Of a stretch of DNA of 43,400 nt, positions 1 through 43,400 are shown piece by piece. Under the pieces are notes generated by a model, which was not told the DNA's origin, searched no databases, and saw nothing but the letters and a program-made list of their open reading frames with translations. The stretch is from a virus. Numbering within the stretch: position 1 is the first letter of the stretch; each line of letters begins with the position of its first letter. The position numbers and the translations under genes were made by a program. The DNA lies in IMG/VR virus record IMGVR_UViG_3300010413_000064, positions 1 through 43,400 of that record. One strand, 5' to 3'.

Positions 1-248
1 GGTCCGCGCGCCTCTCGAAAAAGGTGTATTTTGTTAAAAAAGTGACGTCACCAAGATTTTTTTAATAAAAATAAAAAACTTACTATCCCAATTTGGGATG
101 GATGGTCCAAAATGAGGTAAAATGGGGCATTCACGTCTCATTTTAGAACAATTAACTTTTTATGAGTTTTTTCAAGATTATATGATATTAAACAAAGTTT
201 GTACTACTTTTTGAAAACTAAAGTATAGAAAACTTAGAAATAAATAAA
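1..248. other. Noncoding left terminus, probable cos/packaging region
   Basis: No gene is seen here; it lies downstream of the last leftward gene, a small terminase. It begins GGTCCGCGCG, which pairs with the GCGCGGGTCC at the right end. It holds a perfect palindrome GTGACGTCAC (42-51), a perfect inverted repeat ATCCCAA-T-TTGGGAT (85-99), and a hairpin with arms AAAATGAG (109-116) and CTCATTTT (137-144). A second GGTCC is at 104-108. Clustered dyads next to Nu1-like terminase genes suggest terminase binding sites (cosB-like); that role is inference. Confidence 0.5.
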
Positions 249-794
249 TTATTTGGAGTCCAATTGAGAGTCCATAAATACAGTGATATCTGTAGCATCG
301 AGTAATGAATCATATACTTTTTGTAAATCAGTCTGCAATTTTGCTTCAACTTCTTCTGGGAGCATACCATAGCAACTACTAGGAATAGTCCTACTTAAGG
401 ATAATAATTCGCGCTTAAGTATTGTCATTTGATTGACTAAATAACCACCGATCTCCTTACGACTTACAAGCTTTAGCTTTTCGATGTCAACTTCTGTTTC
501 CGCAAGATCAGCCCTCGCTTTCTCCAGCATTGCCTTATTAGTTTGCACTTCTTCGTCTGTAATCTCATTTAGGCTGGTTTCTGTTCCTAGCGCCTCACGT
601 TTCAAAACAAACTCGAAAATGTCTTTTAGGTTTAGAGTTCCACGTCCAATTTTAGTAATTTTGCCCTGTGATATCGCTTGATACGCTGATCGGTCAGCAA
701 TCCCAGCCATATAAGCTAGGAGTGATACACTACCTGTTGGAATAGTTTTCTTCTTTCTTATTTTCTTGGATTCTGATTTGTGTTTTGAGTCCAT
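249..794 (-). CDS. Terminase small subunit, Nu1-like (copy 1)
   Basis: A 181-residue protein with a basic N-terminal stretch (to about residue 17), a winged-helix-like segment (about 20-65, with SVSLLAYMAGIADRSAYQAI) and a helical stretch containing EKARADLAETEVDIEKLKL. The K-A-R/Q-A-D...E.E.L pattern after a winged helix is typical of lambda Nu1-type small terminases, which recognise packaging sites and recruit the large subunit. The start has only a weak ribosome site (GGAA about 9 bases upstream) and overlaps the upstream gene by about 65 bp. It is the last gene before the left end, about 16 kb from the large subunit gene. A second Nu1-like gene lies just upstream. Confidence 0.7.
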   Translation of the reverse strand: MDSKHKSESKKIRKKKTIPTGSVSLLAYMAGIADRSAYQAISQGKITKIGRGTLNLKDIFEFVLKREALGTETSLNEITDEEVQTNKAMLEKARADLAETEVDIEKLKLVSRKEIGGYLVNQMTILKRELLSLSRTIPSSCYGMLPEEVEAKLQTDLQKVYDSLLDATDITVFMDSQLDSK

Positions 795-975
795 TTTCTA
801 TTAATTCCGCAACAATATTTTTCAGATCCCTCATAATCTGCTTAAGCTGTTGATATTCACTTTTTATTTCTTTCGTTATTCTGTCTTGCTCCAATTCTAA
901 CGATTTTTTTAATTCTTCGATCTTATTACGTTTAATCGTACGAACCAGAGTTAATCCTGACCTAACTTCTGGCAT
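730..975 (-). CDS. Coiled-coil protein between the two small terminases
   Basis: An 81-residue, strongly charged protein with an apparent continuous helix (residues about 15-60, heptad-like IEELKKSLELEQDRI and EYQQLKQIMRDLKNIV). I do not recognise a family. The ATG at 975 has a good ribosome site (GGAG, 6 bases). It overlaps both neighbours, the two Nu1-like genes, so all three are probably translated from one message. A packaging accessory or terminase-stabilising helix is possible from position only. Confidence 0.6.
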   Translation of the reverse strand: MPEVRSGLTLVRTIKRNKIEELKKSLELEQDRITKEIKSEYQQLKQIMRDLKNIVAELIENGLKTQIRIQENKKEENYSNR

Positions 976-1450
976 TATCAACTCCTAATTTAGAGTATTT
1001 AAGCAAAATTCCCCGGATGAATTGATCAGTTAATACCAGCATCTCATCCTCTTTTTTTCCGTAGACTATCTTAGATAGCTGTTTAGGAAGGAACGCAATC
1101 AACTCGCCAACTACATCACATAGTTCCATTAATGCAAATTTCGCATCAGCCAAAGATACATATTGTGATCTGAGTCGCTCAAGTTTGATTTGATACTTTT
1201 GGGCCCTGGCTTTTTCATATCTAGCCCGATGGGAAATAACATCAAGATCTATTGTTTCTTCCCCATCTCCTGCCAACTGTGGACGCATTATATTATCGCG
1301 ATACCACAAAACAAATTGTCGTGCGTCGTATAAATCATTATCTGTGTGTGCTCTATTCAGACCCTCTGTTAAGTGCAGTTTAAAGGTAATATCATCCCAT
1401 CCAGTTAAATATTTAATTTCATCCGTTGTTAGCTCTCTTTTACGGGACAC
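962..1450 (-). CDS. Terminase small subunit, Nu1-like (copy 2)
   Basis: A 162-residue protein with an N-terminal helix-turn-helix-like part (about 1-55, including DLYDARQFVLWYRDNI). It continues with a long helix containing SHRARYEKARAQKYQIKLE and then LAFLPKQLSKIV-like residues. This order (wHTH, 'L..ARxxKARAQ...E.E.L', then a leucine-proline helix) is characteristic of Nu1-type small terminases and more typical than in copy 1. The start is GTG at 1450 with AAGGAAAA upstream, overlapping the previous gene by 11 bp. The DNA-binding parts of the two copies differ clearly while the central helix pattern is shared. Confidence 0.75.
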   Translation of the reverse strand: MSRKRELTTDEIKYLTGWDDITFKLHLTEGLNRAHTDNDLYDARQFVLWYRDNIMRPQLAGDGEETIDLDVISHRARYEKARAQKYQIKLERLRSQYVSLADAKFALMELCDVVGELIAFLPKQLSKIVYGKKEDEMLVLTDQFIRGILLKYSKLGVDNARS

Positions 1451-2093
1451 TTGGTTTTCCTTCCATAATTAATCTTAGGTATCCTTTATCTAACGGGATT
1501 TGGTGATTATTGATTAAGTCAGGATCAGCCAAGTCATCTGACCAAATGTCAGCAGCACTCAGTTCTTTGCCTAATATACTAATCTTATCAGTTACCCGAT
1601 TGATATTAACGACCATCACCTTTAGTGCTAGATCTGTATCATAGCGCTTAAAAAGGAAAATAGTTATATCCGTAGCTTCTTTAGATTCCTTAATGCATCG
1701 GTTGTAGTCAAATATTACAGATCGAAATTTTGCCATATCATCTAGTATTAGAGAAAAAACTTTACCAGATGCCAGATTAGTGTCACCTAATTCGCCGGAT
1801 CGTTCAATTATAAATCGCATACTCTTTGTATCAAACTTTGTCCATGTCAGTATGTTTTTTACTCGGATTGTAACTCGGCGAAACCTATTACGTGACATTG
1901 GGTCATTACTTTCATTCTGATAACTGTATTCGATTACTTTAGCATCTGCGGTTGCTTCCTCCCCAAAATTCATTCGCAGGAGGAAGCTCCCACTAATTAA
2001 ACATAGGCTAATTATACAGACAATAAAATAGACGATATTCTGAGTAATGACTGACGTTTTGTGCCTTCGCGCCATCTTTATCGCTCTCTGCAT
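1440..2093 (-). CDS. Single-pass membrane-anchored protein, unknown function
   Basis: A 217-residue protein. Residues about 16-40 form one strong transmembrane helix (NIVYFIVCIISLCLISGSFL) after a positively charged N-terminus (MARRHK), so the remaining ~175 residues should lie outside the cytoplasm. No family is recognised. The start at 2093 overlaps the upstream stop as TAATG, suggesting coupled translation; an internal ATG at 2075 is a realistic alternative. Its position after the holin-like gene suggests a lysis or envelope role, but it lacks the proline-rich or coiled-coil look of a spanin. Confidence 0.6.
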   Translation of the reverse strand: MQRAIKMARRHKTSVITQNIVYFIVCIISLCLISGSFLLRMNFGEEATADAKVIEYSYQNESNDPMSRNRFRRVTIRVKNILTWTKFDTKSMRFIIERSGELGDTNLASGKVFSLILDDMAKFRSVIFDYNRCIKESKEATDITIFLFKRYDTDLALKVMVVNINRVTDKISILGKELSAADIWSDDLADPDLINNHQIPLDKGYLRLIMEGKPSVP

Positions 2094-2362
2094 TAACGCA
2101 TTTTTGCGATGCGTTCGTCTACCCTAATTAATAGCTCCGTATTTTTTCCAATTTCATGGCGGATATCCCCCATTTCCTTCCTAATATCTTTTACTTCGTT
2201 TTTAAGATCACCAAATGATTTAAGGTGCTCTTTAAACATTTCCTTATCGAGCTTTTTATCATCAAGCTCAGCTAATTTAGCATTTTGTAATTTGATGAGA
2301 TAGAGGAATATACCAGCTGATCCCATCAGCATTCCTAAGGAGGATAAAATTTCAGCGAACAT
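2093..2362 (-). CDS. Holin-like small membrane protein with coiled coil
   Basis: An 89-residue protein. Residues about 4-25 are a hydrophobic helix (LSSLGMLMGSAGIFLYLI) and the rest is a charged amphipathic coiled coil with KNEVKDIRKEMGDIRHEIGKN. One-helix small proteins like this occur as holins or holin partners in tailed phages, but XhlA-type proteins have the helix at the other end, so the call is tentative. It has a near-perfect ribosome site, AAGGAGGTG, just before the ATG. The endolysin gene is 26 kb away, so lysis genes would be dispersed in this phage. Confidence 0.5.
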   Translation of the reverse strand: MFAEILSSLGMLMGSAGIFLYLIKLQNAKLAELDDKKLDKEMFKEHLKSFGDLKNEVKDIRKEMGDIRHEIGKNTELLIRVDERIAKMR

Positions 2363-2372
2363 GGCACCTCCT

Positions 2373-3311
2373 TTATAGCAATGACGAAGTTGTAAAAATG
2401 CTCAAATCTGTTACATTATAAGTAAAGCTACCACTATTACCAAACCGATACCATAGATCCACTTTGTAAAAGTGACCTAAGGTTGGGAGGGATAAACTTG
2501 TGATATCCAGAACAGGCAGAATGAATCGGTAAGGCCCAACTCCTGTTAGATTGGATAAGCCAGAAGCTGACGTATAATGAACTTTCGTCTGTGAGCCACC
2601 TGTATTGAAAGCCGATTGATTATATTGAACGATCGTTCCGTCAGCGATACCATAGCCATAACCCGTAGCGTTCGGAAACTCTAACCACCAATCAAAATAT
2701 TCCCGTGCAAATGCCCCAGCTGTAGAGGTTACCGCGAATGATGCGTAAATTCCCTTAACAGTGTTATCGAGCAGGATAGTAAAGGTATTGATTTTGTGAT
2801 CTGTATTCGGTCCAGAAGAAGACGGACCAGTTCCGGTGGCATTTGACAGAATCAATTTATCCCCACCAACCGGAGCCGAGTCGATCCCATCATGCGTATG
2901 TGCCAATCCTGTCTGTGCATACATAATCAAAAGAATATCGCCGGGCAATAGGCCAACAGGGTAAACACCAGAGATCGTAACTGTAGCCGTGTCCGGAGTA
3001 TCGAGTAGCTCAGTGTTAGCTGTGACTGCAAAGTCTTGTCCTAAACCTACACCGTCCTGAAATACAAGAACAAGGCTAGCAGCAATATTCGTCGCCCAAT
3101 CAGCATCGTTATTATCTACCTTTTCAATCGTAATCTGCGTGTCACTATCTCGTGTAACAACCTGTGCGCGATACCCAGAATAAATTCTGTTCATCGTGTT
3201 CGATTCAGTATTTTCCCGGATCTGGGACATGAGCTCTTCGCTAAGTGGCGAGTTTGCATCTGTCTCGGTCGGGAGTATCCATCGAAAATCTGTCGGATCT
3301 AAGAAACCCAT
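2373..3311 (-). CDS. Tail-tip or fibre-like structural protein
   Basis: A 312-residue protein. The N-terminal ~50 residues (MGFLDPTDFRWILPTETDAN, then an SQIRENTESNTMN helix) look like a virion attachment segment. The middle carries AHTHDGIDS, an HxHDG motif common in phage fibre and collar proteins, and the C-terminal half is beta-rich with many Thr, Ser, Gly and aromatic residues. The ATG follows GGGAGG at proper spacing. It lies directly downstream of the 625-residue tail protein, which fits a fibre or receptor-binding protein at the tail tip. Exact family not recognised. Confidence 0.55.
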   Translation of the reverse strand: MGFLDPTDFRWILPTETDANSPLSEELMSQIRENTESNTMNRIYSGYRAQVVTRDSDTQITIEKVDNNDADWATNIAASLVLVFQDGVGLGQDFAVTANTELLDTPDTATVTISGVYPVGLLPGDILLIMYAQTGLAHTHDGIDSAPVGGDKLILSNATGTGPSSSGPNTDHKINTFTILLDNTVKGIYASFAVTSTAGAFAREYFDWWLEFPNATGYGYGIADGTIVQYNQSAFNTGGSQTKVHYTSASGLSNLTGVGPYRFILPVLDITSLSLPTLGHFYKVDLWYRFGNSGSFTYNVTDLSIFTTSSLL

Positions 3312-3320
3312 AATTCCTCC

Positions 3321-5198
3321 CTATGGCGTAATAAGGTATCCCGCACCAATCCGCCCCCATTCTTCCTGCGCCAGTGTCAGCGGAATGCTCGTTGGCGTAT
3401 CATTAAATACGAGAATCATATCGTTGGTGTATGGAGTGCCTATATTTTCAGTTGTGACTAAGTAAGGCAGCGAAACACCAGTCGTTATGCTATTAATTGT
3501 TATATCATTTGCGATTAGCTCAAGATGATAGTAATTAATGTTATTCGTAAACTCAAAGACTTTCCTATATACTGTACAGACAAAACCAGTCTGGTAGAAA
3601 TTTATATCATTAGTCTCAAATTCTGTGCTATTAATTGCATCATTAACAAACATTTTTGGACTGATAGCAGCATATTTATTTTGAGCAAACCCAGTTTGCA
3701 ATAATTCCAAATTAACTGATCCGCGCTTCCAGTCTACTGTTCGCTTAAGAACTTCCATCTGGATATATTCAAAATCAAAATTTCCAGTTGCTAAATTTGG
3801 TAGAAATTTGTTAGAAACACTAATGATATCTCCAGACTCAATCAAAAGCTCCTTAAAAAATGTTTTTACATTGAGCTTAATCGGTGGTGTGGCGTAACGC
3901 AGGAAAATACGTAGAGCAGACCTTGATAAAAAATCATCCGTATCCATATAAGATGAATTAATACCATGACTTTCAACTTCAAGCGTCCTATCACCAACAC
4001 CTCGACTATTAATTGACTCTGCATCAGCATACACATCTATTGATACAAAATCGTTCCCATCATAATTATATGAAAATTGGACCTCATTAATTAAATCAGG
4101 TAGATTTCCACTATAATCAGGGATGTCGATCATGTCATTTTCATTTAATGCAATAGTCGATAATGGTGGTAGAATTGGCCTATAGATTCTCGCTGAATAT
4201 TGGCCATTACCCTTAACAATTGGGTACATATTTAGCGGTTTATAAATCTCGTTTTGTAGAAAATCATTAGCTGAGGATCGCTCGGTGATCTCGAAATGGA
4301 ACGTAGCGGCTGTAGTTGGATAATAGGTATCACGGATCTGTTCAAATGTTTCGACGTCAATCTGGCTAACGGGGAGATCTAGTCCATAACCACCAGGTAA
4401 GAAATCATAAGGTCCCTTAGCCCCATCACCCCTATCACTAATTAGAAGACCAAGAGTTAATGTAATTGGGTTACCAGTTAGTATATTTGGATTTGTATCT
4501 GATGCCCCACGAAATACGTTCTTATTTAGCGCCCGAATTGAATCAGAGACCCCAATAGACCATGAGCCGTCTTTTTGGTAATCATAATCCGTAATTTCGC
4601 CAGTGTAGACAGTGAGCATTTCAGCTTCAGTTAGCCCTAAATAGCCAGCTTTAATAATACAACGCTTTTTTTGCAGTTTACCGGTAGCACCAGCAATCAT
4701 ACTAGTTACATATCCATCAACATCCTGTAATTCTATACTTAATGTTGATGATGATGTAGATCCTTCATCCGGACTAATAGAGTAGCCTCCGCCAGAGATG
4801 TAAGAGATATATGGCTTAGGAGCATTTCCAGATGGAATGGTGTATTTCGGAAGATATGTGCAGAATTTTTCATAAAGGTCGATGCGTACCGAGTCACCAA
4901 TAGCAACACTATCATTCGTCAGGCTCTCATAGAACGTTAAAGTATTATTGTCATTGGAGGCAATCGTTCGATATTCGGCATATCCAGCCGCTGTTCGCAC
5001 GAATGCAGTATAACCTACCCACTGGTTGAGTGTCCAGGTTGCGGATGAACACTCAACAAAGATAGGGAAGGATGGATTAACATCTGTAATAGTGTATGTA
5101 TCTTGGCCAACTTGAGTTTGAAACTCGGCTAAATATATCGGAGTTTTGTAAAACAGATCGTTCTTTGCCACAAATTGGGTTGATGGATTAAGAGGCAT
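3321..5198 (-). CDS. Large tail-tip/baseplate hub-like protein
   Basis: A 625-residue beta-rich protein encoded next to a smaller tail protein and upstream of a fibre-like protein. Residues about 25-110 form a compact module (TYTITDVNPSF...GYTAFVRTAAGYAEYRTI...NDNNTLTF) that recurs in altered form in two decoration-like proteins of this genome. Later parts (about 125-240) have the SYISGGGYSISPDEG and YTGEITDYDYQKDGSWSIGV patterns seen in phage tail-tip/hub proteins. It probably closes the tail tube and connects the fibres. No catalytic motif is seen. It overlaps the upstream gene by 11 bp. Confidence 0.6.
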   Translation of the reverse strand: MPLNPSTQFVAKNDLFYKTPIYLAEFQTQVGQDTYTITDVNPSFPIFVECSSATWTLNQWVGYTAFVRTAAGYAEYRTIASNDNNTLTFYESLTNDSVAIGDSVRIDLYEKFCTYLPKYTIPSGNAPKPYISYISGGGYSISPDEGSTSSSTLSIELQDVDGYVTSMIAGATGKLQKKRCIIKAGYLGLTEAEMLTVYTGEITDYDYQKDGSWSIGVSDSIRALNKNVFRGASDTNPNILTGNPITLTLGLLISDRGDGAKGPYDFLPGGYGLDLPVSQIDVETFEQIRDTYYPTTAATFHFEITERSSANDFLQNEIYKPLNMYPIVKGNGQYSARIYRPILPPLSTIALNENDMIDIPDYSGNLPDLINEVQFSYNYDGNDFVSIDVYADAESINSRGVGDRTLEVESHGINSSYMDTDDFLSRSALRIFLRYATPPIKLNVKTFFKELLIESGDIISVSNKFLPNLATGNFDFEYIQMEVLKRTVDWKRGSVNLELLQTGFAQNKYAAISPKMFVNDAINSTEFETNDINFYQTGFVCTVYRKVFEFTNNINYYHLELIANDITINSITTGVSLPYLVTTENIGTPYTNDMILVFNDTPTSIPLTLAQEEWGRIGAGYLITP

Positions 5199-5787
5199 TC
5201 CTCACCTCCACACAGTTAAACTTGTGGTGATAGAATGATCCATCGCGATCTGGATCAAAAGTATCATCCAGCAGTAACAGCGCTGGGAAATAGTAATACC
5301 AACTCAGGCTATCTCCAATATCATATGTATGGGTAGATGGATAATTAGCAATAATTATGTCAATTGGTGCTATAACAGATGCTACATCCCATTTTGTAAG
5401 GAATGCGTCACTGACAATAATCTCATCGCCGACCAGAAAGTCACCCGCGTTATCAACAGTATAGACTGAAGAGTTACCAGTATTGGGCGCACTAATAGTC
5501 GTATATGGAGTCCTGGTGGAGTCTTTGCTAAATGAGAATGGAGCACCAATCAGAGCTCTGGACATCCAAGTTTCTACGCGATGAAATGCTGAGGTCTGGA
5601 AGTAGCAATCAAACGTGACGAATCTCAGTGTATTCTGTGCTACGTTCTCGTAGATACCAGTACTTGTGATATTACGATTAATTTCTGTCCGCCAATCGAT
5701 ACGGACGCCATCATCACCAGGGAGCAAGTCAATATCCCGGATTACGCCCACAGCGTCCTCGTAGGACACACGGTAATTTAAACCCAT
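5188..5787 (-). CDS. Minor tail protein, possibly distal tail protein
   Basis: A 199-residue protein between the tail chaperone and the large hub-like protein. Residues 1-90 have the look of a distal-tail or minor tail protein (GVRIDWRTEINRNITSTG, then RFVTFDCYFQT), followed by a small beta module (about 100-165). The ATG overlaps the chaperone stop as TAATG and is preceded by AAGGGGGGAAGATA, which can act as ribosome site. The same bases form a slippery heptamer in the chaperone frame, and a -1 shift would fuse the two proteins. Whether it is made alone, as a fusion, or both is open. Confidence 0.55.
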   Translation of the reverse strand: MGLNYRVSYEDAVGVIRDIDLLPGDDGVRIDWRTEINRNITSTGIYENVAQNTLRFVTFDCYFQTSAFHRVETWMSRALIGAPFSFSKDSTRTPYTTISAPNTGNSSVYTVDNAGDFLVGDEIIVSDAFLTKWDVASVIAPIDIIIANYPSTHTYDIGDSLSWYYYFPALLLLDDTFDPDRDGSFYHHKFNCVEVRNAS

Positions 5788-6584
5788 TATCTTCCCCCCT
5801 TGCCACTAAAAGTTGGAAGCGAGCCCATGACCCGCTGTTTGCTCTTTTCAAGTTCATGCTCTCGCTTTTGGGCATCTATTGCCTCAGCTTCTTGATGATA
5901 TTTTAGTAGGAGCGTGTAATTTAATACGCGGCGGTCTACGCTATTAAGATTTTCCCATGCTTCTGGGTCAATATGATATTCGCGCATTACAACGGTCTCA
6001 TTGAACAGCTGTGTCGCCTTATTAGTCTTTTCTTTCTTGGATCTACTAATCAATTTCTTTTGAATGGCTTTAGTTAGCCCCACGGACATTTGGATATATT
6101 CTTCTAGGTCCTCGGCGTGAGCTTTGCCAAGCATTAAGATGGTATTGAAAATGGTTTCCAAATGGGCAAGTGTTATCCCATTCATCAATAGAACCGCCTT
6201 CTTTTCTTCAAATTCCGTAACCGACTTGCCTTTAGCATCAAAGAATTCCATATCCAAGCCCTTGATTACGATATTCCACATGAAATCAATAGAGTAGTTA
6301 TTCAAGGCATTGACGTAACCTTCATCAGTTTCATCTTGGACAAGCTTTACTTGATCTTCGGAAAGCCCAAGCTCCCTACCGACGTCGCTGTCAGCTTTTA
6401 TTATAAGCGCTTTCTTAGGGGCGATTGGTCGATGATGCAGTAGCTCATCACGGAGTTCCAAGACGCCCTCAGATGTGATCGGCAGTTCCAATGGGATCTC
6501 TCCATCCTTGTCTTTTAGCCAAATGGCTACAGTGCCCTTACAAACTAACTGATTGTGGTTTGGTATGAAACGAGAGAGTCTCAT
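5787..6584 (-). CDS. Tail assembly chaperone-like protein
   Basis: A 265-residue, charged, mostly helical protein immediately downstream of the tail-tube genes, the standard place of tail assembly chaperones (lambda gpG-like). The start is set at the ATG at 6584, where AAGGA lies 8 bases upstream; an ATG at 6593 has no room for a ribosome site. The C-terminus (HELEKSKQRVMGSLPTFSGK) is basic and flexible. Its last codons, AAG GGG GGA AGA TAA, include a canonical -1 slippery heptamer. I assign the role from position, composition and this site rather than a recognised domain. Confidence 0.6.
   Translation of the reverse strand: MRLSRFIPNHNQLVCKGTVAIWLKDKDGEIPLELPITSEGVLELRDELLHHRPIAPKKALIIKADSDVGRELGLSEDQVKLVQDETDEGYVNALNNYSIDFMWNIVIKGLDMEFFDAKGKSVTEFEEKKAVLLMNGITLAHLETIFNTILMLGKAHAEDLEEYIQMSVGLTKAIQKKLISRSKKEKTNKATQLFNETVVMREYHIDPEAWENLNSVDRRVLNYTLLLKYHQEAEAIDAQKREHELEKSKQRVMGSLPTFSGKGGR
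5793..5799 (-). promoter_or_regulatory. Candidate -1 ribosomal frameshift site (G GGG GGA)
   Basis: The minus strand reads AAG GGG GGA AGA TAA in the chaperone frame, so GGGGGGA is in the X XXY YYZ register. A -1 slip continues as AAG ATA ATG GGT and enters the frame of the next gene (5188-5787) exactly, with no stop between. This matches the logic of lambda G/GT tail chaperones. The purine run is also a plausible ribosome site for that next gene, so a purely initiation-related role is the main alternative. Confidence 0.4.
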
Positions 6585-6606
6585 CCTATCCATCCTTTAC
6601 AAAGAA

Positions 6607-6628
6607 GGGAGGAGGATATCCCCCTCCC
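6607..6628 (-). terminator. Hairpin terminator after the tail-tube genes
   Basis: The minus strand forms GGGAGGGGG-AT-ATCCTCCTCCC, a stem of six perfect pairs (GGGAGG/CCTCCC) extended by further pairing, followed by TTCTTTGT. It lies between the stop of the 190-residue tail-tube-like gene (6635) and the chaperone start. A partial terminator after the very abundant tail tube message would be usual; the U-tract is imperfect, so read-through is expected. Confidence 0.5.
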
Positions 6629-6634
6629 ATCGGA

Positions 6635-7207
6635 TTATGCAGTAACGTCTGTGCCAGAGGTAAAAAGATCTTTGGTCCCAACTGTACCATAGCAGCTACC
6701 AGAAAATGTAATGTTTACGCCGTCTTCTGCTTCAGCCATTGTCATTGAGCCGAGATCAAAGTAGACTTCATTCCAGAAATAGCAAAGTGTCTCCCCTGCG
6801 CCAGCTATTTCATACTCTATGTCATAGGCTTTTTTACTATTATCGCGAAAGGTAAGTATACCAACGGTACCATTTAATCGTGGATGGTCTCCTTTGGTTG
6901 AGTCAATAATGTGACCATTGACTGCATTGCCTTCTACCCAATCCATCAGATAGACATATTTCTGGGAATCATTAACCATAACGGAAAAAGAGATATCAAT
7001 CGGCTCCAAAGGCGTCATATCATTGCCAGTGATGTAATGGGTGCATGAGGTAAATTTACCACGGCTCATAATTAGCATTCTCTCATTATCTGGTGAATGC
7101 GTAGGGGCGGAGAGATCACCATTGTCCAAGCAAAACTCAAAATAGAACGGAGTGGGCGTGCTCCCATCATACATACGAATTTTCGCATCTTTATTGATGT
7201 ATTTCAT
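6635..7207 (-). CDS. Tail tube-like protein (paralogue 2)
   Basis: A 190-residue protein clearly related to its upstream neighbour. Both start MK-(Y/F), share an HYI-G-DM-(L/P) stretch near residue 65 and an ISFS segment, and end with NEVYF...MAEAEDG followed by a glycine-rich YGT segment. The ATG follows a clear ribosome site (AAGGAGG). Two adjacent copies, position after the head-tail connector and before the chaperone, and a terminator downstream all support a major tail tube role. Which copy builds the tube cannot be told from sequence; this one is shorter and lacks the insert of paralogue 1. Confidence 0.6.
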   Translation of the reverse strand: MKYINKDAKIRMYDGSTPTPFYFEFCLDNGDLSAPTHSPDNERMLIMSRGKFTSCTHYITGNDMTPLEPIDISFSVMVNDSQKYVYLMDWVEGNAVNGHIIDSTKGDHPRLNGTVGILTFRDNSKKAYDIEYEIAGAGETLCYFWNEVYFDLGSMTMAEAEDGVNITFSGSCYGTVGTKDLFTSGTDVTA

Positions 7208-7218
7208 TTATTGCCTCC

Positions 7219-8037
7219 TTACGAAAAGTCAGTGGCCCTGACGATAGTTCCATAGACACCGCCAGCAGCTGTTAAGGTAATTGAATCTTCAGCCTCAGCC
7301 ATTGTAATTTCGTTAGGTGGAAAATAAACTTCGTTGTATTTGTAGACCAAAGATAGGCCAGTAAGCGACAGCATCTTAAATTCAACGTTAACCGTACGGA
7401 TGTTTTCATAAACGAAGTAGGTATCACCAGTAGTGACTCCAGCAGCTGTGAAATCATCAACAGTAAAGGTATCAGTCGTAGCTGATGCAATCAACGAAGC
7501 GTAATTACGAGCTGGAACGGTTAGTATCCAATCGGCACCTTCATTCACGCCGAGAGTGAGTGTATTATCTTCAATCGTCGTAGACGTTGGTGTATCCGTG
7601 ATGGTGCTAGAGCTAAGATATGCGGACGGATTAACAATATCGAACAGTGGGTTAAAATCAATACCATTATTTTTGGTAGTCCCCTTGGTCGATGCCCCCC
7701 ATCCAATCCAATGACCAAGATGTACATCTTCGGCGAAGCGACAAGTAAGAGCTTCTTCGACAGTATTCCTAGTGTTGAAAGCAACACCAGGTTCTACGCC
7801 AGTCACGCTTTCAATAAAGCAGGAAAATGAAATTGGCATTGGATCATAAAGGACCATATCACTGCCATTAATATAGTGGGCAAAATCATTTAGATTACCA
7901 TTGTCCAATACGAGGGTTTCTTCCAATTTCGTTCGCCCAATAGGGCCACTGAAGTCCAAGTTGCGGAAGTGCACTTCGACGTATCCAGCCAAACGGTCGT
8001 AGATCCGTAACGTCCCATCTTTACCAGTAAATTTCAT
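7219..8037 (-). CDS. Tail tube-like protein with inserted domain (paralogue 1)
   Basis: A 272-residue protein sharing N-terminal (about 1-80) and C-terminal (about 235-265, NEVYF.PNEITMAEAEDS) parts with the 190-residue downstream gene. The extra ~80 residues (about 135-220, with TTDTFTVDDFTAAGVTTGD) form a Thr/Ser-rich beta-like insert. Such inserts in tail tube proteins often project outward as Ig-like decorations, as on the lambda tube; I infer a similar arrangement. It overlaps the upstream connector stop by one base. Confidence 0.6.
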   Translation of the reverse strand: MKFTGKDGTLRIYDRLAGYVEVHFRNLDFSGPIGRTKLEETLVLDNGNLNDFAHYINGSDMVLYDPMPISFSCFIESVTGVEPGVAFNTRNTVEEALTCRFAEDVHLGHWIGWGASTKGTTKNNGIDFNPLFDIVNPSAYLSSSTITDTPTSTTIEDNTLTLGVNEGADWILTVPARNYASLIASATTDTFTVDDFTAAGVTTGDTYFVYENIRTVNVEFKMLSLTGLSLVYKYNEVYFPPNEITMAEAEDSITLTAAGGVYGTIVRATDFS

Positions 8038-8402
8038 TATAAGTCCTCACAACATACAAAGTTTCGTTCTAAATGTATTTTCAGGGAGTACGGATCTTCC
8101 TTGACCACACCCTGAACTCCAAAATACCAATCTTCTCCGTGAACATTAAATTTGTCCCGCCATTTTGGTTCGATAATGTCGGCTTTCTTAAACCACACGT
8201 AAATCTCGGCAGTATTTTCACCTCTCTCGTAATCTTCCATTCGGCTGAATGTATCTTCATCGCCTGATAAAAAACAAGAGATTTCAACTGGAGACCCACC
8301 GCGAGCTGTATAAATGCAGGGTTCTTCCCACGGAGTCAACGTTGGGCTAAATAATAAAGCCATATCCAACGCTGCTTGTTCTTTCATTGCTGGTCTTGCC
8401 AC
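8037..8402 (-). CDS. Head-tail connector/head closure-like protein
   Basis: A 121-residue protein placed between the capsid and tail-tube genes, where lambda-type phages encode FII-like head-tail joining proteins. The N-terminus (MKEQAALDMALLF) is helical and the rest beta-rich with GDEDTFSRMEDYERG and a C-terminal VVKEDPYSLKIHLER. The start is GTG at 8402 with a strong AAGGAGG seven bases upstream. Likely binds the portal/gpW ring and provides the tail docking surface. Family identity is tentative. Confidence 0.6.
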   Translation of the reverse strand: MARPAMKEQAALDMALLFSPTLTPWEEPCIYTARGGSPVEISCFLSGDEDTFSRMEDYERGENTAEIYVWFKKADIIEPKWRDKFNVHGEDWYFGVQGVVKEDPYSLKIHLERNFVCCEDL

Positions 8403-8415
8403 GATAATCCTCCTT

Positions 8416-8428
8416 ATGCTTATAGCAT
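8416..8428 (-). promoter_or_regulatory. Possible extended -10 promoter before the tail genes
   Basis: The minus strand reads TGCTATAAG, which fits the extended -10 form TGnTATAAT with one mismatch, inside a short dyad ATGCT-ATA-AGCAT. It lies between the capsid terminator and the connector gene. No convincing -35 box is at the correct distance. A phage-polymerase promoter or an mRNA processing hairpin would explain it equally well. Confidence 0.25.
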
Positions 8429-8438
8429 GTCAAAACTT

Positions 8439-8469
8439 AACAATAGGGGCCCCTAAGGACCCCCTTGTT
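8439..8469 (-). terminator. Hairpin downstream of the major capsid gene
   Basis: The minus strand reads AACAAGGGG...CCCCTATTGTT, pairing AACAA with TTGTT and GGGG with CCCC around a loop of about 11 bases. It follows the capsid stop by about 13 bases. The downstream tract (AAGTTTTG) is a weak U-run, so it is probably an attenuator that sets capsid levels above tail gene levels. Confidence 0.5.
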
Positions 8470-8481
8470 TTGGAGAATTAA

Positions 8482-9474
8482 TTAGACAGTGAACTTGAGC
8501 AGGGTTGCATTGTCAGCATAGATAGGAGAAACAACTGCACCACTCTCATCAACGGACTTGATCAACTGCTCACCAACATATTGGCGAACACGATACACAT
8601 CACCACGGACAGCTTCTTCGCGGTACTGTTCGACTACCATACCGGAAGCATCACGGGTCCACTCGAAGATACGACCAACACCACCAGAACGAAGATCCAT
8701 GGAGCCAATCTTGATCAACATAGCATAATCATTAGACCAAATATCAGTAATATTTGCATCAAGTCCAAAACCAGCGGTATCCTGAAGGCCACCGGCAACG
8801 ATTAGACGGGGCACGCCCAGGCACTGTGCGATTTGTGCTGCGGTAGCATTTTGCACCTGAAGACCAGGGAAAGTGTACTTTATCTGTTCAATAATCTCAT
8901 TGGATTGCGTAAGATTATTATAGACAGACCAGTTAACTACAAGGGCATCAGGGAGCATTCCACTTTTCAGTCGGAAAGTATTTAACTCCCCTTTGATATC
9001 AGTAATAGGCGTAGACGAAGAAGGAATATTCCAATCAGAAGTACTCGTAGGTGTGAAGTTCGTCTCATTAAACAGCAGAGCAGCGATACGACGTTCCTGT
9101 GCACGCAGTAGGAAACCAGCAGCACGACGTGCAGCCAACATGTCAGCTCCACCAGGCATCTCTTGGTCCATCAACTCACGTTCGACATCATCGATAACTT
9201 CTTCAACGCCATATTCGTAGGTAATGTACGTTCCACGTTCGTACTCATAGTTCGTCCGAATATAAGCAGACTTAGGTGCACGAGCAGGGTTCACGTTCTT
9301 CATGAGGGCTTCTTTAGGGATAACAGGGTACACACCAGCATTTTCATTCGTGCGGAAAGTAGGAAGTAGTGTACGACCAATAAAACCAGCATCAAGAGAA
9401 TTTTCAAAGAATTCCACCACTGCACCACCAAGGTCAGGACGGCGAATGACGGTATTAAGTTTGGGACTCGGCAT
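8482..9474 (-). CDS. Major capsid protein, HK97-fold (lambda gpE-like)
   Basis: A 330-residue protein. It has the features of lambda E-type capsid proteins: early LPTFRTNENAGVYPVIPKEA-like beta strands, a long spine helix region with AARRAAGFLLRAQERRIAALL (about 110-140), and a C-terminal beta domain. The C-terminal part contains VVNWSVYNNL (A-domain entry) and GMVVEQYREEAVRGD. The length is close to lambda gpE (341). No delta/scaffold domain is present at the N-terminus; a scaffold may come from the C-terminal part of the protease gene. A good GGAG ribosome site precedes the ATG and a hairpin follows the stop. Confidence 0.85.
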   Translation of the reverse strand: MPSPKLNTVIRRPDLGGAVVEFFENSLDAGFIGRTLLPTFRTNENAGVYPVIPKEALMKNVNPARAPKSAYIRTNYEYERGTYITYEYGVEEVIDDVERELMDQEMPGGADMLAARRAAGFLLRAQERRIAALLFNETNFTPTSTSDWNIPSSSTPITDIKGELNTFRLKSGMLPDALVVNWSVYNNLTQSNEIIEQIKYTFPGLQVQNATAAQIAQCLGVPRLIVAGGLQDTAGFGLDANITDIWSNDYAMLIKIGSMDLRSGGVGRIFEWTRDASGMVVEQYREEAVRGDVYRVRQYVGEQLIKSVDESGAVVSPIYADNATLLKFTV

Positions 9475-9506
9475 TATTTGTATCTCCTTAAAATAATAAA
9501 ATAATT

Positions 9507-10667
9507 TTAGTGTAGGATTGCGGGATATTCGAATTCTACCCCATACAGGTAAATGTCTGTTGTTAATGAAGTTACGACAGTAAATTCAAGATAAAACGAT
9601 ATTTGTTCTGGATGAAAGGTTAAGCTTGAAGCATTGAAGTCATTAATTACTAAAGATCCCAGTGTAGGCCTATTAGTCAGTGTGCTATTAGTTATTAGTG
9701 GGTTGTTATAATACAGCCCTTTACCAGTACAGCTTGATCTACCCTTGAATGTAACATAATCCGAAGGATGCGGGTTCGTGTACCAGAGTTTAACTAGACA
9801 GGCAGTAACGTCTGTGTAATCCAAACGTTTAGGTGGCCTGTAAGTTAGAATCATTTGATCGGTAGTACCAGAAGGTGTCCCATTTGCTAAGCGCACTACG
9901 TGAGTTCCAATGGCGACAGAGTTATATGCTAAATGAAGAATCCCACCGTCAGAGGACATAATTCCACCAAAGTTTGCAATTGACATTGGTGAACCATTAA
10001 GATTAACTCTTTTAGCGTGATCGAAAGAAACAAAATCTGAAGTTAGATGTGTGTCATAGAGATGATTACCGAGTTGGGTGAATGCAGCTTCAACATTGTC
10101 AGTGGTGTAGTAATTTCCAGAATCTACGAGAGCAACCTGGCTACCGGTCAGATTAGCATCAAAATCCTGAAGATCACTGATATCCGAATCTTGCGTAGCG
10201 TTTTTCAAACCTACTTCTTGAAGGGCGCCTTCAACATTATCAGATGTATAATAGCCACCAGCGTCAGTAATTAAAACCTCATCAGCTTCTATAGATGGTT
10301 CCTTTTCCCCGTAGATGACTGTAACGATCTGACCAGCAGTTGCAGAGTGAGAGGCGCGCCCGATGTATAGATCCGTAAGTTCATCGTTAATATACCCGCC
10401 GGTAGATGTCCCATAGACATAGTTACCATTGCCTATATTTCCATTTGTTTCTATTTCATACGAGCCTTCGGAATTGAAAGGCTTTACGGTAATAAGATCC
10501 CCAGCCTTGGCAGAAGTCAGTGTAACACCCAGCATATCCTTCGCAGCTGTTGCGGCATACTGAACTTCACGAGGAGTGGTGGCACTGCCAGTAACGAGAC
10601 GAACAATACGATTAATTGCTAAATCCGTATAGGCAGTAAACGTTTGTGAACCCGAAACGTAAGCCAT
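9507..10667 (-). CDS. Decoration protein fused to a fibre-like domain
   Basis: A 386-residue protein. Residues 1-110 resemble the decoration-like repeat family of the following genes (KDMLGVTLTSAKAGDLITV, then a beta-barrel-like GNGNYVYGTSTGGYI). Two near-copies of a linker then follow: ITDAGGYYTSDNVEGALQEV (about 132-151) and LVDSGNYYTTDNVEAAFTQL (about 179-198), motifs familiar from trimeric fibres. The C-terminal ~170 residues form a beta-rich domain with aromatic residues. It could be a capsid surface fibre anchored through the decoration fold. It sits directly before the capsid gene, so is likely made in quantity. Confidence 0.6.
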   Translation of the reverse strand: MAYVSGSQTFTAYTDLAINRIVRLVTGSATTPREVQYAATAAKDMLGVTLTSAKAGDLITVKPFNSEGSYEIETNGNIGNGNYVYGTSTGGYINDELTDLYIGRASHSATAGQIVTVIYGEKEPSIEADEVLITDAGGYYTSDNVEGALQEVGLKNATQDSDISDLQDFDANLTGSQVALVDSGNYYTTDNVEAAFTQLGNHLYDTHLTSDFVSFDHAKRVNLNGSPMSIANFGGIMSSDGGILHLAYNSVAIGTHVVRLANGTPSGTTDQMILTYRPPKRLDYTDVTACLVKLWYTNPHPSDYVTFKGRSSCTGKGLYYNNPLITNSTLTNRPTLGSLVINDFNASSLTFHPEQISFYLEFTVVTSLTTDIYLYGVEFEYPAILH

Positions 10668-10678
10668 CGTATACTCCT

Positions 10679-11113
10679 TTAAGGTGCGTAGAACCCATCA
10701 AAAACAAAACGACCAGTTAAAATCATAGCTTCAACTACTTTTCCACTTCCAATTCCAGCTGCCTGCTCATTCAAGATTGGTGTGACAATTATGCCTGTAG
10801 TTACTTCGCCAGCACCAGTATGGCAGGAGAAATACCCATTATTTTCAGTGGCTACCCAGTAGCCTGTCCTAACGTTAATCTCTTCGCATTCCACTTTAGC
10901 CATTACAAGAGTTCCATACGGTGGCATTATTGGAATAATATCCCCAGCTTGCCCAGCTTCAAGTGTAATACCAATCCACGCAGATGATTTATCAAACTGA
11001 TCGGTTACAATCGGATAGTTTCCAGTGTGCGGAGTTTGGAGAGGACGAACTCTTAAGCCCTTCTGGACGGCTTTTGCCAATTGCACTGGGAGTGCTCCAA
11101 AAGTTTTATGCAT
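10679..11113 (-). CDS. Capsid decoration-like protein (array member)
   Basis: A 144-residue protein. It has the array pattern: an IG-(I/V)-T segment with 'A-G-Q-A-G-D-I-I-P-I' (WIGITLEAGQAGDIIPIM), a strand pair around EEINVRTGYWVATENNGY, and a terminal VVEAMILTGRF strand. This is the beta-rich layout of DUF2190/gpD-like capsid cement proteins. It is one of seven consecutive genes with this signature between the protease and the capsid protein. Confidence 0.55.
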   Translation of the reverse strand: MHKTFGALPVQLAKAVQKGLRVRPLQTPHTGNYPIVTDQFDKSSAWIGITLEAGQAGDIIPIMPPYGTLVMAKVECEEINVRTGYWVATENNGYFSCHTGAGEVTTGIIVTPILNEQAAGIGSGKVVEAMILTGRFVFDGFYAP

Positions 11114-11125
11114 TATTATACTCCA

Positions 11126-11593
11126 TTATCCAGTCGCAATCTGTGGGGCAAGTCTTAATATTAAGATATTGATCCGAGATCCAGATTGGGATACTGGGAG
11201 GGTTTCTGTCCCCACATAGTGGCCTAGCAAATTATGTGGGATGGTTGGATTACTCTCAGCTGTCATAGTCCCATCGGTATGCTTTGGAGGATAAATACCA
11301 GTACCAGGGGTTAGTGGAGTATCCCAATCACATTTAGCTGATACTACACCTGACGTAGTTAGTAGCACTGTAACTAATTCAGGTGGAAAATTATCATGCG
11401 CGGCCTTAGCAGACGTAACAGCAACACCATGCATCGTACGAAAGCTAACACCACCAGACGCAAGCGTTTTAATTGCATGTATGCCTGGGGGGTCAATTAT
11501 AGCACCATTTAGAAAATTAAAGTATACTGCATCCCCAATCTCAAAATCGACATCAGCCCATGCAGATACTACAATCTGATTTAAATTATCCAT
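11126..11593 (-). CDS. Capsid decoration-like protein (array member)
   Basis: A 155-residue protein with the same signature: MHGVAVTSAKAAHDN, then a short barrel (ELVTVLLTTSGVVSAKCDWD), a GTGIYPPKHTDGTMTAESN strand pair and a final NILILRLAP strand. Start ATG at 11593 follows GGATATACC, a weak ribosome site, close behind the previous stop. It likely binds the capsid surface; no enzymatic motif is seen. Confidence 0.5.
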   Translation of the reverse strand: MDNLNQIVVSAWADVDFEIGDAVYFNFLNGAIIDPPGIHAIKTLASGGVSFRTMHGVAVTSAKAAHDNFPPELVTVLLTTSGVVSAKCDWDTPLTPGTGIYPPKHTDGTMTAESNPTIPHNLLGHYVGTETLPVSQSGSRINILILRLAPQIATG

Positions 11594-11602
11594 GGTATAT
11601 CC

Positions 11603-12253
11603 TTAATATGGCTGTCGATCAAATTGTGATAGTTGGCGCAGCATAAGTACTTCTGCATATTTTTTGTCAGTGCCAGATTCCTGCACATATTCTAAGCAAA
11701 ATCCGATCATAGGCCTAATAATCCTGATTTGCATTGGAAGGGTCCAGTTAGTAAGCGGATTGGGAACATTAAGAGTGGTAAATGTAACTGATGCAGAATC
11801 ATTTCCAAGAACTTTATAGTATGTACCACGTCTAGGGTGCCCCGTAGGCCCCTGGATACTAACAAAATAATTCAACCAGTAATTAGATAACCAGTTAGGG
11901 GATGGGGAAATAGTAAATGTTACCTGTTCTGGAGTACCCAGGTCAACAGTATTAACACTCACTACAGCCGATGAAGTTATACCTTCAATTTGCCCAGTAT
12001 CTGTAACGACAACAATCTGACCTGCGAATAGCTCTTTACCATTGGCTACTTCGGCATAAATTGTTCCCTCTGTCATTGTTGTAACCGATACCATGCCTTC
12101 GGCAGGCACATCTTCCATGCTCCATCCGATGATTGGGTCAGCGATTGAGGTAATGTGTTTTACAGTACCATCGCTGGACAACTTTAGTGCCCGTCCTTTG
12201 ACTATTTCAGTGGGATGGGCTCTAAAGCTTAGATTCGAATTTATATACCCCAT
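11603..12253 (-). CDS. Capsid decoration-like protein with inserted module
   Basis: A 216-residue protein. I place the start at the ATG at 12253, which has a GAGGGG ribosome site; the open frame extends further upstream only as a shadow of the previous gene. Residues 1-95 carry the array pattern (GRALKLSSDGTVKHITS, IIGWSMEDVPAEGMVSV, GQIVVVTDTGQIEG) and the C-terminus ends with YAEVLMLRQL. Between them lies a ~65-residue insert (about 107-175, PNWLSNYWLNYFVSIQG...YYKVLGNDSASVTF) whose pattern also occurs in the 241-residue array member and in the large tail protein. Confidence 0.6.
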   Translation of the reverse strand: MGYINSNLSFRAHPTEIVKGRALKLSSDGTVKHITSIADPIIGWSMEDVPAEGMVSVTTMTEGTIYAEVANGKELFAGQIVVVTDTGQIEGITSSAVVSVNTVDLGTPEQVTFTISPSPNWLSNYWLNYFVSIQGPTGHPRRGTYYKVLGNDSASVTFTTLNVPNPLTNWTLPMQIRIIRPMIGFCLEYVQESGTDKKYAEVLMLRQLSQFDRQPY

Positions 12254-12263
12254 TGTATCCCCT

Positions 12264-12680
12264 CTAAATATAATAAGCCCTCGTGAATGCAACAAAGCAT
12301 TTAGAGATATTACTTGAAAAGCCAACAGACGGGCCAACTTGAACAACGTATCCAATTCTTCGTGCATATATAGGATCGGGATTATTCGAAAGAGATCCAG
12401 GAGTTGCCTGCCCAATAGTTAGGCCCTGCCCAGGCTTTGGACTCGTATAGCAGAAAGCTGGCAGGAGCCCAGAAAAAGGAAGCCTAACTGTGACGAGTTC
12501 ACCAGCTTTTACTTCCTCGAACGCTACACCAAGAATTATATCGGTGGCAGCCCCAGTCATTTCGACAAGGGGGATCCCGTGGACATCGTTTGCTGGATCA
12601 GCAACCACGGTTTTCACTGTGGCATAAAGATTAATATCCTCAGCAGCAACACAGGTAATTGATTCATTATGGTGAGGCAT
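12264..12680 (-). CDS. Capsid decoration-like protein (array member)
   Basis: A 138-residue protein with the clearest DUF2190-like signature of the array: ILGVAFEEVKAGELVTVRLP, preceded by an N-terminal strand with TCVAAEDINLYATVKTVV and followed by GQGLTIGQ and a terminal CFVAFTRAYYI strand. This pattern (GVA...A.AGE.VTVRL) marks small capsid cement or decoration proteins. The stop is 11 bases before the next array gene and the start overlaps the previous stop by one base. Confidence 0.6.
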   Translation of the reverse strand: MPHHNESITCVAAEDINLYATVKTVVADPANDVHGIPLVEMTGAATDIILGVAFEEVKAGELVTVRLPFSGLLPAFCYTSPKPGQGLTIGQATPGSLSNNPDPIYARRIGYVVQVGPSVGFSSNISKCFVAFTRAYYI

Positions 12681-13405
12681 TAGACCCGCCCTCCTTTCAA
12701 GACCAGCATTTCAACTATCTGCGGATTAGCGGCTCCAGTATAAGAGGACATGTTTATCGCCGTGCTCAGATCCAGATCAGGAGATGCATCGTCGTATAGA
12801 TCAACACCAATGACGTCACTTCCACCGTCCCCAGGAAACCAATGATCATGAATATCGGGGACTGTAAGTGCAAGAATAAATGAGTCATTATCGAAAACCG
12901 TGTAAAATTCATCAATATGATAGCCAGATGTAATTTTCACAGTTTTACCGGCAAATTGACTTGGAGTCCAACCGGGATTCGGATTGAATTTTAATCCAAC
13001 GGTATCGCCAGGTTCCTCAGCTACTTCGAACGTGTCCGAGGAAAAGATGACTTCCAAATCGTGAACAAAAGCCTCCCCATTCCAATGATAATGGCCACCA
13101 GCATCGTGACCGTGAGGATCGAGCACTAGCGCTGGCATAGTACCAGCACCCCAATAACGGACAGTAACTGATTCTCCAGCACTTGCGGCATTCATCGCCA
13201 CACCAATATAAGTCGTGCGGGGATCATTCTCTGCAATGTTAGTATCGGCAGCAGCTGGTTTAACCAAAGGGATATGATTCCAAGTAAGTGGATCATTATC
13301 CGTTCGTGGTACGAAATCAACAGCAGTCCCCATTTTGACAGTATATGTAGGGGCAACGATAGCGCTGAAATCTTGGTACAAGTATTTGCCATCATTTATA
13401 GTCAT
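12680..13405 (-). CDS. Capsid decoration-like protein with inserted module
   Basis: A 241-residue protein. The core (YIGVAMNAASAGESVTVRYW, about residues 66-85, and the final IVEMLVLKGGRV) matches the array family. A ~90-residue insert (about 110-215) contains NPGWTPSQFAGKTVKITSG and FYTVFDNDSFILAL, the same W...F.G..V.I....Y.V..ND.....L scheme as in the 216-residue member. A His/Asp-rich stretch (HGHDAGGHYHWNGE) could bind metal. The insert is probably surface-displayed; that is inference. Confidence 0.55.
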   Translation of the reverse strand: MTINDGKYLYQDFSAIVAPTYTVKMGTAVDFVPRTDNDPLTWNHIPLVKPAAADTNIAENDPRTTYIGVAMNAASAGESVTVRYWGAGTMPALVLDPHGHDAGGHYHWNGEAFVHDLEVIFSSDTFEVAEEPGDTVGLKFNPNPGWTPSQFAGKTVKITSGYHIDEFYTVFDNDSFILALTVPDIHDHWFPGDGGSDVIGVDLYDDASPDLDLSTAINMSSYTGAANPQIVEMLVLKGGRV

Positions 13406-13417
13406 AATAGCCCCTCC

Positions 13418-13852
13418 TTATACTTCCAGTGCAGCTTTCTGTGAAAAGATATAAACTTCACAAAGAGAATTTTCTTCTTTATCAGCTTCAAGAGCAAGCC
13501 CAATATAACGGTATGTACCATGGGCGGCATTATCATTGGTCATACGCCCACTGTCATCGTCCTGCACCCATAGTGTATCGCCAATATGGAATTCATTTCC
13601 ACTATCAGCAACTGTGCCAATTTTAGCCTCAATAGTACCATCCAGCATAGTTCTTAAAGTTGTGATATCTCCTGACTTCTGGGAACGAATCGTCCAACCG
13701 ATAATGCTATCATCATGGCCAGCTGGACGACCCTTAATCATCCCAAATTCATCGTTGCCATCTGGAGAGACGGCAATGCCCTGATCCCACGTATTATCCG
13801 TGTTCGGGCCATCACCGAGCACAACAGTTAAATGAGTGTCGCGTCTCGGCAT
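13418..13852 (-). CDS. Capsid decoration-like protein (array member)
   Basis: A 144-residue protein, first of the array in transcription order, directly after the protease/scaffold gene. This is the position of gpD in lambda, a trimeric cement protein that locks expanded capsids. It shows IIGWTIRSQKSGDITTLRTM, DGTIEAKIG, then FHIGDTLWVQDDDSGR and a final LCEVYIFSQKAALEV strand. The overall order of strands equals that of the other six members. It is the best positional candidate for the main gpD equivalent. Confidence 0.55.
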   Translation of the reverse strand: MPRRDTHLTVVLGDGPNTDNTWDQGIAVSPDGNDEFGMIKGRPAGHDDSIIGWTIRSQKSGDITTLRTMLDGTIEAKIGTVADSGNEFHIGDTLWVQDDDSGRMTNDNAAHGTYRYIGLALEADKEENSLCEVYIFSQKAALEV

Positions 13853-13865
13853 TTTTATCTCCTAA

Positions 13866-15176
13866 TTAGTCGCGTCCTACGAATTTTTTATAGGCTTCAG
13901 GAAAGTTTTTCATGACAAATTTCGTAGCAGCAATTGTCGAACATTTCCGTTCTTCTTTAACCTTATCAATTAGATCCATGTAACCCATCTCAGAGGTCAT
14001 TTGTGTGGTCTCAGCCAAGGCTTTATCAGACTTAATAACAGGAGCCTCAGCAGCCATTTCTTTAAGAGTATTCATCTTCATACCCTTCTCTGACATCCAG
14101 AAATATTTAAAGGCTTCACCCTCACTCATCCCTTTTTCAATCGCTTCTTTGGTGAGTGAAATAGGAGCGGAGGCAGCGAAAATAGCTGAAATTCTGTCTC
14201 GCTCTTTCTTCATGGCAGCATCCATATCAGCCTGAGTATACTTAAATTCTGCTTCAACCTTCAGCTCTTTAATTGATTCTTCTTTGGATTCTTCTACAAA
14301 AACTGCTGGTTTTTCTGTTTGGGTAACAACACCTTCAGCCTTTGTTTCCTCACAATTACAATCTTCACCACAATCACCAGAGCAGTTGATATGCATTTTT
14401 TTGATTTCGCCCATACTAAATGTATCTCCTTTATGCCTATTCAACCAATCCTGGACTCTCTCCCTGGTCCAGATAGGCTTTTTAAAAATTAATGTTTGCC
14501 CAACCATAGAGCCGTCGCCATTTTTAAGTTTCCCTACTACCATATCAATTCCCTCTATCCCCCGGAATTGAATTGTTCTAAAGGTTCCCTCTTCGAAAGT
14601 ACCAGGTTCACGCAGGCGGTGACGGAATGATGTGCTAGTTTCATCAAGTGGTTTGTTAACTATAAATTCCATTGCTTCCGCATTTAATTCTTTTGCGAAC
14701 GAATGAACTGATGTATCAGTATCTACACCCCAAGAGCATATGGATACTTCACCAACATAAGATTTATCCCAAATTTGCATTCCGGTAGGAACTGCAAAGC
14801 CATTGATAAGTTCTCCATTAGAGGCTTCACGAACTGATTCTGGAGCAATACCAACTGAGCACTGAAGTGGGATTCCTTCTTTCAAAAGAGCAGCCACTTC
14901 AATCCCATCTTTTGTTGTTTTCGAAAACTTTCCACGAACAATAAACCCGCGTTCATCTTTAAATGTATCTCCATATCCAACGATACGGTCGCTCTCATGC
15001 TCACGGAGAATGATTACCTTATTCCTCTTAGACTCCATACCATCCAAACTGAAGATTCCTTTCCAGTCGCCTTTCTCCATAACCTTACCAGTATAGCCAA
15101 CAAGCTCAAACTCATAAGGATTATCATCGGTATGGGAGAATGTTTTAACATCAGCACTCAAATTAATATTGTGCAT
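13866..15176 (-). CDS. Prohead protease with C-terminal scaffold-like region
   Basis: A 436-residue protein. Residues 1-160 resemble HK97-type prohead serine proteases: ILREHESDRIVGYGDT supplies the likely catalytic His and LQCSVGIAPESV the Ser, followed by GEVSICSWGVDTDT. Residues about 185-255 form an extra domain (FKKPIWTRERVQDWLNRHKG). The C-terminal part (YTQADMDAAMKKERDRISAIF to the end) is helical and scaffold-like. The ATG at 15176 has GAGG eight bases upstream. The reading frame continues upstream for 57 codons, into a conserved-looking segment broken by one TGA. Confidence 0.75.
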   Translation of the reverse strand: MHNINLSADVKTFSHTDDNPYEFELVGYTGKVMEKGDWKGIFSLDGMESKRNKVIILREHESDRIVGYGDTFKDERGFIVRGKFSKTTKDGIEVAALLKEGIPLQCSVGIAPESVREASNGELINGFAVPTGMQIWDKSYVGEVSICSWGVDTDTSVHSFAKELNAEAMEFIVNKPLDETSTSFRHRLREPGTFEEGTFRTIQFRGIEGIDMVVGKLKNGDGSMVGQTLIFKKPIWTRERVQDWLNRHKGDTFSMGEIKKMHINCSGDCGEDCNCEETKAEGVVTQTEKPAVFVEESKEESIKELKVEAEFKYTQADMDAAMKKERDRISAIFAASAPISLTKEAIEKGMSEGEAFKYFWMSEKGMKMNTLKEMAAEAPVIKSDKALAETTQMTSEMGYMDLIDKVKEERKCSTIAATKFVMKNFPEAYKKFVGRD

Positions 15177-15347
15177 TCTCTTTACCTCATTACTATTTTT
15201 TTGAGATTTATTTATATACTCATCCCATTTGCTATAACAGATAGCTGCTGCCTGTTTTGGATCTTTTGTTGTCCCCTCCTCTATAACGATGGGTACGCAT
15301 CACCCAATGAAATCCTTCTGAGTTTCACCTTTGTTGACCATCGGCAT
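15177..15347 (-). other. In-frame N-terminal extension of the protease gene, broken by one TGA
   Basis: The minus strand from 15347 encodes MPMVNKGETQKDFIG, then TGA (15300-15302), then CVPIVIEEGTTKDPKQAAAI followed by CYSKWDEYINK, and runs without another stop into the protease ATG at 15176, in the same frame. Phage structural proteins often carry a segment of the form KGE...DFI.RC......(20)...A.CYS.W. Here TGA sits where Arg is usual (CGA to TGA is one transition). TGA ends many other genes here, so it is not globally recoded. Options are a real leaky stop, a recent mutation, a sequencing error, or a small separate peptide. Confidence 0.6.
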
Positions 15348-15348
15348 T

Positions 15349-16890
15349 CTAAGTGCCTCCAAATGATGTTGTTGATTTAGGTGCCAAGGCATTATCGTGA
15401 CCCTTCAGATCGTAATAGATCTTTAGACCCAATTCTTCCGCATAAGTATCTTCATGCCGACGTTGGGCGAATACATCTTGCCACTCTTTTCCAGTTGTAG
15501 CCAGCTCAATAGCATACGTTGACAGCCCAGCGTTAATACGCATCATTGCGGCTTCCGTCTCCGCTCTCTCATCAATTTGACCCCACGGAGAACCAATCCA
15601 AGTAGCCTCTTTTATATAGTTGAATTTAGTTTCGTACTGCAATCTTGTGATTGGGAGCTCACCTCTTAAATAGGCCTCTTCTAACACCATTTCGTAGATT
15701 GGCTGACAAAACTTTTCTGCGAACCATTTTCGGTAATAAGCAAACTGACGACGAGCTTCAAGTAGGGCTGCACGAGCTGATGAATAGTTGGTCTTACTGA
15801 AATCTTTGACCAGCAACTCATATGGCATTCCTATACTCATACCAATAATCCGAAGGATCGATTCGACAAAGGTTCCGAGAGATTCATTACGTTTTGGATC
15901 TACCACATTAATCGACTCACCTGGAGCAAGGTAATTAATGACACCAGGTTCGATATCTTGGATCCTATCACCAGTTCCATATTCCGTATCTGACATCATT
16001 GCCTGTGCAGCGGTGATAGGGTCAGTTTTCTGAATGAATACTGACAGACACGCAGAGACGCGAGCACTAACAAGTTCGGCTTCGAGATATTCTCCTAATT
16101 CTTCGAATTTATCAAGGAGCGGAGCAAGCTTAGGGATTCCACGAGTTTGATTGGGGCGCTGACTCTCGAAGATATGTAGTACCATAGGACGGCCTTTACT
16201 ATCTCTAGCTTGGACGGAATGTGGCCGGAGCTCAGAATATTTGCCACCGAACTCTCGTTTCTTATAGATTTTAAGCCAATATTTAGTTGGACTACCGTCT
16301 CCATCGAATGTGATCCCATTAACAGTTTGAGGATCTGGAGTCCAATTTGTATCAAGCTCTTCAGATTCAACCATCTGAAGGCATCTACCATAGGGCCTCC
16401 AATCTGCTTCATTCCACGTTGGAATGATTATCGCCTCACCATCGATGAGAATCTTACTAAAAGCTAAGCGCTGAAACTCATCGAAATTAAGGATGTTAGC
16501 TTTATCAGCATAGCGTTTCCAGCCATTGAAAATATCTTCTGCCTTCTCACGAATTTTTGTGGCTTTTTCCTCAGAGATACCAAGATCAGAAGCTTTTATT
16601 GAGGACTGGACTTGAAGACCAGCACCAATAACACTCGTCATGAATGTATCGATTACCGCATTGGCTACAGGATCATTGCGAACCAGATCACGGGAACGGT
16701 AGCGTAGGGTATTTAATTCATAGACTGGCGGAGTCGTATCCATCATGGATGACGTGATCCAGTCAGAGCGCAAACGGTTCTGCGACGCCCCGCTATAATA
16801 CCTATCCGTGTTAAAGTATTTTGCACTTTCTTTATCTGGTATCGCTTTCTTGCTGCCTAAGAGGCCAGATATGAAAGTTTTAATACCCAT
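15349..16890 (-). CDS. Portal protein, lambda gpB-like family
   Basis: A 513-residue protein. Typical portal features are the early RSRDLVRNDPVANAVIDTF segment, the GEAIIIPTWNEADWRPYG strand region, the clip/stem helices (FEELGEYLEAELVSARVSACLS) and ILRIIGMSIGMPYELLVKDF, followed by NYSSARAALLEARRQF, a hallmark of lambda-type portals. It forms the dodecameric ring through which DNA enters and leaves the head. The start at 16890 has GGGAGATACT just upstream; an ATG at 16905 is less likely. It overlaps the gpW-like gene by 11 bp. Confidence 0.9.
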   Translation of the reverse strand: MGIKTFISGLLGSKKAIPDKESAKYFNTDRYYSGASQNRLRSDWITSSMMDTTPPVYELNTLRYRSRDLVRNDPVANAVIDTFMTSVIGAGLQVQSSIKASDLGISEEKATKIREKAEDIFNGWKRYADKANILNFDEFQRLAFSKILIDGEAIIIPTWNEADWRPYGRCLQMVESEELDTNWTPDPQTVNGITFDGDGSPTKYWLKIYKKREFGGKYSELRPHSVQARDSKGRPMVLHIFESQRPNQTRGIPKLAPLLDKFEELGEYLEAELVSARVSACLSVFIQKTDPITAAQAMMSDTEYGTGDRIQDIEPGVINYLAPGESINVVDPKRNESLGTFVESILRIIGMSIGMPYELLVKDFSKTNYSSARAALLEARRQFAYYRKWFAEKFCQPIYEMVLEEAYLRGELPITRLQYETKFNYIKEATWIGSPWGQIDERAETEAAMMRINAGLSTYAIELATTGKEWQDVFAQRRHEDTYAEELGLKIYYDLKGHDNALAPKSTTSFGGT

Positions 16891-17119
16891 AGTATCTCCC
16901 ACCATCGCTTACGCGGCGAAATCTTGCCTTATTCTGGAATCCTCCAGGACTATTTAATAGATCATACTGATCCAGTAGATTGCTTTCATATTTCATCAAA
17001 TAATCCAAACGCGCTCTAACTACGCTTCCTGCTTGCGTAGTTAGTTCCTGGCTAGTCAGTACTTCGCTAATAGCTGATTGGACTTCTTCGATCCTTTCCT
17101 CGAGGGTCTTTATTGCCAT
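16880..17119 (-). CDS. Head-tail joining protein, gpW-like
   Basis: A 79-residue protein between large terminase and portal, the exact position of gpW in lambda. It has the two-helix pattern LEERIEEVQSAISEVLTSQE and SVVRARLDYLMKYESNLL. The small beta hairpin of the family would be the TQAGSVV region. The ATG follows AAGGAG at good spacing. It overlaps the downstream portal and upstream terminase genes by about 10 bp each, so the three are coupled. Confidence 0.75.
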   Translation of the reverse strand: MAIKTLEERIEEVQSAISEVLTSQELTTQAGSVVRARLDYLMKYESNLLDQYDLLNSPGGFQNKARFRRVSDGGRYYGY

Positions 17120-19047
17120 TGTCTTCTCCTTAACCAGCCTCCTTGAGTTCTGCGCTTAACGTCGCTCAAATATCTGGATTGCTGTTTTAGATCTTCATCG
17201 AATTGCGCAAATTGCTCATCTACTTTGGTGACTCCTACTTTATCTTTGACCATGCGCAATCCTCCTCCAAATTGTGGATCGATAAGTGCAAGGTTGTAAA
17301 CACATGTATCGAGGTAGTCATTACGCTTAGAGATCTTTTTCCATTCCCATTTTCCTTTTTTATCGACAACTTTCTTTTCTGCGCTTAGGTGTTTAAACCA
17401 GTCGTTTCCAGTATCACTATGGAAGAACAGCCTTTGTGAATCTCCATCGTCTTGGGCAAGGCGCCAGAAGAGAGTATCTTTAAACTCATCGACATTAAGG
17501 TGGTATAATGCAAGTCCACCTGGCATTGCTTTACCTGAGGGCATTTTATCGAGTATGGATAACTTAACGCGCATTCCGGCAGATTGAATTCCCATTCCTT
17601 TGATTCCGAAGATTTTTCCTCTGCTGTGCTGCCTAATGAATTCATATGTTGCCTCCGTTTGGCTGAATAGGCTACCATCTTCGCCTTGACGTGTATTACC
17701 TCCGGTGTCTATTGCAGCCCGCCAAATTCCCATAGTTTGGTCTGAACCATTAATGGGGTATTCGTTTTTGAAGACTAGGTCTTTAACTTCATTGTATGTG
17801 CTTAGAAGTCCGTAATGAATCATCCAGCCTGTTCCCTGTTTATCCCAAGCGAATACACTGTAATAAAATCGATCGCGTTGAACGTCTATTCCAGCAGTAA
17901 GTACAACAGCGGTTTCAGGGACAACGACTGGTGCAAGCTCACATACATTCCGTTTCAGTCCTTCAGTCTCAACGCCTACACTATCCTCGGCCCATTCTTC
18001 TGCCAACCAACCTGTGATAAAGTTCTTGAGTTTTGTCCTGTCTCCTCGGCATTCGAGGAATTCATACGCAATATCACCCCATTTCAAATCGAGGGAGTTA
18101 AGAGAGTTAAGTCTAACCCCAATCGAGGTGATGTCTTCTGGAACTGGCGTTTCGTCTGCTCGCAACCACTTACCAGCGCGGAGCATCTTAGGTTTAGCAT
18201 AATCGTCGATTGCCCCTTCGCAATACGGACACTGATAGAATGCATGCTTTCGGGCTTGGATCCAGAACTCTGGGTCGTCTTTATCAGTGACATCAAAAGG
18301 GAACTTATCCTCTCCGAACTTAAGGTTTCCAAATTCAAGCACTTGAAGCTTTCCGCAATAAGGACAAGGGATATAGTACTCAGCTTGAGATTCACAACTT
18401 TGGTGATATTTCGCAATTGGACTATCCTCAACAGATGGGGATGAGACCATCACTATCTTCTTGGTATACGGAAAAGTCTTTGTTCTATCAATGAGATACT
18501 TAACAGGATCACCAGCCGTAAGCGTTGAGGGCCAGTCTTTGAGTTCGTCAGCAAATACGACCTCAACAGACGAGGAGCTAAGCTGTGACGATGACTGCGC
18601 AGAAGCAAGGTAAAGTACGCCACCAGCATAATGTTTTTCTGATATCTTCCATTTCTTTAATTGTAGGTTTTTCAGGATAGGGGAAGCTTGCACCATCGGA
18701 TCAATTCTGGTCGCACTAAACCGCTCCACTGATTCTGAAGTTGGCAGGGCGAGCATTATTGGTCCAGGGCGCTCTGCCATTGACCATGCAAGCATGCACA
18801 TCATTGCATTGGTCTTACCTATCTGTGTCCCTGCCTTAAAGACTATCATTCTGACTTTCGGTGCCGAAAACCAGTCCATGAGTTGCCGCAAGTACGGGAC
18901 TCGGTCATTATTGAAAGGTTGTCCCGCAGCCGGGGAGTCGAACGGAGTCATGATACGATACCGCTCGGCCCATTGGCTAACGGTTATTTCAGAGCTCGGC
19001 TTCAAAGCCACGATTTCATCTTTAAGTATCTGACTTTTGATTTTCAT
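17110..19047 (-). CDS. Terminase large subunit, GpA family
   Basis: A 645-residue packaging motor and nuclease of the lambda gpA type. The ATPase part has VFKAGTQIGKTNAMM (about residue 75, Walker A region) and SVEVVFADELKDWP (Walker B-like with catalytic Glu). A Zn-binding-like pair of CxxC motifs follows (CPYCGKL; CPYCEGA). The nuclease part has VLTAGIDVQRDRFYYSVF with the conserved Asp. I place the start at the ATG at 19047, since the frame upstream overlaps a 53-residue Zn-finger gene. GpA-family terminases act on cos sites, which fits the paired genome ends. Confidence 0.9.
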   Translation of the reverse strand: MKIKSQILKDEIVALKPSSEITVSQWAERYRIMTPFDSPAAGQPFNNDRVPYLRQLMDWFSAPKVRMIVFKAGTQIGKTNAMMCMLAWSMAERPGPIMLALPTSESVERFSATRIDPMVQASPILKNLQLKKWKISEKHYAGGVLYLASAQSSSQLSSSSVEVVFADELKDWPSTLTAGDPVKYLIDRTKTFPYTKKIVMVSSPSVEDSPIAKYHQSCESQAEYYIPCPYCGKLQVLEFGNLKFGEDKFPFDVTDKDDPEFWIQARKHAFYQCPYCEGAIDDYAKPKMLRAGKWLRADETPVPEDITSIGVRLNSLNSLDLKWGDIAYEFLECRGDRTKLKNFITGWLAEEWAEDSVGVETEGLKRNVCELAPVVVPETAVVLTAGIDVQRDRFYYSVFAWDKQGTGWMIHYGLLSTYNEVKDLVFKNEYPINGSDQTMGIWRAAIDTGGNTRQGEDGSLFSQTEATYEFIRQHSRGKIFGIKGMGIQSAGMRVKLSILDKMPSGKAMPGGLALYHLNVDEFKDTLFWRLAQDDGDSQRLFFHSDTGNDWFKHLSAEKKVVDKKGKWEWKKISKRNDYLDTCVYNLALIDPQFGGGLRMVKDKVGVTKVDEQFAQFDEDLKQQSRYLSDVKRRTQGGWLRRRQWQ

Positions 19048-19183
19048 TGTTTGTGCACCATAGCTTTTCCATGCATTTGTTGCAGAAAGTACTACGCTGA
19101 TCACCATTAAAATGTAGTATCACTGGTATCCATTTAAATTGAGTATCTTCTTTTATTTGGTCACAACATACACATTTTCTCAT
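19022..19183 (-). CDS. Small CxxC Zn-finger-like protein (53 aa)
   Basis: A 53-residue protein from ATG 19183 that overlaps the exonuclease stop as ATGA and the terminase start by 26 bp. It contains C4-x2-C7 and C34-x2-C37 (MRKCVCCDQ and FCNKCMEK), a four-cysteine Zn-binding layout shared with two other small genes (29058-29222 and 42889-43047). Function unknown; such proteins often contact host or phage nucleic-acid enzymes. Confidence 0.65.
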   Translation of the reverse strand: MRKCVCCDQIKEDTQFKWIPVILHFNGDQRSTFCNKCMEKLWCTNNENQKSDT

Positions 19184-19953
19184 AAGTAATCATTGATCCT
19201 TTCCGGGGTCCAAAGTCTGACTTTTTGTTTTTCCCAGTCGTAGTCCCTATGGCGTAAGATCCATGCGAGCCTCCCTTGTGATAACATATATTCTGCGGGA
19301 TCCTCGTGTCCCTGCTTCTCAGCGAGTTCAACAATCTTTTCCCAAGCGATCGATAGAGGAGTTAGCTCGGTTATAAATGCCTTTGCCTTCTTTGGACCTA
19401 TTTGCATGATTCCCTTAAATCCGTCAGCTGAATCTCCGATAAGACACTGGTATAAAAAGAAACGAATACTTACTTGACGGGATACCCGTTTATACATGTT
19501 TTTTTGTGGGTTATACGTCTCTCCGTCAAGTGAGGTTACATCCTTATCCCAAGACACCACAATTCGACGAGTAGTCCGATTAGGATCCGTAGCCATAAGT
19601 CCAAGGAGGTCATCTGCCTCCAAACAGGGCTCCGTAATAACGTCATAATTTTTTTTCAATACAGTATGCATGGCATTGAGACCTATCGGTTTTTTGCTTT
19701 CTTTTCGATTGTGCTTGTACGTATCACAGACTTGGGTAAGCCTGAAATTTTCTTCACGGGGACACGACAGAGCAATAGTCACCTTGTCAGCATTCCACTT
19801 TTCACGCTGTTCTTCAATCCTACTTTTTAGCACCGTAGCACCAAGATCCTCATCGAATTCATATTCCCCTTCGACAAATGGGTTCTCCTTTTGCAAGGCA
19901 ATTGAGGTTGAAAAAGCGTATAGATCTCCATCAATTAATAGTTCTGTCTCCAT
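19180..19953 (-). CDS. 5'-3' exonuclease, T7 gp6-like
   Basis: A 257-residue flap/5'-3' exonuclease of the PolA N-domain family. Metal-binding motifs are visible: LIDGDLYAF at the N-terminus, EADDLLGL (about 114), SWDKDVTSL (about 134), and GDSADGFKGIMQIGPKKA (helix-hairpin-helix). It should remove RNA primers and degrade host DNA, as gp6 does in T7. It lies right after a 16-bp inverted repeat and before the small Zn protein and terminase genes. The start has a modest GGA ribosome site. Confidence 0.85.
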   Translation of the reverse strand: METELLIDGDLYAFSTSIALQKENPFVEGEYEFDEDLGATVLKSRIEEQREKWNADKVTIALSCPREENFRLTQVCDTYKHNRKESKKPIGLNAMHTVLKKNYDVITEPCLEADDLLGLMATDPNRTTRRIVVSWDKDVTSLDGETYNPQKNMYKRVSRQVSIRFFLYQCLIGDSADGFKGIMQIGPKKAKAFITELTPLSIAWEKIVELAEKQGHEDPAEYMLSQGRLAWILRHRDYDWEKQKVRLWTPERINDYL

Positions 19954-19996
19954 TCATTTATCCAATTGCTTCGTTTGGTTGTACCACATTCGTGCA

Positions 19997-20044
19997 GGTA
20001 ATAGTATTACCCAACTATAATTGTACCTTAGTTGGGTAATACTA
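19997..20044. repeat. 16-bp perfect inverted repeat (intergenic hairpin)
   Basis: Arms TAGTATTACCCAACTA (20002-20017) and its exact reverse complement (20029-20044) enclose an 11-base loop. The left arm also lies inside a second dyad, GGTAATA-G-TATTACC (19997-20011). It occupies most of the 104-bp gap between the 72-residue Zn protein and the exonuclease. No U-run follows on the minus strand, so a simple terminator is unlikely. An operator, RNA processing site or replication signal are the options. Confidence 0.8.
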
Positions 20045-20057
20045 CCAATTTTAATAT

Positions 20058-20276
20058 TTAATTAATTGGAATCAGAGAAATAGAGCCCTTTCGTACAAGA
20101 TCATATTTATGTGCACATTTACCACATACAATACCTGTTTCTCCGGCACTCGGGCCATCGATAATGTCAACTGTAATATATTTCCAGGTTTTATGTTGGC
20201 AACTATTACATGTTGCGTACCACAGAAATCTAGTCTTTAGATGCTTACAGTTACGTTTTACATTGTGTGTATCCAT
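20058..20276 (-). CDS. Small Zn-ribbon-like protein (72 aa)
   Basis: A 72-residue protein starting at ATG 20276, preceded by AGGAAAGGG. It carries two CxxC motifs, ATCNSCQHK and IVCGKCAHK, separated by about 28 residues, plus an upstream Cys/His pair. It sits 22 bases after the DNA polymerase stop and before the inverted repeat. No enzyme domain is recognised. Confidence 0.6.
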   Translation of the reverse strand: MDTHNVKRNCKHLKTRFLWYATCNSCQHKTWKYITVDIIDGPSAGETGIVCGKCAHKYDLVRKGSISLIPIN

Positions 20277-20298
20277 TGCTAACCCTTTCCTGGTGTAA

Positions 20299-22149
20299 TT
20301 AGTGTGTTTCTGCCCAATTACCCCCGATTTTCGCCTCTCCATCAAGAGGGCATTTGAACCGCAGATCTATACCAGCTTTACGGATGGCCGCGACGGATAA
20401 TTCCTTACATCGTTCGGCTTTATCCTCGTCGATTTCTATCTGATATTCATCGTGGATATTAGCTACAAACTCATAATGTTTACCCGGGATCCATCCTTCT
20501 TCTTGGAACATAAGATCTGCATTAATTAAAGCCTGCTTCATAATTACCGCACCGGCCCCCTGAATTAATAGATTAAGCGCTGAATGCTCGCTACGTGGGG
20601 TGTATTCCCTACCGTCTAGGCCTTTCAGTACGCGTTGTTTCTTATTCGGGTGACTCATCCGATTAGATATAATATTTTGTAGTTTTCGTAAAGCAGGTAC
20701 TTTAAGATAAAACGATTCTTTTAATTTCTTACCAACTTTAGCTAAATGATCACTATTGGCCCTAACTTTAGAGTTATCACCAGATTCAACTATCTGCCCT
20801 ATTTTGGCATCACCAGCTCCATAGATGAATGCATATATGAATGTTTTTGCCTGATTACGCGTAGCCAGACCAGCAGCTTCTTGGTTAGTGGTATGAATAT
20901 CTCCTTCGAGAATCTTACGGGCATATTCGCCACCATCAAATCCGGCGAGATAATGAGCTAAACCTCGAAGTTCGAGCCCACTTGCATCGCATCCAACCAA
21001 TTTTTTCCCAGCGGGGACTCTAAAAAGCGAACGCGATTTCTCTCCATAGGGTGAATAAACAGCAGGGACCTGAGCCACATTAGGGCTACTATGTGTACAC
21101 CTACCACTAACAGCACCATTAGTATTAACTCTACCATGAATTCTGCCATCCTTTCCAACAGCTTTGAGCCATGCTTGATTTCCATCAGCCAGCATTCCTA
21201 TACGTTTTGTCAACAGAAGATATTCTGACAGGAGCTTTGCCTCCGGAAAATCCATACTTTCAAGCACTTGCTCATTAATAACCGGTATGCCAGTCTCGGT
21301 GAGTTGAGTAGGAATCCAGTTGTATTTTTTACGAAACCGCTCAGCGATATGCTGACGCGAATTAGGATTAAACTCTTGGTAATCGATCTTACAATATTCC
21401 GCACCCTTTACCAGACCATCTCTCTTACGGTTTACCTTTGAGGTAAAGACCTTTCCATTATTCAATGGAACGATGATGGTAGGGAACACTTCTTTCATTT
21501 TGTCGGCTATCTGAGATTGACGTTCACGAATCTCAACCATTAGATCAATCGCGGCGCGTTCATCGAACAGAAAGCCGTGACGCTCTTGACGTGAAATAAT
21601 CCACGCGAATCCGAGCTCAAGATCGATTGCCTTTTGGGAGTAGTTTTTATTGAGAATCATCTGGTATAGGGCGCATAGTACATTGACGTCCTGTATACAG
21701 TAATCTTCCATCTCCTGGGACCAATGATCCCAAGCGTTCTCTCGCTTTCCGTATTCACCCTTCCTTACGCCCAGACGATATCCATAAGCTTCTAGCGAGT
21801 GCGAACCAATAAGGCGCGCTGGGAGTTTCTTAGTTTTTGCACGGCCATAGTCATGCTCTCTAATGTTCGGCCAAATCAGCCGGCCAAGAACCAGAGTATC
21901 GATGACCTTTCCCTGAGGCTTGAATCCATAGAGCATATCAAGCGCGGGCACGTCGAAACCGAAGGCGTTATGGGCCACGATTTCATCAGCTTCCTCAAGC
22001 ACTCTAACGACCTGCTTCATTTTAACAGGATCGTTAACGTTCCCAATTAATACATTATTAGTACCAAATTCTTTTGCAACTATGCAATGCATACGATCTA
22101 ACTCGTCAAGCAAAGCGTTCGTTTCAATATCAAATATCCACGTAGCCAT
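20299..22149 (-). CDS. DNA polymerase, family A (T7-like) with 3'-5' exonuclease
   Basis: A 616-residue replicative polymerase. Proofreading motifs are intact: FDIETNALLDE (Exo I), AHNAFGFDVPALD (Exo II) and YCIQDVNVLCALY (Exo III). Polymerase motifs follow: VGCDASGLELRGLAHYL (A), NQAKTFIYAFIYGAGDAKI (B) and ANIHDEYQIEID (C). T7 polymerase has 704 residues; the shortfall of about 88 is close to the size of the T7 thioredoxin-binding insert in the thumb, so this enzyme may lack it. A strong AGGAGG site precedes the start. The gene follows an HNH endonuclease gene by one base. Confidence 0.93.
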   Translation of the reverse strand: MATWIFDIETNALLDELDRMHCIVAKEFGTNNVLIGNVNDPVKMKQVVRVLEEADEIVAHNAFGFDVPALDMLYGFKPQGKVIDTLVLGRLIWPNIREHDYGRAKTKKLPARLIGSHSLEAYGYRLGVRKGEYGKRENAWDHWSQEMEDYCIQDVNVLCALYQMILNKNYSQKAIDLELGFAWIISRQERHGFLFDERAAIDLMVEIRERQSQIADKMKEVFPTIIVPLNNGKVFTSKVNRKRDGLVKGAEYCKIDYQEFNPNSRQHIAERFRKKYNWIPTQLTETGIPVINEQVLESMDFPEAKLLSEYLLLTKRIGMLADGNQAWLKAVGKDGRIHGRVNTNGAVSGRCTHSSPNVAQVPAVYSPYGEKSRSLFRVPAGKKLVGCDASGLELRGLAHYLAGFDGGEYARKILEGDIHTTNQEAAGLATRNQAKTFIYAFIYGAGDAKIGQIVESGDNSKVRANSDHLAKVGKKLKESFYLKVPALRKLQNIISNRMSHPNKKQRVLKGLDGREYTPRSEHSALNLLIQGAGAVIMKQALINADLMFQEEGWIPGKHYEFVANIHDEYQIEIDEDKAERCKELSVAAIRKAGIDLRFKCPLDGEAKIGGNWAETH

Positions 22150-22150
22150 A

Positions 22151-22546
22151 TCATCCTCCTATTTTAATCCACCAGCACCCCATGTGAACGTCACGCTCAC
22201 CAGTTAGGCACTTAGTAATATTTGCCTGCGTAAAGCCCCCACGCTGAGCTTCTGCCAATGAGGGCCAGATTTTTAACAGGCCATGATATGGATGAATCTG
22301 AGCTACCATAACACTGTGTGCATTATTCTTTTTAGTCGCTCTCTTATTCCCTTCTAAATGTATCTGCATATGTTCTATACGAGTTATCAAAACGAGATGA
22401 TCCGTATTCAAACAATGCGTATTGAAGCATGTATGATGGAGTACATATCCCTCTGGTATGCTTTCGAGTCCGTTTTCCATTCTATACATGAATGCGTGGG
22501 CTTTCTCCTGCTTACCTTTCTCGTTTTGGGGTCTCCAATAATTCAT
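22151..22546 (-). CDS. HNH (homing-type) endonuclease
   Basis: A 131-residue protein with the HNH core GYVLHHTCFNTHCLNTDHL followed by VLITRIEHMQIH, including the double His, the Asn and the final His, plus a C-terminal DNA-recognition-like helix (WPSLAEAQRGGFTQANITKC). I place the start at ATG 22546, which overlaps the DUF3310 stop (ATGA) and has GGAAAG 8 bases upstream. Free-standing HNH genes are common invaders next to phage DNA polymerase genes. No intron or split in the polymerase is visible. Confidence 0.8.
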   Translation of the reverse strand: MNYWRPQNEKGKQEKAHAFMYRMENGLESIPEGYVLHHTCFNTHCLNTDHLVLITRIEHMQIHLEGNKRATKKNNAHSVMVAQIHPYHGLLKIWPSLAEAQRGGFTQANITKCLTGERDVHMGCWWIKIGG

Positions 22547-22737
22547 TTTGAAATTCTTTCCAGTTCTTTTTCGATATACCATTTAGCCTTCTTCAGATCC
22601 TCGATGGCATCTTGCTTAAGGCCAGCCCGCCAAATATACTTCATCGCATTCCCGAGACAGAAGTTCATGTGCTGAACAACGTCGATGCATTCAACTCCGC
22701 TCGGGTGCGATGTGTAATGAGGCGGATGGTTTACCAT
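22543..22737 (-). CDS. DUF3310 protein (T7 gp1.7-like)
   Basis: A protein of 64 residues from MVNHPPHY. The pattern HPPHYTSHPSGVECIDVVQ, FCLGNAMKYIWRAG and EDLKKAKWYIE is the DUF3310 signature, the family of T7 gp1.7, described as a nucleotide kinase. The start is uncertain: ATG 22737 lies two bases after the primase-helicase stop with no ribosome site, so coupling is likely, while ATGs at 22761 and 22770 would add up to 11 residues. Confidence 0.8.
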   Translation of the reverse strand: MVNHPPHYTSHPSGVECIDVVQHMNFCLGNAMKYIWRAGLKQDAIEDLKKAKWYIEKELERISK

Positions 22738-22738
22738 G

Positions 22739-24409
22739 TCAGAAGTCGCTAAAGTCGTCATTCGTTCCATCCACTATTTGCGGTTTAGTTGCTATATCAT
22801 CAAATTCATCAGGCTCAACAGGCGTTGGTTTGAAATCGTCGCTGAGCTCTTCTAACCGATTTGTTGTTTTGTTGAAAAACAGCTTGAACGTTTCGCCAGT
22901 AGCTTGACCAGTGTAACGGTCTTTGAGGATCCGGAATGTAGACGTGTGTCTCTCCGTGTCGTCCTCTGCTTGCTGGTCGCGCTCCAAGGCCCAAAGTGCA
23001 TCAGCCCATTGGCCAATGGCTCGAGATCCTCTGAAGTGCCTGATAGTGACTCTCCCGCCTTCTTCGTGCGAAGACTTGGAATCAGTTGTCGAAAGGTGGC
23101 TAATAAGGAACAACGTGAGCTTGAGCTCTCGTACCATACTAGCCAGCTTTGTCATAATCATATCAATTTCACGACGTTCGTCAAGTTTAGGGTCACCTGA
23201 AGTAAGAGCAGCAAGATGGTCAAGAAAAATGTAGCGAACGCCGCATGACACCACCAAGTATCTGATTCTGCTTTTGATTTCTTCAAATGAAGTAGAGCCA
23301 TAATGATTAAACAGATAGAATTTACCAGAGCCAAATAACCTATCAAAATATCCACGCTTTTCCTCCAATCCTACCTGCGATGTTGGTAGGTGTAATGGCT
23401 TATTTGCCATAATTGACATCATACTCAGCGCGGTCATGTTATTTTGCTCTTCGAGGAACAATAGACCAACCTTTTTTTCGTGCTCCATTGCCAAGTGATA
23501 CGCTATCTCTTTGTAAACAGTAGTTTTACCAAGTCCGGTCCCGGCTCCAAGCACATATATTTCGCCTTCGCGAATTCCATACATGAGTTTAGTAAGTTTG
23601 TCGAAAGGGTAGGAAAGCCCCATATCGATAGGATGTTCAACATCCTCCCATAGATTAGCGGCATTAACAATTCCACTAGGTATAAACTCCTTTGCTTGCC
23701 AAATAGAATTGATAAGTTCGTTAGTCCGACCTGCCACCAACATTTCGTTGGCGTCTTTAAGAGGCATTTGACCAATTTTAATTTTGCCGGGAGACAGTAG
23801 CGTAGAACACTTCTGGGCTGCATCTCGTCCGACATCATCCATATCAAAAAGAAGTATAACGTTCTCAAATGACTCTAAGTAATCAAGTTCTTGCTTGAAG
23901 ATCTTCGGGGCATTCTGAGCTCCATGTGGTAAAGAAACGACGGGCCATTTGTTTCCCTGCGCTTGAGATACGGAAAGGGCATCTATCTCTCCTTCAGTTA
24001 CGACGAGCATCTTACCGCCAGACTTCCAAAGATGTTGTCCATAAAGTGGGGCTTTTCCACCAAGCCATACGAACTTCTTGTCCTTCGTTCGAAGCTTCTG
24101 ACCGACGAGTTCGCTATCTTTATAATAGTTAGCAATCTGGACTGGATTTCCCATATATTCGCCAATTTTGTATCCCCATTTTTCGCATGTATCTTGATGC
24201 AACCCCCTACTTGGCAGTTGTCGGCACTTACCAAGTACTGGTTTAAACCCTTTTGACATAGTCATTACCTTAACAGTTGATGTGCCTGTTTTATGGCTTC
24301 TCCCGCAGCTAAAACAATACGTATGATCACTGTATCCACTGAGGGCATCGCTACTCCCACAATCGGGGCATGGTAAATGTGCCGATCTCAAAACACTATC
24401 TTCACCCAT
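22739..24409 (-). CDS. Primase-helicase, T7 gp4-like
   Basis: A 556-residue bifunctional replication protein. The N-terminus has a Zn motif (PCPDCGSSDALSGYSDHTY with CFSCGR), then a TOPRIM primase core (VVTEGEIDALSVSQ, about 120; LLFDMDDVGRDAA, about 175). The DnaB-like helicase follows, with GAGTGLGKTTVYKEIA (Walker A), YIFLDHLAAL (Walker B), LFLISHLSTTD and FRGSRAIGQWADALW. The C-terminus is acidic and ends DDFSDF, as expected for polymerase contact in the T7 system. AAGGAG precedes the ATG. Confidence 0.93.
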   Translation of the reverse strand: MGEDSVLRSAHLPCPDCGSSDALSGYSDHTYCFSCGRSHKTGTSTVKVMTMSKGFKPVLGKCRQLPSRGLHQDTCEKWGYKIGEYMGNPVQIANYYKDSELVGQKLRTKDKKFVWLGGKAPLYGQHLWKSGGKMLVVTEGEIDALSVSQAQGNKWPVVSLPHGAQNAPKIFKQELDYLESFENVILLFDMDDVGRDAAQKCSTLLSPGKIKIGQMPLKDANEMLVAGRTNELINSIWQAKEFIPSGIVNAANLWEDVEHPIDMGLSYPFDKLTKLMYGIREGEIYVLGAGTGLGKTTVYKEIAYHLAMEHEKKVGLLFLEEQNNMTALSMMSIMANKPLHLPTSQVGLEEKRGYFDRLFGSGKFYLFNHYGSTSFEEIKSRIRYLVVSCGVRYIFLDHLAALTSGDPKLDERREIDMIMTKLASMVRELKLTLFLISHLSTTDSKSSHEEGGRVTIRHFRGSRAIGQWADALWALERDQQAEDDTERHTSTFRILKDRYTGQATGETFKLFFNKTTNRLEELSDDFKPTPVEPDEFDDIATKPQIVDGTNDDFSDF

Positions 24410-24418
24410 TATCTCTCC

Positions 24419-24517
24419 TTAATGCAGAAACATTAGGCAAGCTAACACTCGCAGGGCCGGCATCACAAGCCCTAAAATGATGACCCATCCCATAATATTT
24501 AAAATGGTTTCCATCAT
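24419..24517 (-). CDS. Tiny membrane protein (32 aa)
   Basis: A 32-residue reading frame (MMETILNIMGWVIILGLVMP then ALRVLACLMFLH) with one hydrophobic helix over nearly its whole length. It has one of the strongest ribosome sites in the window (AAGGAGGTGGA), which is the main reason to call it. It ends just before the primase-helicase ribosome site. Function unknown. Confidence 0.5.
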   Translation of the reverse strand: MMETILNIMGWVIILGLVMPALRVLACLMFLH

Positions 24518-24584
24518 TCCACCTCCTTACAAAATAAGTGGTATGCCGGTGAGCCAATCAACTCTCACTACAGCCGGCCCTGCG
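24450..24584. repeat. 12-bp inverted repeat around a tiny gene
   Basis: CGCAGGGCCGGC (24450-24461) and its exact complement GCCGGCCCTGCG (24573-24584) are 111 bp apart. Both arms are GC-rich in an otherwise AT-rich stretch, and both have a GGCAAG on the same side when read in the same orientation. The repeat would fold the ribosome site of the 32-residue membrane protein into a large loop. Confidence 0.6.
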
Positions 24585-24690
24585 CCTTGCCTATACAAGG
24601 TTAAACGGGCTTGCATGTCCCGTGGATCGTTAATTGCTGGCGTAGCTAATAATAAAGTTACACCAACAGTTTATACACAGTAAGTGCATA
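24518..24690. other. Short gap with unresolved small frames
   Basis: Between two tiny membrane-protein genes. One minus-strand frame reads MQARLTLYRQGAGPAVVRVD and on to WLTGIPLIL (29 residues) but has no ribosome site. Its frame is open further upstream (VGVTLLLATPAINDPRD) without any usual start codon. It may be a decayed gene or one arm-encoded artefact of the inverted repeat. Confidence 0.3.
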
Positions 24691-24756
24691 CTAATTAAGC
24701 CATTCCATTACAATCCAAAGCATAATTGGGAATAAAAAACAAATAGTTCCCATCAT
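24691..24756 (-). CDS. Possible 21-residue membrane peptide
   Basis: A 21-codon frame (MMGTICFLFPIMLWIVMEW plus LN) overlapping the phosphoesterase stop (TGATG) with GAGG about 8 bases upstream. It is almost entirely hydrophobic. Very short, so it could be chance, but a second tiny hydrophobic frame with a strong ribosome site follows 170 bases later. Confidence 0.3.
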   Translation of the reverse strand: MMGTICFLFPIMLWIVMEWLN

Positions 24757-25664
24757 CACAATACCTCACCGTCAATAATCATTTTATTGTCAACGCTAAA
24801 TTTTCCAGTCTCATTGTCCACGCGCACCACAGTAAAGCCGTGTACCCACTCATTAATAGGCATATAGTGTTCACGTAGACGGCATAGGCAACCAATCGCC
24901 CAAGCACCCATAATTCTCCCGTGGATGTTCTTCGTGATATAGTTCTGTGATTTATGGACATGACCGAAAAGCGTGTTAGCATGCGTCTTAGTGAAATAAA
25001 GACGAGGAATATTAACTGATCCATAGGAGGCTTTTACCTCATGCCCATGTAGCAAAGTCAATTTCCCAATAGTCAACGGCGACTCACCTTTAACCATGCG
25101 ATCAACATTATCAATAAACTCAATATCAATAACATCGAGTCCCAAAATTCCAGGAAGGGTAACACCATAGAGTCCAGCCAATTCAGGAGCTCTATCAGCC
25201 ACATAGCGTTCTAGGCGTACCTCATGATTTCCCATCACATAGGTTATTTTATGATCCGGGAATTCTTTTCGAAGATCAATTAGCCATTTACGAGCAACTG
25301 CCACTTCATCAAGCAAACGCATACGGCTGGGGTCACACTTGAAGAATGAAATTTTGTAGAAATCACAGACATCCCCAAGCAGTATGATTTCAGTCACTCC
25401 AACTGCTTTGAAATAAGTGATAGTCGTATTGATTGAATCTGCATCGTGATAGGGGATGTGGATGTCGGACATAATTCCAACGACACGCTTGTTTGATTTT
25501 TTAACTATGGTTTTATAAATAGAGGATTTTGCAGATTCCCACATTTCCTGACGAATCAGACGGAAGTACCGCTTAGATGTTTTAAATTTTTTAATTACTT
25601 CGTCAGATTCGAAATTAGGATTTTCTTTAAGATATTTCTTGATTTGGTCTTTCTTAGAAGCCAT
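24756..25664 (-). CDS. Metallophosphoesterase (calcineurin-like)
   Basis: A 302-residue protein. All metal-binding motifs of the family are present in order: GIMSDIHIPYHD, LLGDVCDFY, YVMGNHEVRL, LLHGHEV and LFGHVHKSQ. The N-terminal ~60 residues are charged and contain a possible helix-turn-helix (ESDEVIKKFKTSKRYFRLIR). The substrate is unknown; phage members may act on DNA ends, cyclic nucleotides or phosphoproteins. Start at ATG 25664 has GGAG 7 bases upstream; ATG 25667 is also possible. It overlaps the endonuclease gene by 11 bp. Confidence 0.85.
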   Translation of the reverse strand: MASKKDQIKKYLKENPNFESDEVIKKFKTSKRYFRLIRQEMWESAKSSIYKTIVKKSNKRVVGIMSDIHIPYHDADSINTTITYFKAVGVTEIILLGDVCDFYKISFFKCDPSRMRLLDEVAVARKWLIDLRKEFPDHKITYVMGNHEVRLERYVADRAPELAGLYGVTLPGILGLDVIDIEFIDNVDRMVKGESPLTIGKLTLLHGHEVKASYGSVNIPRLYFTKTHANTLFGHVHKSQNYITKNIHGRIMGAWAIGCLCRLREHYMPINEWVHGFTVVRVDNETGKFSVDNKMIIDGEVL

Positions 25665-26163
25665 CATCACTCTCCTTAAAATTATCTTTTGCGAAGTTCG
25701 CGCTCATCTTTTGGAGAGTACTAAAGATGGAGGCCAATTCACTGGCATTTTTAGTAAGCTTGCACCATGCGGATGGAATAGACATATCAGCATACTCAAA
25801 TCCATTATTTTCACACCACTGTGCATAGGTAGTCTTAGAGCGCTTATTTAATGTTGCTTTAGAATTCATAAATAAAAATCGGACATCAAGTTCAGGATAT
25901 TGAGATTTAATGAGGAGATGTTTCTTACGGTCATCAGCATCAAAGAAGCCCTTGGCCTCGATGATGATGCCATTTGAAAGAAGGAAGTCAGCAACGTAAC
26001 GTTTAACCTTCGCTGGTTCCACGTAATAAATCGTGTTAGCCTCACCTTCGTATTGAAAGTTGATACCTTTCTCTTTTAATTGAGAATTCACGATGTACTC
26101 AAACTTAGAGCGAAACCCTGCGTCTTTTACCCATTTATCCGGCACATGAATTTTTTTACTCAT
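25654..26163 (-). CDS. Endonuclease I (Holliday junction resolvase), T7 gp3-like
   Basis: A 169-residue protein with the full active-site layout of T7 endonuclease I: AGFRSKFEYIV (catalytic Glu), RYVADFLLSNGIIIEAKG (Asp, Glu, Lys) and DDRKKHLLIKSQYPELDVRF. It should resolve branched DNA during replication and packaging and help degrade host DNA. The C-terminus extends about 15-20 residues beyond the T7 enzyme. Start taken at ATG 26163, which overlaps the previous gene's last codons; no clear ribosome site, so coupling is likely. Confidence 0.92.
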   Translation of the reverse strand: MSKKIHVPDKWVKDAGFRSKFEYIVNSQLKEKGINFQYEGEANTIYYVEPAKVKRYVADFLLSNGIIIEAKGFFDADDRKKHLLIKSQYPELDVRFLFMNSKATLNKRSKTTYAQWCENNGFEYADMSIPSAWCKLTKNASELASIFSTLQKMSANFAKDNFKESDDGF

Positions 26164-26500
26164 AATCAAATTCATCTTTCAGACGCTCTGTTATATTCAT
26201 TAGTTCGAATACAAGTGCTGGTTCTATTAAAGCCTTTTCAATTTTATACAAAAGCTTATTATTGATTAAGTCATCAAGTTCACATGTAATCCGCACGAAT
26301 TCTTTACGTTGCCCTAACTTAATTTTAGCTGATCGAGGTCGCATATTTTTATAGTCATCGGCACACTGTTTTATAAAGTCTTCGATTCTCCTAGTTAGTT
26401 CATATTTCAAATTATCTGTATATTGGAGGATAAAACACACAAATCGAATGAAAACATGTATTTTTTTAAGAAGAACTAAGACTTCAGTTATATTGTGCAT
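26156..26500 (-). CDS. Unknown protein (114 aa)
   Basis: Mostly helical, 114 residues, with an N-terminal hydrophobic stretch (VLVLLKKIHVFIRFVCFIL) and charged remainder (KYELTRRIEDFIKQCADDY). Start at ATG 26500 is chosen because AGGAGG lies about 9 bases upstream. It overlaps the endonuclease I start. No family recognised. Confidence 0.6.
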   Translation of the reverse strand: MHNITEVLVLLKKIHVFIRFVCFILQYTDNLKYELTRRIEDFIKQCADDYKNMRPRSAKIKLGQRKEFVRITCELDDLINNKLLYKIEKALIEPALVFELMNITERLKDEFDYE

Positions 26501-26574
26501 TGGATTTTTCCTCCTCTTTTTCATCGTTTTTACTCATAAGCAACTTCATCTTCCATATATCTAATTCGAAATAA

Positions 26575-26596
26575 AGCCCGGTTTTTACACCGGGCT
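26575..26596 (-). terminator. Hairpin with 8-bp perfect stem
   Basis: The minus strand forms AGCCCGGT-GTAAAA-ACCGGGCT followed by TTATTTC. It lies 22 bases after the stop of the 122-residue Zn protein. Read on the plus strand it is followed by ATTTTTGTTT, a better U-run, but no plus-strand gene exists, so I assign it to leftward transcription. Confidence 0.65.
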
Positions 26597-26617
26597 ATTT
26601 TTGTTTACTATTATGTA

Positions 26618-26986
26618 TTATGGTTTAATATCTGACCAAAGGGTGAGTGTCCCAGATTGGAGATAGTGCTTAATACCAGCAGCACTGGCACAATCGTTAC
26701 ACACATAGCGTGTTGGAAATACATTCTTTTGATAATCATATGCATGATCAGTAACATCATCTATCCACATGACATCAAACCAATAAACATGTGATCTGCA
26801 TACTGTGCACTGCTGCTTAAACAATAGACAAGATACTCTTACAGTATTCGCTCTATGCACCCTTGCTTTGAACTGCTCCCTACAAGTAACTACTTCGGTC
26901 GATGGTGCAACAATATAAGACGACATTTCGTCTATATATTTATGTAGATCTTCAATATGGCGTGACAGTTCGATCTTTCCTGCCAT
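26618..26986 (-). CDS. Zn-ribbon-like protein (122 aa)
   Basis: A 122-residue protein. A helical N-terminus (ELSRHIEDLHKYIDEMSSYI) is followed by CTVCRSHVYWFDV and YVCNDCASAAG, a CxxC pair about 33 residues apart, fitting one Zn ribbon. A good GGGAGG ribosome site precedes the ATG. A noncoding gap of about 200 bp lies upstream and a terminator downstream, so this gene may form its own small unit. Confidence 0.6.
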   Translation of the reverse strand: MAGKIELSRHIEDLHKYIDEMSSYIVAPSTEVVTCREQFKARVHRANTVRVSCLLFKQQCTVCRSHVYWFDVMWIDDVTDHAYDYQKNVFPTRYVCNDCASAAGIKHYLQSGTLTLWSDIKP

Positions 26987-27189
26987 GCGATCCTCCCTCC
27001 ATTAATTAAAACATTTATATTTTGCAACTGATTGGTACTGTTTAGGGAGCTTTGCGTGCTTTAAATTATGCATAATGCATACAGGATTAGACTATTGTCA
27101 CATAAGCAAGAAACCAGTACAAGAATTGCAGCCCTTACGATATTACTTACCTTTCTTAGTTAGTTTTGATGCCTTTAGGGGATTACTAC
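26987..27189. other. 203-bp gap, possible promoter region
   Basis: No gene is seen on either strand; the minus strand is full of stops. It contains a dyad ATGCAT-T-ATGCAT near 27070-27083. A weak leftward sigma70-like pair (TTGTAC, 17 bases, GACAAT) is present. The gap upstream of a gene that has its own terminator suggests a promoter, but I cannot fix it. Confidence 0.35.
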
Positions 27190-27417
27190 TTATTTTGGCC
27201 CCTTTAGCTCCTCCAGGAACCATATCTTTGTAATCCCCCCCCCACATTGACAAATTGGGGTATACCCTTTTGTTACTGTTAAGCGTTCTTCACCGCACTT
27301 CGGGCAATGGAAACATTGCATTAGCTTTCCTCTGCTATCACATTGCTTGCAACAATGCATAAGCATAATCAAATACTTAATCTCAGGCTTTATAGAAGAT
27401 TCTTTCCTACAACCCAT
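27190..27417 (-). CDS. Small Zn-ribbon protein with a nine-G coding run
   Basis: A 75-residue protein with several Cys pairs: HCCKQCDSRG, CFHCPKCGEE and CQCGGGITK, consistent with one or two Zn ribbons. The minus strand has nine consecutive G (27235-27243 as C on the plus strand) coding the GGG in CQCGGG, a spot prone to slippage or to sequencing error; a one-base change would truncate or alter the last ~15 residues. ATG 27417 follows GAGG. Confidence 0.6.
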   Translation of the reverse strand: MGCRKESSIKPEIKYLIMLMHCCKQCDSRGKLMQCFHCPKCGEERLTVTKGYTPICQCGGGITKIWFLEELKGPK

Positions 27418-27430
27418 GCTATCCTCTTAG

Positions 27431-28045
27431 TTAAAAGTCGAAGTCATCCCCATCGGTGTCTCCGTTATCTATCTGAGGAGCTGGTTCATTCTGGCCATCG
27501 ACAGACTGAAAGTCAGAGGCTTCGTCATACCCATCAACAGCATCGAATTCAGGGCGCTCGGTAGATTCCCATTCAACAACCTTTTTAAATTGCACAGCCA
27601 CAGGTTGGAGTGTGATGCCGGCACCAGATGCTCCGGCATTCCACATATAAACGGTATAGGATGCACGGAGGACGGATCCTTCGGCATATCTTTTAGGTTT
27701 TCGGATCTTTCCCCCATTAGCCCCATAAAGGTCGATAGTTTTTTCGTAGCGCCCCCCACTACGGGATATGATTACGGCCTTCAGTTTGAACTTAACTATA
27801 AGCGTCTTATCATCTTTATTGATTTCGTACGGAGGATTAGCAGCTTTCTTGGCTCCGCTTTCTTCGAGAGAGTCGCCCATCCAGTGATCGATCTCTGCTT
27901 TCATCTCTTTGGCATCCTTGCCTGCGAATTCCAGGTTAAAGGAATAAATGCCATCATCATCAAACTTCGTGCTCGGTTTATCAATCGCAGCGAACCCTTT
28001 CACAACGCCAAAAGGTGTTATGTATTTCTGGTATCTGTCAGCCAT
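27431..28045 (-). CDS. Single-stranded DNA-binding protein, T7 gp2.5/DUF2815-like
   Basis: A 204-residue protein. The body is an OB-fold-like sequence (VVKGFAAIDKPSTKFDDDG, KTLIVKFKLKAVIISRSGG, LRASYTVYMWNAGASGAGI) and the tail is highly acidic, ending NGDTDGDDFDF with a terminal Phe, as in T7 gp2.5, where it contacts polymerase and helicase. The family commonly sits near endonuclease I and primase genes, as here. The ribosome site GGAG is 10 bases from the ATG. A dyad CCTATC...GATAGG just before it could hide that site. Confidence 0.8.
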   Translation of the reverse strand: MADRYQKYITPFGVVKGFAAIDKPSTKFDDDGIYSFNLEFAGKDAKEMKAEIDHWMGDSLEESGAKKAANPPYEINKDDKTLIVKFKLKAVIISRSGGRYEKTIDLYGANGGKIRKPKRYAEGSVLRASYTVYMWNAGASGAGITLQPVAVQFKKVVEWESTERPEFDAVDGYDEASDFQSVDGQNEPAPQIDNGDTDGDDFDF

Positions 28046-28103
28046 TTCTTTTTTTCTCCTATCGTAATGGATAGATAGGGTCCATTTTTGAACCCCTTAG
28101 AAT

Positions 28104-28505
28104 TTAGTTTTGTTGTGTTGCATTATATACTGTATGGCCCTCCTTCCTATGTTTACCCCATGCACACCATCCACCAACACGGAGAGCCTTATGAATAGCA
28201 TGACGTCTCCACCATGAGACACCAGCATCCACCATTAGTTTTAAAAACATATCATCAGCATCCTTTTGTGTAAATCCAAGATCTTGTCCGCACCAATATG
28301 CATAATCATGAGCAACTGCACCAGCAGTCCATTTCCCAAGTTGTGGGATAAGACTACGGATAGCCTGGGGGATGCTCGCAAAGTCAGTTTTAAATCCACT
28401 AGGAACTTTAATTATTTTACCGTCCCAAGTCATCTCCATATCTTGCAGTACCCAAGCATGGTTTCCAGATGCACCAAAGCGTACGATTAATGGTGTTACT
28501 TGCAT
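28104..28505 (-). CDS. DUF1353 family protein
   Basis: A 133-residue protein with the family pattern VPSGFKTDFASIPQAIRSLI, GKWTAGAVAHDYAYW and KDADDMFLKLMVDAGVSWW plus a final RVGGWCAW. DUF1353 members are frequent in phages, often beside lysis genes; their activity is not established, though the conserved Asp/His pattern suggests a hydrolase. It follows the endolysin gene with a one-base overlap, so a lysis-linked role is plausible. Confidence 0.8.
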   Translation of the reverse strand: MQVTPLIVRFGASGNHAWVLQDMEMTWDGKIIKVPSGFKTDFASIPQAIRSLIPQLGKWTAGAVAHDYAYWCGQDLGFTQKDADDMFLKLMVDAGVSWWRRHAIHKALRVGGWCAWGKHRKEGHTVYNATQQN

Positions 28506-29071
28506 TATTCCTCCACATATTGATGATATTTAACAATAAATTTTTCTATGGTTCCTTTGCCCTGCGGAGTGTTGTAGACGCGTTTCCATTCGGTTGCATA
28601 GCAGTAGACGTTTTTCCCCCAAGCGGCATAGCGATCATAATGTAAATAGCAAAATATGATCTGCAAAGGCAGATTTAACATAAAATATTTATCTGAAATG
28701 TTCAGGTTTCCGAATATACTCTCGAGTCGCTTTCGCAGGCGAGGACGGTATTTGAGGTAATTATCAATGATGTCGCGTCGGGTAGCTGGCTGGCATTGAA
28801 AATATCCTAAACCAGGACCGCCTCCATGCTGACTAATAAAGGTAAAGAAATCAGATTCGACAGCTGCTGTGCCAAGGATCTGATTGACTGTATTGTCATC
28901 ATACGGCAACAGCGCTTTGTCCAATGTGTCCCTAATTAAGGTATCTGAATAGTTTCGTATGGTCTCTGTCTCATTTTCGGATCTATCTCCGAATATCTTG
29001 ACAGGATTCCAAAGTAAACCTAAGGACAAAATGATCATAAAGACCAAAAATCTATGATCAGTTGTTTTCAT
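28505..29071 (-). CDS. Endolysin, transglycosylase/lysozyme-like with N-terminal anchor
   Basis: A 188-residue protein. Residues about 8-27 form a hydrophobic helix (FLVFMIILSLGLLWNPV), suggesting a secreted or signal-anchor-release enzyme. The catalytic region has ILGTAAVESDFFTF with the probable catalytic Glu, then HGGGPGLGYFQCQPATRRDI, as in lysozyme-fold transglycosylases. It cleaves peptidoglycan glycan strands at lysis. It lies upstream of the DUF1353 gene. No holin is directly adjacent. Confidence 0.75.
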   Translation of the reverse strand: MKTTDHRFLVFMIILSLGLLWNPVKIFGDRSENETETIRNYSDTLIRDTLDKALLPYDDNTVNQILGTAAVESDFFTFISQHGGGPGLGYFQCQPATRRDIIDNYLKYRPRLRKRLESIFGNLNISDKYFMLNLPLQIIFCYLHYDRYAAWGKNVYCYATEWKRVYNTPQGKGTIEKFIVKYHQYVEE

Positions 29072-29222
29072 GCCCTACAACCTCTAATTGTGAATATTCT
29101 GTTTTGATGCGCTCATGGCAGTAAGGGCATATATCCAAATGAACGGACTCTACTCTGATGATCCTTAAGACAAGAGTATCTTCACGGCATATTTCACATA
29201 TGAAAGGTATAATTTCTCTCAT
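29058..29222 (-). CDS. Small CxxC Zn-finger-like protein (54 aa)
   Basis: A 54-residue protein with C9-x2-C12 and C32-x2-C35 (FICEICRED and DICPYCHERI). The strong ribosome site AAGGAG precedes ATG 29222 and the stop overlaps the endolysin start by 14 bp. Cysteine layout matches two other small genes near 19.1 kb and 43.0 kb, suggesting one family. Confidence 0.65.
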   Translation of the reverse strand: MREIIPFICEICREDTLVLRIIRVESVHLDICPYCHERIKTEYSQLEVVGHENN

Positions 29223-29231
29223 AGTATCTCC

Positions 29232-29534
29232 TTAATGCTTTAGGTCTTTTAAGTCACCTATCAAAGCATCCTGCATCCCATGAAGTAGACCAGAAGACAA
29301 AGGGGATCTGCCTACCCAATAACGACTACTTCCCATATCACGACCCTTGGGATGGATATAGCTTTCTTCGTGGTCTTGATCATATTCGACTTTAATTTCT
29401 TCATAACCCATATAGAGACCCATATTATACATGTCATCTACGCTGGTTCCCATAGAAGCTACTGCTTGAGCCATATTGTCATTAGGATCCAAAGTAATGT
29501 GTTTGACTTTACCTTTACGAGTTACCCTCGCCAT
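29232..29534 (-). CDS. Unknown protein (100 aa)
   Basis: A 100-residue soluble protein, basic at the N-terminus (MARVTRKGKVKHITLDPND) and acidic in the middle (YEEIKVEYDQDHEES). GGAG precedes the ATG. The first gene downstream of the AT-repeat array. No family recognised; the start resembles small phage DNA-metabolism proteins only in composition. Confidence 0.6.
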   Translation of the reverse strand: MARVTRKGKVKHITLDPNDNMAQAVASMGTSVDDMYNMGLYMGYEEIKVEYDQDHEESYIHPKGRDMGSSRYWVGRSPLSSGLLHGMQDALIGDLKDLKH

Positions 29535-29560
29535 GTTTAATTCTCCTATAATAAAAGTTA

Positions 29561-29757
29561 GATAATAATATATTATAATAATAATAGTATATTATAATAA
29601 TAATAATAGTATATTATAATAATAATAATAATAATAGTATATTATAATAATAATAATAGTATATTATAATAATAATAATATATTATAATAATAGTATATT
29701 ATAATAATAATAATAATAATAGTATATTATAATAATAATATATTATAATAATAGTAT
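29561..29757. repeat. AT-only imperfect tandem repeat array
   Basis: About 197 bp made almost wholly of A and T. Six copies of AGTATATTAT start at 29586, 29608, 29636, 29658, 29693 and 29721, a degenerate seventh (AGTATCTT) at 29753, joined by variable runs of TAA triplets. Each unit holds the palindrome TATTATAATA. Spacings are 22, 28, 22, 35, 28 and 32 bases. Such DNA melts easily and fits a replication origin unwinding region; the array also contains many TATAAT matches on both strands. Confidence 0.9.
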
Positions 29758-29885
29758 CTTTACCCCTAAGATAACGTATTATAGGGATAGCTCCCCCTAC
29801 CCCCTCATCAGCTAAGCGGTAAGTTCCCCAGTCTCACCGCTATCATGGCTTTCAAAGGTAGGGCCAAGTGGTTTGTTATCGTTCC
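29758..29885. other. Gap with hairpin and G-runs next to the AT array
   Basis: No gene is seen. It holds a hairpin with arms CCAAGTG (29864-29870) and CACTTGG (29887-29893) that includes the stop of the FmdB-like gene, and two close G5 runs on the minus strand. On the plus strand, 29767-29789 matches 16 of 23 positions of the T7 class III promoter including TATAGGGA. Together with the AT array this is the longest noncoding block inside the genome. Confidence 0.5.
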
Positions 29886-30083
29886 TCACTTGGTCTTGGT
29901 TGAACTGTAAAGATCGGAGTACCATCCACCACCCTTAAGAATAAAGGTAGACTGATGGATATCTGTGCATCGGAAAGCACTAAACTTACCACATTCCGGG
30001 CACTGGATATAAGGAATGCTAAAATTAACAATCGTTTCAAACTCATATCCGCAATCTTCACACTTAAAATCGTACATTGGCAT
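29886..30083 (-). CDS. FmdB-family Zn-ribbon protein
   Basis: A 65-residue protein. MPMYDFKCEDCGYEFET followed by IQCPECGKF is the signature of FmdB/CxxC_CxxC_SSSS regulatory-type Zn ribbons, and the C-terminus has GGGWYSDLYSS, also typical of the family. Function in phages is unknown. AGGAGG precedes the ATG. Confidence 0.8.
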   Translation of the reverse strand: MPMYDFKCEDCGYEFETIVNFSIPYIQCPECGKFSAFRCTDIHQSTFILKGGGWYSDLYSSTKTK

Positions 30084-30092
30084 GATATCCTC

Positions 30093-30242
30093 CTAAATGT
30101 ATGGGCAGTCTTTGCATCCATCATCCCGAAACTCACAATTATCACATTCGGGCGGATTGATCCTATCCATAAGGATGTCCAGCTCATCTGGACCTCGGGG
30201 GATATCATAGATTCGCATTAGCTCTTCGTGCGTGCTCCGCAT
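30093..30242 (-). CDS. Small protein with four C-terminal cysteines (49 aa)
   Basis: A 49-residue protein with a helical acidic N-terminus (MRSTHEELMRIYDIPRGPDE) and a compact Cys cluster ECDNCEFRDDGCKDCPYI, C-x2-C-x6-C-x2-C. It has a good AAGGGGG ribosome site and ends just before the FmdB-like gene. Likely Zn-binding; function unknown. Confidence 0.6.
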   Translation of the reverse strand: MRSTHEELMRIYDIPRGPDELDILMDRINPPECDNCEFRDDGCKDCPYI

Positions 30243-30501
30243 AGCGCACCCCCTTAAGTATCATTGAAATGGCGTCGTTTTTCTTTCAGTACTAATGGTA
30301 GCAAAACCGATTGATTTTATTTTAAATAGTCTCTATTTTTAAAAATTTTTGCACAAAACACTCCAAAATTAATAATTTCACATAGTTATATTGTATTTAG
30401 GTGCTAACTTCATAATTCCTTGTATCACACTCACTATTTAAAATACACATGTTTATCAATTTATATTCCAATTATTTCTGAACCTTATTCAGAAAAATGC
30501 C
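30243..30501. other. 259-bp AT-rich gap after the RNR terminator
   Basis: Only frames of 17 codons or less are present. It contains a perfect dyad TTCTGAA-CCTTA-TTCAGAA (30476-30494), operator-like, and an imperfect dyad TTTAAA..TAG-aga-CTATTTAAA near 30327-30350. After a strong terminator and before a run of genes, a promoter is expected here, but I see no convincing -35/-10 pair. Confidence 0.4.
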
Positions 30502-30537
30502 AAAAAAATACCCCGAGCAGCCGAGACCACCCGGGGC
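30502..30537 (-). terminator. Strong terminator after the ribonucleotide reductase
   Basis: The minus strand forms CCCCGGGTGG...CTGCTCGGGG (30511-30536), with a perfect CCCCG/CGGGG base and more pairing inside, then TATTTTTTT. It begins 6 bases after the stop. The clearest Rho-independent terminator in the window, it closes the RNA polymerase-reductase unit. Confidence 0.85.
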
Positions 30538-30542
30538 ATAGT

Positions 30543-32186
30543 TTAAATAGAGCAGGCTGAATGACCACACTCTGGATTTTCGCAGGTATGACATCCCTCT
30601 ATTTTCATCATCTTCGCTCCGCACTCAGGACAGCGCTCAACTGCCTCCTGAGCTTGTAATTTACGACTTTCATCACGATAGATAGTCAGACCCTTGCATC
30701 CAAGTCTCCACGCTAAATAAAGCAGCTCAGCAACTTCGGCCTGAGTAGCATCCTTCGGTAGATTAATCGTTTTTGAAATCGCCGCATCGATATTCCGTTG
30801 TAGTGCCGCCTGCATCTCCACATGAGCTTTAGGTGAAATGTCGTGTGCAGTCACAAGATTCGACTTACTATACGCTTCAGCAACAATCGACGATTTAACT
30901 GTAACAGTTCCCTCCATGCAATGCTTATCGTATTCAAACGCAAAGTAAGGCTCACAGCCCGACGAACAATCGGCAAGCATACTCAGTGTCCCAGTAGGAG
31001 CTATAGTTGTCACATTCGCGTTCCTACGCTCCGGAGCACCATCAAAATAGGCAGGATAAAGCCCATATTCTTTTCCGAGCCTTTCCGAAGCTTCATGAGC
31101 CATCTCATTGAATCTTCGGCAGAGTGTTTCAGCGGCCTTTTCAGCTATATAAGATCCATAGGTAAATCCACGATGGATCAAATAATCGTGCAGCCCCATG
31201 AATCCAAGCCCAATATTACGATAATGCTTTGTTCGCTCTTCAATTTTTTTCACTGGATACGAATTAACGTCGATCACCGAATCCAAAAAGCGAACAGCTA
31301 TATCAATTACCTCTTTCATAAGAGTGTCATCACAGCCAATCTTACGGAGATTAATACTACCAAGTACGCAAGAAGTATATGGAGGGAGAGGCTGCTCACC
31401 ACAAGGATTAGTAGCCACGATAGGCTCGAACATATTATTACGATTGACAGTATCAATAAAGACAATTCCTGGTTCGCCATTCTTCCAGGCTCCATAAGTT
31501 ATCATGTCCCATAGATGTTTCGCCGGGATATAGTTGATGGGTTTTCCGCCCATAACTGCTGGATGCTTTAGAGCAACAGCTCCATCACATTCTACTTGCT
31601 TCATAAAAGCGTCAGTAATTCCAACACTTATATTGAAATTCTTAAGCTTTCCTTCAACTCGCTTGGCCGTAATAAAATCAGCAATCTCAGGATGGTCTAC
31701 ATTTAGGATGCCCATATTGGCTCCCTTACGAACTCCACCCTGCATAATCACATCTCCGATCACATGGTCAAAGATGCTCATAAATGAAACAACCCCTGTC
31801 GATTTACCGTTCGTACTTGCAATACGTGCACCAGTAGGCCTGAGAGCACTGAAATTGAATCCAGTGCCCCCACCGAAGGCCTGTACTTCAACCGCATCCT
31901 CAAGTGCCTGAAAAATGCTTCTCCGTGAGTCCTCGATAGGGATCACGAAACAGGCAGCCCCATTTCCATTATTCGCGCCAAAGTTTCGCAAGGCAGGGCT
32001 GTTGGGAAGAAAATACATATTTTCAATCCACCACTGATATCTATGCGCCCAATATTCACGGTCAATGGGTTTCTCAGCCTGCACTACTTTATCGACAACT
32101 CTCTTTACAATTTGGCTCCAGGTTTCCCCTGGATAACTTGCAAGACGATGCTCGATTACTTTGGTCTGATTTCCATTTAAATTCAT
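30543..32186 (-). CDS. Ribonucleotide reductase, class II (B12-dependent), NrdJ-like
   Basis: A 547-residue enzyme making deoxynucleotides for phage replication. Seen are FLPNSPALRNFGANN and FGGGTGFNFSALRP, the active-site NPCGEQPLPPYTSCVLGS, NATTIAPTGT-like NVTTIAPTGTLSMLAD, and a C-terminal Zn ribbon CPECGAKMMKIEGC...C. There is no small subunit gene and the sequence follows the NrdJ pattern, so it should use adenosylcobalamin, meaning the host must make or import B12. The ATG at 32186 has AGGAGA upstream and follows the RNA polymerase stop by 7 bases. Confidence 0.9.
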   Translation of the reverse strand: MNLNGNQTKVIEHRLASYPGETWSQIVKRVVDKVVQAEKPIDREYWAHRYQWWIENMYFLPNSPALRNFGANNGNGAACFVIPIEDSRRSIFQALEDAVEVQAFGGGTGFNFSALRPTGARIASTNGKSTGVVSFMSIFDHVIGDVIMQGGVRKGANMGILNVDHPEIADFITAKRVEGKLKNFNISVGITDAFMKQVECDGAVALKHPAVMGGKPINYIPAKHLWDMITYGAWKNGEPGIVFIDTVNRNNMFEPIVATNPCGEQPLPPYTSCVLGSINLRKIGCDDTLMKEVIDIAVRFLDSVIDVNSYPVKKIEERTKHYRNIGLGFMGLHDYLIHRGFTYGSYIAEKAAETLCRRFNEMAHEASERLGKEYGLYPAYFDGAPERRNANVTTIAPTGTLSMLADCSSGCEPYFAFEYDKHCMEGTVTVKSSIVAEAYSKSNLVTAHDISPKAHVEMQAALQRNIDAAISKTINLPKDATQAEVAELLYLAWRLGCKGLTIYRDESRKLQAQEAVERCPECGAKMMKIEGCHTCENPECGHSACSI

Positions 32187-32193
32187 GTGTCTC

Positions 32194-34653
32194 CTATGCA
32201 AAGAAATAGGTGGATGCTTTTATGTCATCAAGATTAAAATCATTTGTTCGTGGATTGGCCATAATTTTCTTAGCGTCGCCGCCTTGAGCAATAATTTCCT
32301 GGCGCAGAACTTCAAGACGATCTTGCTTGTGGATCTCAATAAAGATTTTGCGAATAGTTTTGTGCATTAGGTCAATATCACAGGCATGACAGCCATAATC
32401 ATCATGCACAAGATGCCAACTGATATCATTTCCAGTCATTCCAAGGACAGTTAATAACATGTGAGCTGAATCATGAGAATGTGTAACGTTAGGAGCAATT
32501 GCAGAAGCCTGACGACGAGAATTAATATCTTCAGATTTGATTTTGTAAGAAACAGTAAGATTTTTCTGAGCAACGGTTGACTGCTTGGTCACAGTATATT
32601 CTTTCTTGTAACCTTGTTTCATAACGAATCCGATAGGATTAGTTACATACATGACCTTGTCCCCCATAGCTTTCGCACAACTTTTGAAGAAATCCATGCT
32701 AGTGCGTGAGGCCATGCAGGCCTTTGCCAACCCAAAGTCAAGGGCTTTACCATAAACGTTCTTATAGGCGCCCAGAGACTTCTTACTAATTGATTTACGG
32801 AACTTAGGGACATCTACCCACATCATTTCATGTTGGCCAATTTTGGTCACAGCATAAGCCTCAGTCATGACAGCACGTTTGCATAGTTTACGCTGGACAT
32901 TAGGCTCAGCTTTAAGGAATCTGTCTTTCAGTTCGGCAACTTGTTCAACACTAGCCTTTGCATCTTCAGCAATAAAGGTATCATTATTTTCAAAGTATTC
33001 AATCATTCCGTCAGCGACCGCGCGATAAAGATCGGCAGGCTTATCAGTCCAAGAGGATTTTACCAAATTGACATTGATGGCCAGCTCGAGGGAAGCCAAG
33101 AAGCCGGCTGCCCATTGCTGACCATTGCAGGAACCATCCATACCTACTGGAAGATGAGATATGAACTCAGCGCGCTCGGAATCAGACTTATCCATGATTT
33201 GAACTAATTCTTTGCATACGGCATAAAACATAAATGGATTTTCAGCGTTGCTAATAGCAGCCCTAAACTCATTACGTTTGATATTCCCATTTGCCACTGC
33301 ATAGATCAATTTGTGATTGTTTTCGATGAAAGCGACACGATCGGCAAAAGAGGCCTTATCAAGTGATTCCGCGCCTCCATAGGTATTAGCGGCATGGATG
33401 CATAGCCATTTATACCCATTTTCACCAAGTTTCTTTCCTTTGGCAAACTGAAGCAAAGCTTTATTAAGATCGTCACCCTGAGTGTTTAATGACGAACAGC
33501 AATTGTACAGACGACCACGAAAATCAGTCTGATAAGCAAAATAAATATGTTCCTCTTTAGCATACTTGTCAGCCATGGCAATAGTAGTTTTGTTGGCGCG
33601 AGCTTTGCCAGCACGTTTTTCTTCTTCATCCGCTGCTATGATCCTGTCTTCCTTAGACATTCTTGCCTTTGCTTTTGCAGGAACGGTAGAAGCCATTCCC
33701 AGCATTCCGCCCTTCGCGGCCTGGACAGCTTTAGCAAGCTGCAAAACGTCATGATTTATACGGAAAGCAGTCTGCTGAATCTCATTGATTGCCTTAAGGA
33801 AACGATCATCATTCTTTTCTTCGATTAGTTCAAAATATTCTTTGAATTCAACATAATTATGACCAGAACGCTTTACGGCAGGAACTGCGAAATCAGCAGT
33901 GTAGTATCCTCCAGCCATTATATTTTCAAATGTATATGCTTTTGGTTCATGAACAAGAGGCTCATGGCCAATCGATCTCTCAGAGATCTGTTTGGCAAGA
34001 CCTTTGAATTGATCGATTGCCTTCTGGTTAAATTGAAAAGCCTTCATCTTTGTTCTGTGAGTCCCGAAGTCAAAATCTTCTTCGTCATAAGGAACATCAA
34101 CAACAACAAACATCCCCGAACGATCAACTAATTTCAGGACCAGATACTGAGCCAATTGAAACAGAGCTTCGTCATCCACAACGTTTAAGCCAGTGCGATC
34201 TTTAAGAGCATCAATCGCATGACGAACTTCATTAGCAGAGGCAGCTCCGTTTAGCAGCGTGTTCGCTAATTTTTTTATTTTCTTATCCGAGCTGTTACGA
34301 AGTTCCAATTCAACAGCCATGTCAGATAGAAGATTTTTAACTTTTTCAAATACGGCTTGACGGGTTTCCCCTTTGCAGGCCCCCGTTATCAGAACATCGG
34401 CGACTGCATTCGATACTAGTTCATGACCTATGATGTCAAGGACAATAGCAGCAGAGCTTTTAGAATATTTGAACTCGCCAAAGTTATCAATCATGTCTTT
34501 TGTAAGCTTAATGGTTACGGCGGCCATGGGGCCTTCGTATAGAGCATTTCCATTTGCAACCGCGTTTTCATACTTAGTTATGTAGAAGTTTACGCCATTG
34601 ATAAACTGAGCCCTTTCGTTCGCAACCTGACGGCTTCCATCGACTTGAGTCAT
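32194..34653 (-). CDS. Single-subunit DNA-directed RNA polymerase, T7-like
   Basis: An 819-residue polymerase (T7: 883). Key motifs are YQTDFRGRLYNCCSSLN (T7 DWRGRVY), HLPVGMDGSCNGQQ (motif A with catalytic Asp), KRAVMTEAYAVTKIG (motif B with Lys, Arg and Tyr) and HLVHDDYGCHACD (motif C; T7 has HDSFGT). The THSHDSAHMLLTVL segment equals T7 VHSQDGSHL, and the terminal -FFA keeps the Phe-Ala foot. It should transcribe the middle and late genes from phage promoters. Preceded by GGAG and by a probable early region with a host-type promoter. Confidence 0.95.
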   Translation of the reverse strand: MTQVDGSRQVANERAQFINGVNFYITKYENAVANGNALYEGPMAAVTIKLTKDMIDNFGEFKYSKSSAAIVLDIIGHELVSNAVADVLITGACKGETRQAVFEKVKNLLSDMAVELELRNSSDKKIKKLANTLLNGAASANEVRHAIDALKDRTGLNVVDDEALFQLAQYLVLKLVDRSGMFVVVDVPYDEEDFDFGTHRTKMKAFQFNQKAIDQFKGLAKQISERSIGHEPLVHEPKAYTFENIMAGGYYTADFAVPAVKRSGHNYVEFKEYFELIEEKNDDRFLKAINEIQQTAFRINHDVLQLAKAVQAAKGGMLGMASTVPAKAKARMSKEDRIIAADEEEKRAGKARANKTTIAMADKYAKEEHIYFAYQTDFRGRLYNCCSSLNTQGDDLNKALLQFAKGKKLGENGYKWLCIHAANTYGGAESLDKASFADRVAFIENNHKLIYAVANGNIKRNEFRAAISNAENPFMFYAVCKELVQIMDKSDSERAEFISHLPVGMDGSCNGQQWAAGFLASLELAINVNLVKSSWTDKPADLYRAVADGMIEYFENNDTFIAEDAKASVEQVAELKDRFLKAEPNVQRKLCKRAVMTEAYAVTKIGQHEMMWVDVPKFRKSISKKSLGAYKNVYGKALDFGLAKACMASRTSMDFFKSCAKAMGDKVMYVTNPIGFVMKQGYKKEYTVTKQSTVAQKNLTVSYKIKSEDINSRRQASAIAPNVTHSHDSAHMLLTVLGMTGNDISWHLVHDDYGCHACDIDLMHKTIRKIFIEIHKQDRLEVLRQEIIAQGGDAKKIMANPRTNDFNLDDIKASTYFFA

Positions 34654-34706
34654 TCACTTTCTCCTTGGTAATCTGAGTTACCGTGGCCCATGAAAATGCC
34701 TTGAAG

Positions 34707-34841
34707 TTAGTCGTTATTTTTCATCCGATCGTTCTTTTCGCGTTTTGCGTATTCCAGTCTATATTCGGATTCAAGCTTGTAACGATAAATTCCTCGGAAT
34801 GAATTAAGCTCTTTTTCTATTCTTTTTAATCTTTTAGACAT
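34707..34841 (-). CDS. Small basic protein (44 aa)
   Basis: A 44-residue, highly charged helical protein (MSKRLKRIEKELNSFRGIY...) with a clear ribosome site GGAGAGG before ATG 34841. It lies between the signal-peptide protein and the RNA polymerase. Small charged early proteins of this kind often bind host enzymes; no specific role can be given. Confidence 0.55.
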   Translation of the reverse strand: MSKRLKRIEKELNSFRGIYRYKLESEYRLEYAKREKNDRMKNND

Positions 34842-34851
34842 ATTGCCTCTC

Positions 34852-35310
34852 CTATAGCCAAGTTATATTTTTGAATAGAATTGACTCAGCGGCTTTTAAT
34901 ATTGCTCTGGCCTGAGCTGTCTGGATAGCTTTAGCTAATTGTAATTTTCCCTCTTTATTAAATAAGCTTTCAAATGCGGGGAATTCTGTATCCTGGTCCC
35001 ATTCTATTGCAATTGACGCTATTACTTTAATTGATCTGGTATCCATCTTTTCCATGTAATTCAATAGCGATTTATAATTCAGCACTACCTTGTAAGTCTC
35101 TGTACCCATCTCAAATTTTTTATCAAGTTTATGGAGACAGGTCTCAAATTTCGGATAGTAAGTATCCAGTATTTCGCTGGCAAAACAGGTAGCACTTAAG
35201 AATATCGTTAGGATGACGCTTAGGCTTATCTGCTTTATCATCTGTAGATTCCTCAGTATGGTTATAAATGACTTTTTTGCAATTTGTTTCATCTGCATTA
35301 CAATATCCAT
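34852..35310 (-). CDS. Exported or membrane-anchored early protein
   Basis: A 152-residue protein with a hydrophobic stretch ISLSVILTIFLSATCFA at about residues 26-42, followed by a soluble helical part. Two starts are credible. ATG 35310 (AGGGG seven bases upstream) gives a long N-tail before the helix; ATG 35241 (MIKQISL, GAGG upstream) gives a classical signal peptide cleaved near CFA-SE. Both could be used. Function unknown; host envelope modification is possible. Confidence 0.6.
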   Translation of the reverse strand: MDIVMQMKQIAKKSFITILRNLQMIKQISLSVILTIFLSATCFASEILDTYYPKFETCLHKLDKKFEMGTETYKVVLNYKSLLNYMEKMDTRSIKVIASIAIEWDQDTEFPAFESLFNKEGKLQLAKAIQTAQARAILKAAESILFKNITWL

Positions 35311-35313
35311 CCA

Positions 35314-35763
35314 TTATCCCCTCCCCATTAGTGCCATTAGCTCATCATTCATCACTTGATGCAGCGCCCAGAAAACGTTATCATGAGCATTGGTTTGTTT
35401 CAAACCTTTGTGAGCTATCATTGCATGTGTTAATTCGTGGGATAAAACCAGCAAATCATGCTTATACATCCCAATAACACTCATACCAGTTTCTAGGTGC
35501 CTACAATATCCAAACACTGGATGTTTTTCATTTCTAAAATAATCTTCATCCATGTCATTTTCATCCAGATAAATTACCATAGTGGGCCCTATCCAATTAC
35601 GTTGCATCATGCATTCAATAAGATATTCAGCAGTTTTTTCCCCTATACGTTCCAATAGATATATAGCATCCCCAGTTTTTAGTCCAAAAACCTGTGTAGC
35701 AACCATCAACTCTTCTTGGTTCCATTCTTCCATCCAGTCAATTGTTCCACGATTCCAGGCCAT
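35314..35763 (-). CDS. Putative Zn metallopeptidase (HExxH, SprT-like)
   Basis: A 149-residue protein with LSHELTHAMIAHKG (HExxHxxxxH) at about residues 110-123 and a following NAHDNVFWALHQVM that may supply a further ligand, as in SprT/WLM-like peptidases ('H-G-x-x-F'). No signal peptide, so it acts inside the host. Start at ATG 35763 has AAGGAGG at ideal spacing. Placed in the early region ahead of the RNA polymerase, it might process host or phage proteins; substrate unknown. Confidence 0.7.
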   Translation of the reverse strand: MAWNRGTIDWMEEWNQEELMVATQVFGLKTGDAIYLLERIGEKTAEYLIECMMQRNWIGPTMVIYLDENDMDEDYFRNEKHPVFGYCRHLETGMSVIGMYKHDLLVLSHELTHAMIAHKGLKQTNAHDNVFWALHQVMNDELMALMGRG

Positions 35764-35786
35764 ATTATCCTCCTTATGGCTCCTCA

Positions 35787-35939
35787 TTATTTGTTTTTTT
35801 CTGCCCATTCGTACTCGTTAATGCTCTGGATGGTTTCAGCGATAAGTTCTTTAAGATAATGGGCAAGTCCAAGATTTCCACTTTCCTCAGCCAGTTTTGC
35901 CTGCGATAGCAGCCTGTAGAGCTTTTGATATAACGTCAT
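35787..35939 (-). CDS. Small helical protein (50 aa)
   Basis: A 50-residue protein (MTLYQKLYRLLSQAKLAEES...) whose ATG overlaps the DUF2628-like gene's stop as ATGA. It is amphipathic and soluble. The next gene begins 24 bases after its stop. Translational coupling and good codon structure support it; no family recognised. Confidence 0.6.
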   Translation of the reverse strand: MTLYQKLYRLLSQAKLAEESGNLGLAHYLKELIAETIQSINEYEWAEKNK

Positions 35940-36169
35940 TTGGTTACCTCAGTATACCCCTTGCGGCCATAGTGCCCGCGAAGAATTTTCTTGGCGAAGA
36001 AAGGATAAATAAGAATAGTTATCCCGTTGGTAAGAAGTCCAAGGATGAGTGCGATGATTGCGTGTCTAACGGTTCCTTTAAAGATGAAGTAGAGGGGTCC
36101 GAAGAGCAGGGTGAAAAGTGCAGGGGCCTTACAGTTTTCGATATACCCGGATTTTTCGAAGGTCATCAT
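35936..36169 (-). CDS. Small two-helix membrane protein, DUF2628-like
   Basis: A 77-residue protein with two hydrophobic segments (APALFTLLFGPLYFIFKG and HAIIALILGLLTNGITILIY) and a basic C-terminus (AKKILRGHYGRKGYTEV). The F-GP-LY...KG pattern and RxxxxxLGY-like end resemble DUF2628 proteins, found in bacterial and phage membranes. AAGGTG precedes ATG 36169. It is the first gene after the sigma70-like promoter, hence probably expressed early. Confidence 0.6.
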   Translation of the reverse strand: MMTFEKSGYIENCKAPALFTLLFGPLYFIFKGTVRHAIIALILGLLTNGITILIYPFFAKKILRGHYGRKGYTEVTK

Positions 36170-36301
36170 GGCGTTTCACCTTATTATTGGTTAGGTGGTT
36201 AGTGGGTCCCTTAAACTTACGTTCAAGAACTCGATAAGCATCTAATTTAAACCGATTGGCTACTCCCTTTCGGTGCTTGATTCGGTTTTGGGTACCGGAC
36301 T

Positions 36302-36337
36302 TGATTCTTTTTAATCAAAAGTAATTTAGTTTGTCAA
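36302..36337 (-). promoter_or_regulatory. Probable sigma70-type early promoter
   Basis: On the minus strand a perfect TTGACA (36332-36337 on the plus strand as TGTCAA) is followed after 18 bases by TAAAAA, matching 4 of 6 of the -10 consensus. A dyad TGATT-AAAAAG-AATCA overlaps the -10. About 130 bases of leader separate it from the DUF2628-like gene. It lies behind a terminator and ahead of the genes leading to the phage RNA polymerase, exactly where a host-driven promoter is needed. Confidence 0.5.
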
Positions 36338-36555
36338 GCTTTTTTTAGCAAACTCCTCTCAATTCCGGCAAATTTTGTTTCCCACGCAACTAAGTCATCG
36401 ATGGCTGGGTCCTTTCGATTGAAAGAGATTGACTCAAACCACCAACCGAAATCTTTGAATGTAGTTAATTCATTATTAGTGAGATTTTCTCCAAGCTTTA
36501 CAGCTAGTTCTTCTTTCCAAGTATAAAGATGAAATATTCGTTCTACTATATTCAT
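36334..36555 (-). CDS. Unknown small protein (73 aa)
   Basis: A 73-residue protein (MNIVERIFHLYTWKEELAVK...) rich in Trp and acidic residues. ATG 36555 has a perfect GGAGG six bases upstream. It lies alone between the tape-measure-side terminator and the early promoter, whose -35 overlaps its stop. It may depend on terminator read-through. No family recognised. Confidence 0.6.
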   Translation of the reverse strand: MNIVERIFHLYTWKEELAVKLGENLTNNELTTFKDFGWWFESISFNRKDPAIDDLVAWETKFAGIERSLLKKA

Positions 36556-36567
36556 ATTATCCTCCAT

Positions 36568-36600
36568 AAAAAATGTCCCCCACTGGTTTACAGCAGGGGC
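36568..36600 (-). terminator. Terminator after the tape-measure gene block
   Basis: The minus strand pairs CCCC with GGGG and CTG with CAG across a 2x2 internal loop (36577-36599), then runs into TTTTTT. It starts about 9 bases after the 131-residue gene's stop and would separate the tail block from the early region. Confidence 0.6.
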
Positions 36601-36607
36601 ATAAAAT

Positions 36608-37003
36608 TTATAGCATGTCTTGGATCCCCAATTGTCTAATTGTTATAATATATAAGTCAATTAGACTTTTAGCCCGCATTGGTAAATCTTTTTTTAGGAG
36701 CTTGACAGCTACTTTAATAATACGTTCTTGTGTTTTTTCGTTTAATTTGCACTTATCGATCCCATTAATCCTAAAATCATATTCCATTGCGGCATTGCAA
36801 GCAACAATGGTCATCCTATTAGCCTGTCGTGTACTGGTAATCCCAAGATTTAAAGGTGTTCTTACAATTTCCAGTAATAATTCAGTTGGGCACTCATGTG
36901 TTAGTTCCATGGCCAATTTACCATAGAGGGGATTCATTTTGTAGGTCCCCGGGTGGAGCACATCGAATGACTCCCCATTTACCATTGCAGCGTAGAATAC
37001 CAA
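36608..37003 (-). CDS. Unknown protein after the tape measure (131 aa)
   Basis: A 131-residue protein whose likely start is TTG 37003, since AGGGGGTGA sits just upstream; ATG 36985 is the alternative (125 residues). N-terminal part beta-like (NGESFDVLHPGTYKMNPLYG), C-terminal part helical (ERIIKVAVKLLKKDLPMRAK). It is the last gene of the tail block. A minor tail or tail-tip role is suggested only by position. Confidence 0.55.
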   Translation of the reverse strand: MVFYAAMVNGESFDVLHPGTYKMNPLYGKLAMELTHECPTELLLEIVRTPLNLGITSTRQANRMTIVACNAAMEYDFRINGIDKCKLNEKTQERIIKVAVKLLKKDLPMRAKSLIDLYIITIRQLGIQDML

Positions 37004-37014
37004 GTTGTCACCCC

Positions 37015-38943
37015 CTATCCCCTTACATTCCTAGCCTGACTTGCTTTGAGGATAACGTTGCGATCTTGCACTGCATCACTTATTTTTTCAGCGAGAAGGT
37101 CGACGTAGTCCTCGTTCATAATATCACCTATGATATTGATTGTCATGGTGCCTCGTGGTTCAGCAGCCGTATCCGCTGGTGTTGGTGTAACATCACCAAT
37201 GTCTGTACCACCACCCCCGGCAGCCCCACCACCACCTCCTGTTGCGGATCCAACGCTTCCTCCGCCTTCGGGTGTAGCACTAAGAATTGAGGCAACATGG
37301 GCAGCGCCGATGGCAGCCTGAGCTGCGGCCAACGGTATGTTGAAAGGATATGGAACCGAAGCCATGGTTTTCATCACGGCAGCATGCGTATCCATTATAG
37401 CTTCACCTGCGGACAATCCTTTTTGCCATTCAAAATTTTCTTTACCAAATGATTTGCCAAGTTGCAGGGCTGTGGTTCCAAAAGATTGGATTAAATCTGT
37501 CTGTCTTTGCAGCGCGTCTTTCTTTTGCTGTTCAACTTCTTTATCAAGGCGTTCTTTTTCTTTAGCTACACGTTGAGCTTCCTTCAGTTCCACCTCACGC
37601 GCTTCCGCTTCAATCTGTGCCTTTCGATCGGCAAATATCTGTGATGCCTCGATTCGCTGCTCGTTAGAAAGTCCTTCCAGCTCAGCTACTTGATCATACC
37701 AAGTTTGAAGATCTGCCAGCTGGGCTTCCCTGTCAGTAAGGAGCTGCTCACGTTGCCTATCTATAAATTCCTTATTATTTTCTGCCCTTTCTGTTTCGAG
37801 GTTGGCGAGTTCAATGTTACGTGCTATCTCAATCTTTTTTATCAGTTCTGCATTCCCGTGGGCATCCTCTACGCGCTTATCATACTCCTGCTTAATCATC
37901 TCTGTCTCAGTCTTACCATGACTATCGATTACTTTATCGATTTCAGCCATGATTTTTTCCATCTCTTTAATCTGTTTCTGAGACAGTTCTTTTCGATCGG
38001 CTTCAGCTTGCACGCCATTTCCATTGAGCTTCGACGTCAGCAAACTTTTCTGCTGATCGGTAAGTTCTGTACTCACCGGGGTTACGCTAAAATCAATTCC
38101 GGTGATCTCGGTAGCCACTTTGCCAATTTTGGTTAGGTATTTATCTACCCAACTCAATTGATCCAGTAGGCTGTTAACCCATCCAGAAGCTACGTTAGCC
38201 ACACGCTGCACAATCGTCCCAAATGCATCCCATAGATTAGTTACTCGCGTGATGAGCTTTGCAGTTTCAGAGAATGTACCTTCAGTGCCCGCTCCAAGGA
38301 GTTTAACTTGTTTTTCAGCGGCTTCCATTACCGCAGTATTATATGCAACACGTTTCTGTGTATCTGTTAGGGCGGAAACAGTAACGCCGAGTTGACCGGC
38401 GAATTTTTTGTAGGCATCTTCCATCTTGACGATAATAAACAGGTTGTCGAGGATCTCAGATTCTTGCTTCACGATACCCATCGTGATATCTTCAAAGTTT
38501 TTCGTGATGGTAGCGCCGTTCACTTTAGCCGCAGCAGCTGATGACTCAAGCAATTTAACAATTTGCTCTTCGTTGAGCCCATTAACCAAGGCACGCGAAG
38601 CATTGGACATCAATGTGAAATCGTCAACCATACTATTTGAGACAGCACGCAACTTAGCAATTAATTCGTCAGCATTAACACCCATGCTGGTTGCCAATCT
38701 CTCAAATGAGTACCGAGCAGCATCTATATTCTTTCCATTAAGTGCCGAGATCGCTGTTGTTACGGCGCCAATAACGAAGGTAGCCTTACTCGCTACTCCA
38801 ATAACTTTACCAAAAGAAGCTGTAACTCCTCCAAAAGCTCCACTAATTCCGCCAGATGCTGATTTAGCAGATGTACGGGCTTTACCCATAGCCCGCTCAA
38901 ACTGTGAGATATCGGCGGTCATAACTGTTTTAATCTCTGGCAT
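37015..38943 (-). CDS. Tail tape measure protein
   Basis: A 642-residue protein with the classical layout: N-terminal MPEIKTVMTADISQFERAM ('x-ADIS-F') start, an early hydrophobic segment (VIGVASKATFVIGAVTTAIS, about 47-67), and long charged coiled coils (about 300-500). A C-terminal Gly-rich stretch (about 575-600) follows. It sets tail length during assembly and is ejected with the DNA. At about 0.15 nm per residue it implies a tail near 95 nm, an estimate only. Its ATG overlaps the upstream stop (TAATG). Confidence 0.85.
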   Translation of the reverse strand: MPEIKTVMTADISQFERAMGKARTSAKSASGGISGAFGGVTASFGKVIGVASKATFVIGAVTTAISALNGKNIDAARYSFERLATSMGVNADELIAKLRAVSNSMVDDFTLMSNASRALVNGLNEEQIVKLLESSAAAAKVNGATITKNFEDITMGIVKQESEILDNLFIIVKMEDAYKKFAGQLGVTVSALTDTQKRVAYNTAVMEAAEKQVKLLGAGTEGTFSETAKLITRVTNLWDAFGTIVQRVANVASGWVNSLLDQLSWVDKYLTKIGKVATEITGIDFSVTPVSTELTDQQKSLLTSKLNGNGVQAEADRKELSQKQIKEMEKIMAEIDKVIDSHGKTETEMIKQEYDKRVEDAHGNAELIKKIEIARNIELANLETERAENNKEFIDRQREQLLTDREAQLADLQTWYDQVAELEGLSNEQRIEASQIFADRKAQIEAEAREVELKEAQRVAKEKERLDKEVEQQKKDALQRQTDLIQSFGTTALQLGKSFGKENFEWQKGLSAGEAIMDTHAAVMKTMASVPYPFNIPLAAAQAAIGAAHVASILSATPEGGGSVGSATGGGGGAAGGGGTDIGDVTPTPADTAAEPRGTMTINIIGDIMNEDYVDLLAEKISDAVQDRNVILKASQARNVRG

Positions 38944-39332
38944 TATGCCCCCTTTTTAGGCACTGTTGAGATGAGTGTCAGTGATATTATGCTATCCAGT
39001 TCTTTGTACCAAACACGGATCTGTGAGTAGAGAGGCACAACAATATCACGAACAGCATCACATTGGCTAATGAAAGCTGCCTCGCTAAGCGATCCGCTTA
39101 GCTTACCGAGTTCTTCGATAAGCGCAGTAAAAGTTTTTTCGTTATCTTTATGACACTTTCGCATTTTGTTCACACAACGCTTAGCAGACCAGCGTTTAAT
39201 GATGCCAATAGGCGTGCGATCAATTGTTTCCTCAATATGTGCGATTGCTCCTTCCAGCCATCCAAGATAAGCGCCAACAGTGGTTGCTGTTGTCTCAAAA
39301 GCTTTAGCGGATTTTTCTGTAAAAGTTGCCAT
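38943..39332 (-). CDS. Helical protein before the tape measure (129 aa)
   Basis: A 129-residue helical protein. ATG 39332 has AAAGGAG nine bases upstream; the frame is open a few codons further only through a TTG. It contains a basic patch (IIKRWSAKRCVNKMRKCHKD) and a long C-terminal helix. It is coupled to the tape measure gene by TAATG. A tape-measure chaperone or tail assembly factor is likely by position; family not recognised. Confidence 0.55.
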   Translation of the reverse strand: MATFTEKSAKAFETTATTVGAYLGWLEGAIAHIEETIDRTPIGIIKRWSAKRCVNKMRKCHKDNEKTFTALIEELGKLSGSLSEAAFISQCDAVRDIVVPLYSQIRVWYKELDSIISLTLISTVPKKGA

Positions 39333-39897
39333 GAATAATGCTCCTTTCAATCCTACTATTCAAGTCTTTCTCGATATAGGGGATAATTACACTAGGATTT
39401 TTCCATATGGTCTGAGTATACCAATCACGTTTTGGAAACTTGAGCCACCGTGTTCCTTTCTTAATATAAAATCCTTGACGGGCTAATCGTGATCCGTCGC
39501 CTGATCGTAGCCGAAGCGAACCACCATAAGTCATGATCTTGGCGAACCGGTTAAGCGTGACGCCATATTTAGCCTGGAATTTTGCATTGGATAAAGTATC
39601 TCGTCCAGCCTTTCCAGGGAACACTCCTATATTGGCTGTAACCCGTTTTCCCCCACCTGTCACTCGATATCTGATAATCGACTTCATAACTTGAAGTGGC
39701 CTAGAATATTTTGATCTGTACTCGGCTGTTTGTTGTAGTTTAGCCCATGAGCCTGTATCGATTGTCTTAATGAATTCTTTACGCATCTTTGAAGCGCCAC
39801 GGTTGAATGATTGCTTCACTATCCCATCCATTATGCCCGGCACTTTTCTGGTGAAATTGGTGAATTCGGATAAATCGACAACGAGTTTAACTATCAT
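39304..39897 (-). CDS. Tail completion-like protein (gpZ/minor tail type)
   Basis: A 197-residue basic protein. MIVKLVVDLSEFTNFTRKVP followed by helices and GVFPGKAGRDTLSNAKF resembles minor tail/tail completion proteins of the lambda gpZ or HK97 gp10 kind, which cap the tail top near the head. It overlaps the next gene by 29 bp. Usually this gene sits just before the tail tube gene; here it is beside the tape measure. Confidence 0.5.
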   Translation of the reverse strand: MIVKLVVDLSEFTNFTRKVPGIMDGIVKQSFNRGASKMRKEFIKTIDTGSWAKLQQTAEYRSKYSRPLQVMKSIIRYRVTGGGKRVTANIGVFPGKAGRDTLSNAKFQAKYGVTLNRFAKIMTYGGSLRLRSGDGSRLARQGFYIKKGTRWLKFPKRDWYTQTIWKNPSVIIPYIEKDLNSRIERSIIHGNFYRKIR

Positions 39898-40046
39898 ATT
39901 TCACCTTTTCCTATTTTTATAGGTTTTGCCGAAAAATTCGACTCTCTGAGAGGCTCAAAATTAAACGATCTCATTAAGGTGAAGATAACCATATGCGTAT
40001 GGTGGCGATCGCCCCGTATACGCGATGGTAGTACGAAATATTGACT
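39898..40046. other. Short gap with palindrome
   Basis: A 10-bp palindrome GGCGATCGCC (40004-40013) lies within a larger imperfect dyad CGTAT...ATACG (39996-40022). A 32-codon minus-strand frame (MVIFTLMRSFNFEPLRESNF...) ends overlapping the next gene but lacks a ribosome site, so I do not call it. Confidence 0.4.
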
Positions 40047-40289
40047 TTATTCTAGTAAAGTTAGATCATCGATGAATGTTTGTAATGCTGCTATAATGGA
40101 TGCTTTGCATTCGGTTGTAACTTCAGCTAATGAATAAACAAATTGATTCTCGCTAATCTCAGTAGCATGAGAGCATAAATCATATGCATCTGCTATATAC
40201 TGGATGATTTGGGCTCCACGTAGGCACGGATAGGCCGGCCATATTGGCCTCAAATATGTTTCATGAATCTTACCACGATCATACGCCAT
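40047..40289 (-). CDS. Unknown protein (80 aa)
   Basis: An 80-residue protein (MAYDRGKIHETYLRPIWPAY...) with an N-terminal Tyr/Pro-rich part and a helical acidic C-terminus (FIDDLTLLE). AGGAGG precedes the ATG. It lies between a fibre-like gene and the tail completion gene, so a tail role is likely. No family recognised. Confidence 0.55.
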   Translation of the reverse strand: MAYDRGKIHETYLRPIWPAYPCLRGAQIIQYIADAYDLCSHATEISENQFVYSLAEVTTECKASIIAALQTFIDDLTLLE

Positions 40290-40300
40290 GCTCCCTCCTT

Positions 40301-41185
40301 TTACAGAATTGAGTCAGATCCAATTCTATTGACCGGAAAGAAAAATACGAGGGCGCCGAACAGCGCATCGTTGGGATAATTATCAGTGAAATAAACGCCA
40401 GTAGCATCGCGGAAAATACGAACATAAACTGCATTTAGCTCGGTTGCTGGTGGTGTGATGGGAGGTAGCGCGGTCACATATATCTGCTGGCCTATAAGGG
40501 GATTACCAGCTGGATTGCTGACATTCGAAGCGATGATCGTTGAGTTAACTATTGATCCGCCAGTAACAGGCCACATATACTCAATAGCCCAGGATACTCG
40601 TTGGTCACCAGTTCCGGTAGTAGGAGCACTCCAAATTAATGCTGGATAAACATCTGTCCCAGAGATTCTATTATCATTCATGGTTACGGTTCCCAGAATT
40701 TCTTCGACAGAAGTTGGACTGAATCCTAAAGTCCAGAGGCCATTGGACCCACCACCATTATCTGTAAATTTTACCCAGTCAGGAGCGGTCAATGAACCTG
40801 CTGCTGTAACGGCTGGTGTAACAGCTGCAAAATCCCAGCGCGGTGTTTGTAATTGGATTCCAAGAGCGCTGTTGATTACAACATCGTGATAGTCAAAAAG
40901 GGCTGTTGCCAGGTTACCACTTGATCCGTACGTATTTATTTGAGTATCGGTATAGGTATTCGCATTTGCCAACGTAGTAGCGTCGCCCATATCAACATAG
41001 GTCTCGCTCGCAAAGGTCAGAGCCGAAATCTCGGAGTCAGTGTAGGCATTGGCCTGTGTCAAATTAAAATCGGAATAAGCTTTGATACTCTGCTGGGTAG
41101 CAACATCGGTATTAGAATTTGACACCATGTTGTCCTCGTCAAGAGTGACTGATTCGAGCCAAGTTTTGGCATCAATATCCGCCAT
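40301..41185 (-). CDS. Tail fibre-like protein (second)
   Basis: A 294-residue protein. Residues about 30-95 carry repeats ending in -Y-T/S-D- (TQANAYTDSEIS, TLANANTYTDTQIN), the trimeric coiled-coil repeat also found in the 310-residue fibre. The remaining ~190 residues form a beta-rich terminal domain. AGGAGG precedes the ATG. Likely a second trimeric fibre or a tip protein joined to the first through matching coiled coils. Confidence 0.6.
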   Translation of the reverse strand: MADIDAKTWLESVTLDEDNMVSNSNTDVATQQSIKAYSDFNLTQANAYTDSEISALTFASETYVDMGDATTLANANTYTDTQINTYGSSGNLATALFDYHDVVINSALGIQLQTPRWDFAAVTPAVTAAGSLTAPDWVKFTDNGGGSNGLWTLGFSPTSVEEILGTVTMNDNRISGTDVYPALIWSAPTTGTGDQRVSWAIEYMWPVTGGSIVNSTIIASNVSNPAGNPLIGQQIYVTALPPITPPATELNAVYVRIFRDATGVYFTDNYPNDALFGALVFFFPVNRIGSDSIL

Positions 41186-41193
41186 GGTCCCTC

Positions 41194-41562
41194 CTAAGCG
41201 TAGGAATAAAGTAAGCGTAAAGATGAGTCTATCAAATGGTCTCCGCCAACTGAAAGATATGTTACTGATTTATTGAATAGGCATGGCGCAACTAGATTAT
41301 CTGCGCCTCCATTTGTAGTCAGTTGTTCATTATACGAAGAATGCAGATAGCATGAATAAAGAGCGTTTGGCTCATTTCCTTCCCCGAGAACAAAAACAAC
41401 GAATGGGGGAAAACTCCACATATATTGAATTTGCCGTGGATAGATTGAAGAAATTTGGGCTTCGAGCCAATCTGGTGGGATGAATGGATGGCCAAAATGT
41501 CCAGCCGTAGCAAGCTGTGGATGATAGGCAATCCTCGGGAATTGATTTACATCGTAAGGCAT
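41194..41562 (-). CDS. Unknown protein between the two fibre genes (122 aa)
   Basis: A 122-residue protein rich in Tyr, Pro and His (MPYDVNQFPRIAYHPQLATA, then FPPFVVFVLGEGNEP). A good ribosome site lies upstream. Probably a tail fibre or fibre assembly component given both neighbours; no family recognised. Confidence 0.55.
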   Translation of the reverse strand: MPYDVNQFPRIAYHPQLATAGHFGHPFIPPDWLEAQISSIYPRQIQYMWSFPPFVVFVLGEGNEPNALYSCYLHSSYNEQLTTNGGADNLVAPCLFNKSVTYLSVGGDHLIDSSLRLLYSYA

Positions 41563-41571
41563 AGTGCCTCC

Positions 41572-42504
41572 TTACGTGGTGATCGTGGTAATCCGCATAG
41601 CCCAGGTATATCCAATGTTGGCTGGAATTACGATTAGCTCAACCATTTCTTGCTCCGTGAGGTGCTGGTAGCTACCTGCCTGGATCCCAGTGAGCCAATC
41701 GTTTGTATCGGCATCGAGTGTAAAGCCCGGGGTATTCGTATCAACGAATATAACAATGCGCTTGCCGAAATCGCTGCCAGTAAGGGTGGGCAAATTATAC
41801 ACAGGACCAACTCCTCCGGCTTCGAGGTAGTAGTATGAAGATCCGAGAGTCAGTGTAGAGCCTGTATCGCCAATGTCAATTGATGTGATTGATCCATAAG
41901 CTGTAATTCCTGAAATAGCATTATCGGTGTACGTGTTGGCATCAGCTTCGGCCGTATCCACGTAGCCAGTCGTGGCCAAGCCAGAAACAGCAGAATCCGT
42001 GTAGCCATTTGCAGATGTGATTGCATCAGCTTCGGCTTGATCGGCGTATGCTTCAGTTGCAAGCCCGATCACGGTTAAATCGGTATAAGCAGCTGCGTTA
42101 GATTCGGCCTGGTCGGCATAGTCCTCGATGAAAGAGCGATGGGCCATCTCGGTGAAGCGCCAATCGTAAGGCCCAGAGCCGATAGTTGTGAACTCGTAAT
42201 CAACTTCGCTGATGTCGGTGATGCCGAACGAGGTAGCTGTCATGATGGTATCGGATCCGCCTCGGTTGATGGTCACGCCATTGGTGTGGTCGACGACGTG
42301 CAGCGTGATTCGTTGCCCAGTGGAAGTGGCCGTAGGAAGCGTGATTGAAACAGCTCCAGAGCTTGCATCGGCATAGATGCATTCGCCGTGGGCAGCAGCG
42401 TATGGGGATTCAACATCAGTTACGGTCGAGATTGTTTTCGGGTAATTCTTAAACGTGTAGCCTAAATCACCCTCAAGAATATTGTGGAAATCAGTCAAGC
42501 CCAT
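41572..42504 (-). CDS. Tail fibre-like protein with coiled-coil repeats
   Basis: A 310-residue protein from ATG 42504, which has GGAG seven bases upstream (the frame is open 15 codons further). Residues about 25-120 are beta-rich with a typical fibre attachment look (SGAVSITLPTATSTGQRITL). Four tandem repeats follow at about 125-200 (YADQAESNAAAYTD, YADQAEADAITSANGYTD, YVDTAEADANTYTD), then a second beta domain with a related SSYYYLEAGGVGPVYNLPTL stretch. The repeats are typical of trimeric phage fibres. Confidence 0.65.
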   Translation of the reverse strand: MGLTDFHNILEGDLGYTFKNYPKTISTVTDVESPYAAAHGECIYADASSGAVSITLPTATSTGQRITLHVVDHTNGVTINRGGSDTIMTATSFGITDISEVDYEFTTIGSGPYDWRFTEMAHRSFIEDYADQAESNAAAYTDLTVIGLATEAYADQAEADAITSANGYTDSAVSGLATTGYVDTAEADANTYTDNAISGITAYGSITSIDIGDTGSTLTLGSSYYYLEAGGVGPVYNLPTLTGSDFGKRIVIFVDTNTPGFTLDADTNDWLTGIQAGSYQHLTEQEMVELIVIPANIGYTWAMRITTITT

Positions 42505-42565
42505 GTAGCGTCTCCTTTCGAAGATTACAGGGTCGTCAGGAGACGCCACGATGCGCTTATTTTAG

Positions 42566-42892
42566 TTAGTGCACGGGTACTTCGTTGGTTGCTTTATTTT
42601 CACCAATCCAACTCTTTAGATCTTTTGCTTTTTTGAGTTCGTCCAATTGGTAACTCATGTAAGCAGTGGCATTTTGGAAATCATCCGCAGCACATTGTGC
42701 ATCTTGTGCCAAATTACTCGCTGCATTCTGCATATCATGGCCGACGCTGATAGCATCTTCCCTAATCTGTTGATATGCCCCTTTAACAAAAGCGTAACTA
42801 TCATGAGTCTTTTGGTATGCTTCATGCAGAGCTTTAGCATTACATCCAGTTATAAAACTAAAAGCAGCAACGGTAATAATAAGTTTCTTCAT
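42566..42892 (-). CDS. Small lipoprotein, coiled-coil
   Basis: A 108-residue protein with a signal peptide MKKLIITVAAFSFITGC; ITGC is an acceptable lipobox, with Asn at +2 (outer membrane sorting in enterics). The mature part is a helical, Ala/Gln-rich coiled coil (REDAISVGHDMQNAASNLAQ). It may block superinfection or act as an outer-membrane spanin; no inner-membrane spanin is seen nearby. Second gene from the right end. Confidence 0.65.
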   Translation of the reverse strand: MKKLIITVAAFSFITGCNAKALHEAYQKTHDSYAFVKGAYQQIREDAISVGHDMQNAASNLAQDAQCAADDFQNATAYMSYQLDELKKAKDLKSWIGENKATNEVPVH

Positions 42893-43047
42893 TCTTTGTC
42901 ATCTCCTATCCATAATGAAAAGATATGTTTAATGCACTTGGTACAGTACCACACTATGCGTATCCCCTCTCCTGTAGATGGGTGGATTGTGCGTTCGCAT
43001 GGTTTTAATTGGGCGCATAAATCACAACGTGTCATTTTCGGGGGCAT
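42889..43047 (-). CDS. Small CxxC Zn-finger-like protein (52 aa)
   Basis: A 52-residue protein from ATG 43047 (AGGGGAA upstream), overlapping the lipoprotein start as ATGA. It has C8-x2-C11 and C35-x2-C38 (TRCDLCAQL and WYCTKCIKH). It is the first gene at the right end, directly after the terminal noncoding block. It shares size and cysteine layout with the genes at 29058-29222 and 19022-19183. Confidence 0.65.
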   Translation of the reverse strand: MPPKMTRCDLCAQLKPCERTIHPSTGEGIRIVWYCTKCIKHIFSLWIGDDKE

Positions 43048-43400
43048 ACTATTTCCCCTATACAAATAAGATCGATTATTTTTTGTACAGCTTATTCTAT
43101 ATGTGCATACATATAAATTTTTTAAGTAGAAGCTTAAGTATTGAGTGGTAGTAGTATGGTAGTGTGGATACGATAAACATTATTAAAAATAAATTTTTAA
43201 TATGGTATGCCATTATGGCATAGCTTAGTGTGTTTGATATTTCATGCCAACTTTGACGTAGTATACTGTGGCACGGTGTGTGCTATGTGTTTGTATGTAA
43301 TGTATTACTCAGAATCTACGAGGGGGGACCGCCATAAGTACTTGGTTTTAAAACATTTCTTTTTTAGGGTCCTTCCCCGTTCCCTTTGTAGCGCGGGTCC
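43048..43400. other. Noncoding right terminus, probable cos/regulatory region
   Basis: No gene on either strand in 353 bp. It has a 22-bp palindrome with 10-bp arms (TATTAAAAAT-AA-ATTTTTAATA, 43181-43202) and, three bases later, a 17-bp palindrome TATGCCAT-T-ATGGCATA (43206-43222). A TTGGCA on the minus strand lies nearby but no good -10 follows. The last 80 bases carry GGACC (43326-43330) and two GGTCC (43368-43372, 43396-43400). The end GCGCGGGTCC matches the left start. Confidence 0.55.
43181..43222. repeat. Two adjacent perfect palindromes
   Basis: A 22-bp and a 17-bp perfect dyad separated by three bases. Tandem dyads of this size are usual binding sites for dimeric proteins. Candidates are the two Nu1-like small terminases or a regulator of the leftward genes. 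Confidence 0.75.

Follow-up and report, generated by a model that had tools for sequence, protein, structure and literature searches.

Phage decoration layers usually consist of one protein placed over all equivalent sites of the capsid. Here, we describe a phage lineage in which the interval between the protease and capsid genes holds seven tandem genes (g1 to g7, named from the protease side to the capsid side) that are homologous to one another to graded degrees, that arose by expansion within a single lineage and have long been maintained, and some of which carry fast-evolving modules. The window, the whole stretch of DNA that was analysed, is a 43.4-kb virus record. We consider it likely, with a probability of roughly 0.68, that a DUF2190/Phage_cement_2 gene was multiplied in tandem and that its diverged copies, each with a role of its own, build a multi-paralog cement layer in which some members act as display platforms.

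We propose that the ancestor was a single DUF2190/Phage_cement_2 cement gene, probably the one that is g7 today, and that tandem duplication in one phage lineage produced copies that diverged until each was fixed in its own role. The shared core of roughly 110 residues would most likely lie on the outer face of the expanded capsid in the form of trimers, bound at or near the three-fold and quasi-three-fold junctions. The products of g1, g3, g5 and g6 would be bare cement subunits, those of g2 and g4 would have a module inserted, and that of g7 would end in a part resembling a fibre; because these latter proteins carry such extras, the head would present several different modules above a shared layer of cement, and the seven-copy array probably gives rise to a head surface of several components. 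For g1 to g7 we infer presence in the virion, trimer formation, binding sites and a display function.

Seven related genes between protease and capsid

On the minus strand, the protease-capsid interval at 9507-13852 is filled by seven intact ORFs, each preceded by a Shine-Dalgarno-like sequence (Table 1). One internal terminator was found in the g1-g7 interval against five expected, and none stands out. The original prediction of seven consecutive genes between protease and capsid proved accurate in its placement of the ORFs, and only the start of g4 needed correction: the ORF list begins this gene at a TTG at 12415, but the longer ORF overlaps g3 and finds no support in the ortholog, which starts at the position equivalent to an ATG, and we therefore place the start of g4 at the ATG at 12253.

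Table 1. Coordinates of the array genes, their modules and other genes in the window
Feature	Position	Strand	Description
g1	13418..13852	-	144 aa, short cement-like protein; first after protease; ORF and SD
g2	12680..13405	-	241 aa, cement-like core with inserted module
g2 insert module	12788..13069	-	residues about 113-206; fast-diverging
g3	12264..12680	-	138 aa, short cement-like protein; hub of similarity network
g4	11603..12253	-	216 aa, cement-like core with insert; corrected start ATG 12253
g4 insert module	11720..11977	-	residues about 93-178; not in L069 ortholog
g5	11126..11593	-	155 aa, short cement-like protein
g6	10679..11113	-	144 aa, short cement-like protein; weakest membership
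g7	9507..10667	-	386 aa, cement protein with C-terminal fibre-like extension; adjoins capsid gene
g7 cement domain	10308..10667	-	residues 1-120; PF09956/phrog_122 match
g7 linker, 'YYTSDNVEGALQEVG' motif	10203..10307	-	phrog_7154/4184/9012 matches at residues 126-152
g7 C-terminal part	9510..10202	-	variable; probably exposed fibre head
Major capsid protein / major head protein	8482..9474	-	phrog_1005 4.6e-31
Head maturation protease	13866..15176	-	charged C-terminal extension; phrog_3244 2.4e-13
Lambda-family portal	15349..16905	-	PF05136 1.4e-87
ORFs of the lambda-type/T7-type mix	32194-34653, 22739-24409, 20299-22149, 30543-32201, 17110-19107

The seven proteins were compared by leave-one-out profile searches against a background of the 38 other window proteins and 2100 shuffled sequences (Z=1000). 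In these searches g1, g2, g3, g4 and g7 each came in first place, with E-values from 1.7e-4 to 1.5e-9 (2.1e-6 for g1 and 1.5e-9 for g3), and neither g5 nor g6 was recovered. Single-sequence phmmer searches linked g5 to g3 (E 4.5e-4) and g6 to g7 (E 0.01), with 0 of 300 shuffles as good. Pairwise links at the same standard (0 of 300 shuffles as good) join all seven genes through g1-g4, g1-g3, g2-g3, g2-g7, g3-g5, g3-g7 and g6-g7, and hhalign comparisons between the array families gave 83% for g1 to g4, 86% for g2 to g3 and about 60-70% for g6 to g3. The common signature claimed for the seven genes thus exceeds chance, through the leave-one-out ranks, the shuffle controls and, for g5 and g6, the single-sequence links; the description of the genes as strongly diverged is also right, with identities to g3 of roughly 20-30% across the array sequences.

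The low pairwise identity and the weak membership of g6 could also be read as a coincidence, in which unrelated small beta proteins happen to lie side by side and share a motif by chance. AlphaFold2 predictions for g1+g2 and g4+g5+g6, obtained as in-frame runs through stop codons with the L010 orthologs described below as the alignment, reached pLDDT values of only 36 and 32, too low to tell shared from different folds for these five proteins. The leave-one-out ranks, shuffle controls and profile links all speak against a coincidental motif, and we consider this explanation extremely unlikely.

Relation to known cement proteins

Like the array, members of the DUF2190/Phage_cement_2 family (PF09956; phrog_122 head decoration, phrog_673) lie between protease and capsid. 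g7 matched an earlier single-cement profile, built without array proteins, at 97.5% in hhalign (E 7e-12). Against PF09956, with its curated cut-off of 24 bits, the window g7 scores 19.0 bits, below the cut-off, and its L010 ortholog scores 27.4 bits, above it. At the profile level g7 therefore groups clearly with the DUF2190/Phage_cement_2 proteins, to which it adds a head-fibre-like part.

For g1 to g6, we used a cement profile of 30 cement-domain sequences, 28 from single-cement phages and two from the g7 pair. In hhalign against this profile, g5 reached 91.6% (E 8.2e-7), g4 91% (E 1.1e-6) and g3 84% (E 7.4e-6), followed by g1 at 38%, g6 at 17.5% (full length) and g2 at 11%; the capsid protein, as negative control, gave 0.1%. 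All of g1 to g6 fall below the PF09956 cut-off, with best scores of 17.2 bits for the L010 g2 and g6 orthologs, and for g1, g3, g4 and g5 there was no PF09956 match in either the window or L010. We therefore describe g1 to g6 as diverged relatives and not as PF09956 members: they appear to belong to the cement superfamily in a wide sense, with homology that is strong for g3, g4 and g5, linked for g1 and g2, and weak for g6. The decoration- or cement-type relatedness first proposed for the array is accordingly found directly by profile-profile comparison for g3, g4, g5 and g7, and the comparison with lambda gpD that accompanied it applies at the superfamily level only, the family itself being DUF2190/Phage_cement_2. 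g4 additionally matched PF23982, the XM1 gp53 minor capsid family, with 22.5 bits (1.1e-4), under the 27-bit cut-off, and the L010 g4 ortholog had no PF23982 match.

These graded matches bear on how many of the seven proteins act as cement. As only g7 has a strong single-cement match and g1, g2 and g6 lie far from the cement profile, the cement might consist of g7 and perhaps one or two others, the remaining cement-derived proteins working at the portal vertex, in the neck or outside the virion, for example as assembly factors. We judge this fairly unlikely, since g3, g4 and g5 score 84-92% on the same kind of profile, all seven genes remain between protease and capsid, the L010 g2 ortholog matches the phrog_122 head decoration family (9.8e-4; PF09956 0.0066), and the L010 g4 ortholog weakly matches a head fibre family. 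A scaffold role for g1 to g6 was likewise considered and is unlikely, as the profile links lead to cement proteins; on inspection of its sequence alone, the charged C-terminal extension of the protease could be the scaffold.

Copy number and age of the array

A scan with a capsid alignment recovered 55 viral loci; used as single-protein queries, the window capsid and portal each found few or no loci, and alignment queries were needed. Cement-profile matches between protease and capsid were counted in the 49 loci with a complete interval, which hold one cement gene in 45 cases, two in one, where the tandem copies are 80% identical, and seven in three (the window, L009 and L010). Five cultured phages were sampled that have a related portal together with a separate protease, and in all five the interval contains one small gene, so that the single cement gene taken as the norm in the original prediction is indeed the norm here. 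Cultured phages gave no match when the window capsid, g7 and the L010 g7 core were used as tblastn queries, a scan of Riflebacteria genomes matched only the original prophage, and scans for g1 and g6 matched only the L009 and L010 contigs.

L009 and L010 are one phage species from two other metagenomes, with four differences in 11.3 kb, and the two seven-gene lineages are therefore only two independent data points. Their gene order is that of the window: portal, protease, all seven orthologs, capsid. Between the window and L010, the orthologs are 52% (g1), 42% (g2), 54% (g3), 37% (g4), 38% (g5), 48% (g6) and 34% (g7) identical; outside the array, the capsids share 69% identity and the portals 60%. 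Across the array genes dN lies at 0.41-0.69, and dS values are 1.3-3.2 or saturated. In a tree of the cement core, every window gene pairs with its own L010 ortholog (UFBoot >= 98), and we conclude from this pairing that the duplications are older than the split between the two lineages. All 28 single cement proteins lie beyond a 98/99 branch from the array proteins, a division between single and array proteins that long-branch attraction could create. The one-to-one order has been kept over a saturated synonymous distance, which makes distinct, maintained roles likely; in a seven-member paralog family that remains intact and in order, each copy probably does something that the others cannot.

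This conservation also bears on whether the paralogs are interchangeable. They might form a redundant mixed coat, competing for the same three-fold sites to yield a stochastic or dose-dependent mixture of homo- or heterotrimers and a variable surface. The capsid-facing core signature common to all seven would fit such a coat, as would the operon-like run of genes, each with its own Shine-Dalgarno sequence and with no excess of terminators. Redundant copies would, however, be lost or homogenised, and one-to-one orthology with a fixed order over such a distance suggests roles that are not interchangeable, so we regard a mixed coat as unlikely.

The array phages group together in the capsid tree with 100/100 support, and L011, the sister of this clade, carries a single cement-fibre gene; L012, L063 and L064 have one cement gene each. 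A further relative, L069, with a portal 71% identical to that of the window, has a shorter array without g1-g3 (5722-7035 of its contig), in which the protease is followed by a g4-like gene (140 aa, without the insert), a g5-like gene, a g6-like gene and the contig end. Because the L069 array begins at the g4-like gene, array content varies between close lineages. The L069 protease is nearer to that of L010 (72%) and its portal nearer to that of the window (71%), which we take as a sign of mosaic exchange.

The change in gene content seen in L069 might suggest a variable cassette, in which a store of alternative surface proteins is switched or recombined in and out as in phase or antigenic variation. 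The identical seven-gene order in two lineages largely contradicts this idea, and it further conflicts with the separate Shine-Dalgarno sequence of each gene, with the lack of a terminator between genes and with the absence from the window of near-identical copies that would mark recent recombination; we reject it as highly improbable on the conserved gene order. Given the kept orthologs and order, the single gene in most related loci and in the sister lineage, and the shorter array of L069, the sequence comparisons identify the array as an old, maintained expansion within one lineage and not a variable cassette.

Cement genes have also been doubled elsewhere. At 9302-10168 of L077 lie two tandem cement genes, 80% identical, the second with a Ser/Pro-rich tail; judged by its sequences this pair is a recent duplication in another phage. 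With L038/L040 as another two-copy case, tandem duplication of cement genes recurs in the family.

Surface modules and head architecture

The proteins with additional parts diverge unevenly between the window and L010. In g2 the core is 53-54% identical and the insert 24%, in g4 the core is 42-44% and the insert 26%, and in g7 the cement core is 46% and the C-terminus 24%. A conserved core with a diverged module fits exposed modules on capsid-bound cores, although relaxed constraint would by itself give the same picture. By eye, and at sub-threshold scores, the g2 and g4 inserts share a weak 'W..n.w.G..v.i.sG....y.v..ND' pattern, which recurs, also below threshold, in the tail protein at 3321-5198 (window about 4899-5057). 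A small beta-type module in a tail protein and two cement paralogs suggests a mobile surface module.

The 'YYTSDNVEGALQEVG' motif of g7 is common to phage fibre-type families, and similar linker motifs occur in the single cement-fibre genes of L011, L020-L022, L064 and L073. Because a profile of the relatives' cement-fibre C-termini had no match to the g7 C-terminus, we do not claim orthology for this part. The single cement genes of relatives often bear differing C-terminal additions, fibre- or lectin-like in appearance, as in L001 (8755-9900), L019, L034 and L044, so that phages with this type of capsid seem commonly to use the cement protein for display.

Compared with known systems, the array departs mainly in number. 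DUF2190/Phage_cement_2, to which g7 belongs by profile and g3-g5 are profile-level relatives, is normally represented by one gene, whereas here there are seven diverged paralogs, three with extra modules. Among solved structures, the best match to the cement profile was the HFTV1 capsid stabilization protein (E 0.0011); in the T=7 head of HFTV1 this protein, gp18 (PDB 8QSY), sits as trimers on the outer side of the MCP trimer interfaces (PMC12494034). HFTV1 uses a single protein at these interfaces and owes the diversity of its surface to separate turret proteins, not to cement paralogs (PMC12494034). The profile also matched the phi29 capsid fibre weakly along the full length (E 0.55, not statistically significant alone). 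The phi29 head fibre gp8.5 (PDB 6QYY) resembles our proposal for g7 in having a capsid-bound base with a fibre, but is encoded by one gene outside any paralog array. The XM1/TW1-type decoration protein (XM1 gp53, PF23982; PMC10457771) is a single homotrimeric protein, unlike the array. Sf14 has two decoration proteins, Milano has one mCP and two linking proteins, and crAss001 has an auxiliary protein and two head fibres at distinct hexons (PMC11821841, PMC10491603, PMC10172136). Like the proposed layer, these capsids carry more than one type of surface protein, in crAss001 with a position-specific partition; their two to three proteins are mostly unlike one another, in contrast to the seven tandem paralogs here. 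Our literature searches, which covered open-access papers, turned up no description of seven cement paralogs in tandem.

The asymmetric unit of a T=7 head has seven decoration sites, as in XM1 (PMC10457771) and HFTV1, and one speculative reading would give each of the seven paralogs its own position in a single outer lattice, at the most extreme with one paralog per quasi-equivalent site. A homotrimer would then occupy the true three-folds and two heterotrimers the quasi-three-folds, and gene duplication would have solved quasi-equivalence, normally the task of one flexible protein. This is very doubtful: the numbers of genes and sites may agree by chance, because relatives get by with a single gene and at least three of the seven are missing from L069. 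The array lends itself to studying how capsid surfaces come to have several components. One may ask, for instance, whether duplicated cement proteins hetero-oligomerise or divide the quasi-equivalent sites among themselves, and how a constant capsid-binding core can exchange the modules that it exposes; seven paralogs would also provide ready-made orthogonal display scaffolds.

The head and packaging genes are lambda-type (gpA terminase, lambda portal), and the replication set is T7-type, with a single-subunit RNA polymerase, a T7-like helicase-primase, a family A DNA polymerase and a ribonucleotide reductase large subunit. A tape-measure-like protein is encoded at 37015-38943, some 30 kb away from the block of genes after the capsid, and because of this distance the record may be circularly permuted or its tail genes split.
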